The translations under genes and the position numbers were made by a program. A DNA stretch of 64,000 nucleotides from Roridomyces roridus (taxonomy: Eukaryota; Basidiomycota; Agaricomycetes; Agaricales; Mycenaceae): positions 372,001 through 436,000 of the forward strand of contig JARKIF010000025.1 in assembly GCA_029378245.1 (NCBI GenBank), given 5' to 3'. The notes under the pieces are model-generated. The model saw nothing but the letters and a program-made list of their open reading frames with translations. It had not been told where the DNA came from and made no database searches. Positions 1-64,000 of this stretch are shown piece by piece. Every line of letters starts with the position of its first letter. Position 1 is the first letter of the stretch.

Positions 1-1116
1 CCGAGTCCAGCTGCCTCGGCTCTCGACTACTCGTTCTTTTGTGTTGCCAGCGCAATACCAGCGGCGTTCACGGCCACGATGTTTGAATCCTTGAGCACGG
101 TGCAAATTGGCGCAAAAACCAACTGGAATCAAATATTGATCCAACTGACAGATCATCATCACAGCCACCTGCCACTTGTCCACAATCGTCAATGAGTCGC
201 CTCCGTTGTGAGCAACCGTGTTCTGACGCATTCTTCTTCTCAACTTCTTGACTTGTTCTGCGAATCGATTCAATGGTTGCTTGCCTGTGTTCCTCTCGGC
301 GTTTCTGTCTCTGGCAAGTCTCTGGTTATTGCGCTTGCATCTGCCTTCGGACGCCCTAGTCGTGACCGTCAAAGCCCGAGGGTGGTCGCGGCGCCTCGCA
401 TTCCACTCAATACAGACCAGCCTGAGCACCTCCTTTCAACACCAACGAATCTTCTTCCAAATCCTGCATGCCGCCGGCCATCTCAAATGACCTTCGAAAT
501 ACAGCCGTGCAATACCTATGAATCGTCCAAGTATCTCCCATGAAATTCCAGCCGGGATTCGGTTCCCCCCATTGTCTCGCCGAATTTTGTTCGCGACCGC
601 CCTCCGACCAATTCCCACTCTATACATTCGGTTCCTCATCTTCAACTTGAGGCTTGAAGATTCCTCTTTCTCCCCGTCAAGACGCGCCTAACATCCACTG
701 TTCAAAGACGCACACGAAAGATACCAGACCCCAGAAGCAAAACCACCCACTTGTTCTTCTCGATTCTCAAGCTCACGAGATCTGTCGATTGGTGGGAGAT
801 CCCATCCAAGCTGAGCCACTGGACGCCGTCAGATGTACCAAAAGAGATCCGATAGCTTGTTCCCTCTACTCCGCCAAAGTGTCCTTGTTGTCCCCCAGCT
901 CCGAGAGCGACGTCCAATGGAGCGCTTGTCGATTGCGGCTACGTGGCGTCCAACTCTGGGCCGCGTTCTGTGATTCCTTTGAGGCTGTTTTCCATTCCAC
1001 AACCTGCGAGTTCCAGTTCTAATGCCAAACTCTGCAGTCCAACCTGCCCAATGAAACCAGATTGAATAGACGACATTTCTCGCCGAGATCTAGTTGACAT
1101 TTGCACTTGCTCGTGT
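1..1116. other. No supported gene
   Basis: Short open frames occur on both strands, but none shows a recognisable motif, a signal peptide or a convincing set of splice sites. Base composition is ordinary. I see nothing here that I can name. Confidence 0.4.
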
Positions 1117-2457
1117 ATGTATGGCACATATACTGTAAAATAATTATTGGAACAGATTTGGATTGCATGTGCATATGATAGCGAACTGTCGGAATACAAG
1201 TTCAGGTTGGTAGCAATTTGGGTCCCAAGTTTTCAACTTTGTCGAGAGCAACTGGCCGGGTCCAAATCTTCAGAGTAACCTCAAATTCTGGTCTGGTGGG
1301 CTTTTCAGGCAATGCCGGTTGGTCGAATCCCGGCTGATGCAGTGAATCACAGTCAATCGAAAGCTATCAGCAGCTGTTGATGGCAGACAAATAACAGTGT
1401 TGAGGTGGAACTCAAATGTGTGCAAGTAAATCTGATGGTCCAGCCATGAACGAGACTTCTGAACTGATGGATGGAAGCACTGGTTCCACGCCCAAACTAT
1501 TGTGCAGTAGGGCAAAGACACTGAGAATTGTCGCTGATCAAGTCTGGATGATGGGACATCAGTTCTGTGAATCATCGGCAGATCGGCATCGGTGGTGGGA
1601 AATGAGATGACCTTTCAATTCAGCTTTGTAAGAAAATTGTTGAATGCCCGTCAGATGCTCTCTGAGAATGGAGTTGGAATGGAGCCTCAAGATGCGACCC
1701 AAAACATTGAACCCCGATCGAGATGCAACCCAGAATCTGCGCTTGAGACGCATGTCATCACAATAATTATTTGACAGTATATCGCCCATATGTATGGGCG
1801 ATATACTGTAAAATAATTGTTGCGGGAACATCCGCTGGGAGCCCAGCTTCTGGATCCCAACTCAGTCCTGGCTCGGTAGTTTGGGTAGCATCTTGAGGCT
1901 GGCTTTTTGGGGAGCATCTGAAGAGAGTTCAACACTTTTCAGAGAAAGACTTTTCATTTCTCGACATTGACTGCCGATCTGCCGAGGATGCGGCCACCCA
2001 TGCGACACTGATGGGCTATCATCCAGACCGGGATTGCGAAAAAATGCTCCGTGTCTTTGCCTTGCTCCGCTTGTGCTCTGCATGGGTTTGGCATTTGAGT
2101 AGTAAATCCATTGCTTCTGTCTGTCTACTCAGAGTATTATCTACGCTGCTCCAGCATTGTATTTGGGAAGAGTAAAGCACATTGATTTACTGTCATATAG
2201 TGATGAACTGATAAGATCTTGTGATTAACATCTACTGGATCGCTCAAGCCGGAAAATCACCTATCAGCATTCCTAGATTATCACACCAGACCTGGCCGTG
2301 GAGACCGGAATCCAGGCAGTGACCAGCTCAAAGTACAAAATGTTGGGACCCAGATGTCTGCCAACCTGAAGTTGCGCTCCAAAACCAGATTACCACATGA
2401 ACATGCAATCCAAATGAGTTCCAATAATTATTTTACAGTATATGTGCCATACTCGTG
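1117..2457. repeat. Inverted pair of MITE-like repeats with central palindrome
   Basis: A motif of about 30 bp (TATGG...ATATACTGTAAAATAATTATTG) occurs at about 1120-1155. It recurs as a palindrome at about 1757-1822 and reverse-complemented at about 2420-2455. The palindrome centre (about 1790) is the midpoint of the outer copies. The similarity continues inward: the stretch after 1155 (GGATTGCATGT, then TTCAGGTTGG, then GGGTCCCAA) is matched in reverse complement before 2420. I read this as two diverged copies, about 670 bp each, of one non-autonomous element lying head to head. No ORF is convincing. The family is not identified, and target duplications are unclear (possibly TA). Confidence 0.6.
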
Positions 2458-3058
2458 CGTCCATTCTGTGACTTGTCTGAATCTCGAGCCCGCCCTATTT
2501 CGACTTGAGGGGTTCTTCCTCTTAGAGTGTTTGTGGATTGCGCTCGCACCATGGTGGCAGAAAACAAACACGGAGTCAGCAGAGGGTTGGGAGGATGCCG
2601 AGGCCACCATCAGCCCGGGCGGCAGCCTCGGCCCCCGACGCAACACAGGGTTTCAGCGCGGACCCCAAACCATTAGGAGTTGTCGACGACGCATCCGCGC
2701 AGGAACCCCAAACACCCTAGGAGGAGGACAACAGATGAAGATGTTGGGATTTACGCCGTCAGCGTGTTGATCCGTGTTGAACTGATTCCAAGTTTGCAAT
2801 CGCAAGCCAGTTAAGGTAAGATGCGTTAGGGCAAACGGATGCCCAACGCCTACATTTCAGCAGGCTTATATACTACTTTACAATGTAACTAGAATGTTCT
2901 ACAAAAATCTAAGAAACTGTATCAGTCAGCAAAAGGGAATATTCCAGAAGGTTCTCGAGGGTGGCGAAGCATGTCATGCCAGAAACCCAAATTCCCAACA
3001 GAAGATGACTCACGGAGGCACACAGCATGAACAGCAACAGCAGTGTTATGAGTACAAA
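2458..3058. other. No supported gene
   Basis: Intergenic DNA between the inverted MITE pair and the minisatellite. Short overlapping ORFs on both strands lack any recognisable feature. Confidence 0.35.
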
Positions 3059-3560
3059 CCACAAACTTGATAAACAGAGCCACACGCGGCGGGGTCAAAA
3101 ACAGAACCGCACGCGGCAGGGTCGAAGACAGAACTGCACGCAGCAGGATAGCAGAAACCGCACGCAGTGGGATAGCAGAGCAGAACCGCACACAGCGGGA
3201 TAGCAGAACAGAACCACACGCAGTGGGATAGCAGAACAGAACCGCACGCAGCGGGGTCGAAAAAAAACAGAACTGCACACGGCGGGATAGCAGAACAGAA
3301 CCGCACGCAGCGGGATAGCAGAACAGAACCACACGCAGTGGGATAGCAGAACAGAACCGCACACAGCGGGATAGCAGAACAGAAACACACGCAGTGGGAT
3401 AGCAGAACAGAACCGCACACAGCGGGATAGCAGAACAGAACCACACGCAGTGGGATAGCAGAATAGAACCGCATGCAGCAGGGTCGAAAAACAGAACCGC
3501 ATGCAGCGGGATAGCAGAGCAGAACCGCACGCAGCGGGATGGCAGAACAGAACCGCAACA
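3059..3560. repeat. 28-bp minisatellite
   Basis: About 17 tandem copies of a 28-bp unit, consensus CGCACGCAGCGGGATAGC followed by AGAACAGAAC. Occasional variants carry GGGTCGAAAAA in place of the GGGATAGCAG core. Because 28 is not a multiple of three, a stop-free unit gives long ORFs in all three minus-strand frames. Those ORFs are artefacts. The array decays into looser GCAGCGGGTCCAGAAGACAG-like copies up to about 3730. Confidence 0.9.
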
Positions 3561-3730
3561 GTGGGATCACGCGCAACGCACATTCAGAAAAACAGAGCCG
3601 CTACACGCGGGTTCAGAAGGCAGAGCCGCAAGAGTGGGAACAGAAAACAGAGCCGCAGCAGCGGGTCCAGAAGACAGAATCGCTACGCGCGGGATCGAAA
3701 CAAGAGGAGAGACGAGTCGCGATCAGACAG

Positions 3731-5690
3731 GAGGGACGCAGGATGAACACTGTGACACAAAGATAGAACAATAACAGAGGGACCCAAGACGCAGACGCAA
3801 GGATTCACAATGCGGGAGGCAGCACAGGACGGACACAAAGACACAACAGAGGGGTGCCAAAAGGCAGAGAGTTCATTGGGAAGTGACGATATTGATGTGA
3901 GGATACAGGAGGTAGTGACGACAACGTGCAACGTGCAACGTGTAACGGGCAGCGGGCGACTACGAATCGGGATGGCCCAAGCCGCGGGTAGATGGCAGCA
4001 GCAGCACCAGCACCCGAAAAAACCCTAGGCAATGGCTTGAGGAGTAGCAGAGAGAAGGAAGGCGAAGAGAAGAGGAAGAGGAAGCACTCGAGCCACCTCG
4101 CACGTCAGAGGCACAAAAAGAACGGCGCCGCCGAGGGCGACGATGCCAGCGTGCGAGGTGGCTCGAGACAAAGAGCAACGTGACAACGTGATGTGGTGAC
4201 GGTTGCTGATCCACAAACTCGGTTTGTGGAGCACTCGTGCCTCACACTCCGTCAAACCATCAAGTAATCAGTCTGGGACTTCGCAGTCGACCACCACAAC
4301 GAGTCCTCCTCATGACCTATGACACGACCCATGTCTTACTCCCGATCATATCTGGCCGAGACCGTTTGCTAAACCCAGCGAGCCCTCTTGCCCATTTCAT
4401 CCTCAAAGCTCCTTAAACCATGGTATCATTCGACTCTGATGTAAAGTAAAGCGTCAAGACTCAACGATCCCCCAGCGCGAGCTCAAGTGCAGTACTGTGC
4501 CGGGAACATTAGCGATTTATGTTACCTTCCGGAAGTTCTGAATCCACGGTGGTGTTTGTCCCGAACTTGACCTCCCTCTCGATCAACCCGTGTCTCGGCG
4601 AAAGTTGAGATTCCCTTTGACGGGTTCGCAAGCGTGAATTGCTTGAGTCACGAAATTGACCTCCACTGCTTCCCTCCAGTCTATCCAGCCTACCTACATC
4701 ATTCCTTGCCTGCGACGATACCATCTTCATCCCAACTGTCTAGCTCGTCGAGCTCATGTTTCGTTCGATTCAATACCGGGTTCATGCGTCATTTGCGTCC
4801 ATTCCTCCATTCCTCCAAGATCTTACATTAGACGTGGCACGCCACGCCATCCTTGGTTTTGCTCACAACATTCAGGTCGCCGACAGTTATTCAAAGCAGC
4901 GCCTCGCCTCTGACACCGGCTGGTGGCTTGCGCACTGTTTGCTCGCGCCACCACTTCAGCAAATATTCGTGATAGCCGATCGACTTCAGCCAACCTTCTC
5001 GCCTCTCATTGGCCTCGTGTATGTATCTGTCGAGGTAATGCACCTCCGCTATCACTACGACGTTAACCTGATAACCACGTCGGATTCGTGTGCACAAAGT
5101 CAGCATAATTCCAGGGCCTGATATCGATGTCTCGAGTGCATGGCAGCTGGGCTGCAATTTGTATTGCCCACAGTGAGCATGTCCATTCGATATTCTGCCG
5201 GTGAATTGCCTTGAACATTGGAAGAATTGTCCATGAACAGGAAAGTGAAGTAACCGGGCCTAAAGGTTCAGCACCCGCCTCGCAGAGGCCTAATCCCAGG
5301 TCATAGGATAATCAGGGGTCCTATGTTGAGTGACGGGTGACACCCCGTGAACATATGGTCGTAATGCTATAGTACTAGATATTTATCCTATAGTAGAGCC
5401 CAATATATATATGTGTGTGTCTGTTGTGAGTATAAGAAATAGATATAGCACGGCAGTAGGCCCGGATCAAGTGAGAGAGAGTAAATTATGGATTAGGACC
5501 TAGGTAAAGAAACGAAGGAGTGCGAGCTGGAATTTCCAAGGAATGGAGTTATGTTGTTCAAGACAGAACCATCAAGCAGGGGGCAGGATACAGTCGGTGC
5601 CATTGTCATCACAAGAGCCCTGGGTCTTGGGGTCCTGCACACTGTATATTGTGGGTCAGATCCGAAATGTATGTACGCAGAACGAGCGAC
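3731..5690. other. Intergenic; no supported gene
   Basis: Contains an 18-bp perfect inverted repeat (listed separately) and AT-rich stretches with no recognisable coding unit. A stretch of about 40 bp at 5265-5305 (GTTCAGCACCCGCCTCGCAG onward) resembles 24187-24222 inside a hAT-like element, so part of this interval is probably old transposon sequence. Confidence 0.4.
4087..4167. repeat. 18-bp perfect inverted repeat
   Basis: CTCGAGCCACCTCGCACG at 4087-4104 is repeated in perfect reverse complement at 4150-4167 across a GC-rich 45-nt loop. It could be a hairpin, a pair of regulator half-sites or the ends of a very small element. No flanking duplication is evident. Confidence 0.5.
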
Positions 5691-7080
5691 TTACATCGAC
5701 TGGATCGACTCGGCCGGGCCAGGCTTGGTCGGGAGATGCGGGAAGGGCGACTTGCACACCTGTTGAACATCCTTGCTGGTCAATGTGGGCGGGAAGAACG
5801 CCTGTGCCTGTGCCGCGGAGAGCTTTGCAGCCGCAGGGATGACCTCAGAGCAATCCGTCATCTTGGCCACGTTCTGTCCGAGACTCTGCATCTTGTAGAA
5901 CGACTTTTGGAACGCCTGGGCCATCTTTGCCTGGTTGTTCACGTTGCCCTGCCAGAGGCAAGCCGTGGCCGGATCACGGGCCAGTGCAAAGTCCGACTGA
6001 AGGCGCAGCTCGCCCTTGATGGGAGTGTCCTCCTCTCCCTTGTTTTGGCTACCGCCGAGCGTCTTGTTACCGATCAAGAGGGTTTCGAGGTAGAACTGAG
6101 TGTCGAAGAGGGATGGTGTCGAGTCGAACGGAACACCGGCGGCATCAGGATCAACATCGTCAGCGCCGGCGATGGAGTGACTGTTACGATGGTAAGTGAG
6201 GATAGAGTACATGATGAGACTGACTCACGAGGCAAGCAGGGCCACGGTATCCGCAGCGGTGAGACCAGCATCGGCCATTCGGGCAAGAATAGTCTGCGCA
6301 CTCTCTGGAACCAGGTTCAAATATGATCATGTTCGAATCAAAATACATACGGAAGGCCTCCGGCACGGTTCCATCGGGAGCGGGGAACTTGGCATCCACA
6401 CGTCCGAGAAGGAAAGGAGGCTGCAGTACTCCCGGGCATTTAGTCAGGCCAACCGCGGCAGCGAACTGGATGCTATTCCGAGGTCAGCAGAAAAAATTAA
6501 GACTTGAAATATTACCATACAAGTCGCCAACTCCGATGGCTCCGCGGTGCTTTTCGATGAAAGGCGCCTCGAGGTTGAACGCGTCGGCAATACCGAGGTT
6601 GGCATCGTAGCCAATTTCTGTCTCGCCAAAGATGAACATGGATCCGTCTGCACCGGTACTGCGGGTAAAGTCAGGCACAGTTCACAGGGGCATCGGATCT
6701 GTCGCATACCCGAACTTTGGATTGTGTTGCGAGAAACCGATGGCGTCGTGGAAGGCCACACGAAGCTGCATTTGAAATGAGATTGACTTGTGAGTCACCT
6801 CAAAGGAATGCGTACAATAGCGTGGGCAGCGTCACCGCACCCAGAGTCACCAAACATGTTGGCCTGTATATCCTCGAGAACGGGGAAAAGAGCGCAACAT
6901 TTGGGATTCGAGGCCGAGTTCTTGCCGTCGGGGCACAGATGCTTGGCGGGGATGGTGGCCGCCGCTATGAGCTTGGGTAAGTCACCATAGACAGTGGCCC
7001 TGAGGGAATCACCCACCATTGGCAACACCGCTGATAGCAGCAGTCAGTGCGAGAGAGGCAACAAGAGAAGTCCAAGTCAT
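5691..7080 (-). CDS. Class II haem peroxidase (generic or atypical Mn type)
   Basis: Spliced by eye into seven exons: 7017-7080, 6816-6964, 6710-6765, 6521-6658, 6351-6472, 6229-6304 and 5691-6180. They join in frame to 364 residues, normal for secreted fungal class II peroxidases, which oxidise phenolics or lignin fragments with H2O2. The start (MTWTSLVASLALTAAISG) is a signal peptide. The distal haem segment is LRVAFHDAIGFSQ, calcium-site TGADGS follows, then GDFIQFAAAVG. The proximal haem ligand is in LLASHSIAGADDVDP. The Mn(II) site of manganese peroxidases uses two Glu just before the distal helix and one Asp after the proximal His. Here those positions read D, A and D, so the site is incomplete. 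The lignin-peroxidase Trp position, five residues before the proximal His, is Ala. I therefore prefer a generic or atypical peroxidase. The protein ends shortly after the last cysteine (VQQVC), without the long tail of long MnPs. Confidence 0.9.
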
Positions 7081-7148
7081 TGAAGGAGAAGAAGAAGAAG
7101 AAGGATCCGGAATGTTTGAACTGAGGAATGTCGCTCAAGTTGGGCAGC

Positions 7149-7155
7149 TTTTATA
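7149..7155 (-). promoter_or_regulatory. TATA box of the peroxidase gene
   Basis: TATAAAA on the minus strand, about 70 bp upstream of the start codon at 7080. Position and motif fit a fungal core promoter; no regulator sites were identified. Confidence 0.5.
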
Positions 7156-9137
7156 CATGGCAGACCTCTGAATGCGCTCGTGTCGGCAACAGCATTCGCC
7201 GTCGAGTCAAAGGTGAAACTGTCCCGAGTGGCGACCATTGAGTGGCGGGAAAATGTTATAGCTACCCTGAACTCGACACGGTCCCGACGTCCGAACAGCA
7301 TTCACCAGCGGCACCCACTGTCCCACTTCTGATCCGTGGTGAAATATTACCATGAATGGCAAGGTGACAAACCTGAACCCCAGGTAAGGCTGAGAATAGT
7401 TTGATTCTTATTCCCAAACGAACGTCGAGCTATGTGCGGCTGTCAAGTGGTCTTGACTTGCCGTGTGTTTGTGAATTCCTTCACGTTTTATTGCGACTCC
7501 CGAGGCCTTCGGAGTTGTGGCTTTGAATTTCGTGGGCGTATCTACGCTGTGAACACCGGCCGAGTGAATTCCAGGAGCTCTAGAATCAGATGTGTCGGCG
7601 ACCCCAAGAGTCAGGCAACGGTAATCATCTACCGGGGTAGGCGTCGCAATAAGTAGACACCCACCGGCGACGGGTTGATGCTGCGTTCAATGCATTCCTC
7701 GAAGCAGTGCAACGGGGGTGCTCAAACGTCGGCCTCGATCAAACCGTCGGTCTGGATCTACCGGTAAGAAAGTGCTCTATTTTGGCTGTGCTGAGATTCG
7801 GCCCCAAGTCCCCGAGTGCCAAGGTAGTGGTAAATGCAGTCGGGAACCACGCTAATTACACTGGCCTTTTGGGTTCAACCTGGAGTTCCAACTTCCATCT
7901 CAAGCTCTTTGACTCCTAACACAAACCGGTAAGTAGATCTCAAACTTTTGAGCTCCCGCGAGCAAAAAGTTTGCACGTCAAGGTATTCCACATGGTCAAT
8001 GGATAAAAAAAAAGAGAAACGCGCGCCCAGTCGAACAGAACGAGTGCCTGGGCTCGAATTGGACGAGGCCAATCTTGGATGTGACCGTGGTTAGGAATTT
8101 TCGGGACATTGCGCAGGGGCACTGAACCTGGTTAAGTTGAGCTTTGTGCATGCGCCTTGCCATGAGCAGCCTGACATCGTCGGCACAGGAAGACGCCGGG
8201 GCGACTGATATTGATCTATGACTGATGATATCATCGCAGCCGCCTCCGAGGCTTATCCACGTCGGTCGTCGTCGGACGACTCCACCCCTCCGCAGCGCGT
8301 TGGGCGCGTAAACTCAACTCGATGTATTCAAAGCACTCCTGCAAATCGCGCATGACAATCGACAACCGACAGGGTCTGGTCAGGAAGCGGGCTGTCGACA
8401 CGAGTCGGCTTGCTCTTCCCGGGGACACGGTGCTCCTCGTGGGCTTCTACAACCACCACTTCATCTTTATCCTCCTCCTCCCTCATCCTCTGCGACGTCC
8501 GTGTCAGTTTCATGGTGCGTCTTGCGGTGGATGCGATGATACTCTATACCAAGGAGCCGTAGTCACACCACTGGACTTGACACGTTGTACCAGGCAGATG
8601 AAATCGACCTTCAGGTACGCCTCCGGCCAATCCGACCACTGATACTCACGGCGTCCAGTTTTCATCGATCGTCGGCATCTCCTTTTGAATCGCGCTGGAA
8701 ATGAATACAAACACCGTCGTTCTCGGAAACGTGGTACGCCCTCAATTGTTCCGCCTGCGGCCTCCCCCTGTACTTAATCACCTCGGTCAGGAACTGTATT
8801 GTCTCGCGGGAGAACACGCGCTTCCGTATCTCTCCGTGCCACGTTTCCACCGAACTGAACTGTCTGGGGCGGCCCCTTTGATGTGTCTCGATCGTGGTGA
8901 GGGCGTCTCAGCACAGAACGACGTGTATTATGTTGCAAGTACATCGAATCTCTGGACCACTCCGTACTCAACCCTGGCCTTGTTCATCCAGTTCTCACAT
9001 CGATTTTATCTGCACGATTTCACCCACCCGCCGACCTCGACAAGCCATATGATCAGATCTCCGAGCGGAAGAAGCACGTTGCCGCGGATTCATTTCTGTC
9101 TCCCATCTCACACCCGCCCAGTCTCACTTTCCACGAC
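7156..9137. other. Intergenic; weak unrecognised minus-strand coding candidate
   Basis: About 2 kb between the divergent peroxidase and the giant gene. On the minus strand at 8230-8850 there are stop-free stretches (for example one containing ETIQFLTEVIKYRGRPQ) with plausible donor GTGAGTATC and acceptor TTTCCAG sites. I could not assemble a coherent protein or recognise a family, so no gene is called. Confidence 0.25.
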
Positions 9138-9144
9138 TATAAAT
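9138..9144 (+). promoter_or_regulatory. TATA box of the giant hydrophobin-like gene
   Basis: TATAAAT 147 bp upstream of the start codon at 9291, followed by a CT-rich tract. The distance leaves room for a 5' untranslated leader of about 110 bp. TTTGTAG at 9261-9267 could be the acceptor of a leader intron. Confidence 0.45.
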
Positions 9145-9290
9145 TCGATGCTACTGCCCCTTTTGAATCTCAACAAACCCTCCCCGGGTTCGCTCTCACG
9201 CTTCTTCACGACCTCGACTCACGGCTCTAACGATTGACGAACGACTAACGCTTCTAACGATTTGTAGGAACATAGACTCTTACAGCAACG

Positions 9291-12200
9291 ATGAAGGCGG
9301 CTATTGTGCTTGCTTTTGTGTTATCTTTGACGACTTTGGCCGTCGACGCAGCGCCTCGGGATACCAATGCCCGGCGTCTTGCTCGCGGTCTTCCTCCCCT
9401 CCCACCTGTTCGTCGCAAGCCCGGTGCGCCTCTCCTTGCCTCATCCTCTGCTTGACACTAAGCTCTATCTATTCAGGTGCGAAACGCATCCAGGCGTCGG
9501 CGACTCCATTCCAATGCGCGGCCAAAAAGAATTTTTGCTGCGACAATATCGAGGCTTCGAGCAGCGCTGATGCCAGCCACTACCTCAACGGTCTCGGGAT
9601 TCCATCCAACAGTTATGGGGCGCAGATTGGTACCGGGTGTGTTGTGATGACGGGGGATTCTTGGTGCGTCGCCTAAGATTTCCTCCCTCTTGTTTGATGC
9701 CTATTGGTGAACGAATAGCTCGTCGGATAGCCGTCCTGCGACTTGCTGTGGCAATATTATGGGCCCGGATCTCGTCGGTATTGATTGTGCTCCCGTCGTT
9801 GTTTCCTCGTCTTCGTCCTCGCATCCGGCTTCGTCGACTTCTGCTACTGCACGCTCGAGTGCTAGCTCGTCTGCATCTTCTGTACGCTCCTCCTCCGTCT
9901 CTGTGTCTCATACATCCAGCGCCTCGTCGGTGGGACGCTCTAGCGCGTCGTCAGCGTCTGGTCATGCCAGCGGCTCGGCCTCGTCTGTGATCCGCTCGAG
10001 CTCTGCGCCTGGATCTTCTGCAGCGCGGTCGAGTGCTTCATCGGCGTCGACTCGGAGTTCCTCGGCGGCTGCTTCCTATCACACCAGCAGCTCCTCGTCC
10101 GTGGCTCCCTCTTCCCATGCAAGCTCCGCCTCTTCTGCATCTCGTGCTTCCAGTAGTGCGAGTGCCTTGTCTGCCTCCTCAGTGCATTCAAGCGGTTCAT
10201 CTGCGTCGGCGCGCCCTTCGAGTGGCTCGTACTCGGCGTCGGCATCGTCTGCGCGTGCTAGTAACTCTGCGTCCTCTGCAGTTCACTCGAGCGTGTCCTC
10301 GGCGTCGGCTCCTTCCTCGAGTAGTGTGTCAGTCTCGCGTGCCAGCAGCGTCCATTCCAGTTCGGTATCCTCGGCATATCATTCCAGCGCCAGTGTTTCT
10401 GCTTCTCGGCACAGTAGCATCTCCTCAAGTGGTAGCGCCTCGGCCTCGCGGGGTAGCAGTTCCATGTCTATCTCTGCTTCGCGGGCAAGTAGCTCGGGCT
10501 CATCTACGGTTCACACCAGCGCTTCGTCAGTATCCCTCCGTCCGTCGATGAGCCCTTCGTCCTCGCGGGCCAGTAGCCTCAGCTTTGCTTCTTCCTCCCG
10601 CGTATCCTCCTCGGCCATCTCCGCCTCTCGTACGAGCAGCGTCTCTTCCGCACCCTCAGCATCGGCGACTGCATTCCAATGCGGGTCAAAGAACAAGTTC
10701 TGCTGCTCCAACGTCGAGGCTGCTAACAGCGCCGACGGTCTTGGCGTCCTCAACGGAGTTGGGTTGAACCCTGACAGCTGCGGGGAGGAAATTGGGACTG
10801 GGTGTGTGCCGATGGTTGGGGGCTCTTGGTGCGTTGATTCTTTAATTTTTCGTTTCATGAGTAATTGATTTTGGATTCCAGCTCTCCGGGAACGACCCCC
10901 GCTGAATGTTGTGGTAATACGGTGGGACCAAATAAAGTGGCCATCGACTGCACGCGCGTACCTGTTTCTTCTTCAGCCTCGCGGACGGCTTCCTCGACTT
11001 CCACTTTGCCGACCGCCTCGTCCAGTGCGCGGAGTTCTGTATCCGCAGCCTCGGCATCATCGGCATCACTCCGCCCGTCGAGCAGTACCGTTTCGGCTTC
11101 TCGTGCAAGTGGCTCATCGTCGGCATCTGGTTCACAGGCTATCTCGGCATCGGCCTCTTCGGCTTCGATTCGCTCCAGCAGCCTGGCGTCTCACCCCAGC
11201 TCATCGGCATCTTCGGCGGGATCCGGGTCACATGCCAGCAGTGCTGTGTCACCGTCGGCATCATCACGTGCAAGTGCCGCCTCTTCTTCTTCTGCGTTGT
11301 CGTCTCGTAGCTCCAGCGCGTCAAGCAGCGTCGCGTCGTCTCATGTCAGTGGTTCGGTTTCTTCTGCGTCTCGATCCGCATCAGTCTCTGCGAGCAGTGG
11401 GCGGAGCTCGGCTGCCGGTGAGTATCTTTCGTTTTTAGCTTTGGATCTGTTGAAGTAATTCTTCGTAGGCTCTTCCTCTGTGCAATCACGCTCGAGTGGT
11501 GTATCGTCGGCGTCCTCCCACGGATCAATTACTAGTTCGGCGTCGTCGAACCCGAGTAGCTCAATTCACAGCTCGGCTTCCTCGGCGTCTGCTGCTTCTC
11601 GTGGCTCTTCAGCGGGTGAGTGTCTCGTATTCTTCATATCCATTCCGTCACTAAATAATTTGCGATTAGTATCGTCTTCGGCACGCCCAAGTGCCAGTAG
11701 CGTCGTTTCCTCGGCACACGCTTCTGTATCTTCTGCCTCTGCCTCGAGTTCCAGTCGTATCTCCTCTGCTGGTACGTATACCACCCTTTTGGACCGTTTG
11801 GTTTTAAATCAACCTTCGTGTAGGATATTCTTCCTCTTCCCCGCACTCGAGATCGAGCTCCGTCCCAAGTGCAAGCAGCTCAGCGGTGTCTTCTGCCTCT
11901 GGCTCCGTCTCCGCTAGTCGTTTGAGTTCTGGTGCCTCCTCTGCTAGCGCTCCGCATTCCAGTGGCTCTGCATCCTCGGTATATCCTTCAGTGTCCCGCT
12001 CGTCGGTGATTTCGTCCAGTAGTGGAAGAGGTTCGAGCTCCACGGCTGGTGCGTATTGCTTTCTTTCCTCCATTGAATGTGATCATTGAAATTGTTTGTA
12101 GGATCTCCTGCGTCGTCCCGTGCGAGTAGTTCTCCGTCACCCTCTCACTCTGGGTCGGCTTATTCGAGTAGCGCTCGGAGTTCCTCTGCTAGTGGTGAGT

Positions 12201-15200
12201 ATCCTTTTCTGCCGCCCATCTTTCTAATTTCAACTGATGGATGTGTTTTAGGGTCGAGTGGCATGGCGAGTTCAACGAGTCTCCGTCCATCTTCGACTTC
12301 GGCCCACCAGTCGAGTAGCAGTGCTCCGGCCTCGTCTCGTGCCAGCAGTTCGGTGCCCCATTCGAGTAACTCGGCGTCAGCTTCCGTCTCTCACTCTGCC
12401 TCTGTTTATTCGAGCTCCGCTGGTATGAATTTTATCCGTTTCCCCGACTTTTAAATTGCGATATGAACGTATTTGCAGGATACTCCTCTCAATCCCGGGC
12501 TAGTTCCAGTCTTCGCTCGTCCTCGGCATCGTCGGCGTCTACTCGCCAGTCGAGTAGCAGCACGTCTGCTTCATCTCGCGCCAGCAGTTCCGTGCCTCGT
12601 TCGAGTAGCTCGGCGTCAGCTTCCGCCTCTGGATATTCCAGCAGTGTTCGCAGCTCCTCGACCGGTGGGTATCAATCCTGACTTGAGCCACGTATAAATT
12701 TGAATGACTTCTTGTAGGATCTTCCGCCAGCGGAGTTTCCAGCAGTTCGAATTCAGCACGCTCGAGTAGCGGGTCTTCGGCATCAGGTGGAGTCAGCAGC
12801 TCCGCCTCTGTTTACCGGTCAGGCAGTGTTTCGGCATCTCGTTCCAGTGGCTACGCATCTGCTTCCTCTGCTTCTCACAGTTCGGTGCATTCAAGCGGAG
12901 CGTCAAGTTCCATGCCCCACAGTTCGTCAGCTTCAATTTCCCCGAGCAGTGGCCGTAGCTCGGCAGTCGGTGAGCAATCTTTCTTGTTAGTTGAGTCGGC
13001 TGGAGTTGATCAACCCATATCCAGCGTCGTCTTCTGCACACCCGAGTAGCGTATCGAGCTCTGCATGGCGTGCAAGTAGTGTTTCGGCATCTCAGGGTAG
13101 TAGCTCCGGCTCGGGGTCGAGTAGCGCTGCCTCATCGGCGTCTCGATCAACGTCCGTTTATTCGAGTACGTATTTCGTTCGTTGTGCCAACCGACATCTG
13201 ACGCTGAATGTTTCACAGGCTCATCCGTTTCTCGGTCGGCTGTGGAATCTTCAAGCAGTGCGAGGAGCTCGTCTGCTGGTGGGTATCGTTTTTGGATATT
13301 TCTCAGTGTGACTCAATTTTGTGTGTAGGATCCTCGTCTGCATTCTACACCTCGGTTTCTCAACCGTCGTCAACGGGACGCAGCAGCAGTTCAGTTTCCT
13401 CGGCATCTTCGGCTTCGACACGCCAACCTAGCAGTTCGGTCCTGCATTGGAGTAGCCTGACGTCTTCTTCTTCGTCGGCCTCCTCATCGCGCTCGGTGGG
13501 ATATTCGAGCAGTGTGCATAGCTCGTCTGTTGGTGCGTATATTTATTTATTTTATTCCGATATTTGCGGTTGAACTTTTGCTGTTAGGATCTTCTTCGGC
13601 ATCTTCGGCATCTTCGGCGTCGACGCGTCAATCGAGTAGCGTTTCTGCCTCTCATGCAAGCTCGAGTAGCTCAGTACAATCGTCATCTTCGGCTCGCCCG
13701 TCGAGCAGCAGTGCATCGGCGGCTTCCCATGCGAGCAGTTCCGTCTCGGGTTCGATGCCCACGCGTAGTTCGTCAATCGGTGAGGCATCTTTCCAAAATC
13801 CCCATTGAATGCGTTGACCTGGGATCCTTTGTAGGATATTCGTCCTCTGTCTCGCGTGCAAGTAGTTCAGGCTCTGTCCCTGTTTCTTCGAGCATAGCGC
13901 GTAGTTCGTCGTCGTCTGGTAAGTGGTCTTTGAGATAGTTTCCAGCCTTTTCGATTCTAAATGATTTATTTGTCTGCAGCCTCTCGCTCCAGCGGTGTTC
14001 CCAGCAGCTCGGGCGTATCCTCCTCTTCCCACTCAGCTTCTGGGTACTCGAGCAGTGTGCGTAGCTCCTCGATCGGTCCGTATTCTATTTATTACTGCGA
14101 TGCGGGATTCTGAATTTTCTCAATCCTTTCTAGGAGCGTCGGCCCGTCAGTCTAGCAGTGGATCCGTATCTTCTCACGCCAGTAGTTCTACATCTCAGTC
14201 GGCGTCTGTTTCCGCGAGTAGTGCGCGTAGCTCATCCGCTGGTGAGTCAATCTTTTGAGATTCGTTTATTTTCATTCCAATTTTTTCCGTAGCTTCCACG
14301 TCAACTCCATCGCGATCGAGTAGTGTACCCAGCAGTTCATCCATCTCTGCTAGCAGTGTGCATAGTTCGTCGTCTGGTGAGTTGTCTTTCCTTTGGAGTG
14401 GTTGGAATGATGTTGATTCCAACTTGTGTACAGGCTATTCATCATCCGTCCAATCCCGCTCCAGTAGCGTTCCCAGCAGTTCTACGCATCAGCCCAGCAG
14501 TTCAGTTTCGCATACGAGTAGCCCGGCGTCCTCAGCTTCATCTACCTCGCGCTCTGTGGGGTCTTCGAGCAGTGCGCGTAGTTCGGCTGGTGAGGATTTT
14601 ATCTTCTGTTCTTTGGATATGTCTTACTCTTTCTAGGATCTTCCTCCGCATCGTCTGCATCGGCACGCCAGTCAAGCAGTATCTCGGCCTCTCACTCTGT
14701 GTCGGCGTCACGCGCGAGTAGCTTGGTTTCCTCAGTGTCTGGCCGCTCTTCGAGTAGCGCTTTGTCCTCGCGGGCCAGTGCTTCTTCATCCCGTGCAAGC
14801 AATGTCTCTTCCGCACCATCCGCATCGGCGACTGCATTCCAATGCACCTCGAAACAGAAGTTCTGTTGCTCCAATATCGAGGCTGCGAAGAGTGCGGATG
14901 GCCTTCGCGTGCTCAACGGAGTTGGATTGAGTCCTGATAGCTGCGGGGAACAAATTGGTTTTGGGTGTGTTGCCATGTCTGGGAGTTCTTGGTACGTTGA
15001 CGCTTCATTTTTTCTTTACGTTCTTGAACTTAATCCGCGATTTCAGCGCAACGGGGACGACGCCTGCCGAATGTTGTGGAAATACGGTGGGCTCGAATAA
15101 AGTGGGCATCGACTGCACCAGCGTGCCGGTTTCATCCTCAGCTTCGCGTACGGGTTCCGCGTCATCCACCGCCTCGGCCTCGCGCTCCATTAACTCGGCG

Positions 15201-18200
15201 CAATCATCCGCGTCATCAGCGAGTGCACGGAGCTCTGCATCCTCAGCATCGGCATCATCGGCATCACTTCGGCAGTCCTCGGTTTCGAGGGCGAGTAGTA
15301 TCTCGCCGTCTGCATCTGCTTCTGTGTCGCGGAGTTCCAGCCCGTCGGCATCCTCGGCATCGCTCCGCCAATCCAGCAGTGCGATTTCAGCTTCAGGTTC
15401 GAGGGCCAGTAGTGCCTCGGCGTCTGCATCGCGGAGTTCCTTCTCGTCTGCATCGGCATCTCTTTCACGTGCTAGCTCCGCCTCTTCAGCGAGTAGTGGG
15501 GTATCAGCATCGCGTGGAATTAGCTCCGCAGCTGGTAAGTCAACATTTTGAAAATTTCTTCTCTCAATGCTGCTTGGATGCTGATGGGTTCGAATTCTTA
15601 GTATCCTCCTCTGTGCATTCAAGTACCGCGTCAAGTTCGGTGTCGGCGCGCCAGTCGAGTGTTTCTGCCTCGCGTTCGAGCTCGGTTGGTTCCACGAGCA
15701 CTGGGCGCAGTTCTTCGGTTCAAGGTCAGTCATTCAAATTCCAGAGTTGTTATTGGTTTCTCATCGAGTTCTGTGCAGGGTATTCGTCCTCGTCCCGCTC
15801 CAGCGGTGTACCAAGCAGCTCAGGTCGTCCGAGCAGCGCGTCCTCTGCATCTCGAGCATCTTCGATGTCGTCGGCCTCCATCCGCCCGTCAAGTAGCAGC
15901 GTCTCCTCAGCTTCAACTCAATCTCGTGTGAGCAGCTCTAACAGTATGCCGCGTAGTTCTTCTGGTGAGTTATTCTTGAATTCAGGTTCGTTGAGGTGTT
16001 GTTGACTCGAAATTTCTTTAGGGTTCTCTTCAGCTGGACCTAGCAGCTCAGCGCACTCGGCGGCGTCCTCTGCGTCGGTTTATCAATCGAGTAGTATCTC
16101 GGCTTCGCGTGCAAGCAGTGTCTTGGCATCGTCGTCTGCTTATCGGTCCGCGAGCTCATCTGCAGGTGCGTATACTTTATAATGTGCTCTCTCCGATGTT
16201 GACATGAAATTTAGGATTCTCACACTGGAGCGTGTCCAGTGGAATTTCATCAACCGCGTCTCGTGCGAGTAGCTCTGTGCCTCACTCGAGTAGCTCGTCG
16301 TTGGCGTCTGCATCTATTTCTATTTCGCGTTCGGCGCCGGCTGCTTCGAGCAGCGCGCGTGTTTCGTCTGGTAAGCGTTCTTATCTTGATAGGATTTGTT
16401 TTCCTTATTGACTGTTTTGTAGGATATTCTTCTGCCCATGCGTCTAGCAGCGTTTCAGCATCAAGTTCACGTGCATCGAGCAGTGGTTCAGCATCTCGTG
16501 CCAGCAGCGCTAGTTCCTCCGCGTCTGCATCTCGCACTTCTTCGAGCAGTATCCATATCAGCAGCTCGTCGGCGTCGCGTACTAGCTCAGCAGTCCCGTC
16601 GTCATCCGCTGCGGTCTCTTGTAACGGGCAGTCCACGTTCTGCTGTGACTCGATCGAAATTCCTACGAGCGCGCATGGAAGTAGCTGTCTCGCCAATGCG
16701 GGGATTTCGTCTGCAGTGAATGTTGGGGCGAACATTGGTATTGGTTGCGCTTCACCCTCGACTGTTAATGGCGTGCAGACTTGGTGAGCTTCTTTCTCAG
16801 ATTCCAAGGGATTGAAACTGACGGCGGAGTAGCTCTGCGTACAAAACCCCTTTGAAATGCTGCAAGACGTTGTTCGACGCGCCTCTCTTTGGTGGAATTG
16901 GTATTGATTGCACGGCTGGTGAGTGTGTCGGGTCATCTTCCCAAAATTTATTGACACTTCGTCAAGGGACATTGTCGAGCGCGTCCGCGTCTCATTCATC
17001 CACTCGGACATCTAGCTCGTCGTCTTCTAGTCGAACATCAAGCAGTTCGGCATCGACATCCCGAACGTCATCAATTTCCCACGTCACGTCATCGGCCGGC
17101 TCTGCGTCTTCCTCTCATGTTCCCTCGTCGAGTAGCGCAATTCGCTCCTCCAGCGCGTCGGTTGCGTCGCGCAGCAGTGTCGCTGGTTTGTTTTGTGACC
17201 TCTCTCGTTGTTTCCAGGACTTATGCCACCGTCTAGCGTCATCTGCGTCGAGATCAAGTCTACCCTCGAGTAGGTCCGTAGGATCATCGTCTTTGCGTGC
17301 CAGCAGCTCGGCAGCGTCGTCTCGTGCCAGTAGTATTTCCTCAGGTGTGTGACCGTGCGATATTGGAGGGTATACTTATCTGACCAAAACTTGCAGCTGT
17401 ATCGTCCCGCTTGGCGTCTTCCGTGAGTAGCGCTCGGGGTATTTCGTCCAGTGCACCATCTGCATCGGCCTCCCTTCACTCGAGCGCGTCGGCTGCTTCC
17501 CAGTCCACCTCGGCTTTGCACTCCAGTAGTTCCGTATCGGTGTCTCGTGCGAGTAGCTCCGCAGGTGAATATTCCCCGGACTTTTCAGATCAGAATTTTC
17601 TGACGTCTTTATCAGTCCAATCTTCACACTCCGCCTCCGCCTCTTCTGCCCAGTCCTCGCGCGCTGCGTCTTCATCGGGGCACCTTTCGTCCAGTAGCTC
17701 GGGATCAGTCTCAACGTCCTCGCATCCCAGCAGCTCTGCGTCTGCAAGCAGGAGTGGATCTAGCTCTTCTACGTCCACTTCTCATGGCAGCAGCGCCTCC
17801 AGCCATTCAAGCGGGTCGTCGACTGTGTCAAGGGCATCTTCGACCTCGGCGTTGTCCCAACGCCCAAGTAGCTCTGCATCAGCGTCCGCTAGCAAGAGCT
17901 CGTCGACTTCTGCCCACTCAAGTAGCGCCATCTCGAGCGCCAGTGGAGCCCGCAGCTCAAGTGCTGTCTCCTCCCATCTCAGCAGCGCCTCTTCCAGCGC
18001 AGCATCAGTCTCCGTTCGTGCCAGCGCGTCGTCTGCTTCCTCACACGTTAGCAGCTCGGTGGTGCGTGGGTCCTCATCCTCGGTTCTCTCAAGCGGCGGA
18101 TCTTCCTCGGCTCGTGTTAGTAGCTCTGGCTACTCTTCCCATGCCAGTGGTGCTTCCAGCTCGGCCTTCCATTCCTCAAGTGCTGCTCCATCGTCAGCGC

Positions 18201-21200
18201 ACTCTGCGAGCTCCTCTTCCCCTCGTTCGGGTAGCAGTGGCAGCTCCCCCTCCCCGCGTTCCAGCAGTGTACCGGCCAGTTCAGCCACGTCAGCTCACTC
18301 GAGCGGTGGCTCCTCGGCCTCTTCGGCTCGGGGTAGCAGCAGCGCATCTTACGGTCGCTCCAGTAGCGCATCCTCGTCAGCGAGGTCGAGAGGCGTGTCC
18401 TCCGTTTCGGCGTCCATCCGGCCTAGCAGCAGTGTCTCGGCGCGTTCGAGCGTTTCCGCTCCATCAGCCTCTGCTCGTTCCTCTGCCCACCCCAGCAGCT
18501 CTGCATCTATATCGGCATCCCACTCCTCATCTCGCGCCTCTTCAGCTTCCGCCAGCGCTTCCTCCACGCCGTTCCAATGCACTGCCAAGCAAACCTTCTG
18601 TTGCTCGACCTTTGAACGCGCCAAGAGCACGGAAGGACTGAGCATTTTGAGTGGCGTCGGCATGCATCCCGATAGCTGTGGAGAGCAGATTGGAACTGGA
18701 TGTGTGCCTGTTTCGGGTGGTTCCTGGTACGTGTCTTGCCCGTGTTCTTGTCAATTTGCTGATCCTTTTTTTTCCCCAGTTCTTCAGACAAGATTGCCGC
18801 GCAATGCTGTGGCCAGACTGTCGGCTCCAACCTTGTCGGTATTGATTGCACGCAGGTCACGCTCTCGTCCGCGCACTCTTCGACCGTGGCTTCCTCGAGC
18901 TCACGGGGAGTCTCGGCTTCCTCGGCGCGCCCTTCTAGCTCTGCGTCATCCGCCACCGGCAGCTCTGGTGTTCCCCGCAGTTCTTCGTCGTCGGCGCGTG
19001 CGAGCAGCTCGTCTCCTTCAGCCTCTCCTCGGAGCTCCTCCGCAGGTGTGTATCTTTTCTTTTTGTCTGAAATTCTGAAGATTGAATTCGCTTTTCAGGG
19101 TATTCATCTATTCATCTGAGCAGCAGCTCCGCATCCTCTGTCCGCGGTTCCAGTAGCCCCGCGCCTTCCTCTTCGCACTCTTCCTCGGTGGTGCGCTCCA
19201 GTAGTGCGGCGTCGAGCAGTGCAAGTGGAGTCCGTGGCTCGTCTTCGGCGGCTGCTTCCTCTGCTTCACGGGGAAGCTCTGCTTCCTTGTCTTCTTCGCA
19301 CGGAGTCAGCTCGGTCTCAGTCTCGGCGTCCCATCCCTCGTCGAGTGGGACTCCTCGCCCGAGTTCTAGCGCTGTATCATCCTCCAGCGTGCATTTGAGC
19401 TCGGCAACGGCCACTTCCTCTGCTGCCCGCCCCAGCTCCAGCGCTCAGGCCTCCTCGAGCATTCGTTATAGCTCCGTAGCGGCTTCTTCGTCGGCAGCGC
19501 ATTCCACCTCTGTTCCTTCCTCGTCTCCTCGCCCGAGTTTTAGCGTTACATGGTCCTCCAGCGTGCATTTGAGCTCAGTGGCGCCGCCTTCTTCGTCTGG
19601 CCACCCGAGCTCCGGTGCCCAGGCCTCCTCGAGCATTCGTTATATCTCTGTACCGTCTTCTTCGTCGGCAGCGCGTTCTAGCTCTGTTCCTTCCTCCTCT
19701 CCTCGCCCGAGTTCTAGCACTGCATCATCCTCCAGCGCACATTTGAGCTCAGTGTCGCAGTCTTCCTCTGCTGCGCGCTCTAGCTCCGCAGTACCTTCAT
19801 CCTCGGCGACTCGTTCGAGCTCTGCGGTGCCATTGTCGTCTGCCCATGCGAGTGTGGTGGCATCTTCGGCGTCTCATTCTAGCTCTTTCGCAGCCTCATC
19901 CTCCCCGGCTCGCTCCTCCTCTGCAGCGCGTTCGAGCACCGTTTCCTCATCCTCAGCTCATTCCAGCAACGCTGCATCATCCTCTCATTCGTCGTCAGCC
20001 CACCCGAGTAGCTCCATCGCGCGCTCGTCTTCGGCTTATGCCAGTGCTTCGTCTACGCCCTTCCAGTGCGCAACCGCTCAAAACTTCTGTTGCTCGACTT
20101 TCGAGTCGGCCAAGAGCACTGAGGGGCTCAGCATCTTGAGCGGTCTGGGTCTACACCCCGATAGCTGTGGCGAGCAGATTGGGACGGGATGTGTACCTGT
20201 TTCCGGAGGTTCTTGGTGCGTCTTTCGTGTTACTGCAGGTTACTTCATATTGATCTCGTTCTTTGCAGCTCGTCGGATAAGATTGCTGCCAAGTGCTGTG
20301 GGAATACCGTCGGCTTTGACCTCGTCGGAATAGACTGCTCGTCTATCACGCTTCCGACCGCTCACTCGTCGACGGTGGTCCCCTCGAGTTCGGCTACCCG
20401 CGGGTCTAGCTCGTCTTCGAGCCATCTTAGCAGCGCCTCGTCTGTCGTCCGCGCGTCTTCGGCTGCAGGTGTGTCTTTTCGGCTTGGCCCAAATATGTAT
20501 TACTGACCTTGCATTCCAGTATACTCTTCCGCATCATCTGCACGCGCCAGTAGTGCGGTCCCGAGCAGCGGGCATTTCAGCAGCTCGATGGTGCCGGCGA
20601 CGTCTTCCTCATCTCGGGGAGGTAGCTCTACGTCTTTGACGGCTCGTTCATCGTCAAGCGCATCTGCTGCGATACCTGCGGCGTCTTCAAGTGCTCCACA
20701 TTCCTCCAGCTTGGCTTCCTCGTCGAGCCAAGTGCGTTCAAGCTCGGTATCTTCCAGTGGGCATTCCAGCGCCGCTGCGCCTTCGTCTTCCGGGGCACAT
20801 TCGAGCTCTGCGGTCCCATCTTCCTCTGCCCACCCGAGTTCGAATGTCCAGGCCTCCTCGAGCATTCCCTATAGCTCCGTCGTGGCTTCCTCGTCGGCCG
20901 CGCGTTCTAGCTCTGTTCCTTCCTCGTCTCCTCGGCCAAGTTCTATCGCTGCATCGTCCTCGAACGTGCATTTGAGCTCGGCTACGGCCACTTCCTCTGT
21001 TGCCCGCCCGAGCTCAAGTGTCCAGGCCTCCTCGAGCATTCACTATAGCTCTGTGGCGCCATCCTCATCGCCAGCGCGTTCTAGTTCCGTGGCTCCTTCC
21101 TCGTCTTCTCACGCGAGTTCTAGCGCTGCATTATCCAGCGTGCATTTGAGCTCAGTGGTGCCGTCTTCCTCTGCTGCCCGGCCCCGCCCCAGTCCCCAGG

Positions 21201-21828
21201 CGTCCTCGAGCATTCACTATAGCTCTGTGGTGCCTTCTTCCTCTGCCCATCCCAGCTCGAGCGCCCCGGCCTACTCGAGCTCCCATTACAGCTCCGTAGC
21301 GGCTTATTCATCGGCGCCGCGTTCTAGCTCTGCAGTCACCTCATCCTCGGCCGCTCGTTCTAGCTCTGTGGCGCCTTCCTCCTCTCCCCGCCCGAGCTCT
21401 AGTTTCGCAGCCCCCTCTTCCTCTGCTGCTCGCTCGAGCAGTGCTGTGCCTCCAACGTCTTCTTCCGTCACGGCTGCGCACACTACGACCACATCCACAA
21501 CGCAGGCACATACCACCACCACGACGACAACGCCGCACACTTCGGCATCCGCATCCACTGGCGTGCCGCACTACAAGCGGGATTCGACTTGCACGGCGCG
21601 GACGACGTATTGCTGCCAAAACGTGTCGGATGACGGTGTCGGTGTCGAGTGCTCGGCGGCAGCAATGATCCGTGGGATTGCAAGATGGTGAGTTTCCATT
21701 GCGAGTCGTTCTATGCCCTTTTGCTGATACGTCTATTTTAAAGCCTGTCCGACATGCAGCCCTTCTCGTGCTGCTCTGAGCTTGAAGATGACGATTCGAC
21801 AGGGCGTGAATGTGTGGCGGCTATGTGA
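9291..21828 (+). CDS. Giant secreted protein with seven hydrophobin-like modules
   Basis: Thirty-seven exons spliced by eye total 10,608 nt and close in frame to about 3,535 residues. After a signal peptide (MKAAIVLAFVLSLTTLAVDA) comes a basic segment, NARRLARGLPPLPPVRRKP. Seven modules follow with the hydrophobin order C, CC, C, C, CC, C. Module 1 is C-x6-CC-x32-C-x7-C-x8-CC-x12-C and ends GPDLVGIDC. Hydrophobins are small secreted proteins (~100 residues) that assemble at air-water or wall surfaces. Linkers are Ser/Ala-rich with few other residues, as expected for O-glycosylated wall or surface stalks. No GPI signal or transmembrane tail is seen; module 7 ends the protein. An intron splits the fifth core cysteine codon (TG|C) in every module. 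Linker exons 5-20, 23-26 and 29-31 are phase 1-1 cassettes. C4-C5 and C5-C6 spacings fall slightly outside the class I consensus, so 'hydrophobin-like' is safer. Transcript evidence is needed to prove a single mRNA. Confidence 0.8.
9477..9805 (+). other. Hydrophobin-like module 1
   Basis: Exon 9477-9663 carries TPFQCAAKKNFCCDN and ends in TG of a Cys codon. Exon 3 starts at 9719 and supplies the C, then SSDSRPATCCGN and DLVGIDC. It has exactly eight cysteines. The residue where modules 2, 3, 5 and 6 have an extra Cys is Tyr here (NSYGAQIGTGC). Confidence 0.75.
10660..10955 (+). other. Hydrophobin-like module 2
   Basis: The first half (TAFQCGSKNKFCCSN, then PDSCGEEIGTGC) ends exon 3 at 10828. 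The second half starts at 10882 with TTPAECCGN and NKVAIDC. It has nine cysteines, the extra one being in PDSCGE. An uninterrupted Ser-rich linker of roughly 280 residues precedes it. Confidence 0.75.
11418..14636 (+). repeat. Linker region built of tandem phase 1-1 exon cassettes
   Basis: Between modules 2 and 3, 17 introns of about 45-65 nt separate 16 short exons of 60-252 nt. All have lengths divisible by three and all start and end in phase 1. Most begin with an acceptor ending TAG or CAG followed by GATCTTC or GATATTC-like sequence, and end AGCTC..GCTG before GTGAGTAT. Each encodes Ser-rich text with periodic Arg (ASSRASSSV style). The similarity of exons, introns and boundaries indicates repeated duplication of an exon-intron unit. 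Confidence 0.8.
14820..15115 (+). other. Hydrophobin-like module 3
   Basis: Exon 14637-14991 ends with AFQCTSKQKFCCSN and PDSCGEQIGFGC, and TG of the fifth core Cys. Exon 15047-15534 continues with TTPAECCGN and NKVGIDC. It has nine cysteines and is closest in sequence to module 2. Confidence 0.75.
16615..16918 (+). other. Hydrophobin-like module 4 (divergent)
   Basis: Exon 16423-16783 contains VSCNGQSTFCCDS, GSSCLANAG and NIGIGC. Exon 16833-16918 has LKCCKTL and GIGIDC. The extra Cys sits at a different place from that in modules 2, 3, 5 and 6. A 48-nt in-frame segment (16919-16966) has donor and acceptor sites and is treated as an intron; if retained it would add 16 residues without changing frame. 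Confidence 0.65.
18560..18860 (+). other. Hydrophobin-like module 5
   Basis: TPFQCTAKQTFCCSTF, PDSCGEQIGTGC and VSGGS close exon 17616-18726. Exon 18780-19045 opens with the split Cys, then SSDKIAAQCCGQ and NLVGIDC. It has nine cysteines. Modules 5 and 6 are near twins and probably duplicated most recently. Confidence 0.75.
20050..20345 (+). other. Hydrophobin-like module 6
   Basis: TPFQCATAQNFCCSTF and PDSCGEQIGTGC close exon 19099-20215. Exon 20269-20468 continues with SSDKIAAKCCGN and DLVGIDC. It has nine cysteines. The linkers on both sides use SSSARSSSV-type repeats with PSS and HLSS variants. Confidence 0.75.
21585..21828 (+). other. Hydrophobin-like module 7 (short, C-terminal)
   Basis: STCTARTTYCCQNV, then GVGVEC and MIRGIAR, with the TG|C intron at 21688-21743. 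The last exon gives MQPFSCCSELEDDDSTG, then REC and VAAM, then stop. The spacing is C-x6-CC-x11-C-x11-C-x8-CC-x12-C. The loop between cysteines 3 and 4 is about 20 residues shorter than in the other modules, and a Thr/His-rich stretch precedes it. It may be a diverged or partly degenerate module that caps the protein. Confidence 0.65.
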
Positions 21829-23090
21829 TACTGATATTTTTACCTTGTCCAGACGTGCTCACGGTTTGCAGTATGCCTCCGCGTCGCCGCTGGATCTAAG
21901 CGCCAGTGCTTGATATCAAATGTCCTGTACGAATAGATTCCTGTGTGTATTATACTTAGATTTCCTGTATCACATTCTGCTTTTCAACGTCTCTATCATG
22001 GTGTGAGTGGCCGAAGAGTTGAAGGCACTGAGTGCAGACAAACTTGTAGTGTACAAGCTTGGTACAAGCGGGTGAAAAAACGACAGAAAGACTTGAACCA
22101 CTGAATTTCTAATAGGTGCGTTCAAAGTTGACGATGATGACCCGGTGTGGAGATTTCACACCGGATTTTGCTCAACGGGTTTTTCGCTCACCGACTTTTT
22201 ATCCGGTGAGCGAAACCCGTTGAGGAGGCCCAAACCCGTTGTGATGGCAAGTGCATGTGCATCGCCAAAACCGGGAAAAACATATATGGCCTGATATGGC
22301 CATATATGGGCCGCGAGGGTTGGGAGGCTGATCGGCTGATGAACTTTCTACTATCTGGGCTTTTTTTTTTTCTTTTTTTTTTTGGGAGCATTATACAATG
22401 TATAGAAGTCTGCAGAAGCATTCTAGTATACATCCGCTGGTGTCACTGGAAATAAACAAACCAGTATATAAGCCGGGAAGATGATCCGCTCAGGAGGAAA
22501 TGCCTTCATGCATGGTAGAACCAGTGTGGGACTCCTGCGTGTGTGTTTTAACCAATACCTTCTCTCAAGGGCAGAATACCCACTAAAACCCCCTGTATTT
22601 TAATCCAATCATCTGGCAGTGAGTCTTCATCCAGCAGGACTCCACTCCAAGTATTTAGGACCGCCTGTTTGTCAAAACTCATTGTAACAAATCTCTTTTT
22701 ATCTGTCAGAATACGGTCCCTTTGGAGTGCACTATTTACAAGTTTTAACCAGCGGTTATGTACTTCAGATTGGGTCGCAATTTTATCTGGGTTACGGATG
22801 ACCCGATCAACTCTGAGATGCCAGATCAAATGCCATTGATGACGCTGACGATGAACTAACACTCAAAACCCAACACAAAACGTGAGGGCAGGAACGTATA
22901 GAACAACGGCGGCTTGTTTGTGCGAGGAGAGCTTCTCAGTGATAGGACACTTTGAGTCTGACTTCGACGACGACAACGGCAACTGATGATCCAAGCGAGT
23001 ATAGCAGCGAGACGGGTAGGCTCGAGCTGAGCTGAACTATAATCCAAATCCAACCAAAACTCTCAACACAAACTCAATCCCAACCAAATG
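21829..23090. other. Intergenic downstream of the giant gene
   Basis: No gene is supported. The stretch holds a long hairpin (22172-22223), a run of TATGGCC inverted motifs near 22280-22310, and poly-T tracts. Short minus-strand ORFs near 22550-22860 have no recognisable features. Confidence 0.4.
22172..22223. repeat. Near-perfect 50-bp hairpin
   Basis: TCAACGGGTTTTTCGCTCACCG is mirrored after a loop of about 10 nt by CGGTGAGCGAAACCCGTTGA, with a single bulge. A second small palindrome (GGTGTGGAGATTTCACACC) lies just upstream. It is probably the core of a foldback element; a role in 3' end formation is possible but unsupported. Confidence 0.5.
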
Positions 23091-23098
23091 GTCAATCC

Positions 23099-24673
23099 TA
23101 GGGAGCGGCACGAGTATCGAGTGCTGCGAATACTCGCGGCATTTCACTCGCGAGTACGAGTATTCATACTCGCGAGTGGGTGGTGGCTGTGCTACTCGTG
23201 CGAGTGCGAGTATTGGTTTCCAAAAACCTTGGTGCTCGCGAGTATTTGCCTGGCTACCGTAAGCTCACAGAACAGACCCAGATAGGCAATTTGATCACCG
23301 GCATCACTCGGCATCACTCGGCATGCAGCCATGTGGCAATCACTCCGTAATGTATGTCTATTCCTGTACAGAATTCAATTTACCTATCAGTCACTACCTG
23401 TTCATTGGCTGAACCTTCAGGTTTAGCTACTCTGGGGAATATCCACTTTGCGAATCATGATTTGATTGATTCACTGTCAGTTGTAAAAGATTGATTCTAA
23501 ATTGATTCTCAATTCCTTCCCTATCCACACCTCTTGATATTTGATACTTCGATGTCTTTGCATCCACCATTAAATACCGATCCACGATGGCCTTCTGCTT
23601 GCAAGGGAGTCTACTTGGAGGCTTCGTCATTGTCAGAGAAGGATGATGTTGATCACGACATGGGAGAAACCTGGTGTTGGTCTTTCGGCGTGTTTCGGAC
23701 CTGTTGAAGGGCAAGGGTTTGCACGAGAGTATGCCCGATGCCAAGTTCCAGCCCCAACCCGAGTTCCCCGACGTCAGAAGCATCTTTTTCATAATCGAGC
23801 CTGATTCAATTTGGATACCGTTGACATCTTCGGACTTCTGAGCAAGTGGTTTTCATTCTTTCTCTATGCCGTGTAGGCTCAATAGGTAGTAATGCCAGGA
23901 TTGCGGGTTTGAAGGCCCGGTCACCGTTTGATTCATGTTGTATCATCAATATCATGAAGTTTGAACATGGTTGCAATTCACGGTCCACGGATAATCCATG
24001 CTGGTACATGACGGCCTCACGGTCCGCCTTCAATGGCATGCCTGGCCGACCCAGCGGTCTCTGTGACGGTAAGGTCATCATGGGCGGCGCGTACGCTTCG
24101 AACCCCTTTGAAATCTTGTACTTATCATTTATGTTTCCTCTATCAGACCCAGAATCTAGTGGACTACTTCATGGAAGGCACCAAAGGTTCAGCTGCCCGC
24201 CTCAAAGAGGCCTAATCCATGTCATCAGGAGGAACAGTAACGAAACTCCGCAACCAACTGAGTGAGCAATCAGCCCATTCCACTGTGATGGTCGGCCAGT
24301 GGGGCAGTGACCTGGACTTGATAGCAGTTGATGAGTTTGAGAAGCAGCTTGCAGAGGGTTGGACACGGAACAAGAAGCGGAAGGCCCCTGCTACAGCAGA
24401 AGCCTCAGGATCAGCGAGAGTTATTGTCATTGATGATGATAGTACATAGTTTGGTAACTGAAATATATGATACTCATGAATAACGCACAAATAATTTGCA
24501 ACTCGCGAGTATTCCAACTCGTTGAGTGCAACTACTCGCGACTCGCGAATACTCGCTAAAGTTGCTTACTAATACACAAATACTCGCCATCAATACTCGT
24601 GCGAGTGCGAGTATGGTTTTCCCAACTTCTGCGAGTACTCATACTCGCGAGTGTATACTCGTGCCGCTCACTA
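23099..24673. mobile_element. Decayed hAT-type transposon with ACTCGCGAGT subterminal repeats
   Basis: The ends are inverted: TAGGGAGCGGCACGAGTAT at 23099 and the complement of TAGTGAGCGGCACGAGTAT ending at 24673. The octamer GTCAATCC lies directly before the left end and 3 nt beyond the right end, an almost exact 8-bp target duplication. Both ends carry many ACTCGCGAGT-like subterminal repeats, usual for hAT elements. A plus-strand remnant at 24219-24449 begins SSGGTVTKLRNQLSEQSAH, which resembles the start of the hAT C-terminal dimerisation region. No complete transposase remains. Confidence 0.75.
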
Positions 24674-24791
24674 CGAGTCAATCCCAAACCAAACCAAAAC
24701 CAACCAAAACCAAATCACAAGGAGGTGAGTCCAAGGGTGTAGAGGATGTTCAGACCAAAGATAGATATGAGCAGAGTGACCCGTGCCGGGT

Positions 24792-25291
24792 CAAGAGATC
24801 ACCGGATCAGAAATTGAAGACATCGGGTCGGAAAAGTGAATTAGCGGCGGCAAGCCCCTCCCTCCCTCTTTACCTAAGCCATCAATTTCCTTTTTTGGCA
24901 TCTTTTTCTCACACTGCCACTTGCAAATTTGCACTGCCAGCCCTGCCATTATTGCAGAGCGCCTCCCAAAAGCATCAAGAATGTTCACGAGGGCTTTGAA
25001 TGTCTGTTGCCTGCTCATCCGGCCCCGGGTGCTGAATGCTCATATGACCTGGGCTAGAACACATTGATTGTCATCAATGATTGATGAACAGGACCAAATT
25101 TGGAAATTTTCATCAGATCTGTATTTTTCCCCTAATATTCTTGCAAGAAGCACTTTGAATGACGCCAAACAGGCCTCAGGAAGCCTGCCTGAGAGGCCTG
25201 GAAGCCTATGAAAAAAAGTGAATTAAGGATGCTCAGACCCTCCCTCCCCTCCCTACCCGATCTCATCAATTTCTGATCCGGTGATCTCTTG
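24792..25291. mobile_element. 500-bp non-autonomous element, copy 1
   Basis: The terminal inverted repeats read CAAGAGATCACCGGATCAGA and continue into AATTGA. The exact 8-bp duplication TGCCGGGT flanks the element (24784-24791 and 25292-25299), as expected for hAT-type transposition. No ORF is convincing. By eye the element is identical over its length to the reverse complement of 50575-51074. Confidence 0.85.
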
Positions 25292-25299
25292 TGCCGGGT

Positions 25300-27211
25300 G
25301 CTTGTTAAATTAGAGTACAGAATCAAGTCCTTTTATACATGCAGCAAGCCAAAATCTAAATAAGTAAAGTCCCTTCGACCACTTCCTCTATTCGGAAATA
25401 TCCCCACGGCCGCACAACCATCCCAGCTAGCTTGGTAAGTCGGACTCGAGATGACCCGGCCGGAGATTGATCCCGCGGTTCAAATTGTATTCCACCGCTG
25501 CTTGTGAGCTCGTTTCCTCCTCTTCTACTAAACCAAAATGCCAACTTCTGATATCCAAAATGAAGCTAGAATGCCCATCTCAAAGACTAGAAGCACCACT
25601 CTGGTGCTGGTGTTCAATCCAAAACCAAGAACAATGAATTTCCAATTCCGCCGTTGACAACCAATCAATGGTGTGCTTTCGTGCCCGCACACCATTAGTG
25701 AGCCTACCCCGTGACAAGGTCTGGACCTTCTAGACCGAGGCCAGATGCACGGCTTGATGCCGACACGCCTTCCATGTCTAATCAAACTGTTTCCCTGCAG
25801 CCGAACCCTTTGATACACCCTCAACATCTCAGAATCAAAGCCTTGAGCAAATGTGTGCAACACAACTCTAATCCAGTGCAGTGCCCACTCCGAAAGTATG
25901 CCATGCGGGCGATCAGTATTTGATCTCCCATCAGCCGATGATCCGTGGACACCAGATTGATGTGTGCACTTCGGCAACACTTGATGTGATCGGCATCACA
26001 TCATTCTAAATTCTCAACAATTCAGTAACAACCTTCCCACTCGCAGCCTTTCAATCAAAATGGGATTTTTGGTAAGGATTGTTCACCAGTGGGCTACGGA
26101 GAGTTCAAGCTCGGCTCCCAACCGTGAGAACTTGCCGACTAGGCAATGATGATGATATGTGTCAGGACCTTCGGCCCGATTTGGTGGCTGTGGGGAGAAT
26201 CAAGCTAGGATTCGTCCCACCAAATGTCACATGTACCCATGACCGTCTGCCTCTGCCGAGTACAGAACAAAGCTTTGAAAGTGAGTGGATTAGACCATAA
26301 GCTGGCAAATTCCCCAGGCTTATCACCATGCGGTTGAAACAAGGATACTAAATAGATGATTTTCTACTATCTGGGCTTATATAACATCTCGCGAGATCGT
26401 AATCCCCTACTCTGTCAAGAGGAGGGTTCTCACGCCATCAACCTTCAAAGCCGGCGGCGGCGGACGTGCCCCGCCCAAATTCTGCCCGAAGAAGGATGGG
26501 TATGCATGGGAGAGGTGCTTCATATCATAAGATTCAATGCCGATGTTCACAATCATCCAGGAATTCAAACTCTCATGAGAAATGATTGGCCATCAATTTA
26601 CGGCCGTGTTACGGAAATACGGCCGTATACGGCACCGTAGCGTACCGTGAGTGGTTGATGCTACCATTCTACGGGCCGTAATGTCACGGCCGTGTCTCAA
26701 TACAGCCATATCAATTACGGCCGTGTCCGTGACGGTACGGTGCCCAGCCCTACCAACAGGTGCCCTTCTCCCTTTCTATTCAACTCATTTCTCACTTACC
26801 ACGACCACATATCCAGTTTTCTTACCATGAAGCATTCTTCTTCCTCGTCCACCTCTAAAACTTCGCCTCTGTGTCCCTTGCATCAGAGGCTCAACTGCCT
26901 GCTGCACGGCCGCCGGCCATCTGGGCAGATGATTCGGGGGAGGCAAAGGAGAAAATTAGGCCACGCTTGCTTTTGAGCATGTGTGCCTGGTTGGATTTTC
27001 TTTTTTTCGGCTGATGTCTGAGAGTGTCGGTAATCGGGTGGGTTATTATTGATAAATGAAAATTATGGTCCGGAAGATCAATGCTCTCTCCTCTCCTGTG
27101 AAATTTGGAACATTAACATAGGAAATAATCAATACATCTTGGCAGAAGTTACTACAGAATGCCCCAGGATTATTCTTGCGGATATCTCTTGGATATCGTG
27201 CTGCTAGGCAC
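25300..27211. other. Intergenic with a hAT-like terminus
   Basis: No gene is supported. Around 26590-26745 there is a cluster of TACGGCCGT, ACGGTACGG and GGCACCGTA motifs ending GGTGCCCAGCCCTA. This resembles the subterminal repeats of the 619-bp element at 48497 and may be a deleted relative. The rest is ordinary DNA. Confidence 0.45.
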
Positions 27212-30200
27212 CTACTTTTTGGAGGAAGGAAATTTGAATCTGGAAAACAGTTTGGAGAGCCTCTTGACACTGGTGTGTTTAAATTCTGTATCCTTGGCTT
27301 TACCCGAAGCATCTCTGGTGGTCATTAAGTCTTTGGTAGCCCTGAGAGTATCTGGATGGTCGGCGCCTAGGACATCCCTGCGTTTGGCAACAACCTTGAG
27401 TTGAAGATTTTCTGCTTCTTGGTGCCGGCCGGTGCTATAAAGTGTGAGAGCAAGGTTGGCCATGGCTCTCAGGGTGTCAGGATGATCATCGTCAAGGAGT
27501 TTCTGACACTGTTCAAGCACAATAGTTTCCAGCGGCTCTGCCTCTTGGTACCGTCCCAGTTTCCAGTATGTGCCTGCAAGGTTGGCCATGGCTCTCAGGG
27601 TGTCTGGATGGTCCTCACCAAGGAGCCTCTGACGCTCTTTGAGGACAGAAATTTCGAGTGGCTCTGCTTCTTTGTACCGACCCAGTTGCACGTATGTGGC
27701 TGCAAGGTTGGCCATGGCTCTCAGGGTGTCAGGATGGTTGTCACCAAGGAGCCTCTGAGACTCTTTGAAGACACAAATTTCCAGGGGCTCTGCTTCTTTG
27801 TACCGACCGAGTTGCTGGTATGTGTTTGCAAGGTTGGCCATGGCTAACAGCGTGTCAGGATGGTTGTCACCAAGGAGCTTCTGACGCTCTTTGAAGACAC
27901 AAATGTCCAGCGGCTCTGCCTCTTGGTACCGTCCCAGTTTCCAGTATGTGCCTGCAAGGTTGGCCATGGCTCTCAGGGTGTCTGGATGGTCCTCACCAAG
28001 GAGCCTCTGACGCTCTTTGAGGACAGAAATTTTGAGTGGCTCTGCTTCTTTGTACCGACCCAGTTGCACGTATGTGGCTGCAAGGTTGGCCATGGCTCTC
28101 AGGGTGTCAGGATGGTCCTCACCAAGGAGCCTCTGACGCTCTTTGAGGACACAAATTTCAAGGGGCTCTGCTTCTCTGTACCGACCCAGCTGCCCGTATG
28201 TGACTGCAAGGTTGGCCATGGCTCTCAGCGTCTCAGGATGGTCATTGCCAAGGAGTTTCCGGCGCCCTTGGAGCACAGACATTTCGAGGGGCTCTGCTTC
28301 TCTGTACTGACCCAGCTGCCCGTATGTGACTGCAAGGTTGGCCATGGCTCTCAGGGTGTCCGGATGGTCGTCACCAAGGAGCCTCTGACGCTCCTTGAAG
28401 ACACAAATTTCGAGGGGCTCTGCTTCTTTGTACCGACCCAGCTGCTCGTATCTGCTTGCAAGGTTGGCCATGGCTATCAGGGTGTCAGGATGGTCCTCAC
28501 CAAGGAGCCTCTGACGCTCTTTGAGGACACAAATTTCGAGGGGCTCTGCTTCTCTGTACCGACCCAGCTGCCCGTATGTGACTGCAAGGTTGGCCATGGC
28601 TCTCAGGGTTTCAGGATGGTTGTCACCAAGGAGCCTCTGACGCTCTTTGAGGACACAAATTTCAAGGGGCTCTGCTTCTTTGTACTGCCCCAGGTGCCAG
28701 TATGTGGCTGCAAGGTTGGCCATGGCTATCAGCGTCTCAGGATGGTCATTGCCAAGGAGTTTCCGGCGCCCTTGGAGCACAGACATTTCGAGGGGCTCTG
28801 CTTCTCTGTACCGACCCAGGTCCCTGTATGTGGTTGCAAGGTTGGCCATGGCTCTCAGGGTGTCAGGATGGTCATCACCAAAGAGCCTCTGACACTCTTT
28901 GAGGACACAAATTTCGAGGGGCTCTGCTTCTTTATACCGACCCAGCTGCCCATATGTGACTGCAAGGTTGGCCATGGCAAGCAGCGTCTCAGGATGGTTG
29001 TCACCAAGGAGCCTCCGACGCTCTTTGAGGACACAAATTTCGAGGGGCTCTGCTTCTTTGTACCGACCCAATTGCCGGTATGTGGCTGCAAGGTTGGCCA
29101 TGGCTCCCAGGGTGTCAGGATGGTTGTCACCAAGGAGCTTCTGACGCTCTTTGAAGACACAAATTTCCAGAGGCTCTGCTTCTTTGTACTGACCCAGCTG
29201 CCTGTATCTGGCTGCAAGGTTGGCCATGGCTCCCAGGGTGTCAGGATGGTCATCACCAAGGAGCCTCTGACACTCTTTGAAGACGCAAATTTCCAGGGGC
29301 TCTGCTTCTTTGTACCGACCCAGATGCCCGTATGTGGCTGCAAGGTTGGCCATGCCTCTCAGGGTGTCAGGATGGTCCTCACCAAGGAGCCTCTGACGCT
29401 CTTTGAGGACACAAATTTCCAGGGGCTCCGCTTCTCTGTACCGACCCAGCTGCCCGTAAGTGACTGCAAGGTTGGCCATGGCTCTCAGGGTGTCAGGATG
29501 ATCATCGTTGAGGAGTTTCTGACGCTGTTCAAGCACAATAGTTTCCAGCGGCTCTGCCTCTTGGTACCGTCCCAGTTTGCAGTATGTGCATGCAAGGTTG
29601 GCCATGGCAAGCAGTGTGTCAGGATGATCATCGTTGAGCAGTTTCTGACGCTGTTCAAGCACAATAGTTTCCAGCGGCTCTGCCTCTTGGTACCGTCCCA
29701 GTTTGCAGTATGTGCCTGCAAGGTTGGCCATGGCAAGCAGTGTCTCAGGATGGTCCTCACCAAGGAGCCTCTGACGCTCTTTGAGGACACTAATTTCGAG
29801 GGACTCTGCTTCTTTGTACCGACCCAGTTGCCGGTATGTGTTTGCAAGGTTGGCCATGGCTAACAGCGTGTCAGGATGGTCCTCACCAAGGAGCCTCTGA
29901 CGCTCTTTGAGGACAGAAATTACGAGGGGCTCTGCTTCTCTGTACCGACCCAGTTGCCAGTATGTGGCTGCAAGGTTGGCCATGGCTCTCAGGGTGTCAG
30001 GATGGTGCTTTCCATGCAGCTCCCTCTGTCTCTGCAGATTCAGCTCATACAAACCCTTTGCTTGCTCAAATTTGCCTCCGTCAGAATACATCCGTGCATA
30101 TTGGCTCCAGAACTGAGAATTCAGAACAGTGAAATCTGGGACAAGCATATTGACATGTTCAATCATCCTGATCCTGTCCAAATATGCGTCAGGGCCAACA

Positions 30201-31773
30201 TCTATTGACATCCCCACCACATTTGCCATGCATGCCCGTGTCGTTACTGCATCAGGTAGGGTGCTTGAGCACCACAGATGCACAAGTGGATGCATATCTA
30301 GTGTCTCGCTGGCTTCCTGGCTCTCAATCAGTGAATATTCCTCAATCTCCGCCACAATTTTCCTGAAATATTGTCTTGACCAACTTCCTGAACCTGAGAC
30401 AAAGTTTTGGAGAAATTTCCTGGCTTCCTGCATTGACTCAGTTTCATCCCCCTCATTGTTTACAATCCACTCTGTGGCCTTGACAAATATTGACTGGGGA
30501 ACATTGCTGTGGTGCAATACAGCACAGAATTGGAGAAACTGGGCAGCTACCGGGCTGAGTTCCCCAAAGCTGATCTGCCAGGTTGTATAGACAGTCCATC
30601 CATAGTTATCAAGAGTTTGATCAGGGTGCTGTCGCAACAACTCTTCTTTGTTCTGCCTGTAGATTGACAGATAATCCCTGAGACATTTGAATTTCGCAAT
30701 ATAAGCCCCAGCTTGCAGAATTGCAAGAGGCAGGTATGACAGCTCCTGCGTATCTTGATTAAGCATGATATCATTGTCCAAAGAACCTGGGACCTACTTG
30801 CACAATGTCCACAGCCAGTTTATAGTTTTCATCTGTGTGCTCCTTCACTGCTCTTGCAAGAAGGAGAAGAGCAGCATTTTCTTGATCCAAGTCTCCCACC
30901 TGTGAGTGAGAAGCAGGCCCATAAACAGCAAGTTGTGGGTTTCGGGAAGTTATGATAATTTTTCCATGTGTGCACTGTGGCAAAAATGGCAATAACTTCA
31001 GTTTTGGATCATCTGCATTGTCAAACAGCAGAGTCCACTCTTTATGTTCAGAAATAAGCCACTGGAGGCCTGCTTCTGGTGTTTGGCCAAACCTCTGAGA
31101 AATTGCGATGTTCATGAAGGAGTTATTCAGAGCTTCAGAGGAACTGGCATTCAGGAAGAATTGCCTTGATACCCTGAAAAGGTCGTCAATCATAAAGAAA
31201 TTACTCCTTCACATACATACTCATCAGATGTTTCCTCAAGAAATTTCAAAGCTATCTGAGTCTTCCCAGAGCCACCAAGACCATAGAGAACAAAAATCCT
31301 TCTCTTCTTGGGTTCTTGGGAAAAGCACTCTTGCATCTTGTCAAGAATCTCCTGTCGTCCCTGAAAAATGTGAGATGCTGGAGGACATCGGACAAGTGCC
31401 AGAGCAGTGTGGCATTGTTCCTGAGCTGTGATGTTTGATTACTATTAGTGGGCCTCAGACATATTTATTTGGTACATACTGATGAGTTCAATTTGACCTT
31501 GCTGTCTTGGCTCTTGACCATGTGAATAAACACTGTGTACAGTGAGATCTGGCTCTGCAGAAGCACTCGGGACTTACTTCAAGTTATTGATCCGACTTTG
31601 ATAAAACAGGGCTCCCCCGTCACCGGGACCTCCTCCTCCCCCGTGTTGGTCACCTACTCCACCGGGACCACCGGTGCCACCTGAAAGTCAGCCGAGTACT
31701 GCTCATTTGATTTGTGCTCACCATGGACATGAAAATGTGTCTCTGTCTGTGTATCAACAGTGGGCAAAGACAT
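27212..31773 (-). CDS. NLR-type NB-ARC protein with about 21 TPR repeats
   Basis: Six exons (31722-31773, 31578-31680, 31480-31532, 31221-31425, 30798-31173, 27212-30745) join in frame to 1,440 residues. The N-terminus is short and Gly-rich (HGGTGGPGGVGDQHGGGGG). Next comes CPPASHIFQGRQEILDKM, then the P-loop VLYGLGGSGKTQIALKF. Kinase-2 WTLLFDNADD, the sensor-like GKIIITSRNP and the helical YLPLAILQAGAY follow. The C-terminal half is a solenoid of kinesin-light-chain-type TPRs: 21 clear 42-residue units (HPDTLRAMANLAATYWQLGR, then EAEPL) plus a degenerate last one. Fungal NLRs of this architecture are thought to act in non-self recognition or regulated cell death, with the repeats as the sensing surface. 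No N-terminal effector domain is recognisable. Repeat units are nearly identical, implying recent amplification or gene conversion. Confidence 0.85.
27255..30010 (-). repeat. 126-bp tandem coding repeat (TPR units)
   Basis: About 21 direct copies of a 126-bp unit within the last NLR exon. Each contains GGTACAGAGAAGCAGAGCC-like sequence and encodes one 42-residue TPR. Several neighbouring units are almost identical at DNA level. The unit has no stop on the opposite strand, which creates a 667-codon antisense shadow ORF. Confidence 0.85.
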
Positions 31774-31825
31774 TGTGTAGCTTGTGGTGTGGGTACGAGG
31801 GTAAAAGGTGTTGACGTGGCAGAAA

Positions 31826-31833
31826 TATTTATA
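31826..31833 (-). promoter_or_regulatory. TATA box of the NLR gene
   Basis: TATAAATA on the minus strand, about 53 bp upstream of the start codon at 31773. The position supports that start and the short first exon. Confidence 0.5.
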
Positions 31834-32002
31834 TCTTGACACGCGCTGCCCTAACCCATGATGGGCCACTCGGAAGCGGTAAGCAAGGGTCCAACTGTTC
31901 TTTTGTTCAAACCGGAATAAGCGTGAAAACACCGAGCGGTGCTGCACTCCAATTTGAAGGCACTAATATGTCTTTGCACCTGAGTTGTTGTGATATTCTG
32001 CC

Positions 32003-33289
32003 TCAACTGTTCTTGTACACCGACTCCCTCGGCATACTCGGCAACTCCAGTGGAATCTCCACCCCACCCAAATCCCTCGCATCATATCCAAAAAGCCAAT
32101 CCCTATGCACCCTCCAGCCCCAGAACATAGAGTTCTCCTCGGTATCCTCCCGCATTAACGCATCCCTCCAATCCTTCTCGGGCCCATCATGAAGGTGTCA
32201 CCACTGTTGCAGGATGCGCGTGTTGGCTGCTACGTACGCGGCGCGTGGTTTGCGTTGAGATTCATAGGCTTCCAGGGCGGCTGAGATGGATGTGTGGGTG
32301 CGTAAAGCCGCAGCGAGAGTTGCCGCGTCTTCGGTGGCTTGTGCTGCGCCTTGTGCCATGTACCTGCAGAATTCAGATGATAGAAGCAAAGGAAGTCAAA
32401 AAAGCTAGACGCACGGCATCATCGGATGACACGCATCCCAACTGCTCAAAATCCGCCAACTTCCACTTCAAATACGTGCTTGCCATCGCACACAGTTTGC
32501 GCATCTGCGGACACCACTCCTTGAATCGTTCTACGAGACAGTGGTTGTCCGCCTCCACGCGCCACTCATCCACACCAATGGGCGCACCAAGGTCGGTCCC
32601 ATGTGTCACGTCGATGATGACGTTGTATAGCTGCCCGCCACGAAGTGGGTACCCAACGGCATGCCCCTCGGGACCGATCCAATGTGTAGCCCACGGGTGC
32701 GTCACGAGGTCACGCAGATCGGGGTCCTTGAGGAGTGAAGAGGCGGGAACTAGGATGCGGTAAGCGATGTCACCCGTGTCGTCTGCGGTGAAGTGTTCGC
32801 CGGAGGAGGTGCTCACGGCGGGGCGAGGCAAGCCCAAATTGTAGGAGATGACGGCGGTGTCCATACGAAGGGTGATGAGTGGGTGCAATTTAACGGCGGT
32901 GACGAGGGCGTTTATGAGATCCGCGCGGTGAATAAAGTAGTAGTATGAGGCACCGTAGCGCTCGTGTGCATCGTCGAAGGGACAATCCAGGAGGTGGGTC
33001 CCATGCCAGTCGACGAATCTGTTTCCGAGAGACGTCTCCTTGAGCACGGACTGCAGATCGACGCCCCACGAGAGGCTGAGCCGCGTGGAGTTGGGAGGGA
33101 CGCGGATACCAGCGCCCACCTGATATCATGTCTCTCAGTCGACGATAAGATGTGACGAGAACAGCTTACCTCGAGAAACTCCCTGACGGACTCGAGAATG
33201 GTGACGGTGTCGCCATCGGCGGCTAATGCAAGCGCTGTTTGCAGCCCCCCAATGCCCGCGCCGACTATAAGCACCTCGAGGTCTTTCAT
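32003..33289 (-). pseudogene. FAD-dependent monooxygenase (salicylate-hydroxylase type), decayed
   Basis: The first exon (33170-33289) has the FAD-binding motif VLIVGAGIGGLQTALALAADG. An intron at 33120-33169 leads to VGAGIRVPPNSTRL. Family features continue (GDIAYRILVPAS, GPEGHAVGYPLRGG, GDACHPMMP then YMAQGAAQATEDAA), but the gene is broken. The segment with the usual GADG motif between EHFTAD and DTGDIAYR is missing. A deletion before GDACHPMMP shifts the frame. A TGA at 32198-32200 interrupts QQW from an otherwise open, family-like tail (HLHDGPEKDW onward) that stops at 32003. An intron after GDACHPMMP is still recognisable. Enzymes of this type hydroxylate aromatic substrates with NAD(P)H and FAD. 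The gene lies head to head with the Zn2Cys6 regulator. Confidence 0.8.
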
Positions 33290-34126
33290 GGCCTGTGAGA
33301 GAATGTCGCACGGATTTCAGCCTTCGGGATGCCGCTAGACGTTTGTGTGATAGCGGGAACTTGACGTGTTGCGAGAAGAAGTAACTGGGCCAATCAGACG
33401 CAGGACATCGGTGGTGAGGAGAGAGAGCGACATCAATATTTCAATAAACAGGCACGGTGCTCGAGTCTCCGAAGAAGGTCACCATTACTCAAAAAGAGCC
33501 CTTCATTAGGCCAGTCGCCGGGGGAAGCGCTCGGGGTGTCGATGGTGCCGACAGCTGTAAGATCAACCATCGAGCGCCCAGCGAGACAGCACTTGATAGC
33601 AGCTCATAGTTCCGCAGTAGACGTCGCAGATAAGAAAAGGCGGAGAGCAAAATCAGGCGCGAGAAACTAGGTAATCTCACAGATGAAGCACTTGATTGAC
33701 TCTGCGCCTCGCTGCTCCTGGTGAAAGATTGACTCGAAAGTGACCAAGATAGCAATGATACGTGGCGATCGTCGTGAGCGCTCAGCGCCGGTGGGATTGG
33801 CAGGACGTGCGGGAATGCACCAGGGCCGAAGAGACCAGAATAGCTGCTGTAAGATGGGAGACAGGCGAATTCGATGGGCCAATCGAGGCGATACGCTGCC
33901 GACACGGGTGTGGTGAGACGAAAAGAGAGATCAAGTCACGTGGAGCAGCTCGGCTTTCGGCCCGGCACAGCATTCTTTGACTCGTTCACACACACCACTT
34001 CATCGACCGAGCTGAAATTTCAACTCAACGCAATGGACGAATATATTCCCCTTATGCTCCAACAGTGGCCGGGCTGGACGGCTATATAATGCTCGGGGCC
34101 GTTCTCGATGGTCGTCCTCGATTGTC
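33290..34126. promoter_or_regulatory. Shared divergent intergenic region
   Basis: About 840 bp between the start of the monooxygenase pseudogene and the likely original start of the Zn2Cys6 gene. A TATA-like CTATATAATG at 34082-34091 lies about 40 bp upstream of the ATG at 34127. No gene is supported inside; a 138-codon minus-strand ORF looks random. Confidence 0.4.
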
Positions 34127-36311
34127 ATGGATTCAGCCATGGCCAGTAGGGTGCTGTTTTTAATTCCCAAACCCTTAAAAACTGGTTTGCAAACCTGGTT
34201 TGTAAACCGGGCGTTTATAAACCGAGTAGCAGACGAGGCAATTCACGGTTCTGAATGCGATTTGTTAACCATTCTCACCTTCCGCGGACAGTGGAGCCTC
34301 TGATATGCTTCTGTGAACTTCCATGAGCTCTTTGACCCACAATTAAGCAACTGGAACACTCATCAGACTGCGATCAGCATGGCTGATGACATCAGATTGA
34401 TGTTGCGTGCGGTTTATAAACCGTACATCCGTCGAGAAACCTTATAAACCGGGTTTATAAACAGCGGTTTATAAACCGGTTTGCAAACAGGCATTAAAAA
34501 CAGCACCCTAACATGCCAGCCCGCCAGCAAAAACCAAGTATATCCACAAGGTGTGCATGAACTGCCAGTAAGTCAACGCATTCTCCCCACCAAGATTTGC
34601 TGAGTAACATCGCAGACGCCGCAAAACGGTCGGTCCACTAGATTTCTACCATAAATCCTCTTCAATTCAGCCACAGCGATGCGATGCCACCCGGCCTGTA
34701 TGCGGGCAATGTCGACTCCGCCCTCCCAGACTCGGCACGCCCTGCAGGTATCAACATTCGCTGCCCGAGGCGAGGGAGCAGAGTCCGGCGGGACTTGGAG
34801 CCCTCACTCCCCCGCTAAATGAGCCGCGGATACAATTGTGGGAGCCATACACGGTTTCTCCAGTGCCGCAGGTGAGAAAAAGATCCATAGCTGTCGAATT
34901 GGGACTTATTTCCACAGATCGCGTCCCACCCAAGCAGAGAGCAGTACGCCCGCCGTCCTTTGATGTACTTCTCCACTCACACTGGTTATGGGTTGGAGTT
35001 CTTCCTGCACGGATTTGGCTGCCGCCACCTATTCTTCTTGAACCCCTTCACGTTGTTATATCCTCGGGGCATATCTCGGGGCCTCTCATGCGTCCTTCAC
35101 CTGTGGATCAATCACATCGGACACGCAGAAGCAAACGACCACGACCGAACTCTTCTTGCCTTCGCCCGAGGACAACTCAACAATATTTCCGAGCTCGAAG
35201 ATCCGGTTGGCGTCCTCCAGACGATGCAAGCAGTCCTTCTACTCTCGCTCTACTTCCTGGATGTAGCACATCTCGGTTTGGGGAGATACTACTGCGCCAT
35301 TGCGACGTCTCTTGCATTCACCGCGCGTCTTCACCGCCTGGGATCCCCACCCCAAACTTCTTTCCCGAGCTTTGCCTTTTCAGATCGAATTCCGATGCCG
35401 ACAACGATAGAACAGCGGAGGGAGCTGATAGATGCGTTCTGGAGCGTCGTAATCTTGAACAATTACTGGGTCGCTGCATCCGGGTTACCCTCCTTCATCC
35501 CGTGCGATGTCTCGATTATCACTCCGTGGCCAAAGGTCGTTGCTTCATTCCAGTTACTCGAATTTTGTCTGATGTTTTGTCCGTATTCCGTGTAGGCTCC
35601 GCTCGCCCTCCTTGCACAGGCTTCCATCCTGCTGGAGCGGACTATAGCCTTTGTTGGGAACGATTCAGGTGTGAGATATACTACATATCCCGCCGTGACT
35701 CACCCTGTACACAGGTGTCATCGCCGGACGCCCAAATGCATTCTCGCCTCTGGGCCATCGCCTCGAATGTTTCCTCACCCTCCTCCAAAGACACGAAGCA
35801 CCCGCGGAGGAGGAGCACATGCGACTTGTGACATACGCGCTGTTGTACACGGCTGTCCTGCGTCTCAACGCACCGCGTATGGTACACGGGCACGAGGACG
35901 CGCGGGTCAAGTGTTTCCACGCAGTACGGGTGTTGTGCCTGTTTGCGCCCACTGTTCAAGGCACTGGGTCGCAGTGGGGATCCGGTGATCCGATTTTCGT
36001 GGTGCGTCTTTCCATGCTCCCTTCCCCTTGATCGTGGTTTTGATTTTGACTTCGGTATGAAGCCGATATACAGCTGCCTGGCGGAATTCTGTCTTACTTG
36101 GCTGGATCCCGGGAGCGTGGAGGTGCAGACGGCGATTACGGTATTACAAACGCTGGCTAGTCGGTGTCCGCTTGCACGTACGTTTCTCATTCCGAGGCAG
36201 GGAAAACTTTCGGATGCGACGCGGACAGGGCATTGTTTGGTGAGGTTGAGTGGGATGTTTAATGGGTTAGCCGTGCGAATGGAAGCGCCTTCACAAACGA
36301 CATCGCTCTGA
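34127..36311 (+). pseudogene. Zn(II)2Cys6 transcription factor, first exon split by a MITE
   Basis: The likely start is ATG at 34127 (MDSAMA). After 20 nt the frame is interrupted by a 364-bp element (34147-34510) and resumes as PPAKTKYIHKVCMNCQ. Two small introns follow. The binuclear cluster reads CMNCQRRKTRC, then DATRPVCGQC and GTPC. A further exon starts about 34919 and carries the fungal_trans middle homology region (VLQTMQAVLLLSLYFL, ELIDAFWSVVILNNYWVAAS, then IITPWP). Later exons give ALLAQASILLERTIAFVGND, then HEAPAEEEHMRLVTYALLYT, with stop at 36309-36311. Two donors are GTCG rather than GTAAG/GTGAG. From the cluster onward I see no stop, so damage may be limited to the element. Without removal or splicing of the element, the start and zinc cluster cannot be joined. 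It probably regulated the adjacent monooxygenase. Confidence 0.7.
34147..34510. mobile_element. 364-bp MITE inside the regulator's first exon
   Basis: Inverted ends TAGGGTGCTGTTTTTAAT at 34147 and ATTAAAAACAGCACCCTA ending at 34510. GGTTTATAAACCG-like subterminal repeats occur on both sides. The flanks CATGGCCAG (34138-34146) and CATGCCAG (34512-34519) look like an imperfect target duplication. The TAGGG start fits the hAT group. It has no coding capacity. Confidence 0.75.
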
Positions 36312-36989
36312 GATGTGGGATGATTCCTTCTTACATACTGAAGGAATTGCCAGGTTCGATTGCGTGTTCAAACGTTCATCATTCACTGCGTTCCGAGGTG
36401 CCGTCGACCAACGTTGGGCGACATGTGTTGACGGGTTGCGGACCCCTGGAAACCAATGTGTGGACATCAAAAATAGCACAGCATTGCCGACATGTGCCGA
36501 CTAGTCTGCAGCCGCGTGCTGACTTGGCGTCCACACCTCGTCCACACACCTCCGCCCCTCTGTGCCCCTCTCGTCCACGCCGTTGCCCGAACTCGACGCA
36601 CCCACTTCTGAGAAGTGTCCTCTCTCGACACGGCGACGCTGCCAGTGGCAATGACCCACGCCTTATCGCCGCTATCTCGCCACTTTTCTCACCACTATAG
36701 AATCGTCGATATCAAGATTTAGTCTCCAGAAGGGCGCTGGCGACGAGCATTGGCTCGTGAGTTGAAGGCATGATGAGATTGTAAAGGTCAATAGCAATAT
36801 TGTAGTCCATTGTAGTGCCAATGTCGACAAAATCGTTGTCGGCCCGGCGCCAGTCAATCCCACGTCACGTCAGCCAGCCATCAAGACCATCTCGATGACA
36901 GAGTAATTACTCACTTGGGCCAGCTTGCGGCGAACGAAACAGTGCGGGGGGGCAGCCTCCATCCACGTCGGCAGAGGTTGGCGTACATG
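36312..36989. other. Intergenic; possible minus-strand gene tail
   Basis: On the minus strand around 36710-36860 a frame reads RRADNDFVDIGTTMDYNIAI and onward, ending at a stop. It looks somewhat protein-like, but I cannot join it to an upstream exon or name it. If real, it may have been cut off by the retrotransposon that begins at 36995. Confidence 0.25.
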
Positions 36990-37067
36990 TGCGGTGTGAG
37001 TCTTCGGAGTTCTTGAAGTAGAAGTCGAAGAACACGTGAGTCTTGCGTTGGCGGTTTTGAATCAGAC

Positions 37068-39902
37068 TAGTGTTGGGTGGGTCCGGTTCGGATCATCGGT
37101 TCGAACGCGAACCGGACCGAACTGAACGCGCGTTCGGCGTTCAGGTTTACGGATTTGCTGAACCTGAACCGAAAGTTCGGTTCAAGGTTCAGGGATTTGC
37201 GGAATCCACTGAACGCGTCCGAACACGTTTGAACGCCGAACGCGTCATCCCGTAATCAGGGCCGAACTCGGCGACTAAACTTTTTTTAGTGGCCATTTAG
37301 CGACCGGCTTGAATACGACGCCCACCGCTACACGCAAAGTCTACCGCGTTTTGTGCATTGCTCCGCCCCGGGCTTCATTCTGGCTCCGTTCTCGACGTCT
37401 ACCACCAGTCTTGTCAACATTTATGGATGCAAATCCCGTTATAATGCTCACTCAGTACTCGGATACAGCGTGGCCCTGCGTGGCCGCTGTCGGTGTTCAC
37501 CCCCAAACAGCAACCCAGCCCGAGCTCCTACCCACGACTCACCGCACTCTGTGACAACGTAAATTAATACTATTCGAAATCCGATCAGGCTTGGCTTTGG
37601 CCACGGAAGTCGAACGAGTGGGGGAATTGTGTCAACACTCCAAATGGGGGCAATCAACGACCGTATCTGGTCAACAGATAATATTCGGTGGGTGGTACGT
37701 GAACGGCAGAAATACGGCGGGATGGATACGGATAGCCAAAAACGGTGGTGGCTATGAATACGGCGGAACAGCGGAACAGATGGCGGTGATGGCGGGATTT
37801 GATCGCTGTGATGGACAGCGAGCGGGCAGCGGGATGAACGGTGGTATTGACCCTGGGCAGCGGATTTATGACCGAGCCAGGCGACCAATGTAGCAGCTAG
37901 ATAAAAAAGATAAGATTTGTTGGTACAGACCACAGCGCCAGTGAAAACTGGGGGGTACTACATACTAAGACTAGCTACTTTTCCGCTCCTTATATACCCT
38001 CCCGGATATCCACGGATCAATTCTCTGCCGAACCATTGCCGCAACCTCGGTCTTGGTAATGGCTCAATAATCGGCTTGATAATGAGCTGCGGGCACGGGA
38101 ATCCGGTCATCCACGGAGATCATGCCGATCATGCCGTGCCTTCGGCATGTGCCGTGTGCCGAGTTGCCGAGTGGTGGAAATTGAAAAGTGTTGTCGAAGT
38201 TGTGATGAAGGAATGATGCCGTTGTTGGCAAATGCCCGGCGCGTGATGTGAGACCGTGGACATACATTCTGATTGATTCTGTATTCCTACACGCATGCAA
38301 AACCCACGTGATTCCAATGGTTTCACATTTGTGGCATCACAACTCACCGTGACGATCACCAATTTCCCCACTGGCCAGTTGTTTTTCTCATCCCTGAGGA
38401 AAAGGTATAAGAGGGAGCGGTACAATTGCTGCACTCTACGCTCATCCTCTCACTCGACACTCTCATGGCTCATCTTGGTTGCGCTCAAAACTCCGATGGC
38501 TCCCTGGCCCATTCACCCCCTCTTTACGGGTATCCGTCCTCTCGAGCGTGTCGCTGGCGCTCGTCGTTCTTCTCGCAAATCTCGTCCCTCTGCTCGTCTC
38601 AATGACCCTGACAATGTGGAGGGTATGGTGGGGCCTGCCGATAGACGCAAGGCCAAAGAATCAACGGCGCGCTGTGCGCTCAGGGGGGCCACACGTCAAC
38701 GGGTTCCGGATTCTTCTTCTGACGACGAGTCTCAGGGTGAGTCTGGTGATGACGAAGCGATCCCCAGCGGCGACACCGAGCCGGAAGACGCGGAGGACGA
38801 CGCCATGAATGTAGATGGGTCCTCGTACGACTCCATGAAGGCCATGGCCGACGCCGATCATGAGCACGTACGTTTGATTGTTCACATTTAGTGATTTCAT
38901 TCCTTTGCTACTGCATTCAGGCCAATAGAAAGGTTTCGCGCTCCGATAGAACGGCGGATGTCAAGACTGTTTTCAAATGCGGGATCAAGGGCCGGTTGAC
39001 TGGGAAGACCGGCAAAGTCGAGGACGGTGCGATCTGTCTCGTATGCACGTACGTCCGTTTCTGCCCATGGCACAACTATAATCATTCAACACGGGATTAG
39101 TCTTGAACCCGAACGTCAAGGACATCTACTTCCGCACTCTCTGGAGTGATGTGCAGTACAAGAAGGGCATGATGGCTTTGGGTGACGTCCAGCCAGCCAA
39201 CAACCCAGTCCCGACACCCTCTGTAGTTCAGCCTCCTTCTCTTGAGCGGTATGGAAGCTCCTTCCTGATGGAGGCAGTCAATTCTGTTAAACAGGCCGAA
39301 CAAGCGCTGGCGGAGCCGCGAGATGAACTCACTGGGTATTTAGCGTCTCCAGTGGAAAGCACCGACAATATCCTGCACTGGTGGGGTGTAAGTGAATTGT
39401 TCACACATGGAAAAATCCCTGGCTAATATATTTGAAGCATAACACCACGCGGCCCACCCTGCGCCGCATGGCCCGTGATTATCTCGCCATTCAAGGCTCC
39501 GCAACTGCCGCCGAGCGTGCCTTTTCCAGCGGTAGTCTCACGGGAACGAAACTACGCAATCAACTCAGGCACAAGACATTTGAAGCGCTCCAGCTGCTGA
39601 AAAGTGCCTATCGGAACGGACACATTAGTGCGGGAGGTCTCGGCGAAACGCATCAGCACTCTGCTTGCCGAGTTGGACGAGGACTTTGGGTATGAAACGG
39701 AGGGTGTCGCTTCAGAGGATGATTCCGCGTAGTTGGAGGGTTTCTTCTTTTTTGTTCTAGAGAATTTACAGATTTGAGGATGGCGAGAAAAATTGAGTTC
39801 AGTTCGGCGTTCGAAGTTTTGCTGAACCGAACGCTAGGTTCAGGTTCGGCGTTCGACGAAAAGTGTCCCGAACGCGAACCGAACCGAACCGACCCATCAC
39901 TA
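37068..39902 (+). mobile_element. hAT-family transposon, internally deleted
   Basis: The ends read TAGTGTTGGGTGGGTCCGGT and the complement of TAGTGATGGGTCGGTTCGGT, with many GTTCGG/CGAACC subterminal repeats. The 8-bp duplication AATCAGAC is exact (37060-37067 and 39903-39910). The length is 2,835 bp. It encodes only the N- and C-terminal parts of a transposase, so it is probably non-autonomous. Confidence 0.9.
38494..39730 (+). pseudogene. hAT transposase, central domain missing
   Basis: Four exons can be read, starting MAPWPIHPLFTGIRPLERV at 38494. There is an acidic linker (DSSSDDESQGESGDDE). A zinc-finger-like piece, RKVSRSDRTADVKTVFKCGI then GAICLVCT, resembles the front of a BED finger. 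The sequence then jumps to LNPNVKDIYFRTLW, a region near the C-terminus of hAT transposases. The dimerisation domain follows (MARDYLAIQGSATAAERAFS, then TGTKLRNQLRHKT). The catalytic core is absent. Near 39625 one extra G shifts the frame away from a tail reading AKRISTLLAELDEDFGYE. Introns of about 50 nt are still intact. Confidence 0.75.
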
Positions 39903-40228
39903 AATCAGACGATGGTTGAGTTGGTCAAATCCGCTTGTTGTGCAGAACTGGCTACTCTCTATCTACGAGCTTGTATTTATACCTATCTAGAGTAGCTATC
40001 GGAACCGTAAGATGAATAAGAATGAGACGAGATGAGTGGGGAAGAGTCGTCCATAGTCAAGAGAACTGCGGGCGTAGTTGATTGGACTGCGGCGTAGTTG
40101 AGCCGCAGTCGGGGTGTGCCGTAGGTATCCGCGATCAAGCCGAGAAGTTCCCGAGAGCGTGTGAGTGATCCCTTACACTCGCCCTCTGATGATCGCCTAG
40201 GCGATCATCACCTGTCAGCGCATCACGC

Positions 40229-43200
40229 TCACACAATGATCGGACCCATGTGGTCGTCCGTCTCGTCTCCCCACCCAGCAATAGCACCAGCCGCACCCTC
40301 CTCATCGTCATCGTCAGTGCGGCGCGGTGTGAACGGCGTGAAGACATCCTCGGGAATGACAGTGCCGTCACCCGTGTCCTCGCCATCCGCCATTTCCACG
40401 TCACCAGCGGCATCCATGTCGGTATCATCGGCGATCGCAGCAGCATTCGAGCCCTGGAATCCAGCCGTTGACGTAGACGCGCCGCTGGTCTCAGCTCCCA
40501 CGGCAACCGCGGCAAACCGTGCACGCTTCGCCTTCTCCCGAGCTCTCCCAGTCCGACCCCTGCGGCCACTCCCGAACCGCTTGCCTCCCTCGGTGGGCCT
40601 AGGTCCTCCGCGCTTGCCGAAATTGTATCTATTTTCTGCATCGGACGGTGAGTACCATCCATACACCGAGCGCGGGATTCTCGTACCGTTGTGAGGTTTT
40701 CCCTTCGAGCGCACATACGAAGCCGGCCGATGCTCCGGGCGACGCGCAGCCAAAGTCGACACCAAGGTCGCAAAAGTACTCTCGCTGAAACTAGCGCCGG
40801 TATCAGAAGTCGCCGGAGACACAGGAACAGTCATCGCAGCAGGAGCAGGCATCGGGGCAGGAGTAAAGTGGACAGGTGCGTGAGTCGTTGCAGCGGTATG
40901 CGTCGCAGCTGACTCTTCATCAGAATTGTGTGCCGTCGCGCAGCAAGACCAGCACTCACCCGTCGGATGTCCCTGCGACTCGAACCATTCTCTCTCACGC
41001 CTCGGGAAGTCGGAGGGGATTGGAGCGTTCGGGTGACGCTGCCGGTAGTAATGCAAGTACGCTTCGGTGGGGGGACCCGGGTGCGGGCCATGCCCGGCCA
41101 ACCAATACATCATGGCGCGGTGATATATCTCGCAGTCGGCGATGTCGGAAGCGGTGAAGCGGGTGTCAACGGCCATCTTGCAACGACAGCAGGAGTGGGG
41201 GTGGATTTGTGAGGCTCTCTTCGTATGTCCTCCTCCTTTTAAGCCCTCTCTTGTTCTCGCTTTGACACCGCCAATCTTATCTGAATCATTTTTCAGATTG
41301 ACTCGTACTGATGCCGCGCGCACTTCCTCATCAAAATCTGGTCGAGTTCCTGAGCCTTTTTTCAAATTGGTTATCTTCTCAATCCCCATGGCTTCCAGGT
41401 ACGATTTCAGTGGCTCAAGGTGTTTCACCTCGGCGTACTGAAGCCAGGTTATATCTCCAGACTTCCATTTCACTTCAAATAATGCATCCCTTCCTTGTCC
41501 GCTGTGCGACAAAATCCTGTCAACGGCCCACTCACTCGGGACCGCTCCAAATCCGGGCAGCTGACTCAATTGCCTTCCGGGGAATCTTCGATCGTCGTTC
41601 GGTACGTGGATTCTCAACAATGATGCATGAAAAGAAGCATTAATGCCTCTTTGTTTTAACTCTTCAGATAAGCCCAATTGGTACGACGATCCTGATTCCA
41701 GAATTCTGATAATCGGAAACGGACCAATATATTTTGGTGTCAGCTTACGTGCTCGCCCCTTGGGCAATTTCAAATTCTGCGTTGATAGGTACACAAGGTC
41801 TCCGACCACAAATGGTGCGGGACGCCGTCTTCTATTGGCTTGTTGTGTTTGCTTAACCCTCTTCGTTATTATAGCGTCGTGAGCCATCATTATGGACTCT
41901 TTTATCCGCTGGGCGAACTTTCTAACACCAGGATAATCACTTGCATCATTCCAGATCATCGGCCTTGGAATTCGACCGTAATTCAAGAAGAATGGGGAAA
42001 ACCCCGTCGTGTCAGAGCGCGCCGAGTTCATTGCGAATTCAATTGCCGGTAAGCGAACTGCCCAGTCCTTCTGATTAATTGCTACACACTGCCTCAGCAT
42101 CTGGGTCATTGTCCTATTCGCACGTTCCGTTGCCCCATCCGTCTGCGGATGGTACGCTGAGGAAAATCTCAAGTCCGTATTGATCAAGGTGTGTAATTCC
42201 CGCCAAAATGTACTCGTAAAGAGAGAATCTCTATCGCTCACGATTGATTCAGGTAGGCCATGTAGTTTATACACCACCTCGAAGATCACTTCGGCCATGT
42301 CCCTTGCCTTGTAAGTTTGTTTTGTTGGAGTCAAGTGTACCATCGACGTCAAATGATCAATCACTACGCAGATCATGTCGAACGCCCCATTTCTGGTTTC
42401 AGACGCCGGCAGCGGACCCACAAAATCAATTCCGATCGCCTGCCACGGGCGCCGAGGTACCTGCAACGTGCGTAGTAGCCCACTAGGCTTCTGCGTCGAA
42501 GACTTACTCATTGCACATAGCGAGCAGCTCTCGCAGAACGCTGCCACATCGCGAATCATGTCGTTCCACCAGACATGGTCTCGGAGGTACGTCAGCGTCT
42601 TTCTAGCGCCCAGGTGCGCAAGTATCGAGTGTGCCTGACCTATTACCAAGGCACGCATCCCGATCCCATCTACTACCACATTCGGAATGCATAGCAATTC
42701 CTCGTCGGCGCGCTTCATGTACATCAAGCCGTCTCGCATCACAAAGTCTTTATAATGCGACGGCGCGCGCAGAATTCTCTGGAAGAAATTATCTTGATCG
42801 TACGTTCCTTTCAGAACTTCTGGGAATGTAAACTGTTGAGATGTAGATTTCACGACATCTACCAGACCAGGACCAGATGGCTCGGCATTCGGAGTTTCAG
42901 TCTGCTCAGTCAGATCCTCCGTGCCCGATTCCTCGTCATTCACTGACTCCATTTGTGTCAGGTCTAGTCCTTCAACCAAGTCATCTATCTCCTGACTCGG
43001 TTCAACCTCTGTGTCCAATACATTCGCCGGTTGCGAGAGCGGCTCCTTGGCCACTGTTGGTGTCTTCTTCACCGCTTGGTGAGTCTGTTTACTATATGTG
43101 ACTCGTGGCTTACTCTTCAGCCTGTCAGATCGACGGGGACCTTCGACCGCGCAGATCCACAACGCGCTCCTGTCCGTTAGGACTGGTGCCGATACATTGA

Positions 43201-46200
43201 TTGCTGCCAGTCGCAGATGATTCGGGATTTCCCCCGGATCTCTGTCTTGTACGTACTCACTCGGAGCACGTACTTCCCCCTCTGGTTCGTTGGCGTATAT
43301 TCGGGACAGTGCATCCGCTAGCACGTTGGTTTCTCCCGGTATGTAATGTATATTAAATTCAAACTCATTCAATATACCCATCCAACGGTGTTGGCGCGGC
43401 GAGAGATGTCTCTGCTGCATGATGTGTTCAAGTCCACGGTGGTCAGTACATATTCTGAACTTTGCTCCGATTAACTCAGCCCGAAACCGCTTTAGGGACT
43501 CAATTATTGCCAACAGTTCCTGTTCGTGTACGGGGTAATTCTGCTGTGCAGAATTGAACTTCCCGGACCAAAATGAGCTGACTCTTGCCGTTTTCAGATC
43601 ATTCCCTTGACTGATATAACCACTGGCGCCGGTGAGACACGCATCACATACAAGATTAATTGTCTCCGCGGCCTCGGAATAATCCAACGCCACGTGATGA
43701 TGGTTCCTCCATTCTTGGACAATCTTCTTAGTCTCGTCGAACGCCCTCTGGTGAGTCGGATGCCATCTCCACACGGCTGCCGGACCGCTGATCGATGAAA
43801 GTACCGCCATTGGTATTCGGATGCCATGACAGTCAGGCGCCAAGTATCCAACCGCCCCTAGGAAGCTGGCCAACAAAGCTTTGTTCGTAGGTGTCTTCCA
43901 GGCTGCGACGGTGTCCACTTTGTGTGGATCCATCCGTATGCCGTTCTCGTCAATGACATGTCCGAGGATTTTCAACTCGGACGCAAATAGTTGCATCTTG
44001 TCTGCACTCAGGTACAGTTTTTCCCGTCGTAGGATATTGAACACCTTTCTGAGATGCTCTATGTGTTCCTCCGCAGTATCTGAGTAGATTACAATGTCAT
44101 CCAGATAGACGTCCATGAATACACCGATGTATTCAGAGAATATGTGATTCATGAGCAGTTGGCAAGTTGCCGGGCCGTTCAAGTCTCCCTGTTGTAGGAC
44201 GAGGCTTTCCATTGTTCCGTCGGGTGTGACGAACAAGGTACGACCGACATCCTCTTTTACCACTCTGATCTGCTCATAGAAATCCTTTCCGTCCAGCAAA
44301 GATCGTATCTTGTGGCGTACAACATTTCTCAGTATGCCATCCATGTCCGGTAACGGCGCTGTGAGTCTTTTTGTATTCGCATTGACCTCGCGCTTATCAA
44401 ACACGGTCCGTATGCGAACTTCACCATCCTTCCCGTTGACCTTCTTCAAAATCAACATTGGAATAGCATTGGTGCCCGTAGCTATGCGCCATCTACCTGA
44501 TTTCAGGTAAATGTCCTTCTTCTTCTGCCACTGAGGTTTCAACGCCTCCGGGCACTTGGACGGACGCCAGCTGTAAACCTTCTTGTCGTCGACCAGCGGA
44601 ATCACATGATTCACTGCTCTGAACGGCGGCAGGCCGGTCTCTGCGGGGTCTTGACACAAATCCGCTGATTCCTTGCGAACAATCTCTCGCAGTTTTTCAA
44701 ATCGTACGTCCAACACTTCTGCGGCAGCCGAAATGATTTTGACCATGTTCTCGCCCTCTAGCGGAACTGGTACCGTCGTGCCGATGTTGACCCGTGTTGG
44801 ATTAAATCCGACCGTCACCTTGTGTTGAAACAAGAACGGAAGCCCGAGAACCAGATCATAAGCATCCAAGTTGCACACATCGAAGGTGCGCCGATAGTCA
44901 ATGCCTTGGTATCCGAACTTGACACTCGCTGAACGGTTAATCATCGAGTGTGACCCTTTCACGGCCATGTACAGTGGGACAGGCTTTACCAACACGTCTG
45001 TAGGTAACTTCAACTGGTCCACGACGCGAGTACTGATGAAATCCATCATCGAACCCGTATCCAACAGCGCTCGAACAGCCTGGTCATTGACCGTCGCCTC
45101 AACAATTAATTGTTTGGGCAGCATACGGTCGCTGTCTTTCTCGCGCATCGCCGTTCGGTACATGTAATCCTCCGTTTTTTCATTCCGTTCTGGCTTACGC
45201 CCTCTCCGCGCTTTAGCACGCGGGACACGCGCCGCCGAAATTCTGGGTCTTGACATGATTCGACGCCGCCTCCGAATCCGTTCTAGCGATTCCATGGTCG
45301 GCGTCTCATCCGGCGGCGGCCGGCTCAGAACTTCCCTGACAGAGAAAGTCTGGGATCTGATTTCTTCGTGAGTTACAAACCAATGGTCTGCTGTCTCTTG
45401 ATCGAAAATCAGATATCCGCCTGTTGCTGGATCGATTATCAGTCTATTCAAAGCGGCATCCCATTCCACGCCGTCTTCTAAATAAGTCAGCGCTCGGGCC
45501 GCTCGGAACAGCAGCCAACTCAGAGCGGGATACTCGTGGTCAGGCTCGTCTCCGTGGTAAGCCTCGCAGCCATTCCACGGCGTCATGTGTTCATCCCATG
45601 CGTCATTCACCACGTCTTCAACGTTGAAATCTATCTTCGACAGTTGATCTCGTGTGACCATGAACGACACTTCGACTTTCAGCCAGTCGATCACCTCGAA
45701 CCCAATCCCGTATTCATGGACGGTAAAGCGATCCCCCGGGGCCATATTTTCAGCAATAGCCTCCGTTTCCGAGTACGCACTCATCCACAATTTCTTGATA
45801 TAGGTGCAGACCTCCTCTGCGGGAGCCGTCAACCAATATCCGTCCCGATCTCCGCTGGCCTGATCTGTTGATGTGTCCGGATCGCTATCCACTCGGGCCG
45901 AATCAACCCGTGAGGCGTCTCTTGCTTTCGCAAGTTCGTCCATGCCCAGAGTATTCAAGTACTCGTACCTGGCGGCACCGACTGATGCCTTTTGCGATGG
46001 TGGCTTGGCCGTATGTCGCTGTGGACAATTCCTGCTCTGATGACCTGTCTCCTTGCAGGAGAAGCAACGATCCTCGGCTCTTAATTTGTCCATTTCTTCC
46101 GGAGACATCTTGGGTTTGCTTTTGCCTTTACCCTTGTCAGTGAATTTCCCTTTATTGAACTTGCCGTCGTGCTGACTCTGTTTACCAGGTTTCCTAGCAC

Positions 46201-48055
46201 TGTGCTTCTCGCGATTGGACGGACCCTCCTCTCTTTCAGGTTCGGGTTTATCCAACACTACGGGCTCATTCCCACTAGTCCGGTTTTTAAACCGACCCCA
46301 GGTGCGCCCTTCTGGCTTGGGCTTCCAATCACGCTGTTCTCTGTCCATGGCCTCCTTCGATTTCTCGAAGCGTAGCGCCCATTTGACTAATTTATCCAGC
46401 GTGGAGTCCTCGGGACTCATCCCGCGATCCAGCCATTTAACTCGGATGTACTGATCCGCGCCGTCCCAAAAGATCTGGCGTAAATGCTGGTCCGTGATGT
46501 CAGGGAACCTCCTTGCTAACGCTCGGATGTCCCTGATGAACTCCCGAACTGTACGTTTGCCTTGGTACGCGTTCATTAATCGCTTTCTCAATCTTTGTTT
46601 AAAATCAATCGGGAAACAGTAGTCGAATAGTGCCTCGTAGACTTCTTTGACAGTCCAGTTTTTCATGTCCGGAGTGACATGATCCATGAAGAACTTACTC
46701 GCCGACCCGCTCATGTAATTCACAATTACTTTCAGAGCTAGCTTGTCGGGCAACCCGGTCAGTTCAATCCATGTATCAACCTCGTAGGTCCAATGATCAA
46801 ATGTCTCAATGACAGGCCTTCCGTCCCACACAAACGGCGTCTTGATCTTGACCTTGGCCATCGCACGGTCCACCAGCTTTCTCTCCTGCCTATGCTTCTT
46901 GGCTTTCTGGATCTTCGCTGGGGTCTTACGCCGTGTGGCCTTCTTCTTGATTCCGGCGTGTGACGAGTCCGAATCCTCACTTGAGTCTCTTCCGTTCGAC
47001 TCGGAGCTCTCCGAATTCTCACTGCTGCTTGATTCCGAGCTGGAGCTTGAACTCGAGCTCGAATCATCGGAATCACTCCCACCGGGGCTATTCGGTGGAG
47101 CCGGCGGAGATTTACTGGTTGTGTTTCTAAACCAGCCTCCGGACGGCATCTGTGCCTCTGGCCTGACAAACTCGGCCTTCTTGGGCTTGGATTTCCCATC
47201 CTTCTTTGCCGTGGACCCTTTATGCGTCTTGGCTGCTTTCGCATCCTGCATCTGACGCAAATAGTTGGCGAAGCCGGTGCTTCGCTCACCCGCGGCAACT
47301 CCCTTACCTTTGTCAACCCTGGTCTTCTTCTGTGGTTGTGAAGGCCCTCCCTTTTCTTCGGGCAGCTCAACTATCACGGCGTCGCTACGCGCGTGGTGAT
47401 GTGCTTGAGCCTTGATGAACTCGATCGACTCTTGGATCGCCCTCTGAACATCAGCATCAAGTTCATCGTCACCTTTCAACCAGTCCACAGGAATCGGACC
47501 TAACTGATCCTCATCTTCGCTGAGATCGAACCAGGTAGGCAAGAACTTATTCTCAATGTCTATCCTATTCGGAATCGACCACTGATACTTCTTGGCAGTT
47601 ACTCGGGGTACAATAAAGCCGCCCTCTGGACTTTGCCAGTCCACACTGCCCTGCGTACGGAGGATATAATCCTCCACGTCGCTTTCTGTTCCAGCCGACG
47701 ATCCGGATTCGTCGCTCTCTTCGTAGCCATCTGGCCTGGAACATTCGTCCCCGCCCTCTACACCTGTCTCCATATCTGACAAAAATTCGTCTAGATCGGA
47801 CTGGTGGACACGGGGACCCTGAGCAACGCGTAAAGCGTGTTGATCCACAGCGGGTAATGCTCCTTCTCTGAGCTCGCCCTCCGCTGTTAATAATTCGGGC
47901 TCGTTCGGTGCGTCGAACGATGCCCCCACTTCGGCCGCCTCCAGCTGCAGATTCTTGTGATTCCGCGAGGTCCGAATAGTCACGACCGAAGGGTACCTCT
48001 TCGAGTGCGTAGTCACCATTCTGTGTGAACGATAACCCTTGTAAACCGGTTTCAA
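40229..48055 (-). CDS. Gypsy Gag-Pol polyprotein with long C-terminal extension
   Basis: A single ORF of 2,608 codons; the second Met (48019) is an alternative start. The order (approximate residues) is Gag 400-580, zinc knuckle CFSCKETGHQSRNC about 662, and aspartic protease (VRALLDTGSMMDFIS) about 1000. Reverse transcriptase is about 1160-1340, with VYLDDIVIYSD near 1316, and RNase H is about 1470-1560. The integrase zinc region is about 1810-1850 (H, H, CESCSLC), with catalytic residues in IDFVGPL, SDRDSLF and HPQTDGATERANRT (about 1874-1975). A chromodomain (WAVDRILSHSG, then WLQYAEVKHLEP) is about 2170-2220. Such chromodomains guide integration to chromatin. About 390 further residues follow without a stop. 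They are rich in Ala/Thr/Pro, then Arg/Gly, then acidic, with GHGPHPGPPTEAYLHYYRQR and a CWSCC motif. I do not recognise this extension. Gag and Pol are in one frame, so no frameshift is needed. Confidence 0.9.
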   Translation of the reverse strand: MKPVYKGYRSHRMVTTHSKRYPSVVTIRTSRNHKNLQLEAAEVGASFDAPNEPELLTAEGELREGALPAVDQHALRVAQGPRVHQSDLDEFLSDMETGVEGGDECSRPDGYEESDESGSSAGTESDVEDYILRTQGSVDWQSPEGGFIVPRVTAKKYQWSIPNRIDIENKFLPTWFDLSEDEDQLGPIPVDWLKGDDELDADVQRAIQESIEFIKAQAHHHARSDAVIVELPEEKGGPSQPQKKTRVDKGKGVAAGERSTGFANYLRQMQDAKAAKTHKGSTAKKDGKSKPKKAEFVRPEAQMPSGGWFRNTTSKSPPAPPNSPGGSDSDDSSSSSSSSSESSSSENSESSESNGRDSSEDSDSSHAGIKKKATRRKTPAKIQKAKKHRQERKLVDRAMAKVKIKTPFVWDGRPVIETFDHWTYEVDTWIELTGLPDKLALKVIVNYMSGSASKFFMDHVTPDMKNWTVKEVYEALFDYCFPIDFKQRLRKRLMNAYQGKRTVREFIRDIRALARRFPDITDQHLRQIFWDGADQYIRVKWLDRGMSPEDSTLDKLVKWALRFEKSKEAMDREQRDWKPKPEGRTWGRFKNRTSGNEPVVLDKPEPEREEGPSNREKHSARKPGKQSQHDGKFNKGKFTDKGKGKSKPKMSPEEMDKLRAEDRCFSCKETGHQSRNCPQRHTAKPPSQKASVGAARYEYLNTLGMDELAKARDASRVDSARVDSDPDTSTDQASGDRDGYWLTAPAEEVCTYIKKLWMSAYSETEAIAENMAPGDRFTVHEYGIGFEVIDWLKVEVSFMVTRDQLSKIDFNVEDVVNDAWDEHMTPWNGCEAYHGDEPDHEYPALSWLLFRAARALTYLEDGVEWDAALNRLIIDPATGGYLIFDQETADHWFVTHEEIRSQTFSVREVLSRPPPDETPTMESLERIRRRRRIMSRPRISAARVPRAKARRGRKPERNEKTEDYMYRTAMREKDSDRMLPKQLIVEATVNDQAVRALLDTGSMMDFISTRVVDQLKLPTDVLVKPVPLYMAVKGSHSMINRSASVKFGYQGIDYRRTFDVCNLDAYDLVLGLPFLFQHKVTVGFNPTRVNIGTTVPVPLEGENMVKIISAAAEVLDVRFEKLREIVRKESADLCQDPAETGLPPFRAVNHVIPLVDDKKVYSWRPSKCPEALKPQWQKKKDIYLKSGRWRIATGTNAIPMLILKKVNGKDGEVRIRTVFDKREVNANTKRLTAPLPDMDGILRNVVRHKIRSLLDGKDFYEQIRVVKEDVGRTLFVTPDGTMESLVLQQGDLNGPATCQLLMNHIFSEYIGVFMDVYLDDIVIYSDTAEEHIEHLRKVFNILRREKLYLSADKMQLFASELKILGHVIDENGIRMDPHKVDTVAAWKTPTNKALLASFLGAVGYLAPDCHGIRIPMAVLSSISGPAAVWRWHPTHQRAFDETKKIVQEWRNHHHVALDYSEAAETINLVCDACLTGASGYISQGNDLKTARVSSFWSGKFNSAQQNYPVHEQELLAIIESLKRFRAELIGAKFRICTDHRGLEHIMQQRHLSPRQHRWMGILNEFEFNIHYIPGETNVLADALSRIYANEPEGEVRAPSEYVQDRDPGEIPNHLRLAAINVSAPVLTDRSALWICAVEGPRRSDRLKSKPRVTYSKQTHQAVKKTPTVAKEPLSQPANVLDTEVEPSQEIDDLVEGLDLTQMESVNDEESGTEDLTEQTETPNAEPSGPGLVDVVKSTSQQFTFPEVLKGTYDQDNFFQRILRAPSHYKDFVMRDGLMYMKRADEELLCIPNVVVDGIGMRALVIGQAHSILAHLGARKTLTYLRDHVWWNDMIRDVAAFCESCSLCAMSKSSTQKPSGLLRTLQVPRRPWQAIGIDFVGPLPASETRNGAFDMICVVIDHLTSMVHLTPTKQTYKARDMAEVIFEVVYKLHGLPESIVSDRDSLFTSTFWRELHTLINTDLRFSSAYHPQTDGATERANRTMTQMLRQCVAINQKDWAVRLPAIEFAMNSARSDTTGFSPFFLNYGRIPRPMIWNDASDYPGVRKFAQRIKESIMMAHDAIITKRVKQTQQANRRRRPAPFVVGDLVYLSTQNLKLPKGRARKLTPKYIGPFPIIRILESGSSYQLGLSEELKQRGINASFHASLLRIHVPNDDRRFPGRQLSQLPGFGAVPSEWAVDRILSHSGQGRDALFEVKWKSGDITWLQYAEVKHLEPLKSYLEAMGIEKITNLKKGSGTRPDFDEEVRAASVRVNLKNDSDKIGGVKARTREGLKGGGHTKRASQIHPHSCCRCKMAVDTRFTASDIADCEIYHRAMMYWLAGHGPHPGPPTEAYLHYYRQRHPNAPIPSDFPRREREWFESQGHPTGECWSCCATAHNSDEESAATHTAATTHAPVHFTPAPMPAPAAMTVPVSPATSDTGASFSESTFATLVSTLAARRPEHRPASYVRSKGKPHNGTRIPRSVYGWYSPSDAENRYNFGKRGGPRPTEGGKRFGSGRRGRTGRAREKAKRARFAAVAVGAETSGASTSTAGFQGSNAAAIADDTDMDAAGDVEMADGEDTGDGTVIPEDVFTPFTPRRTDDDDEEGAAGAIAGWGDETDDHMGPIIV

Positions 48056-48158
48056 AATTTATGCGCTTCTATCAAATCGGGTGATCAGTCCGATTCAAAC
48101 AAGGAAAAAAATTGAACTCAAAAAAAATGTGAGTCTTCGGAGTTCTTGAAGTAGAAGT

Positions 48159-49702
48159 TACGAGTACTTATGTAATGAGCGTAGCGAAATGAAATGAGTA
48201 ATCGGTTCTTTCAAATCCTGCACCCCATCAGTTGAAAGCGGCTCCCGATCATGTAAGGTTGATCTTTGTCTTTGCATATATTTGTTCTGTCATGTGAGAT
48301 CATATTTGTATGAATTTGTTTCAGTGTGTCACGCGTTTGTCACGCGTCAACTGTCACGGTCGGACAACCCGACCGTGACATGTCACACTGTGACACCTTG
48401 CCATTATCTGTTCATCCAGTTTATGGCTCTCAATCTTTTGGGCCTGGGTTCCGGACTTCCTCTGAGAAAATGATCAATCTGCATGCTTGGCTGATGTAGG
48501 GATCGGCACCGTATCCGTACTGGTACGGCATATGTACGTACGGTACGGTACGTCGTCCGTACCGTGGGCGAGACAGCCTCAGTGGTCCGTACCGTACCGG
48601 CACCGTATTTCGTCCGTATCGTACGGCGTATACGGCCGTATACGGTGATGGCGCACGGCATCGTCGGCATGCCTGCAAACGCGAGGGGGTGGTCGCCGCA
48701 GTGATTTATCTTGACCACCGGACAGCTGGTGAGTCTAGATCCATGTGCAACGGCCGCCGCGCATATCAGCAGGCGCGGGACCCAAGCGGGACCACGCATC
48801 AATGTGATATGATCCAGGATCAATCAGCGCGCCGGATGTTCCTTGAGTGTTTGTACTCGGTTTGTACCTTCCACAACAGTCTCAGCATCTTTTACTGACC
48901 CGGAAGATGTTGGAAATGCATTTACTTCGGTTCTTACTCACCTGACAAGCCCCCTTCACTCGACACCGGCTCTTCGTCCGTACGGTCCGTAATACGGCCG
49001 TACCGTACCGTGAGGGTCCAGGACGGCACCGTATCGTACCGTACGTACTCTCACGACGTCCGTACGTCCGTGAGTTGGTCCGTACCGTATACGGTACGTA
49101 CGGTGCCGATCCCTAGGCTGATGCGGAAAATGAAGTGGCACATCCCGCTGCTCGAGGCTCCTTTGCACAATGTCACGCTGAGCCTGAGTGGGAGAGCCCA
49201 GAGGGGCCAAAGCTTAGCGAAGTGCCACAGGTCCCGAGTCCCCACAAAAGAGATGTGAACAGCATGACACAGTAGAATACCAATGAGAAGCATCCTTCAA
49301 GTTCTGCAGGGTTAATTGTTCAAAGAGTCAACTCCTGATTTTGTTTTAATATAATGTCCTTGAAATCCGGGCCTCAGTATTCTGGAGGGCCAAATGTGGT
49401 TCTGCAAACTTATAGATCCAGATCACGGTGTCCGAGTCGACAAGCTTCCCACTGTCCACCACCACTCGACTGGTTTTGATGAAAATAGTACCCAGATCTC
49501 GTTGAGGAGTCGGTTAGACAGACACCATCAATTCAGACTCTTCAGAGCTCTGGTTTAAGCACTTATTGGAATGGTCTGCAGCATTCTTTAGCTGGGGGAG
49601 GACCAATTCACTTGCTGTGTGATACTTACATCTTAACTGTGATTGTAAACCTACAAGGAGCCACAACATAAGTACGAGTTCGGCCGGAAACAGCATCATG
49701 CC
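48159..49702. mobile_element. Unclassified 1.5-kb insert in the 5' LTR
   Basis: The segment starts TACGAGTACTTATGTAATGA. Near its other end lies ACATAAGTACGAGTTCGG, so a short inverted GTACTTATGT may mark its termini. The duplication is at most 4 bp (AAGT). Inside are a hairpin at about 48350-48380 (TGTCACGGTCGG...CCGACCGTGACA) and a nested 619-bp hAT MITE. No ORF is convincing and no superfamily is assigned. Confidence 0.6.
48497..49115. mobile_element. 619-bp hAT MITE with GTACGG repeats
   Basis: Ends TAGGGATCGGCACCGTA and TACGGTGCCGATCCCTA are perfect inverted repeats. The 8-bp duplication GGCTGATG is exact (48489-48496 and 49116-49123). Both ends are packed with GTACGGTACGG/CCGTACCGT motifs, typical transposase-binding subterminal repeats. 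It has no coding capacity and sits nested within the insert of the 5' LTR. Confidence 0.9.
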
Positions 49703-50020
49703 AAGTCGAAGAACACGTGAGTCTTGCGTTGGCGGTTTTGAATCAGACGATGGTTGAGTTGGTCAAATCCGCTTGTTGTGCAGAACTGGCTACTCTCTAT
49801 CTACGAGCTTGTATTTATACCTATCTAGAGTAGCTATCGGAACCGTAAGATGAATAAGAATGAGACGAGATGAGTGGGGAAGAGTCGTCCATAGTCAAGA
49901 GAACTGCGGGCGTAGTTGATTGGACTGCGGCGTAGTTGAGCCGCAGTCGGGGTGTGCCGTAGGTATCCGCGATCAAGCCGAGAAGTTGCCGAGAGCGTGT
50001 GAGTGATCCCTTACATGCGG

Positions 50021-50566
50021 CTGTGTGTGTGTGCGGAGCTGTGCGGACTGATGTCCGCACAACCCTGCGCTGACAGACCCTCGGAACGCAGTGATTTCAA
50101 TAATGAGCGTTCTCGCAGGCATGATCACCGTCCCGTCCGGAGTTGAGAGAGCGGGGCATGTGCATGAAGTTTGACTGGATGATATGTATGTAACAAATTG
50201 AAGATTCTTTCTCCAAGACTGATTGGTTTTGAATTGCGTGTGGACACCGAGGCGGAAGGGGCTCAGGCTTTATCCAGCGGCATGCGAAAAACTTGAGCAC
50301 AACTGGTCAAAAAAGACAAGATCCAGTCACCATCTTGTTCAGGCTTGCTCACAGTTCAGTGCGGCAAGGCACACGCACACAAAGCTCAACCAAGAAGGTT
50401 CACCTACGCCATTGAATGTCCCGGAAATTCATCCCTGACCACGGTCGGTCACATGCATCTCCGATTCTCACGACTGGGCTCGTTGGACTCGAGTCCAGCC
50501 CCTGTTTCGACCGTCGGCGACGGCATAATTCTTTCTTTCTTTCTTTTTTTCATTGAACGTGTGGAC
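50021..50566. other. No supported gene
   Basis: DNA between the retrotransposon and the second 500-bp element. It starts with a GTGTGTGTGTGCGG run and a TGCGGAC...GTCCGCA palindrome. No coding features were recognised. Confidence 0.35.
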
Positions 50567-50574
50567 TTTTCCAG

Positions 50575-51074
50575 CAAGAGATCACCGGATCAGAAATTGA
50601 TGAGATCGGGTAGGGAGGGGAGGGAGGGTCTGAGCATCCTTAATTCACTTTTTTTCATAGGCTTCCAGGCCTCTCAGGCAGGCTTCCTGAGGCCTGTTTG
50701 GCGTCATTCAAAGTGCTTCTTGCAAGAATATTAGGGGAAAAATACAGATCTGATGAAAATTTCCAAATTTGGTCCTGTTCATCAATCATTGATGACAATC
50801 AATGTGTTCTAGCCCAGGTCATATGAGCATTCAGCACCCGGGGCCGGATGAGCAGGCAACAGACATTCAAAGCCCTCGTGAACATTCTTGATGCTTTTGG
50901 GAGGCGCTCTGCAATAATGGCAGGGCTGGCAGTGCAAATTTGCAAGTGGCAGTGTGAGAAAAAGATGCCAAAAAAGGAAATTGATGGCTTAGGTAAAGAG
51001 GGAGGGAGGGGCTTGCCGCCGCTAATTCACTTTTCCGACCCGATGTCTTCAATTTCTGATCCGGTGATCTCTTG
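50575..51074. mobile_element. 500-bp non-autonomous element, copy 2 (inverted)
   Basis: The same 500 bp as 24792-25291 in reverse complement, apparently without differences by eye. The termini are the same CAAGAGATCACCGGATCAGA inverted repeats. The target duplication is TTTCCAG (50568-50574 and 51075-51081; 7 of an expected 8). Identity of the two copies implies recent movement. Confidence 0.85.
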
Positions 51075-51189
51075 TTTCCAGTGTGTATTAGCGGGGTTCC
51101 CTGCTGCATCTTAACGCGACCTTGGCTGAGTTGTAAACTTGATCTGCCATCAAGTTTGATTCAGCCTCCCTCTTGTCAAGGGATATTGG

Positions 51190-52594
51190 CACCCCAAAGT
51201 GGCTCTGCATCCTCGGCATATCCTTCCGTGTCCCGCTCGTCAGTGATTTCGTCCAGTAGTGGAGGCGGCTCGAGCTCTGTGGCTGGTGAGTATTTCTTTC
51301 CTTGATTGAATGGGATCATGCTAATTGTTTGTAGGATCTTCTGCATCGACCCGTGCGAGTAGCTCTGCGCCAGCCTCTCACTCTGGCTCGGCCTATTCGA
51401 GTAACGTTCGGAGCTCCTCCGATGGTGGTGAGCATCATTTTGTGTTCCCTAGTTCTTCCACTTTCAACTAATGGATTTGTTTCAGGGTCGAGTGGCATGT
51501 CGAGTTCAACAAGTCTCCGTCCATCCTCGGCGTCGTCGGCCCACCAGTCGAGTAGCAGTGCTCCGGCCTCGTCTCGTGCTAGCAGTTCGGTGCCCCATTC
51601 GATTTCGAGTAACTCGGCCTCAGCTTCCGTCTCCCACTGTGCCTCTGTTTACTCGAACTCCGCTGGTATGATTCTTATTCGTTTCCCCGGCTTTTAAATT
51701 GCGATATGAACGTATTTGTAGGATACTCCTCTTAATCTCGGGCTAGTTCCAGTCTTCGCTCGTCCTCGGCATCGTCAGCGTCTACTCGCCAGTCGAGTAG
51801 CAGCGCGTCTGCTTCATCTCGTGCAAGCAGTTCTGCAGCGTCCGTCTCTCGGTCGGCCCCGGCTTCCTCGAGCTCAGCGGCTGGTGAGTATCATTCAGAA
51901 ATCTTCCTTGCAAACTCATTGTTGATTCAAGCATCTCTTAGGTGCCTCGTCTCAATCACGGTCCAGTGGTGTCCCGAGTTCCAGCGGCGCATCCTCGGCG
52001 TCTACTCGCCAGCCGAGTAGCAGTGGGTCTGTTTCATCTCGTGCCAGCAGTTCCGTGCCTCGTTTGAGTAGCTCGGCGTCAGCTTCCGCCCCTGGATATT
52101 CTAGCAGTGTTCGCAGCTCCTCGACCGGTGGGTATTAATCCTGATTGAGCCACGTATAAATTTGTCTAAATTTGAATCTTGTAGGATCTTCCACTAGCGG
52201 AGTTTCCAGCAGTTCGAATTCAGTACGCTCCAGTATCGTGTCTTCGGCATTGCGTGTCAGCAGCTCCGCCTCTGTTTACCAGTCAGGCAGTGTTTCGGCA
52301 TCTCGTTCCAGTGGCTCCGCCTCTGCTTCCTCGGCTTCTCACAGTTCGGTGCATTCAAGCGGAGCGTCAAGTTCCGTGCCCCACAGTTCGTCGGTTTCAA
52401 TTTCCGCGAGCAGTGCCCGTAGCTCGTCAGTCGGTGAGCAATTTTTCTCGGCGGTTGAGTCGGCCGGAGTTGATCTGATCAAACCATTCCATTTCTCAGC
52501 CTCGTCTTCTGCCGTACATCCGAGCAGCGTATCAAGCTCGCCCGTCAGCCCGTCAGTCTAGCAGTGGATCCGTATCTTCTCATGCAAGTAGCTC
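51190..52594 (+). pseudogene. Decayed copy of giant-gene linker exons (part 1)
   Basis: This stretch matches the exon-intron cassettes of the giant gene around 11.96-13.0 kb in order, introns included. It starts in the middle of the exon-7 equivalent (GGCTCTGCATCCTCGGCATA) and continues through the equivalents of exons 8, 9, 10 and 11. One extra cassette is present. At 51732 a TAA replaces the CAA of the parent (TCCTCTTAATC versus TCTCAATCCC). From about 52545 it jumps to sequence matching exon 18 (CGTCAGTCTAGCAGTGGATC). It has no start, no cysteine module and no frame through the stop, so it is a non-functional partial duplicate. Confidence 0.85.
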
Positions 52595-52974
52595 TGGATC
52601 CCACTGGAACAAGACCCTCAGACCCCTACCCTACCTATTAGCCGAGCCCCATTTGGAAATTCACGTGATTGATGGGTGCAGAACGTGACTTGCACATCAA
52701 ATTTTCTGTTGGTTGGCTGCCCCGCTGACTACCGGACGTCTGATTTTGATTCCTCTGCAGTGATCCGGACCCTACATCCACCCCACAACTACCTGGATCA
52801 CCAACTGTTGGCATCACTTGATACATCAAAAAAAAACGAAAATTTTCTTCGACCCTCTCAAAAGCATTTTTGAAAGGTTCTGCACACATGTCAGAAAATT
52901 GGATTAAGAGGCCTCAGACCCTACCCTACCTATGAGGCTGTGTCTCGGCCTCTTCCGGCGATCACCTCTTGGTG
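52595..52974. other. Unrelated 380-bp insert in the linker copy
   Basis: Interrupts the decayed linker copy. CTCAGACCC(C)TACCCTACCTAT occurs near both ends in direct orientation, and GCGATCACCTCTTG near the right end recalls the 500-bp element terminus. It is probably a remnant of a related mobile element. Confidence 0.4.
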
Positions 52975-53062
52975 CGCGTAGCTTGCGCGTAGCTCGTCGG
53001 TTGGTCAGTCAATCTTTTGGAGTGGTTGGAGTGACATTGATTCCAACTTGTGTATAGGTTAT
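52975..53062 (+). pseudogene. Decayed copy of giant-gene linker exons (part 2)
   Basis: GCGCGTAGCTCGTCGGTTGG followed by TTTTGGAGTGGTTGGAGTGA matches the end of a cassette exon and the intron at 14377-14433 of the giant gene. The stretch GATTCCAACTTGTGTATAGG preserves the intron's 3' end. It is the last recognisable piece of the duplicate. Confidence 0.7.
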
Positions 53063-53079
53063 CGGTAGCGGCGGCAAGC

Positions 53080-53544
53080 GCCATCCCCTACTCTGCCAAA
53101 TTGATAAGTCCATCACATCGGCTTGATCGCCCGAAGTGCCCGACGTTACACACAGATGAGTTTGCTATGGCTGCTGGCAAAGATTTGGACTCATCACACA
53201 GTCAGTAAGTACAAAGTCACGTCTGAGTGAAAGTGTTCACCGTTTCTTCATGAAAGACAACAATGGCCGACTTTGGCAGCCTCTTCGGCACCGGGCAGCT
53301 CGGCAATTGCTGAAAGCTCTTGATGCTGGGCACATCAGCTTGTGTGTTGAACTTTGCCGGAACACGAGCTTCGGCCCAGACTTGTGATGGGTATGGGCAG
53401 CCACAGCCATAAGCGAGTGATCTGATGGGACTTCCGCATTTGGATCTCCCGCCAAATCAGCGTTCCAAGTTTCGTTGGTAGTGTATAGATACAACGAGTA
53501 CCCGTTGGCACTAGCTCCTGGTGACAATACTGTTCAGATTCTCA
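53080..53544. other. No supported gene
   Basis: Intergenic DNA with a short minus-strand ORF (53237-53527) that has no recognisable features. Its start resembles the GCGGCGGCAAG stretch of the 500-bp element, so mobile-element debris is possible. Confidence 0.3.
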
Positions 53545-53662
53545 TTTCATTTTAAACTAACGAGAGACATCTTCGAAAATATCTAATGAACTTGACTTGT
53601 ACACCTGTAATACATGATGAAGGCATAATTTTGCAACTTTCTCTCGTTAGTTTAAAATGAAA
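53545..53662. mobile_element. 118-bp MITE with perfect 23-bp inverted repeats
   Basis: TTTCATTTTAAACTAACGAG at 53545 continues into AGA; its exact 23-bp reverse complement is at 53640-53662. The spacer is about 72 bp. No coding capacity and no clear target duplication were seen. Confidence 0.7.
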
Positions 53663-53906
53663 CGGATTCAAACATGATACTCCACCCACAGTTGGAGCAG
53701 AGAATGACCATGGCGCACTGCAGACTGCAGCCCGCCAGAATGTGTGACAGCACGTGACGTCAGCGTCATTTTGGTCACTCCACATCGCACCTCCTCTATT
53801 CTCGCTATGGACACGTGACAATTGCGCCAAAAACAGTTAATATCGATGCCAGACGACCAAGGACGCATCACAGGGCAGCTCAGCACCTCAATTCATTACG
53901 CAGGGA
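53663..53906. other. No supported gene
   Basis: A short interval between two elements with no recognisable coding or regulatory feature. Confidence 0.3.
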
Positions 53907-55482
53907 CATCAGCAAAATCGCAGGTTCGTCTTTGGCGTCTTTTGCGTCTTGGCCAAGACGTAGAAGACGGAAAAGACGTGACTTTGCTAAAGACGACGTG
54001 TCTTGGCCAAGCTAAGTACATTGCTTGGTAAGACACATCTGTCTTGGGAAGATGGCGGGCATCTTGGGCAAGAAGCAATAAGGCTTCGTCAAGACACTAA
54101 AAAGACGTCTCAAGATGTTCCGATTCCCACAGAAGATGCACGAAAAGACGAATATATTCATGTAAATAGTACAATGAATTAAGTATATACGGGAAAGGAA
54201 ATAGAGGAACACGCTGCACGGACCAGATGGGGGAGAGGGAGACTGGCAGCCTTGTCGATCTTGCTTGGAAAGTCTCGCTGGTGGGTCTTGTACACAAGTA
54301 TCTGACATGCGGGTGGCGCGGAGGAGGAGGGTGGAACATCGCGATAAGGTCTTGAGGTTCGGAAGGGGCCATCTCTTGACGCCGTCTCACATCTTCATTT
54401 GACGTACAGCGGTTTGGCCAGAGCCTTGAGAGTGAGAATGGAACATTACGGCCGGGCTTGTGGGAAGAGCGTGGCAGGGTGCGTGTGGAGTGACGTGTGG
54501 AGTGATGATGAAAGATATTGGTGGTCCAGTCTTCACTCGGGTCTTCAAGTGCGGGCTTCGGAGACGGTGACATGGTAGGCAATGCCGCAGATGTGAAGGT
54601 GGGGATGGAACATGGCCGCCGGTAAGTGGAGCAAGGGAAGGGTTTTCAATCGTGGTGAGGCGACACAAGGCCAGGGATACAGGTTCCTTGTTATCGTGTC
54701 TTCAAGTTTGGGCGTCGTAGCAAGATAGATGGCGCGATGCGGCGGGTGCGATGCCTTGCAGGAAGTCGGCCTCGGAGCTGTGGCGGCATGGGGTCGAACA
54801 GCGGGCGGGGCAGCTATGGCGGGCAGAGTGAAGGGGAAGGATGGTGAGAGTGAAAAGAGAAGGAGTGGACGTGGCAAAATCACGCCATGGATTGGTAACC
54901 AAGCGACCAAGTGAGTCATCTCGGGTATCTGTGATCCGGGTGGAGTTTGAAGCACTTGAGAAACATTTTCTTCTCTCTCCTCCGACTCGGGTCCTCGACT
55001 GGTCCGCTCCCCGGTGTCCCTCCGATTCAAGACGGTCCCTAGTCATCGCGCCTCATAGATGTGGCCACCTCGTCGAGCTAGCCAACACCAAGCCGACACT
55101 CACTGCCCTGGACAGCATCGCACATCCCCAAGCTTCTGGATACAAGCAAGATACAAGACTCGGGCTCGCTATGAGAAGCCGATTCATGAAGGATATGCAT
55201 TTGGTCCAGCCCGTATTGAATGTAATATATGCACACTATTTTTAAAACTTAGATTTGTCTTCGCGTCTTTCGATGAAATTCCATCTGCAGAGAACTCGGC
55301 TCGTCTTGGGCAGCTTGGAGACCAGATGTACCTGAAACACGAATCCTTCAAAGACAGATTATTATCGCCAAGCCATCCAAGACATCTTGCCCACGACCAA
55401 GATGCTAGAAGATGCCCGGCCAAGACAAAAGATGGCTCGTCAAGACAAAAGACGCCCAAGACAAACCTGCTATTTTGCTGAT
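53907..55482. mobile_element. 1.6-kb element with AAGACG subterminal repeats
   Basis: Inverted ends CATCAGCAAAATCGCAGGTT (53907) and CATCAGCAAAATAGCAGGTT (complement, ending about 55482) extend to about 38 bp with three or four mismatches. Clusters of AAGACG, CGTCTT and GGCCAAGAC lie inside both ends (53925-54110 and 55370-55470). The central DNA has no recognisable transposase. Target duplication is not clear. It is probably a non-autonomous hAT-like element. Confidence 0.65.
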
Positions 55483-55732
55483 GGAAGACCGGCAAGCGCA
55501 AGAGACTCGCGGACTGCAAGGCTCAGGTTGCGGCTGCGATTCAGGCCCGTCTGGCCAAGGCTGGTGCTGGGCATGCTTCTGGAAGCCACGAGAAGGAGCA
55601 CAGCGAAGACGACAAGGAGAACGATCCCGAGCCACCGCACAAGAAGCGCAAGCTCGCAGCCGCACCATGCTTGCGGGACATCCAGAATCTCGACCGGCGC
55701 TACAAGTATCAAAAATCCACGGTTGTGAAGGT

Positions 55733-56341
55733 TAGTGATGTCAAATTTCGGTTCGGTTCGAGTTCGGAGGCCCTTCCTCTGAACTCTGAACCTGAACTTC
55801 GGGTTCGGTTCGGCAAGATCATGAACTCCGAACCTGAACTTGGGTTCAGGTTCAGTTCAGGTTCGGACCGAGTTCGAACCTCCTGCGTTTCACCAAGGTT
55901 CAAAGCAAGTTTAGCGGTCAAATATTGTTCAAGACAGCATATGGTAAGTATATCTAGCTCCACGAAATGCCTGCATGCCTTCTGAGCCAGTTACAAGCCC
56001 CAATTTGGTTGCATCAATGGGACAACAATGGGATCACAAGCCCATCCACTGTCGATGGCCCCATTTGCACTGGGACCAACAGTCTCAGGTAAGATGCTGT
56101 TTTATTTTCTCTACTCTGAGGGTGAGTACAATCAAAATCTATTCAAAAAGTTGGGCAAAATCGTGAGAAAATGATCAATAACAGTGGGTTTCGGGTTCAA
56201 ACTTCCCTGCGATGGCTGAACTTCGAACCTGAACTTCAGGTTCGGTTCGACCATGCGCTGACCTTTGAACCTGAACTTCACGTTCAGTTCGGTTCGGTTC
56301 GGGTTCGAACCATTTACTCGAACCGGACTTTGACAACACTA
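55733..56341. mobile_element. 609-bp hAT MITE with GTTCGG repeats
   Basis: The ends read TAGTGATGTCAAA and the complement of TAGTGTTGTCAAA, with dense GGTTCGG/GAACCTGAAC subterminal repeats. The 8-bp duplication GTGAAGGT is exact (55725-55732 and 56342-56349). It lies inside a codon context that reads STVVK-V-RAEL once the element and one duplicate are ignored. Its repeats resemble those of the hAT element at 37068. Confidence 0.9.
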
Positions 56342-56787
56342 GTGAAGGTCCGCGCCGAGCTGAAGGATGTGCGCCGTGATGCCGAGAAGCTGGAGAAGAG
56401 GGCGGAGAGGGTGGAGAGACGATTGGAGGCTGCGGAGGAGAGGATCACGGAGCGCGAGAAGGAGAACGCCGCTCTGCGTGGGACAAGGAGCGCCAGCGGA
56501 CGATACACACCCTCAATGCGAAGGTGTCGTGCGTCCCAAATCGGCTGCAAGTGGGCCAGAACCGCATTGTCCAGCAGCTGGAGCGCATGGATGAGCGGCG
56601 CATCCTGGTTGTGAAGGAGAAAGGAGTGGTGAAGGATTCGGTGCGAGATGTGATAACAGACCTGGTCTCGGAGGATGGTGTCCCTGCCAAGAAGGTTTTA
56701 CGGATCTTCCAGCGCCTGGGGACGTTCTTTGGGACAGAGATTAAGGCAGATTTCTCGCGGAGGACTGTCAAGCGTGTCGTACTTAGA

Positions 56788-57055
56788 CACTGCGGGCAAT
56801 CTGTTAGACACCGAAAGTTCGGTGCCTTACGGTGCCCTCACAGTGCCCTCCTGGGTGGCAGGTTTCCGTGTGGCTGGTTTTTGCGGCCCGGGCTGTCACC
56901 TCAACGTCCTGAGTCACAAAGTTGTGAGATTTTTTTTTTTGATGTAACAGCCCGGGCCGGGACAGAGCTGCCATGTGGGAACCAGCCACCCCAAGGGTAC
57001 TGTGGGGGCACCGTAAGGCACCGACATTTCGGTGCGTTACGGAATGCCCGCGGTG
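56788..57055. mobile_element. 268-bp MITE with long inverted repeats
   Basis: CACTGCGGGC...CACCGAAAGTTCGGTGCCTT on the left pairs with ...AAGGCACCGACATTTCGGTG...GCCCGCGGTG on the right. The similarity runs inward for at least 60 bp (GGTGCCTTACGGTGCCC and beyond). It interrupts the repetitive-family gene between ISRRTVKRVV and EAGNTSKLQFAVS. The target duplication is unclear. Confidence 0.75.
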
Positions 57056-58690
57056 AGAGGAGGCCGGGAACACAAGTAAATTGCAGTTTGCAGTCTCGGC
57101 GACAAACGGCAAAGGTGGGTCTCGTTTTGGATGTATATGTCGACACTGAATCTCTCCCTAGCCGTAACATTAGCGGGAGACGGCACCTCGCATAAAAATG
57201 AGACGTACGAGACGAAATTCGGCACTGTCATCCTCGGCGCCAACAAACGACTCCAATTCTTCCTGGGGCTTGGGGCCTTGCATACCAGAGCGGGTTGCTC
57301 TCGACCAACGACGCCAGAAGATTTTGGAATAAGGTCACCGGTTTCCAGTCCAACCACGCCAATGACCAAAAGCGACTCTTCGAGCTGATGAAGCAGTACA
57401 AGGAACGATGTGATCGCGAGACCCGTGGGGAGGCGTACATCTTTGGCTCGTCTGTGCCGGAGTTCGACGAGTTTCTCTTTATGGTGACCTCCGAGACGGT
57501 ACGAGAAGCTGGTTGCCTGCAGGCGTATGATGCTTTGTCGGTGGAACAGCAGCTGGAGCTGAAGGATGCCACTTGGACGCGCATCTCGCAGGATATCGGC
57601 GAGAGGGAGTTTGCCAAGCTCACTCCTGAACAGAAGAGCGACATCGACCTGTCCTTGTGGGCGGGATGTTGCATGCACAAGGAGCTGAACGCGTTCAAAG
57701 GCGGCGTGAATGCAATGGCGGAGTTCTGGGTGTCGCGAGATGATTTAATTGGTTAGTGGGATATTTTATTCAAAATGGGATTGCAGTCTCACATTGATCT
57801 AGGCCCCTGCAAATTGTACAATCGTGACAACGCCGCCTCGGCCAAGGCAGCGGGAACCGACGCTGCTATGCGTGCCGAAGGTGTCAGCTTTGGAGGCGCG
57901 ATCAAGCTTGTTAGTCTCTGTGGCGCTATTTTTCGTCACAAGGATCGCAAGCGGGGACAGCAGGACTCACTTCGGTTCTTCTTTGACCTCAAAGTCGGCT
58001 TCATCATCTGCTTCCCTGACACAAGCAACAGTCATTTCCAATCGCACGAGGAAGCCTGCGTCATCGTCATTGTCCATCTCGACCTCTTCATTGAATTTCT
58101 GGATTACGTGCGCGATAACAAGGGTACACGGACGCTCAACCACATGGAGAGCAATGTTTTCAAGGGTCTGAAAGATATTCCAACGCGAACGGAACTCTGC
58201 GTCGTCTCGCTGTACTGGCTTGCCATCAGTGTTCCGTATATGCGTGAGATTCGGGGCCACGCACAATGTACCGACAACGCTCTCCTCCTGTGTCCTCTTC
58301 ATCAGAGGCTTAGTGCGCATCTGGAAACGCTCCTCCAGAACCCCGGCCTGCTCCTCGACTCCGATGCATCATGGGAGACGGCGACACTCGACGGGAAGAT
58401 GTGGCAGCGACCCGAGGCGTTCTACGCTGTTCAGCAGTATGCACCGAGTTTGCCACATCTCCGGGAGTTGCTCATCGCATTTCTCATTGGCGCTCGTGCG
58501 ACATGGATCAAATTCTCCAAGGAATTTGCTCCCGGCGGGGCCTTGGATAAAGCGACGCCTGAGCAGATTGAGGAGGCATGGCTCAGTGTCACCAACGACT
58601 TGTGCGTGAGCTCGTTCGGGACTTGGCGGCAGCAGAGCAAGGCCAATCCAACCCTATCACGCGCTTTCTATCTTAGGCTTGCACCACCTC

Positions 58691-60740
58691 CGCACCATGA
58701 ACATTACCTCCTTCCTCATTCTCCTGATTTTGGTCAGCTTAGAATATCGAGTGAATACCATCTGTTCTCTGTAATAATGTCTGTTCAACATCAAATGGAT
58801 TCCTTGCCAGCTAACTTGACCACCTCCTACACCTCCGTCGCATCGGCACTCCTGTTGAGTAATATCCGGGCAGCCAATCGGATGCCGAATAAAGATCGTC
58901 CCCCACTTTCTTTTTTCTCTGGAACACATTTCCCCTCGTTTTCGCTGTTTTGAAGCTCGGGATTTCATATTGTAGGTCCGCCGCACCCAAATGAATTTTG
59001 TCCCGTTTTTTGGGAGTGGTTTAGAATGCGAACACCGTTCGTTCGAAAGACGGTGTAGTTCATATATGTATTCGTACTCGAGTTACAACCTACTTACAAA
59101 GTGTCAAGTAATTATTTCCCCCTTCACTCAGAACTCCTCTGAACTGTTGTAGACATTGTTTGAACTCCTTGCATGCTTCCCGAGCCTCATTTTAATTTAT
59201 TGGACCTCGACGGAGGAAACGAACGAAGATGGATATTTACGCATACGCGCCAAGCTGCAGCTTCCTCTTCATTCGGTAATTCCATTGAACACTCCGTGTA
59301 TCGATGCTACTCCCTTCATAGCAGGCTAGAGCTGCGACGCGCAGACATTACCGACGACCACCTCGGTGCCCTCAGTGTTGTCGACAGGTCAGGGCAAGTG
59401 GTTGCGATACAACCTGGCCTTCAGCTTCATGGAAGAAAACGAGCCTGAGCAGAGAAAGGAGAAGGGAAGAAATGAGATGCTATTATCGTATGCAAGGACA
59501 ATCTATAATGCTGGCAATTGACGAGATGTACATGTGCGACCTTCCACGCAGTGTGGTTGGACGGTCGAGTGAGAGAAAGAAACACCACCACCCCGCAGCG
59601 TTTTCAGCTCCGTTGAATACAATTGATTCAACAAAATTGATTGAAATTATGCACGGGCCGCGCGATGCATATCTGGTGACGAAGGGAGGTGGGCAGCGTC
59701 GGTAGAGAGAACTCACGCAAAGACGGGCATGGTGAGCCAGAGAGTCAACGGTGGGAATAACGGCGGGCAGGATAAAAGCTGGTGCAGGTGAAGGTATCAA
59801 CAAATGGTCGTAGGCGCAGAGGCGAACGACGCCGACGCAGGCGCACTTGTATCCAAGGTCGAGGTCATACTCTACAGTCGGCAAGGCAGCAGCACAGAGC
59901 CTCCAGCCAGCTGAGTCGTAGGCAACGGGGACTCGGTCGGGCATGCGTCAGCAACGCCCTCGGATGAGCCTTACGACGGTGGTGATGGCAAAGCCCTTGC
60001 GCGCAGATGTATCTCCCGTATCGGTCTACAAGAGGAGGCATGCAGGGCGGCCCGGGGTGCAGGTGCAATGGGGAACGGAGGTCGCGGCGTGCTATAGGCC
60101 AGGCTTGTAGTACATCAAGTGCATCGCAAACGACTGGAGCACGAGAGTCGCACGACTCGCAAAGACGCTTTCGAGGTCGGGATGTGGAGGCGGCGCGCAA
60201 GGCAACCCAAACGGGGTGCGGGTCGTAGAGAACGGAGGTGCTGTACACGCTTGACGTAGGTCAAAAGCGTGCATTCAGCATGGAAGCCAACATTCGTTTT
60301 CCAATGTCGGGAGGCGGAGGCGGTCTGAAAGGCGGCCATGAACGAGGTGCCGGTAGCAGGGAGGAACGGAGGTGGTGCAGGCATTCGATCAAAAGATTGC
60401 ACTCGACAGTAAGGCCAACGCTGAAACACATTTTCGAGTAAGTAGGTCGGTAAGGCGTGAAAGGTAGCCCGAACGGGGTGCGGGTGGCAAGCAGAAGGCG
60501 ACGAGGAGGAACGGAGGTGGTGGCATCAACGGAGCTCGTTCAGCGGCTTGAGGGAGCCTGAGACGGGGAGTGGATGCATTTGAGGGCGTACTATGTGCAA
60601 CGGCAATGCATTCCGAGGCGTGGATTGGCGGTGGTGCGTCAGAGCGTCGAGGACGGTGGTGGTGTGGTGGCAAGAGGAGCTGCCCAATTAGGAGCAATTG
60701 ATCCACGCTGTCTTCGGAGGTCGTAGCCAGGGCCTATTAG
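58691..60740. other. No supported gene; degenerate tandem repeat
   Basis: A 91-codon plus-strand ORF at 59173-59448 has no recognisable features. From about 60070 to 60520, GAACGGAGGT recurs at about 60075, 60232, 60366 and 60511, with AACGGGGTGCGGGT between copies. This is a worn repeat of about 130-160 bp. No coding function is evident. Confidence 0.4.
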
Positions 60741-60747
60741 GCACACT

Positions 60748-61167
60748 TTGCGTCAACAATTTAAGGTACCTACTCGGTCCCGAAGGTACGCAAACGTAGC
60801 TTCCTTAGGTGGTTACTTGACAGTTGCAGCACTGGACGAGCAGCTCAAGCGGCACGCGCAGTGGGGTGTTCCGGAGGAGACGGCGGCCAGCGAGAAGCCC
60901 AAACGCAGGAAGAAGAAGGCTGACAGCGCGACAGAGGCACCAGCTCAGAAGAAGGCGGCGCCGAAGCGCGACGACAAACTGCGCTTCGTAGAAGCCGCGA
61001 TCGAGCGTTACTTGCTCTCTAACAAGCCCAAGGACGTGAATGGGAGGATATGCGATGTTTCTGAGGACCAGGTGATAGATGGTGAGAGCACAGAAGACGT
61101 GTGCGAACAGATCACCATGGAAGATCTTGACGGGTACGATTCAGAAGGCGATTATTATCAGCAGTAA
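60748..61167 (+). CDS. Uncharacterised basic-to-acidic ORF, possible displaced exon
   Basis: 139 codons from the first Met. A basic central stretch (EKPKRRKKKADSATEAPAQK) is followed by LRFVEAAIERYLL and an acidic tail (EDLDGYDSEGDYYQQ). A possible acceptor TTGACAGTTGCAG just before LDEQLKRHAQWG suggests the real sequence is a last exon starting about 60830, not a complete gene. The LDEQL...AAIERY pattern could be the C-terminal part of the repetitive-family gene that breaks off at 58690. This is a guess from memory of the family. Confidence 0.35.
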   Translation: MRQQFKVPTRSRRYANVASLGGYLTVAALDEQLKRHAQWGVPEETAASEKPKRRKKKADSATEAPAQKKAAPKRDDKLRFVEAAIERYLLSNKPKDVNGRICDVSEDQVIDGESTEDVCEQITMEDLDGYDSEGDYYQQ

Positions 61168-62330
61168 AGGAATTTTATTTGGAGAGTATCTACTAGACAT
61201 AGATTCACCTGAAAACACACTTTGGGAGGCTTTTCGAGGTTGATATGTGGTTGTGGAAGTCGAACGAAGGAATGGAGTTGTGATGTGCTTAGTAAGCTAA
61301 TGATCTGACTGACCGTGATTGCCCATACCCACTTGTGAGCAAATAATGTAGCCCCTAGTGCCGCTCCGATTTTTGATCGGGTGAGAGGACAGGTATGCGG
61401 CATTATGATCCGGCTGGCGGCAACCATGATTATCCGTTCTTTAACGAAATGGCTCTCGATTCTTTGTTCAAATGTCAATCAGTTTGGCTCCATCTCCGTA
61501 TGGACTTTCCATCTACGCTCATCTCTCTCTTTGAAGGGCCTTTCTACAGCTTCTTGAATTGCTTCCTTTCCATTCACGCGACAACCATCATCAACTCTAC
61601 ACCTGTCTGGACAGATCGCAGCTGATAACCCGGAGCAGGAGTGGAGCCATCATTGGCCGCAAGATGACGCGTCACCGGCATGGCGTTGTACATAGAGGAC
61701 CCCTGGCCGTCGGTTCCCCACGTTCCCTCCCCTTCCTGCTACCTGCTATTCATTCTTGGTCGTCGGGAATGCTCAAGCCTCAAAATCCATCAATTGTGCG
61801 GCTCTCTAGTATGTCGGAAAAATGTGATTTCGCTTATAATGGCCTGTGACAATTATTTGATTATCATACTGTATAATTGTTCCATAATTGTCACACTCCT
61901 TCTACAATAGTCACCGGGGCCAATCATAATTGATCATAATCAAAAGTATGCCAAAACGGCTTGGCGGCATGGAAGTCTAGACTCAAACAAACAAAATGAT
62001 ATAAACTTGATGACTACATGGAAATCTCGACCCCATTAACCATACACTCGGTCCCTGGCATCCCTAGCGTGATGGAAGCTCTGTCAATGGGCACTTCAGG
62101 CCCGGCGACCTGCGAAAAACCGCTCTGTACTCGTAAAGACCGGCGGCCTCCTCCGCTGAGGGGCGGTCAGGATCAAATGGCCAAAACGGTGGGTAGCGGT
62201 CTAGTTGACGCTCCGAGAGCGAGGCCCTGGAAGAGATTTGAGATGGCAAAGGGAGGGAGACAGTGCACACTTGCCTGATATCGGAGTGTATCTTGACCAT
62301 GTAGTGACAATATTCCGCCAACCGCAGGTA
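61168..62330. other. No supported gene
   Basis: Includes AT-rich DNA around 61850-61990. On the minus strand at 62064-62350 a stretch reading IRAYLRLAEYCHYMVKIHSD and ERQLDRYPPFWPFDPDRP looks protein-like, with a possible GC-AG intron. I cannot place it in a family or give it a start. Confidence 0.3.
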
Positions 62331-62344
62331 CGCGCGAATGTTAG

Positions 62345-62910
62345 GTGCCGGATCCGAGGGTGACTGGAATCCCGGATAAGGACGACCGGACAGAGAATGA
62401 CCGGAACTCCGGGACGAAGGACTCCGGAGAGAGACGAAAAGTCGGAGGAGGGAGATGGAGTCCAACCGGTGACACCACAAAGACCCAGGGTGACCGGGTT
62501 CCCTACGCTACTTCCAAGGGAAGCAATCCGGATGAGACGAGAAAGGAGGAGAGGAGGGCTTGGAGCAGCCAAGGTCAAATAGACCAGGAACGTTAATATT
62601 CCAACTGAGTTACATGGCGGTTGTACAGAGGTTTATATACTAAATGCCCACTGATGTGTACCCAGATGAATATGGAGAAAATGACAAGGTAAAAAACTCG
62701 GACCCCGGAGTGGAGGTGGATACCCCGGAGAAACCGGAGGGGGTAAGGAGTGGATATCTACACCGGAGTAAGGTCGAGTGGGTGAAGGATGGAATGAAGC
62801 CGAAGAAGGGCAAAAGTCCGAACGAGGACCGGAGTCCGGTCAAGATTGATCCGGATTGTTGGAGCCGGAACCGGAGTTGGGTCAAAATTGGTCCGGAGTT
62901 GGTGAGAATG
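62345..62910. repeat. CCGGA-rich degenerate repeat region
   Basis: CCGGA, TCCGG and GACCGGA motifs recur throughout (for example GGAGTCCGGTCAAGATTGAT and GGAGCCGGAACCGGAGTTGG). This resembles subterminal repeats of a mobile element or a worn short tandem repeat. No termini or target duplication were identified. Confidence 0.4.
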
Positions 62911-62939
62911 GAACGGGACGTAACAGCGAACCAAGCCGG

Positions 62940-63190
62940 TATAGTCTTCGGCAAAGCACATGTTGGATTGAATGAGATGAGCGAAAGCAGCATTCCCAGA
63001 GCAGATGAGCTCCTGAGAGGTCGCATTCGTGATAATGGCGAGGTTCTGGACAGTGGAAGTCACTCGGCTTGCTGAAGAAAAAGACAAAGAGGAAACACAC
63101 CTCAACGTGTTTGGGGTATGGAGGCGGGTCGGCGGGTGCGAGGTTATCGGTCGTGAGCGGGTGTGTGTGTGAGGTGGCCGCGTCAGACAT
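62940..63190 (-). CDS. Possible truncated gene, unrecognised
   Basis: Starts MSDAATSHTHPLTTDNLAP on the minus strand at 63190 and reads to PPYPKHVE. A 55-nt segment with GTGTGT donor and CTGTCCAG acceptor follows, then NLAIITNATSQELICSGNAA and FAHLIQSNM. After about 62930 the frame runs into the CCGGA-rich repeat, so the 3' part seems to have been replaced. No family is recognised. The start and intron are plausible but unproven. Confidence 0.3.
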
Positions 63191-64000
63191 GGTGGTTGTG
63201 GTTGGAGCTGGTTTGTTTGTTGACGAGTCACGTCACGCACTATCGGAATAGCTCGTCGGTCACAACGTTCACCAGCACACCTTGCCCTCGACGCTATGTC
63301 CAAGATTTTCAACGCGACAACGGCCCAGAACATCGACTCAGGTGCGCGTCCCCCTCCTCCTTCACTATTGTTTTTTGACGAGTGATGCGTTCTAGCTGAG
63401 AAGAACGCACAGCCACGACCTCCACTCTCCCTCTTCCATACCACAACCTTCTCTCCTTGGCCTTGCTCTCCGGACCACCGAATCACTTGAACGACATTCG
63501 TTTCGACTCAAATTCACGGTCTCGATGGAATCCTGCGCGAGGGAGGAGATGCTCGGTGACGTGGCATACAGTAGGTGCGTCGCTGGACTCCAGGTCCTCG
63601 TTTCCTCACTCACAGCAGCCAGAATGCGATCGTTCTACTTCTGTCTGTTTCTCTTGAGTCCTGGACACTGAGTGCTATGGGCAAAACTGTGCAGCTTCCA
63701 TCCTCAGAGGATACCCTGAGTGCGTCCAATTCTCACTACATACACCAAATCTTCCCTCCCCCGGGCCAAGGCCCGACTCCCACCACAGAGCAGGGCCCTC
63801 GTCCCCAACTCTCTCTTCTCCATTCATTTCCCATTGCTAGGTGTTCTCTGACAACTTCCAGGTGCCACAATCACCGCTCATTGCGTCTAACCGCCGAATG
63901 CAGAAGCCTTGGTGTGTTCATTTCCTCCCTTCCTCCGCCCTTCCTCTTCCCTCCCACGCTCCCTGTAAATCGCCGGCAAGAGACAGTATTTTCTATTTCT
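63191..64000. other. No supported complete gene
   Basis: A plus-strand start at 63297 reads MSKIFNATTAQNIDS up to a donor GTGCGCG. The following exon candidates soon reach stops. The last 300 bp are CT-rich, like a promoter or leader of a gene beyond the window, but this cannot be shown. Confidence 0.25.

Follow-up and report, generated by a model that had tools for sequence, protein, structure and literature searches.

The window analysed here is a stretch of 64,000 nt of Roridomyces roridus contig JARKIF010000025.1, and on its forward strand a single spliced frame runs from an ATG at position 9291 to a TGA at 21826-21828 (9291..21828, +). The spliced model has 36 exons and 10,656 nt and encodes a protein of 3,551 aa, in which seven hydrophobin-type modules (M1 to M7) follow a signal peptide (MKAAIVLAFVLSLTTLAVDA, 9291..9350, +; read from the translation, cleavage site judged by eye) and are strung on six Ser-rich linkers. 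The preliminary description of this DNA had already proposed the signal peptide, the seven modules and one closed frame, and all three are recovered here; its counts of 37 exons and 10,608 nt are superseded, with the in-frame intron 17565-17615 (51 nt) being optional in the gene model. All 35 introns are GT-AG, and all 27 linker introns are in phase 1. A membrane or GPI-type tail was not seen when the 3,551-aa protein was inspected by eye.

Exon 3 (9719-10828) runs from the last part of M1 through all of linker 1 into the first part of M2; M1 and M2 are therefore not separate genes. We also applied one set of intron rules to the real strand and to nine control stretches of the same length, and compared the resulting open exon chains. 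The real strand scored +1660 with 34 introns, while seven of the nine controls gave no chain and the other two scored -518 (84 introns) and -277 (92 introns), in a comparison that may favour the real strand, the score being fitted to the gene's own composition and the real stretch running from ATG to stop where the controls begin and end at arbitrary bases. The module introns were fixed in the spliced modelling of both copies of the gene described below, and none was forced in the chain-score control.

The second copy lies at C346:104541-117307 and is open throughout, with 37 exons, 3,609 aa and the same seven modules; it is probably the other haplotype of the seven-module gene. All 62 Cys residues and the reading frame are kept in it. 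Between the two copies, 46 of 56 indels in exons have lengths divisible by three, compared with 2 of 17 in introns, and omega is 0.149 in the modules and 0.379 outside them; the modules are thus more constrained than the rest of the protein. Four exons have no one-to-one partner (E6, E19, A9 and A12), E6 because the other copy has an additional intron there. On visual inspection, A12 corresponds to the tail of E11, and A9 together with A10 to the two ends of E10, so that the unpaired exons may have arisen by splitting or duplication of exons as well as by loss.

A misreading of adjacent genes, or of a decaying locus, as one gene is very improbable. One relative elsewhere in the genome (L023, C79:248k) does look degraded, but at the present locus exon 3 spans M1 and M2, each of the two copies reads in frame from a single ATG to a single stop, the splice sites and linker intron phases are uniform, and the indels keep the frame in exons and not in introns. 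Judged by its sequence, the seven-module gene at 9291..21828 is real and is one gene, as had been claimed, and the copy on C346 is stronger evidence for it than the chain-score control.

The seven modules all lie on the forward strand, and each is interrupted by one intron. Against the curated Pfam PF01185 cut-off of 23 bits, three modules score above it: M1 (9509..9803, aa 56-135, 8 Cys, intron 9664-9718; 30.1 bits), M5 (18572..18864, aa 2556-2635, 9 Cys, intron 18727-18779; 24.8 bits) and M6 (20061..20353, aa 3017-3096, 9 Cys, intron 20216-20268; 27.5 bits). Three others fall below it with full-length or nearly full-length matches, namely M2 (10674..10966, aa 426-505, 9 Cys, intron 10829-10881; 19.7 bits, full-length), M3 (14837..15131, aa 1490-1569, 9 Cys, intron 14992-15046; 18.4 bits, full-length) and M4 (16614..16926, aa 1971-2058, 10 Cys, intron 16784-16832; 18.2 bits). 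M7 (21584..21825, aa 3490-3551, 8 Cys, intron 21688-21743) has a short Cys3-Cys4 loop and was not recognised by PF01185 (9.6 bits, E=2); it scored 15.2 bits against a profile of M1-M6, which 2 of 1000 Cys-preserving shuffles also attained. The C-CC-C-C-CC-C order given in the preliminary description is present in all seven modules if the additional Cys in M2-M6 are disregarded, while its uniform set of eight Cys applies to M1 and M7 only. The odd, ninth Cys of four modules was not part of that description.

The Cys3-Cys4 spacing is 32-33 residues in M1-M6 and 11 in M7, the Cys1-Cys2 spacing is 6 in M1-M6, and the Cys5-Cys6 spacing is 8 in all seven modules. In the available text of PMC3879219, the class I consensus is 26-39 residues for Cys3-Cys4 and 5 for Cys5-Cys6, so that the Cys3-Cys4 loops of M1-M6 fall within the class I range and that of M7 outside it, and the Cys5-Cys6 spacing of 8 is not the class I value. 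Class II membership was rejected on the Cys1-Cys2 spacing of 6 together with the Cys3-Cys4 spacing of 32-33 in M1-M6. M7 is nearer class II in two loops (Cys3-Cys4, 11; Cys5-Cys6, 8). When M6 was compared with hydrophobins in the PDB, 5w0y, 7s7s, 2nbh and 6e98 matched at E values of 0.001-0.008 and 6e9m at 0.55, and the solved hydrophobins aligned with the whole module, Cys7-Cys8 included. The modules have GRAVY values of -0.04 to 0.39. Four ordinary hydrophobins encoded in the same genome score higher (0.44 to 0.61), although the module values stay inside the span of four solved hydrophobins (-0.11 to 0.60); given the difference within the genome, the surface activity of the modules may be weak. 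We classify the modules as a class I-like hydrophobin type, with a putative hydrophobin barrel fold and putative rodlet or film formation.

The same data could be read to mean that the modules have lost film-forming activity and are only Cys-rich knots in a structural wall glycoprotein, a reading that we consider possible but on the unlikely side. The lower hydropathy relative to the four same-genome hydrophobins, the non-canonical Cys spacing, the extra Cys and the sub-threshold scores of M2-M4 and M7 would fit it, whereas the Pfam scores of M1, M5 and M6, the alignment of the whole module with solved hydrophobins and the stronger constraint in the modules than elsewhere argue against it.

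Every one of the 62 Cys lies inside a module, and the linkers are Cys-free. Ser/Ala linkers without Cys had been described before with lengths of roughly 120-950 residues; the composition stands, and the lengths are corrected to 290 aa for linker 1 (9804..10673, +; 52% Ser), 984 aa for linker 2 (10967..14836, +; 53% Ser, with many short phase 1-1 exons), 401 aa for linker 3 (15132..16613, +; 52% Ser), 497 aa for linker 4 (16927..18571, +; 52% Ser), 381 aa for linker 5 (18865..20060, +; 50% Ser) and 393 aa for linker 6 (20354..21583, +; 42% Ser, with a Thr/Ser-rich stretch at its end). Ser and Thr together make up 49-56% of each linker. The 2,946 residues of the six linkers include 171 Arg and 95 His but only 2 Lys, one Asp and one Glu, and the predicted pI of the protein is 11.4.

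Two Lys-Arg pairs of Kex2 type, both kept in the second copy and both putative cleavage sites, lie at aa 47-48 before M1 (9482..9487, +) and at aa 3487-3488 just before M7 (21575..21580, +). The latter, near the end of linker 6, is the sole dibasic pair in all six linkers; linkers 1-5 have none, and Arg-Arg is absent where 9.9 would be expected from composition, for which the repetitive sequence may be part of the explanation. Kex2-processed repeat proteins have a dibasic site between repeats, and we rejected membership of that group because of the one pair in six linkers. These sites bear on whether the chain might be a polyprotein precursor that is cut in its linkers to free single hydrophobin modules, the linkers being mere spacers. 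Lys-Arg does stand ahead of M1 and of M7, and protease cleavage of polyhydrophobins is posed as a future question in the part of PMC12375992 at hand. However, Kex2-type cutting could free M7 only, although other proteases are possible, and an omega of 0.38 outside the modules and exon lengths that stay in frame are also at odds with mere spacers, so that we give the precursor reading a low probability.

The preliminary description had not noted that the gene is one member of a family: relatives in which two or three modules are joined by linkers of a similar kind occur elsewhere in this genome. For the three-module relative on C246 the gene model is approximate, and its module 1 was read with a GC-AG intron. 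Single-module hydrophobins found with PF01185 share with the seven-module protein an alignable core and an intron in the Cys5 codon; unlike it, they are about 106 aa long and without linkers, and those that were spliced contain six Cys, with Cys1 and one member of the second doublet missing. This intron (TG|C or TG|T, phase 2) is present in all seven modules and in five of the seven single-module loci tested (L004-L008; none in L002 and L003), L001 having been tested only with a stricter pattern that matched 0 of L001-L008. L007 and L008 appear to be the same gene in two copies. Because of this shared intron, the sequences indicate that the modules and the same-genome single-module hydrophobins are of common ancestry. 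The seven-module locus was missing from the matches when the genome was searched with PF01185, probably because introns split the modules. In a weak module tree (84 columns, 27 rows, 5 of 24 inner branches starred, copies C1b, C248, C312 and C325 omitted), M4 groups with the middle modules of the three-module relatives (89/90, not starred). The single-module hydrophobins sit next to M6 in this tree, at the end of a very long branch, and we draw nothing from this placement.

In the protein database, M5 as query drew 26 candidates, of which none reached E<=10, and the alignment of all seven modules drew 208, of which none reached E<=1; both searches were confined to proteins of 0.55-1.75 times the query length. 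A single-module hydrophobin as query returned 502 proteins at E<=1, and among the 120 matches listed almost all were from Mycenaceae. Given that mushroom proteins are in the database, the two nulls count only against short and mid-length proteins with the module.

Hydrophobins are usually regarded as proteins of about 100 residues. The present protein has more than one hydrophobin domain on one predicted secreted chain, which is the definition of a polyhydrophobin; the Gly-rich (Gly/Asn, Gly/Asp) spacers are absent, its linkers being 42-53% Ser, and spacer type is a feature of described members and not part of the definition. According to the available sections of PMC7827705, published multi-domain hydrophobins carry 2-7 class II domains in 264-1,187 aa; CFTH1 (Claviceps fusiformis), CPPH1 (C. 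purpurea) and CmQHYD (Cordyceps militaris) likewise have several domains per secreted chain, with Gly-rich hydrophilic spacers in CFTH1 and CmQHYD, and CEJ88606.1 (Torrubiella hemipterigena) has seven, the same number as here. These class II proteins are from ascomycetes and all but one are acidic (PMC7827705), whereas the present protein is class I-like, from a basidiomycete, 3,551 aa long, of pI 11.4 and with Ser-rich linkers of 290-984 aa. As excerpted, a 2025 UniProt survey reports 12 class I polyhydrophobins with a bias toward Fusarium, 11 with three domains and 1 with five, likewise several per chain but fewer than the seven found here (PMC12375992). The earlier statement that no equivalent has been described is thus too broad for multi-domain hydrophobins as such. 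It holds in a narrower form: in the portions of the literature covered, we found no class I polyhydrophobin this large or with long Ser-rich linkers and, the list of the 12 class I cases aside, none named from a mushroom.

One study took only proteins of 80-400 aa, as its available text states (PMC10820438), and size filters of this kind can conceal long hydrophobin genes. The hydrophobin module appears in this genome as a building block of two-, three- and seven-module chains, spaced hundreds of residues apart.

Animal gel-forming mucins have Cys-rich domains between Ser/Thr-rich tracts, and the present protein has the same plan, in which small disulfide modules interrupt very long tracts that could be O-glycosylated; the analogy is one of design only, and no homology is claimed. 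With its modules strung on long Ser-rich linkers, the protein may act like a fungal counterpart of animal mucin. We somewhat favour the view that it is a secreted, mucin-like, cationic polyhydrophobin that would anchor a hydrated coat, perhaps the stipe slime. The linkers would be O-mannosylated in the secretory pathway and form stiff, hydrated, positively charged arms. The O-glycosylation, fibrous shape and bridging role proposed in the preliminary description are likewise putative. Kex2 would trim the N-terminus at aa 48 and may release the small M7 at aa 3488, and, because the linkers hold no further dibasic pair, the remaining six modules would stay joined in a single chain. The modules could then fix the chain at several points on hydrophobic or air-facing wall surfaces or hydrophobin films, and the ninth Cys of M2, M3, M5 and M6 may leave one unpaired thiol each that could cross-link chains. 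M1 has no extra Cys. Together this would give a hydrated coat or gel anchored to the surface.

Roridomyces roridus, a small mushroom, is itself slimy, and an obvious candidate site in Roridomyces would be the glutinous stipe coat. In its congener R. pruinosoviscidus the stipe is described as viscid to glutinous in the text available from PMC12780892. More tentatively, and with a fairly low probability, the protein could be a gel-forming mucin made from hydrophobins. Its cationic, O-mannosylated chains, linked by disulfides into a network that the modules anchor to walls or to air-water surfaces, would then make up the glutinous coat of Roridomyces fruit bodies, and the family would have expanded for this role. 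If this is true, a fungus would have turned a surfactant into a mucin-like coat protein, and the molecular basis of mushroom slime would become testable.

The gene at 9291-21828 of the window (contig C168, 372001-436000, in an R. roridus genome of 90.8 Mb and 501 contigs) was modelled by a six-frame reading and a dynamic-programming splice model, with five introns set by hand. We found one gene of 36 exons and 10,656 nt, encoding 3,551 aa, in which all 35 introns have GT-AG boundaries. Twenty-eight of them are in phase 1, one upstream of the first module (M1) and 27 in the Ser-rich linkers, and the other seven are in phase 2, one in each of the modules M1-M7. Retention of the 51-nt intron at 17565-17615 keeps the frame, and the unconstrained splice model retained this stretch. 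All 62 Cys lie inside the seven modules, with none in the six linkers. With no introns forced, the real strand yielded an exon chain scoring +1660 with 34 introns; no chain emerged from seven of nine controls (the reverse complement of the gene stretch, plus both strands of four further stretches), and the remaining two scored -518 and -277. This control is supporting only, because the score was fitted to the seven-module gene itself and the control stretches start and end at arbitrary bases.

The Pfam hydrophobin model placed M1, M5 and M6 above its cut-off; M2, M3 and M4 were under it yet aligned nearly end to end, and M7 was not detected by this model. The score of M7 against a profile of M1-M6 was 15.2 bits, equalled by 2 of 1000 Cys-preserving shuffles and by none of 1000 full shuffles. 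When M6 or a profile of all seven modules was searched against the PDB, hydrophobins, which we take to be class I, were the sole matches at E<=10 (5 sequences each). Moreover, an intron splits the Cys5 codon (TG/C or TG/T) in all seven modules, and it falls at the same base in five of the seven single-module hydrophobin loci given the same test (no match in L002 and L003; L007 and L008 seem to represent a single gene in two copies). A stricter pattern, the only one run on L001, matched none of the single-module loci L001-L008, since those that are readable carry six Cys with the second doublet missing. The shared intron is the strongest sign of a common descent of the modules and the single-module hydrophobins. 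The spliced products of L004-L008 have six Cys, not eight, as does the R. roridus database entry P0001. One single-module hydrophobin encoded here shares 99% identity with an R. roridus protein, although the query sequence carried a surplus Ser. Among the matches listed, contig C279 (562 kb) carries 14 of the 21 PF01185 matches in the genome.

The same gene was found at C346:104541-117307, where the five longest alignments show 84-95% DNA identity; the first of these alignments also covers 2.5 kb of upstream flank. This copy is probably the other haplotype rather than a duplicate, because the upstream flank matches and several other contigs are also paired. It has 37 exons, 3,609 aa and 62 Cys, with seven modules and module introns as in C168. 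Indels were multiples of three in 46 of 56 cases in paired exons versus 2 of 17 in introns, the exon figure being favoured by the frame-aware method used for the C346 model, and the total length of paired exons was equal or differed by a multiple of three in 34/34. An earlier projection made without frame awareness kept 15 of 17 exons in frame up to where it ended, the other two being sites at which C346 contains additional exons. The unpartnered exons (84, 162 and 120 nt) are all multiples of three and all within linker 2, so linkers seem to change by gain, loss or splitting of whole symmetric exons. Between the copies, dN/dS was 0.149 within the modules (550 codons) and 0.379 elsewhere in the protein (2,844 codons), values that are rough because there are two copies only. 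Individual modules ranged from 0.08 to 0.48 with few changes each, and dS was uneven among them (0.05-0.06 in M1 and M2, 0.56 in M3).

Genome searches identified further multi-module genes, the tally being at least the loci named here. Three-module genes (first-middle-last) occur at three places on C1, on C246/C248 and on C458/C312; two-module genes occur on C68/C449 and twice on C79; and close to the end of C325 a last module stands by itself. A degraded-looking relative (L023, C79:245001-252000, at 248k, with a partner on C187) has a first-type module with an altered Cys doublet amid Ser-rich frames. The relatives' regions were retrieved in sets of 12 and 10, while the C449 copies are known from search rows and that on C187 from a short locus. 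A tree built from 27 module rows placed M7 with the last modules of the relatives (97/89, starred) and M4 with their middle modules (89/90, not starred). M1, M2, M3, M5 and M6 joined the first modules (87/97, not starred), in a group that includes the single-module hydrophobins as well. This grouping, with modest tree support, suggests a first-middle-last plan in which the first-type module was multiplied in the seven-module gene. The Cys5-codon intron is GC-AG in first modules of three-module relatives (L024, L025, L026, L027 and L036) and GT-AG in L028 and L029.

Directly downstream of the seven-module gene, a short inverted repeat around CACCGG / CCGGTGAGCG (~22140-22235, read by eye) is possibly a small mobile element. 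An open frame of 1,193 aa on the minus strand (27215-30793) consists largely of tetratricopeptide repeats (21 stretches of TPR_10), and a 2,609-aa open frame at 40232-48058 on that strand is a retroelement, since the domain scan found reverse transcriptase, RNase H, integrase and aspartyl protease domains. A low-complexity repetitive stretch at ~3049-3600 (minus) has a strong A/T strand skew and can be read through in three frames.

The six linkers total 2,946 residues, including 1,496 Ser, 472 Ala, 171 Arg and 95 His, with only 2 Lys, 1 Asp and 1 Glu. Calculated from residue 22 onward, the pI is 11.4 and the mass, sugars excluded, is 334 kDa; passages of a 2025 survey give pI 4-6 for most hydrophobins (PMC12375992). 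Dibasic pairs outside the modules are confined to the first 48 residues and aa 3487-3488 preceding M7, and the C346 copy keeps them. Passages of PMC7827705 describe multi-domain hydrophobins that contain as many as seven class II domains and reach 1,187 aa, and passages of PMC12375992 count 12 of class I; class I hydrophobins that have five disulfides or a long disordered N-terminal tail also appear in these papers (PMC7827705; PMC12375992).

The anatomy of the predicted seven-module protein would fit a mucin-like coat, film formation by the modules being the step most open to doubt. Four single-module hydrophobins from this genome exceed the modules in hydropathy, but the module values lie inside the range of four solved hydrophobins. 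The genus Roridomyces belongs to the Mycenaceae, and the stipe of R. roridus is slimy. Passages of PMC12780892 describe a viscid to glutinous stipe in a congener. An odd Cys is present in M2, M3, M5 and M6, and among the first modules compared it occurs in C246/C248 and the three C1 genes and is absent from M1, C458/C312, C68 and the first C79 gene. With this odd Cys, M2, M3, M5 and M6 may possibly form interchain cross-links.
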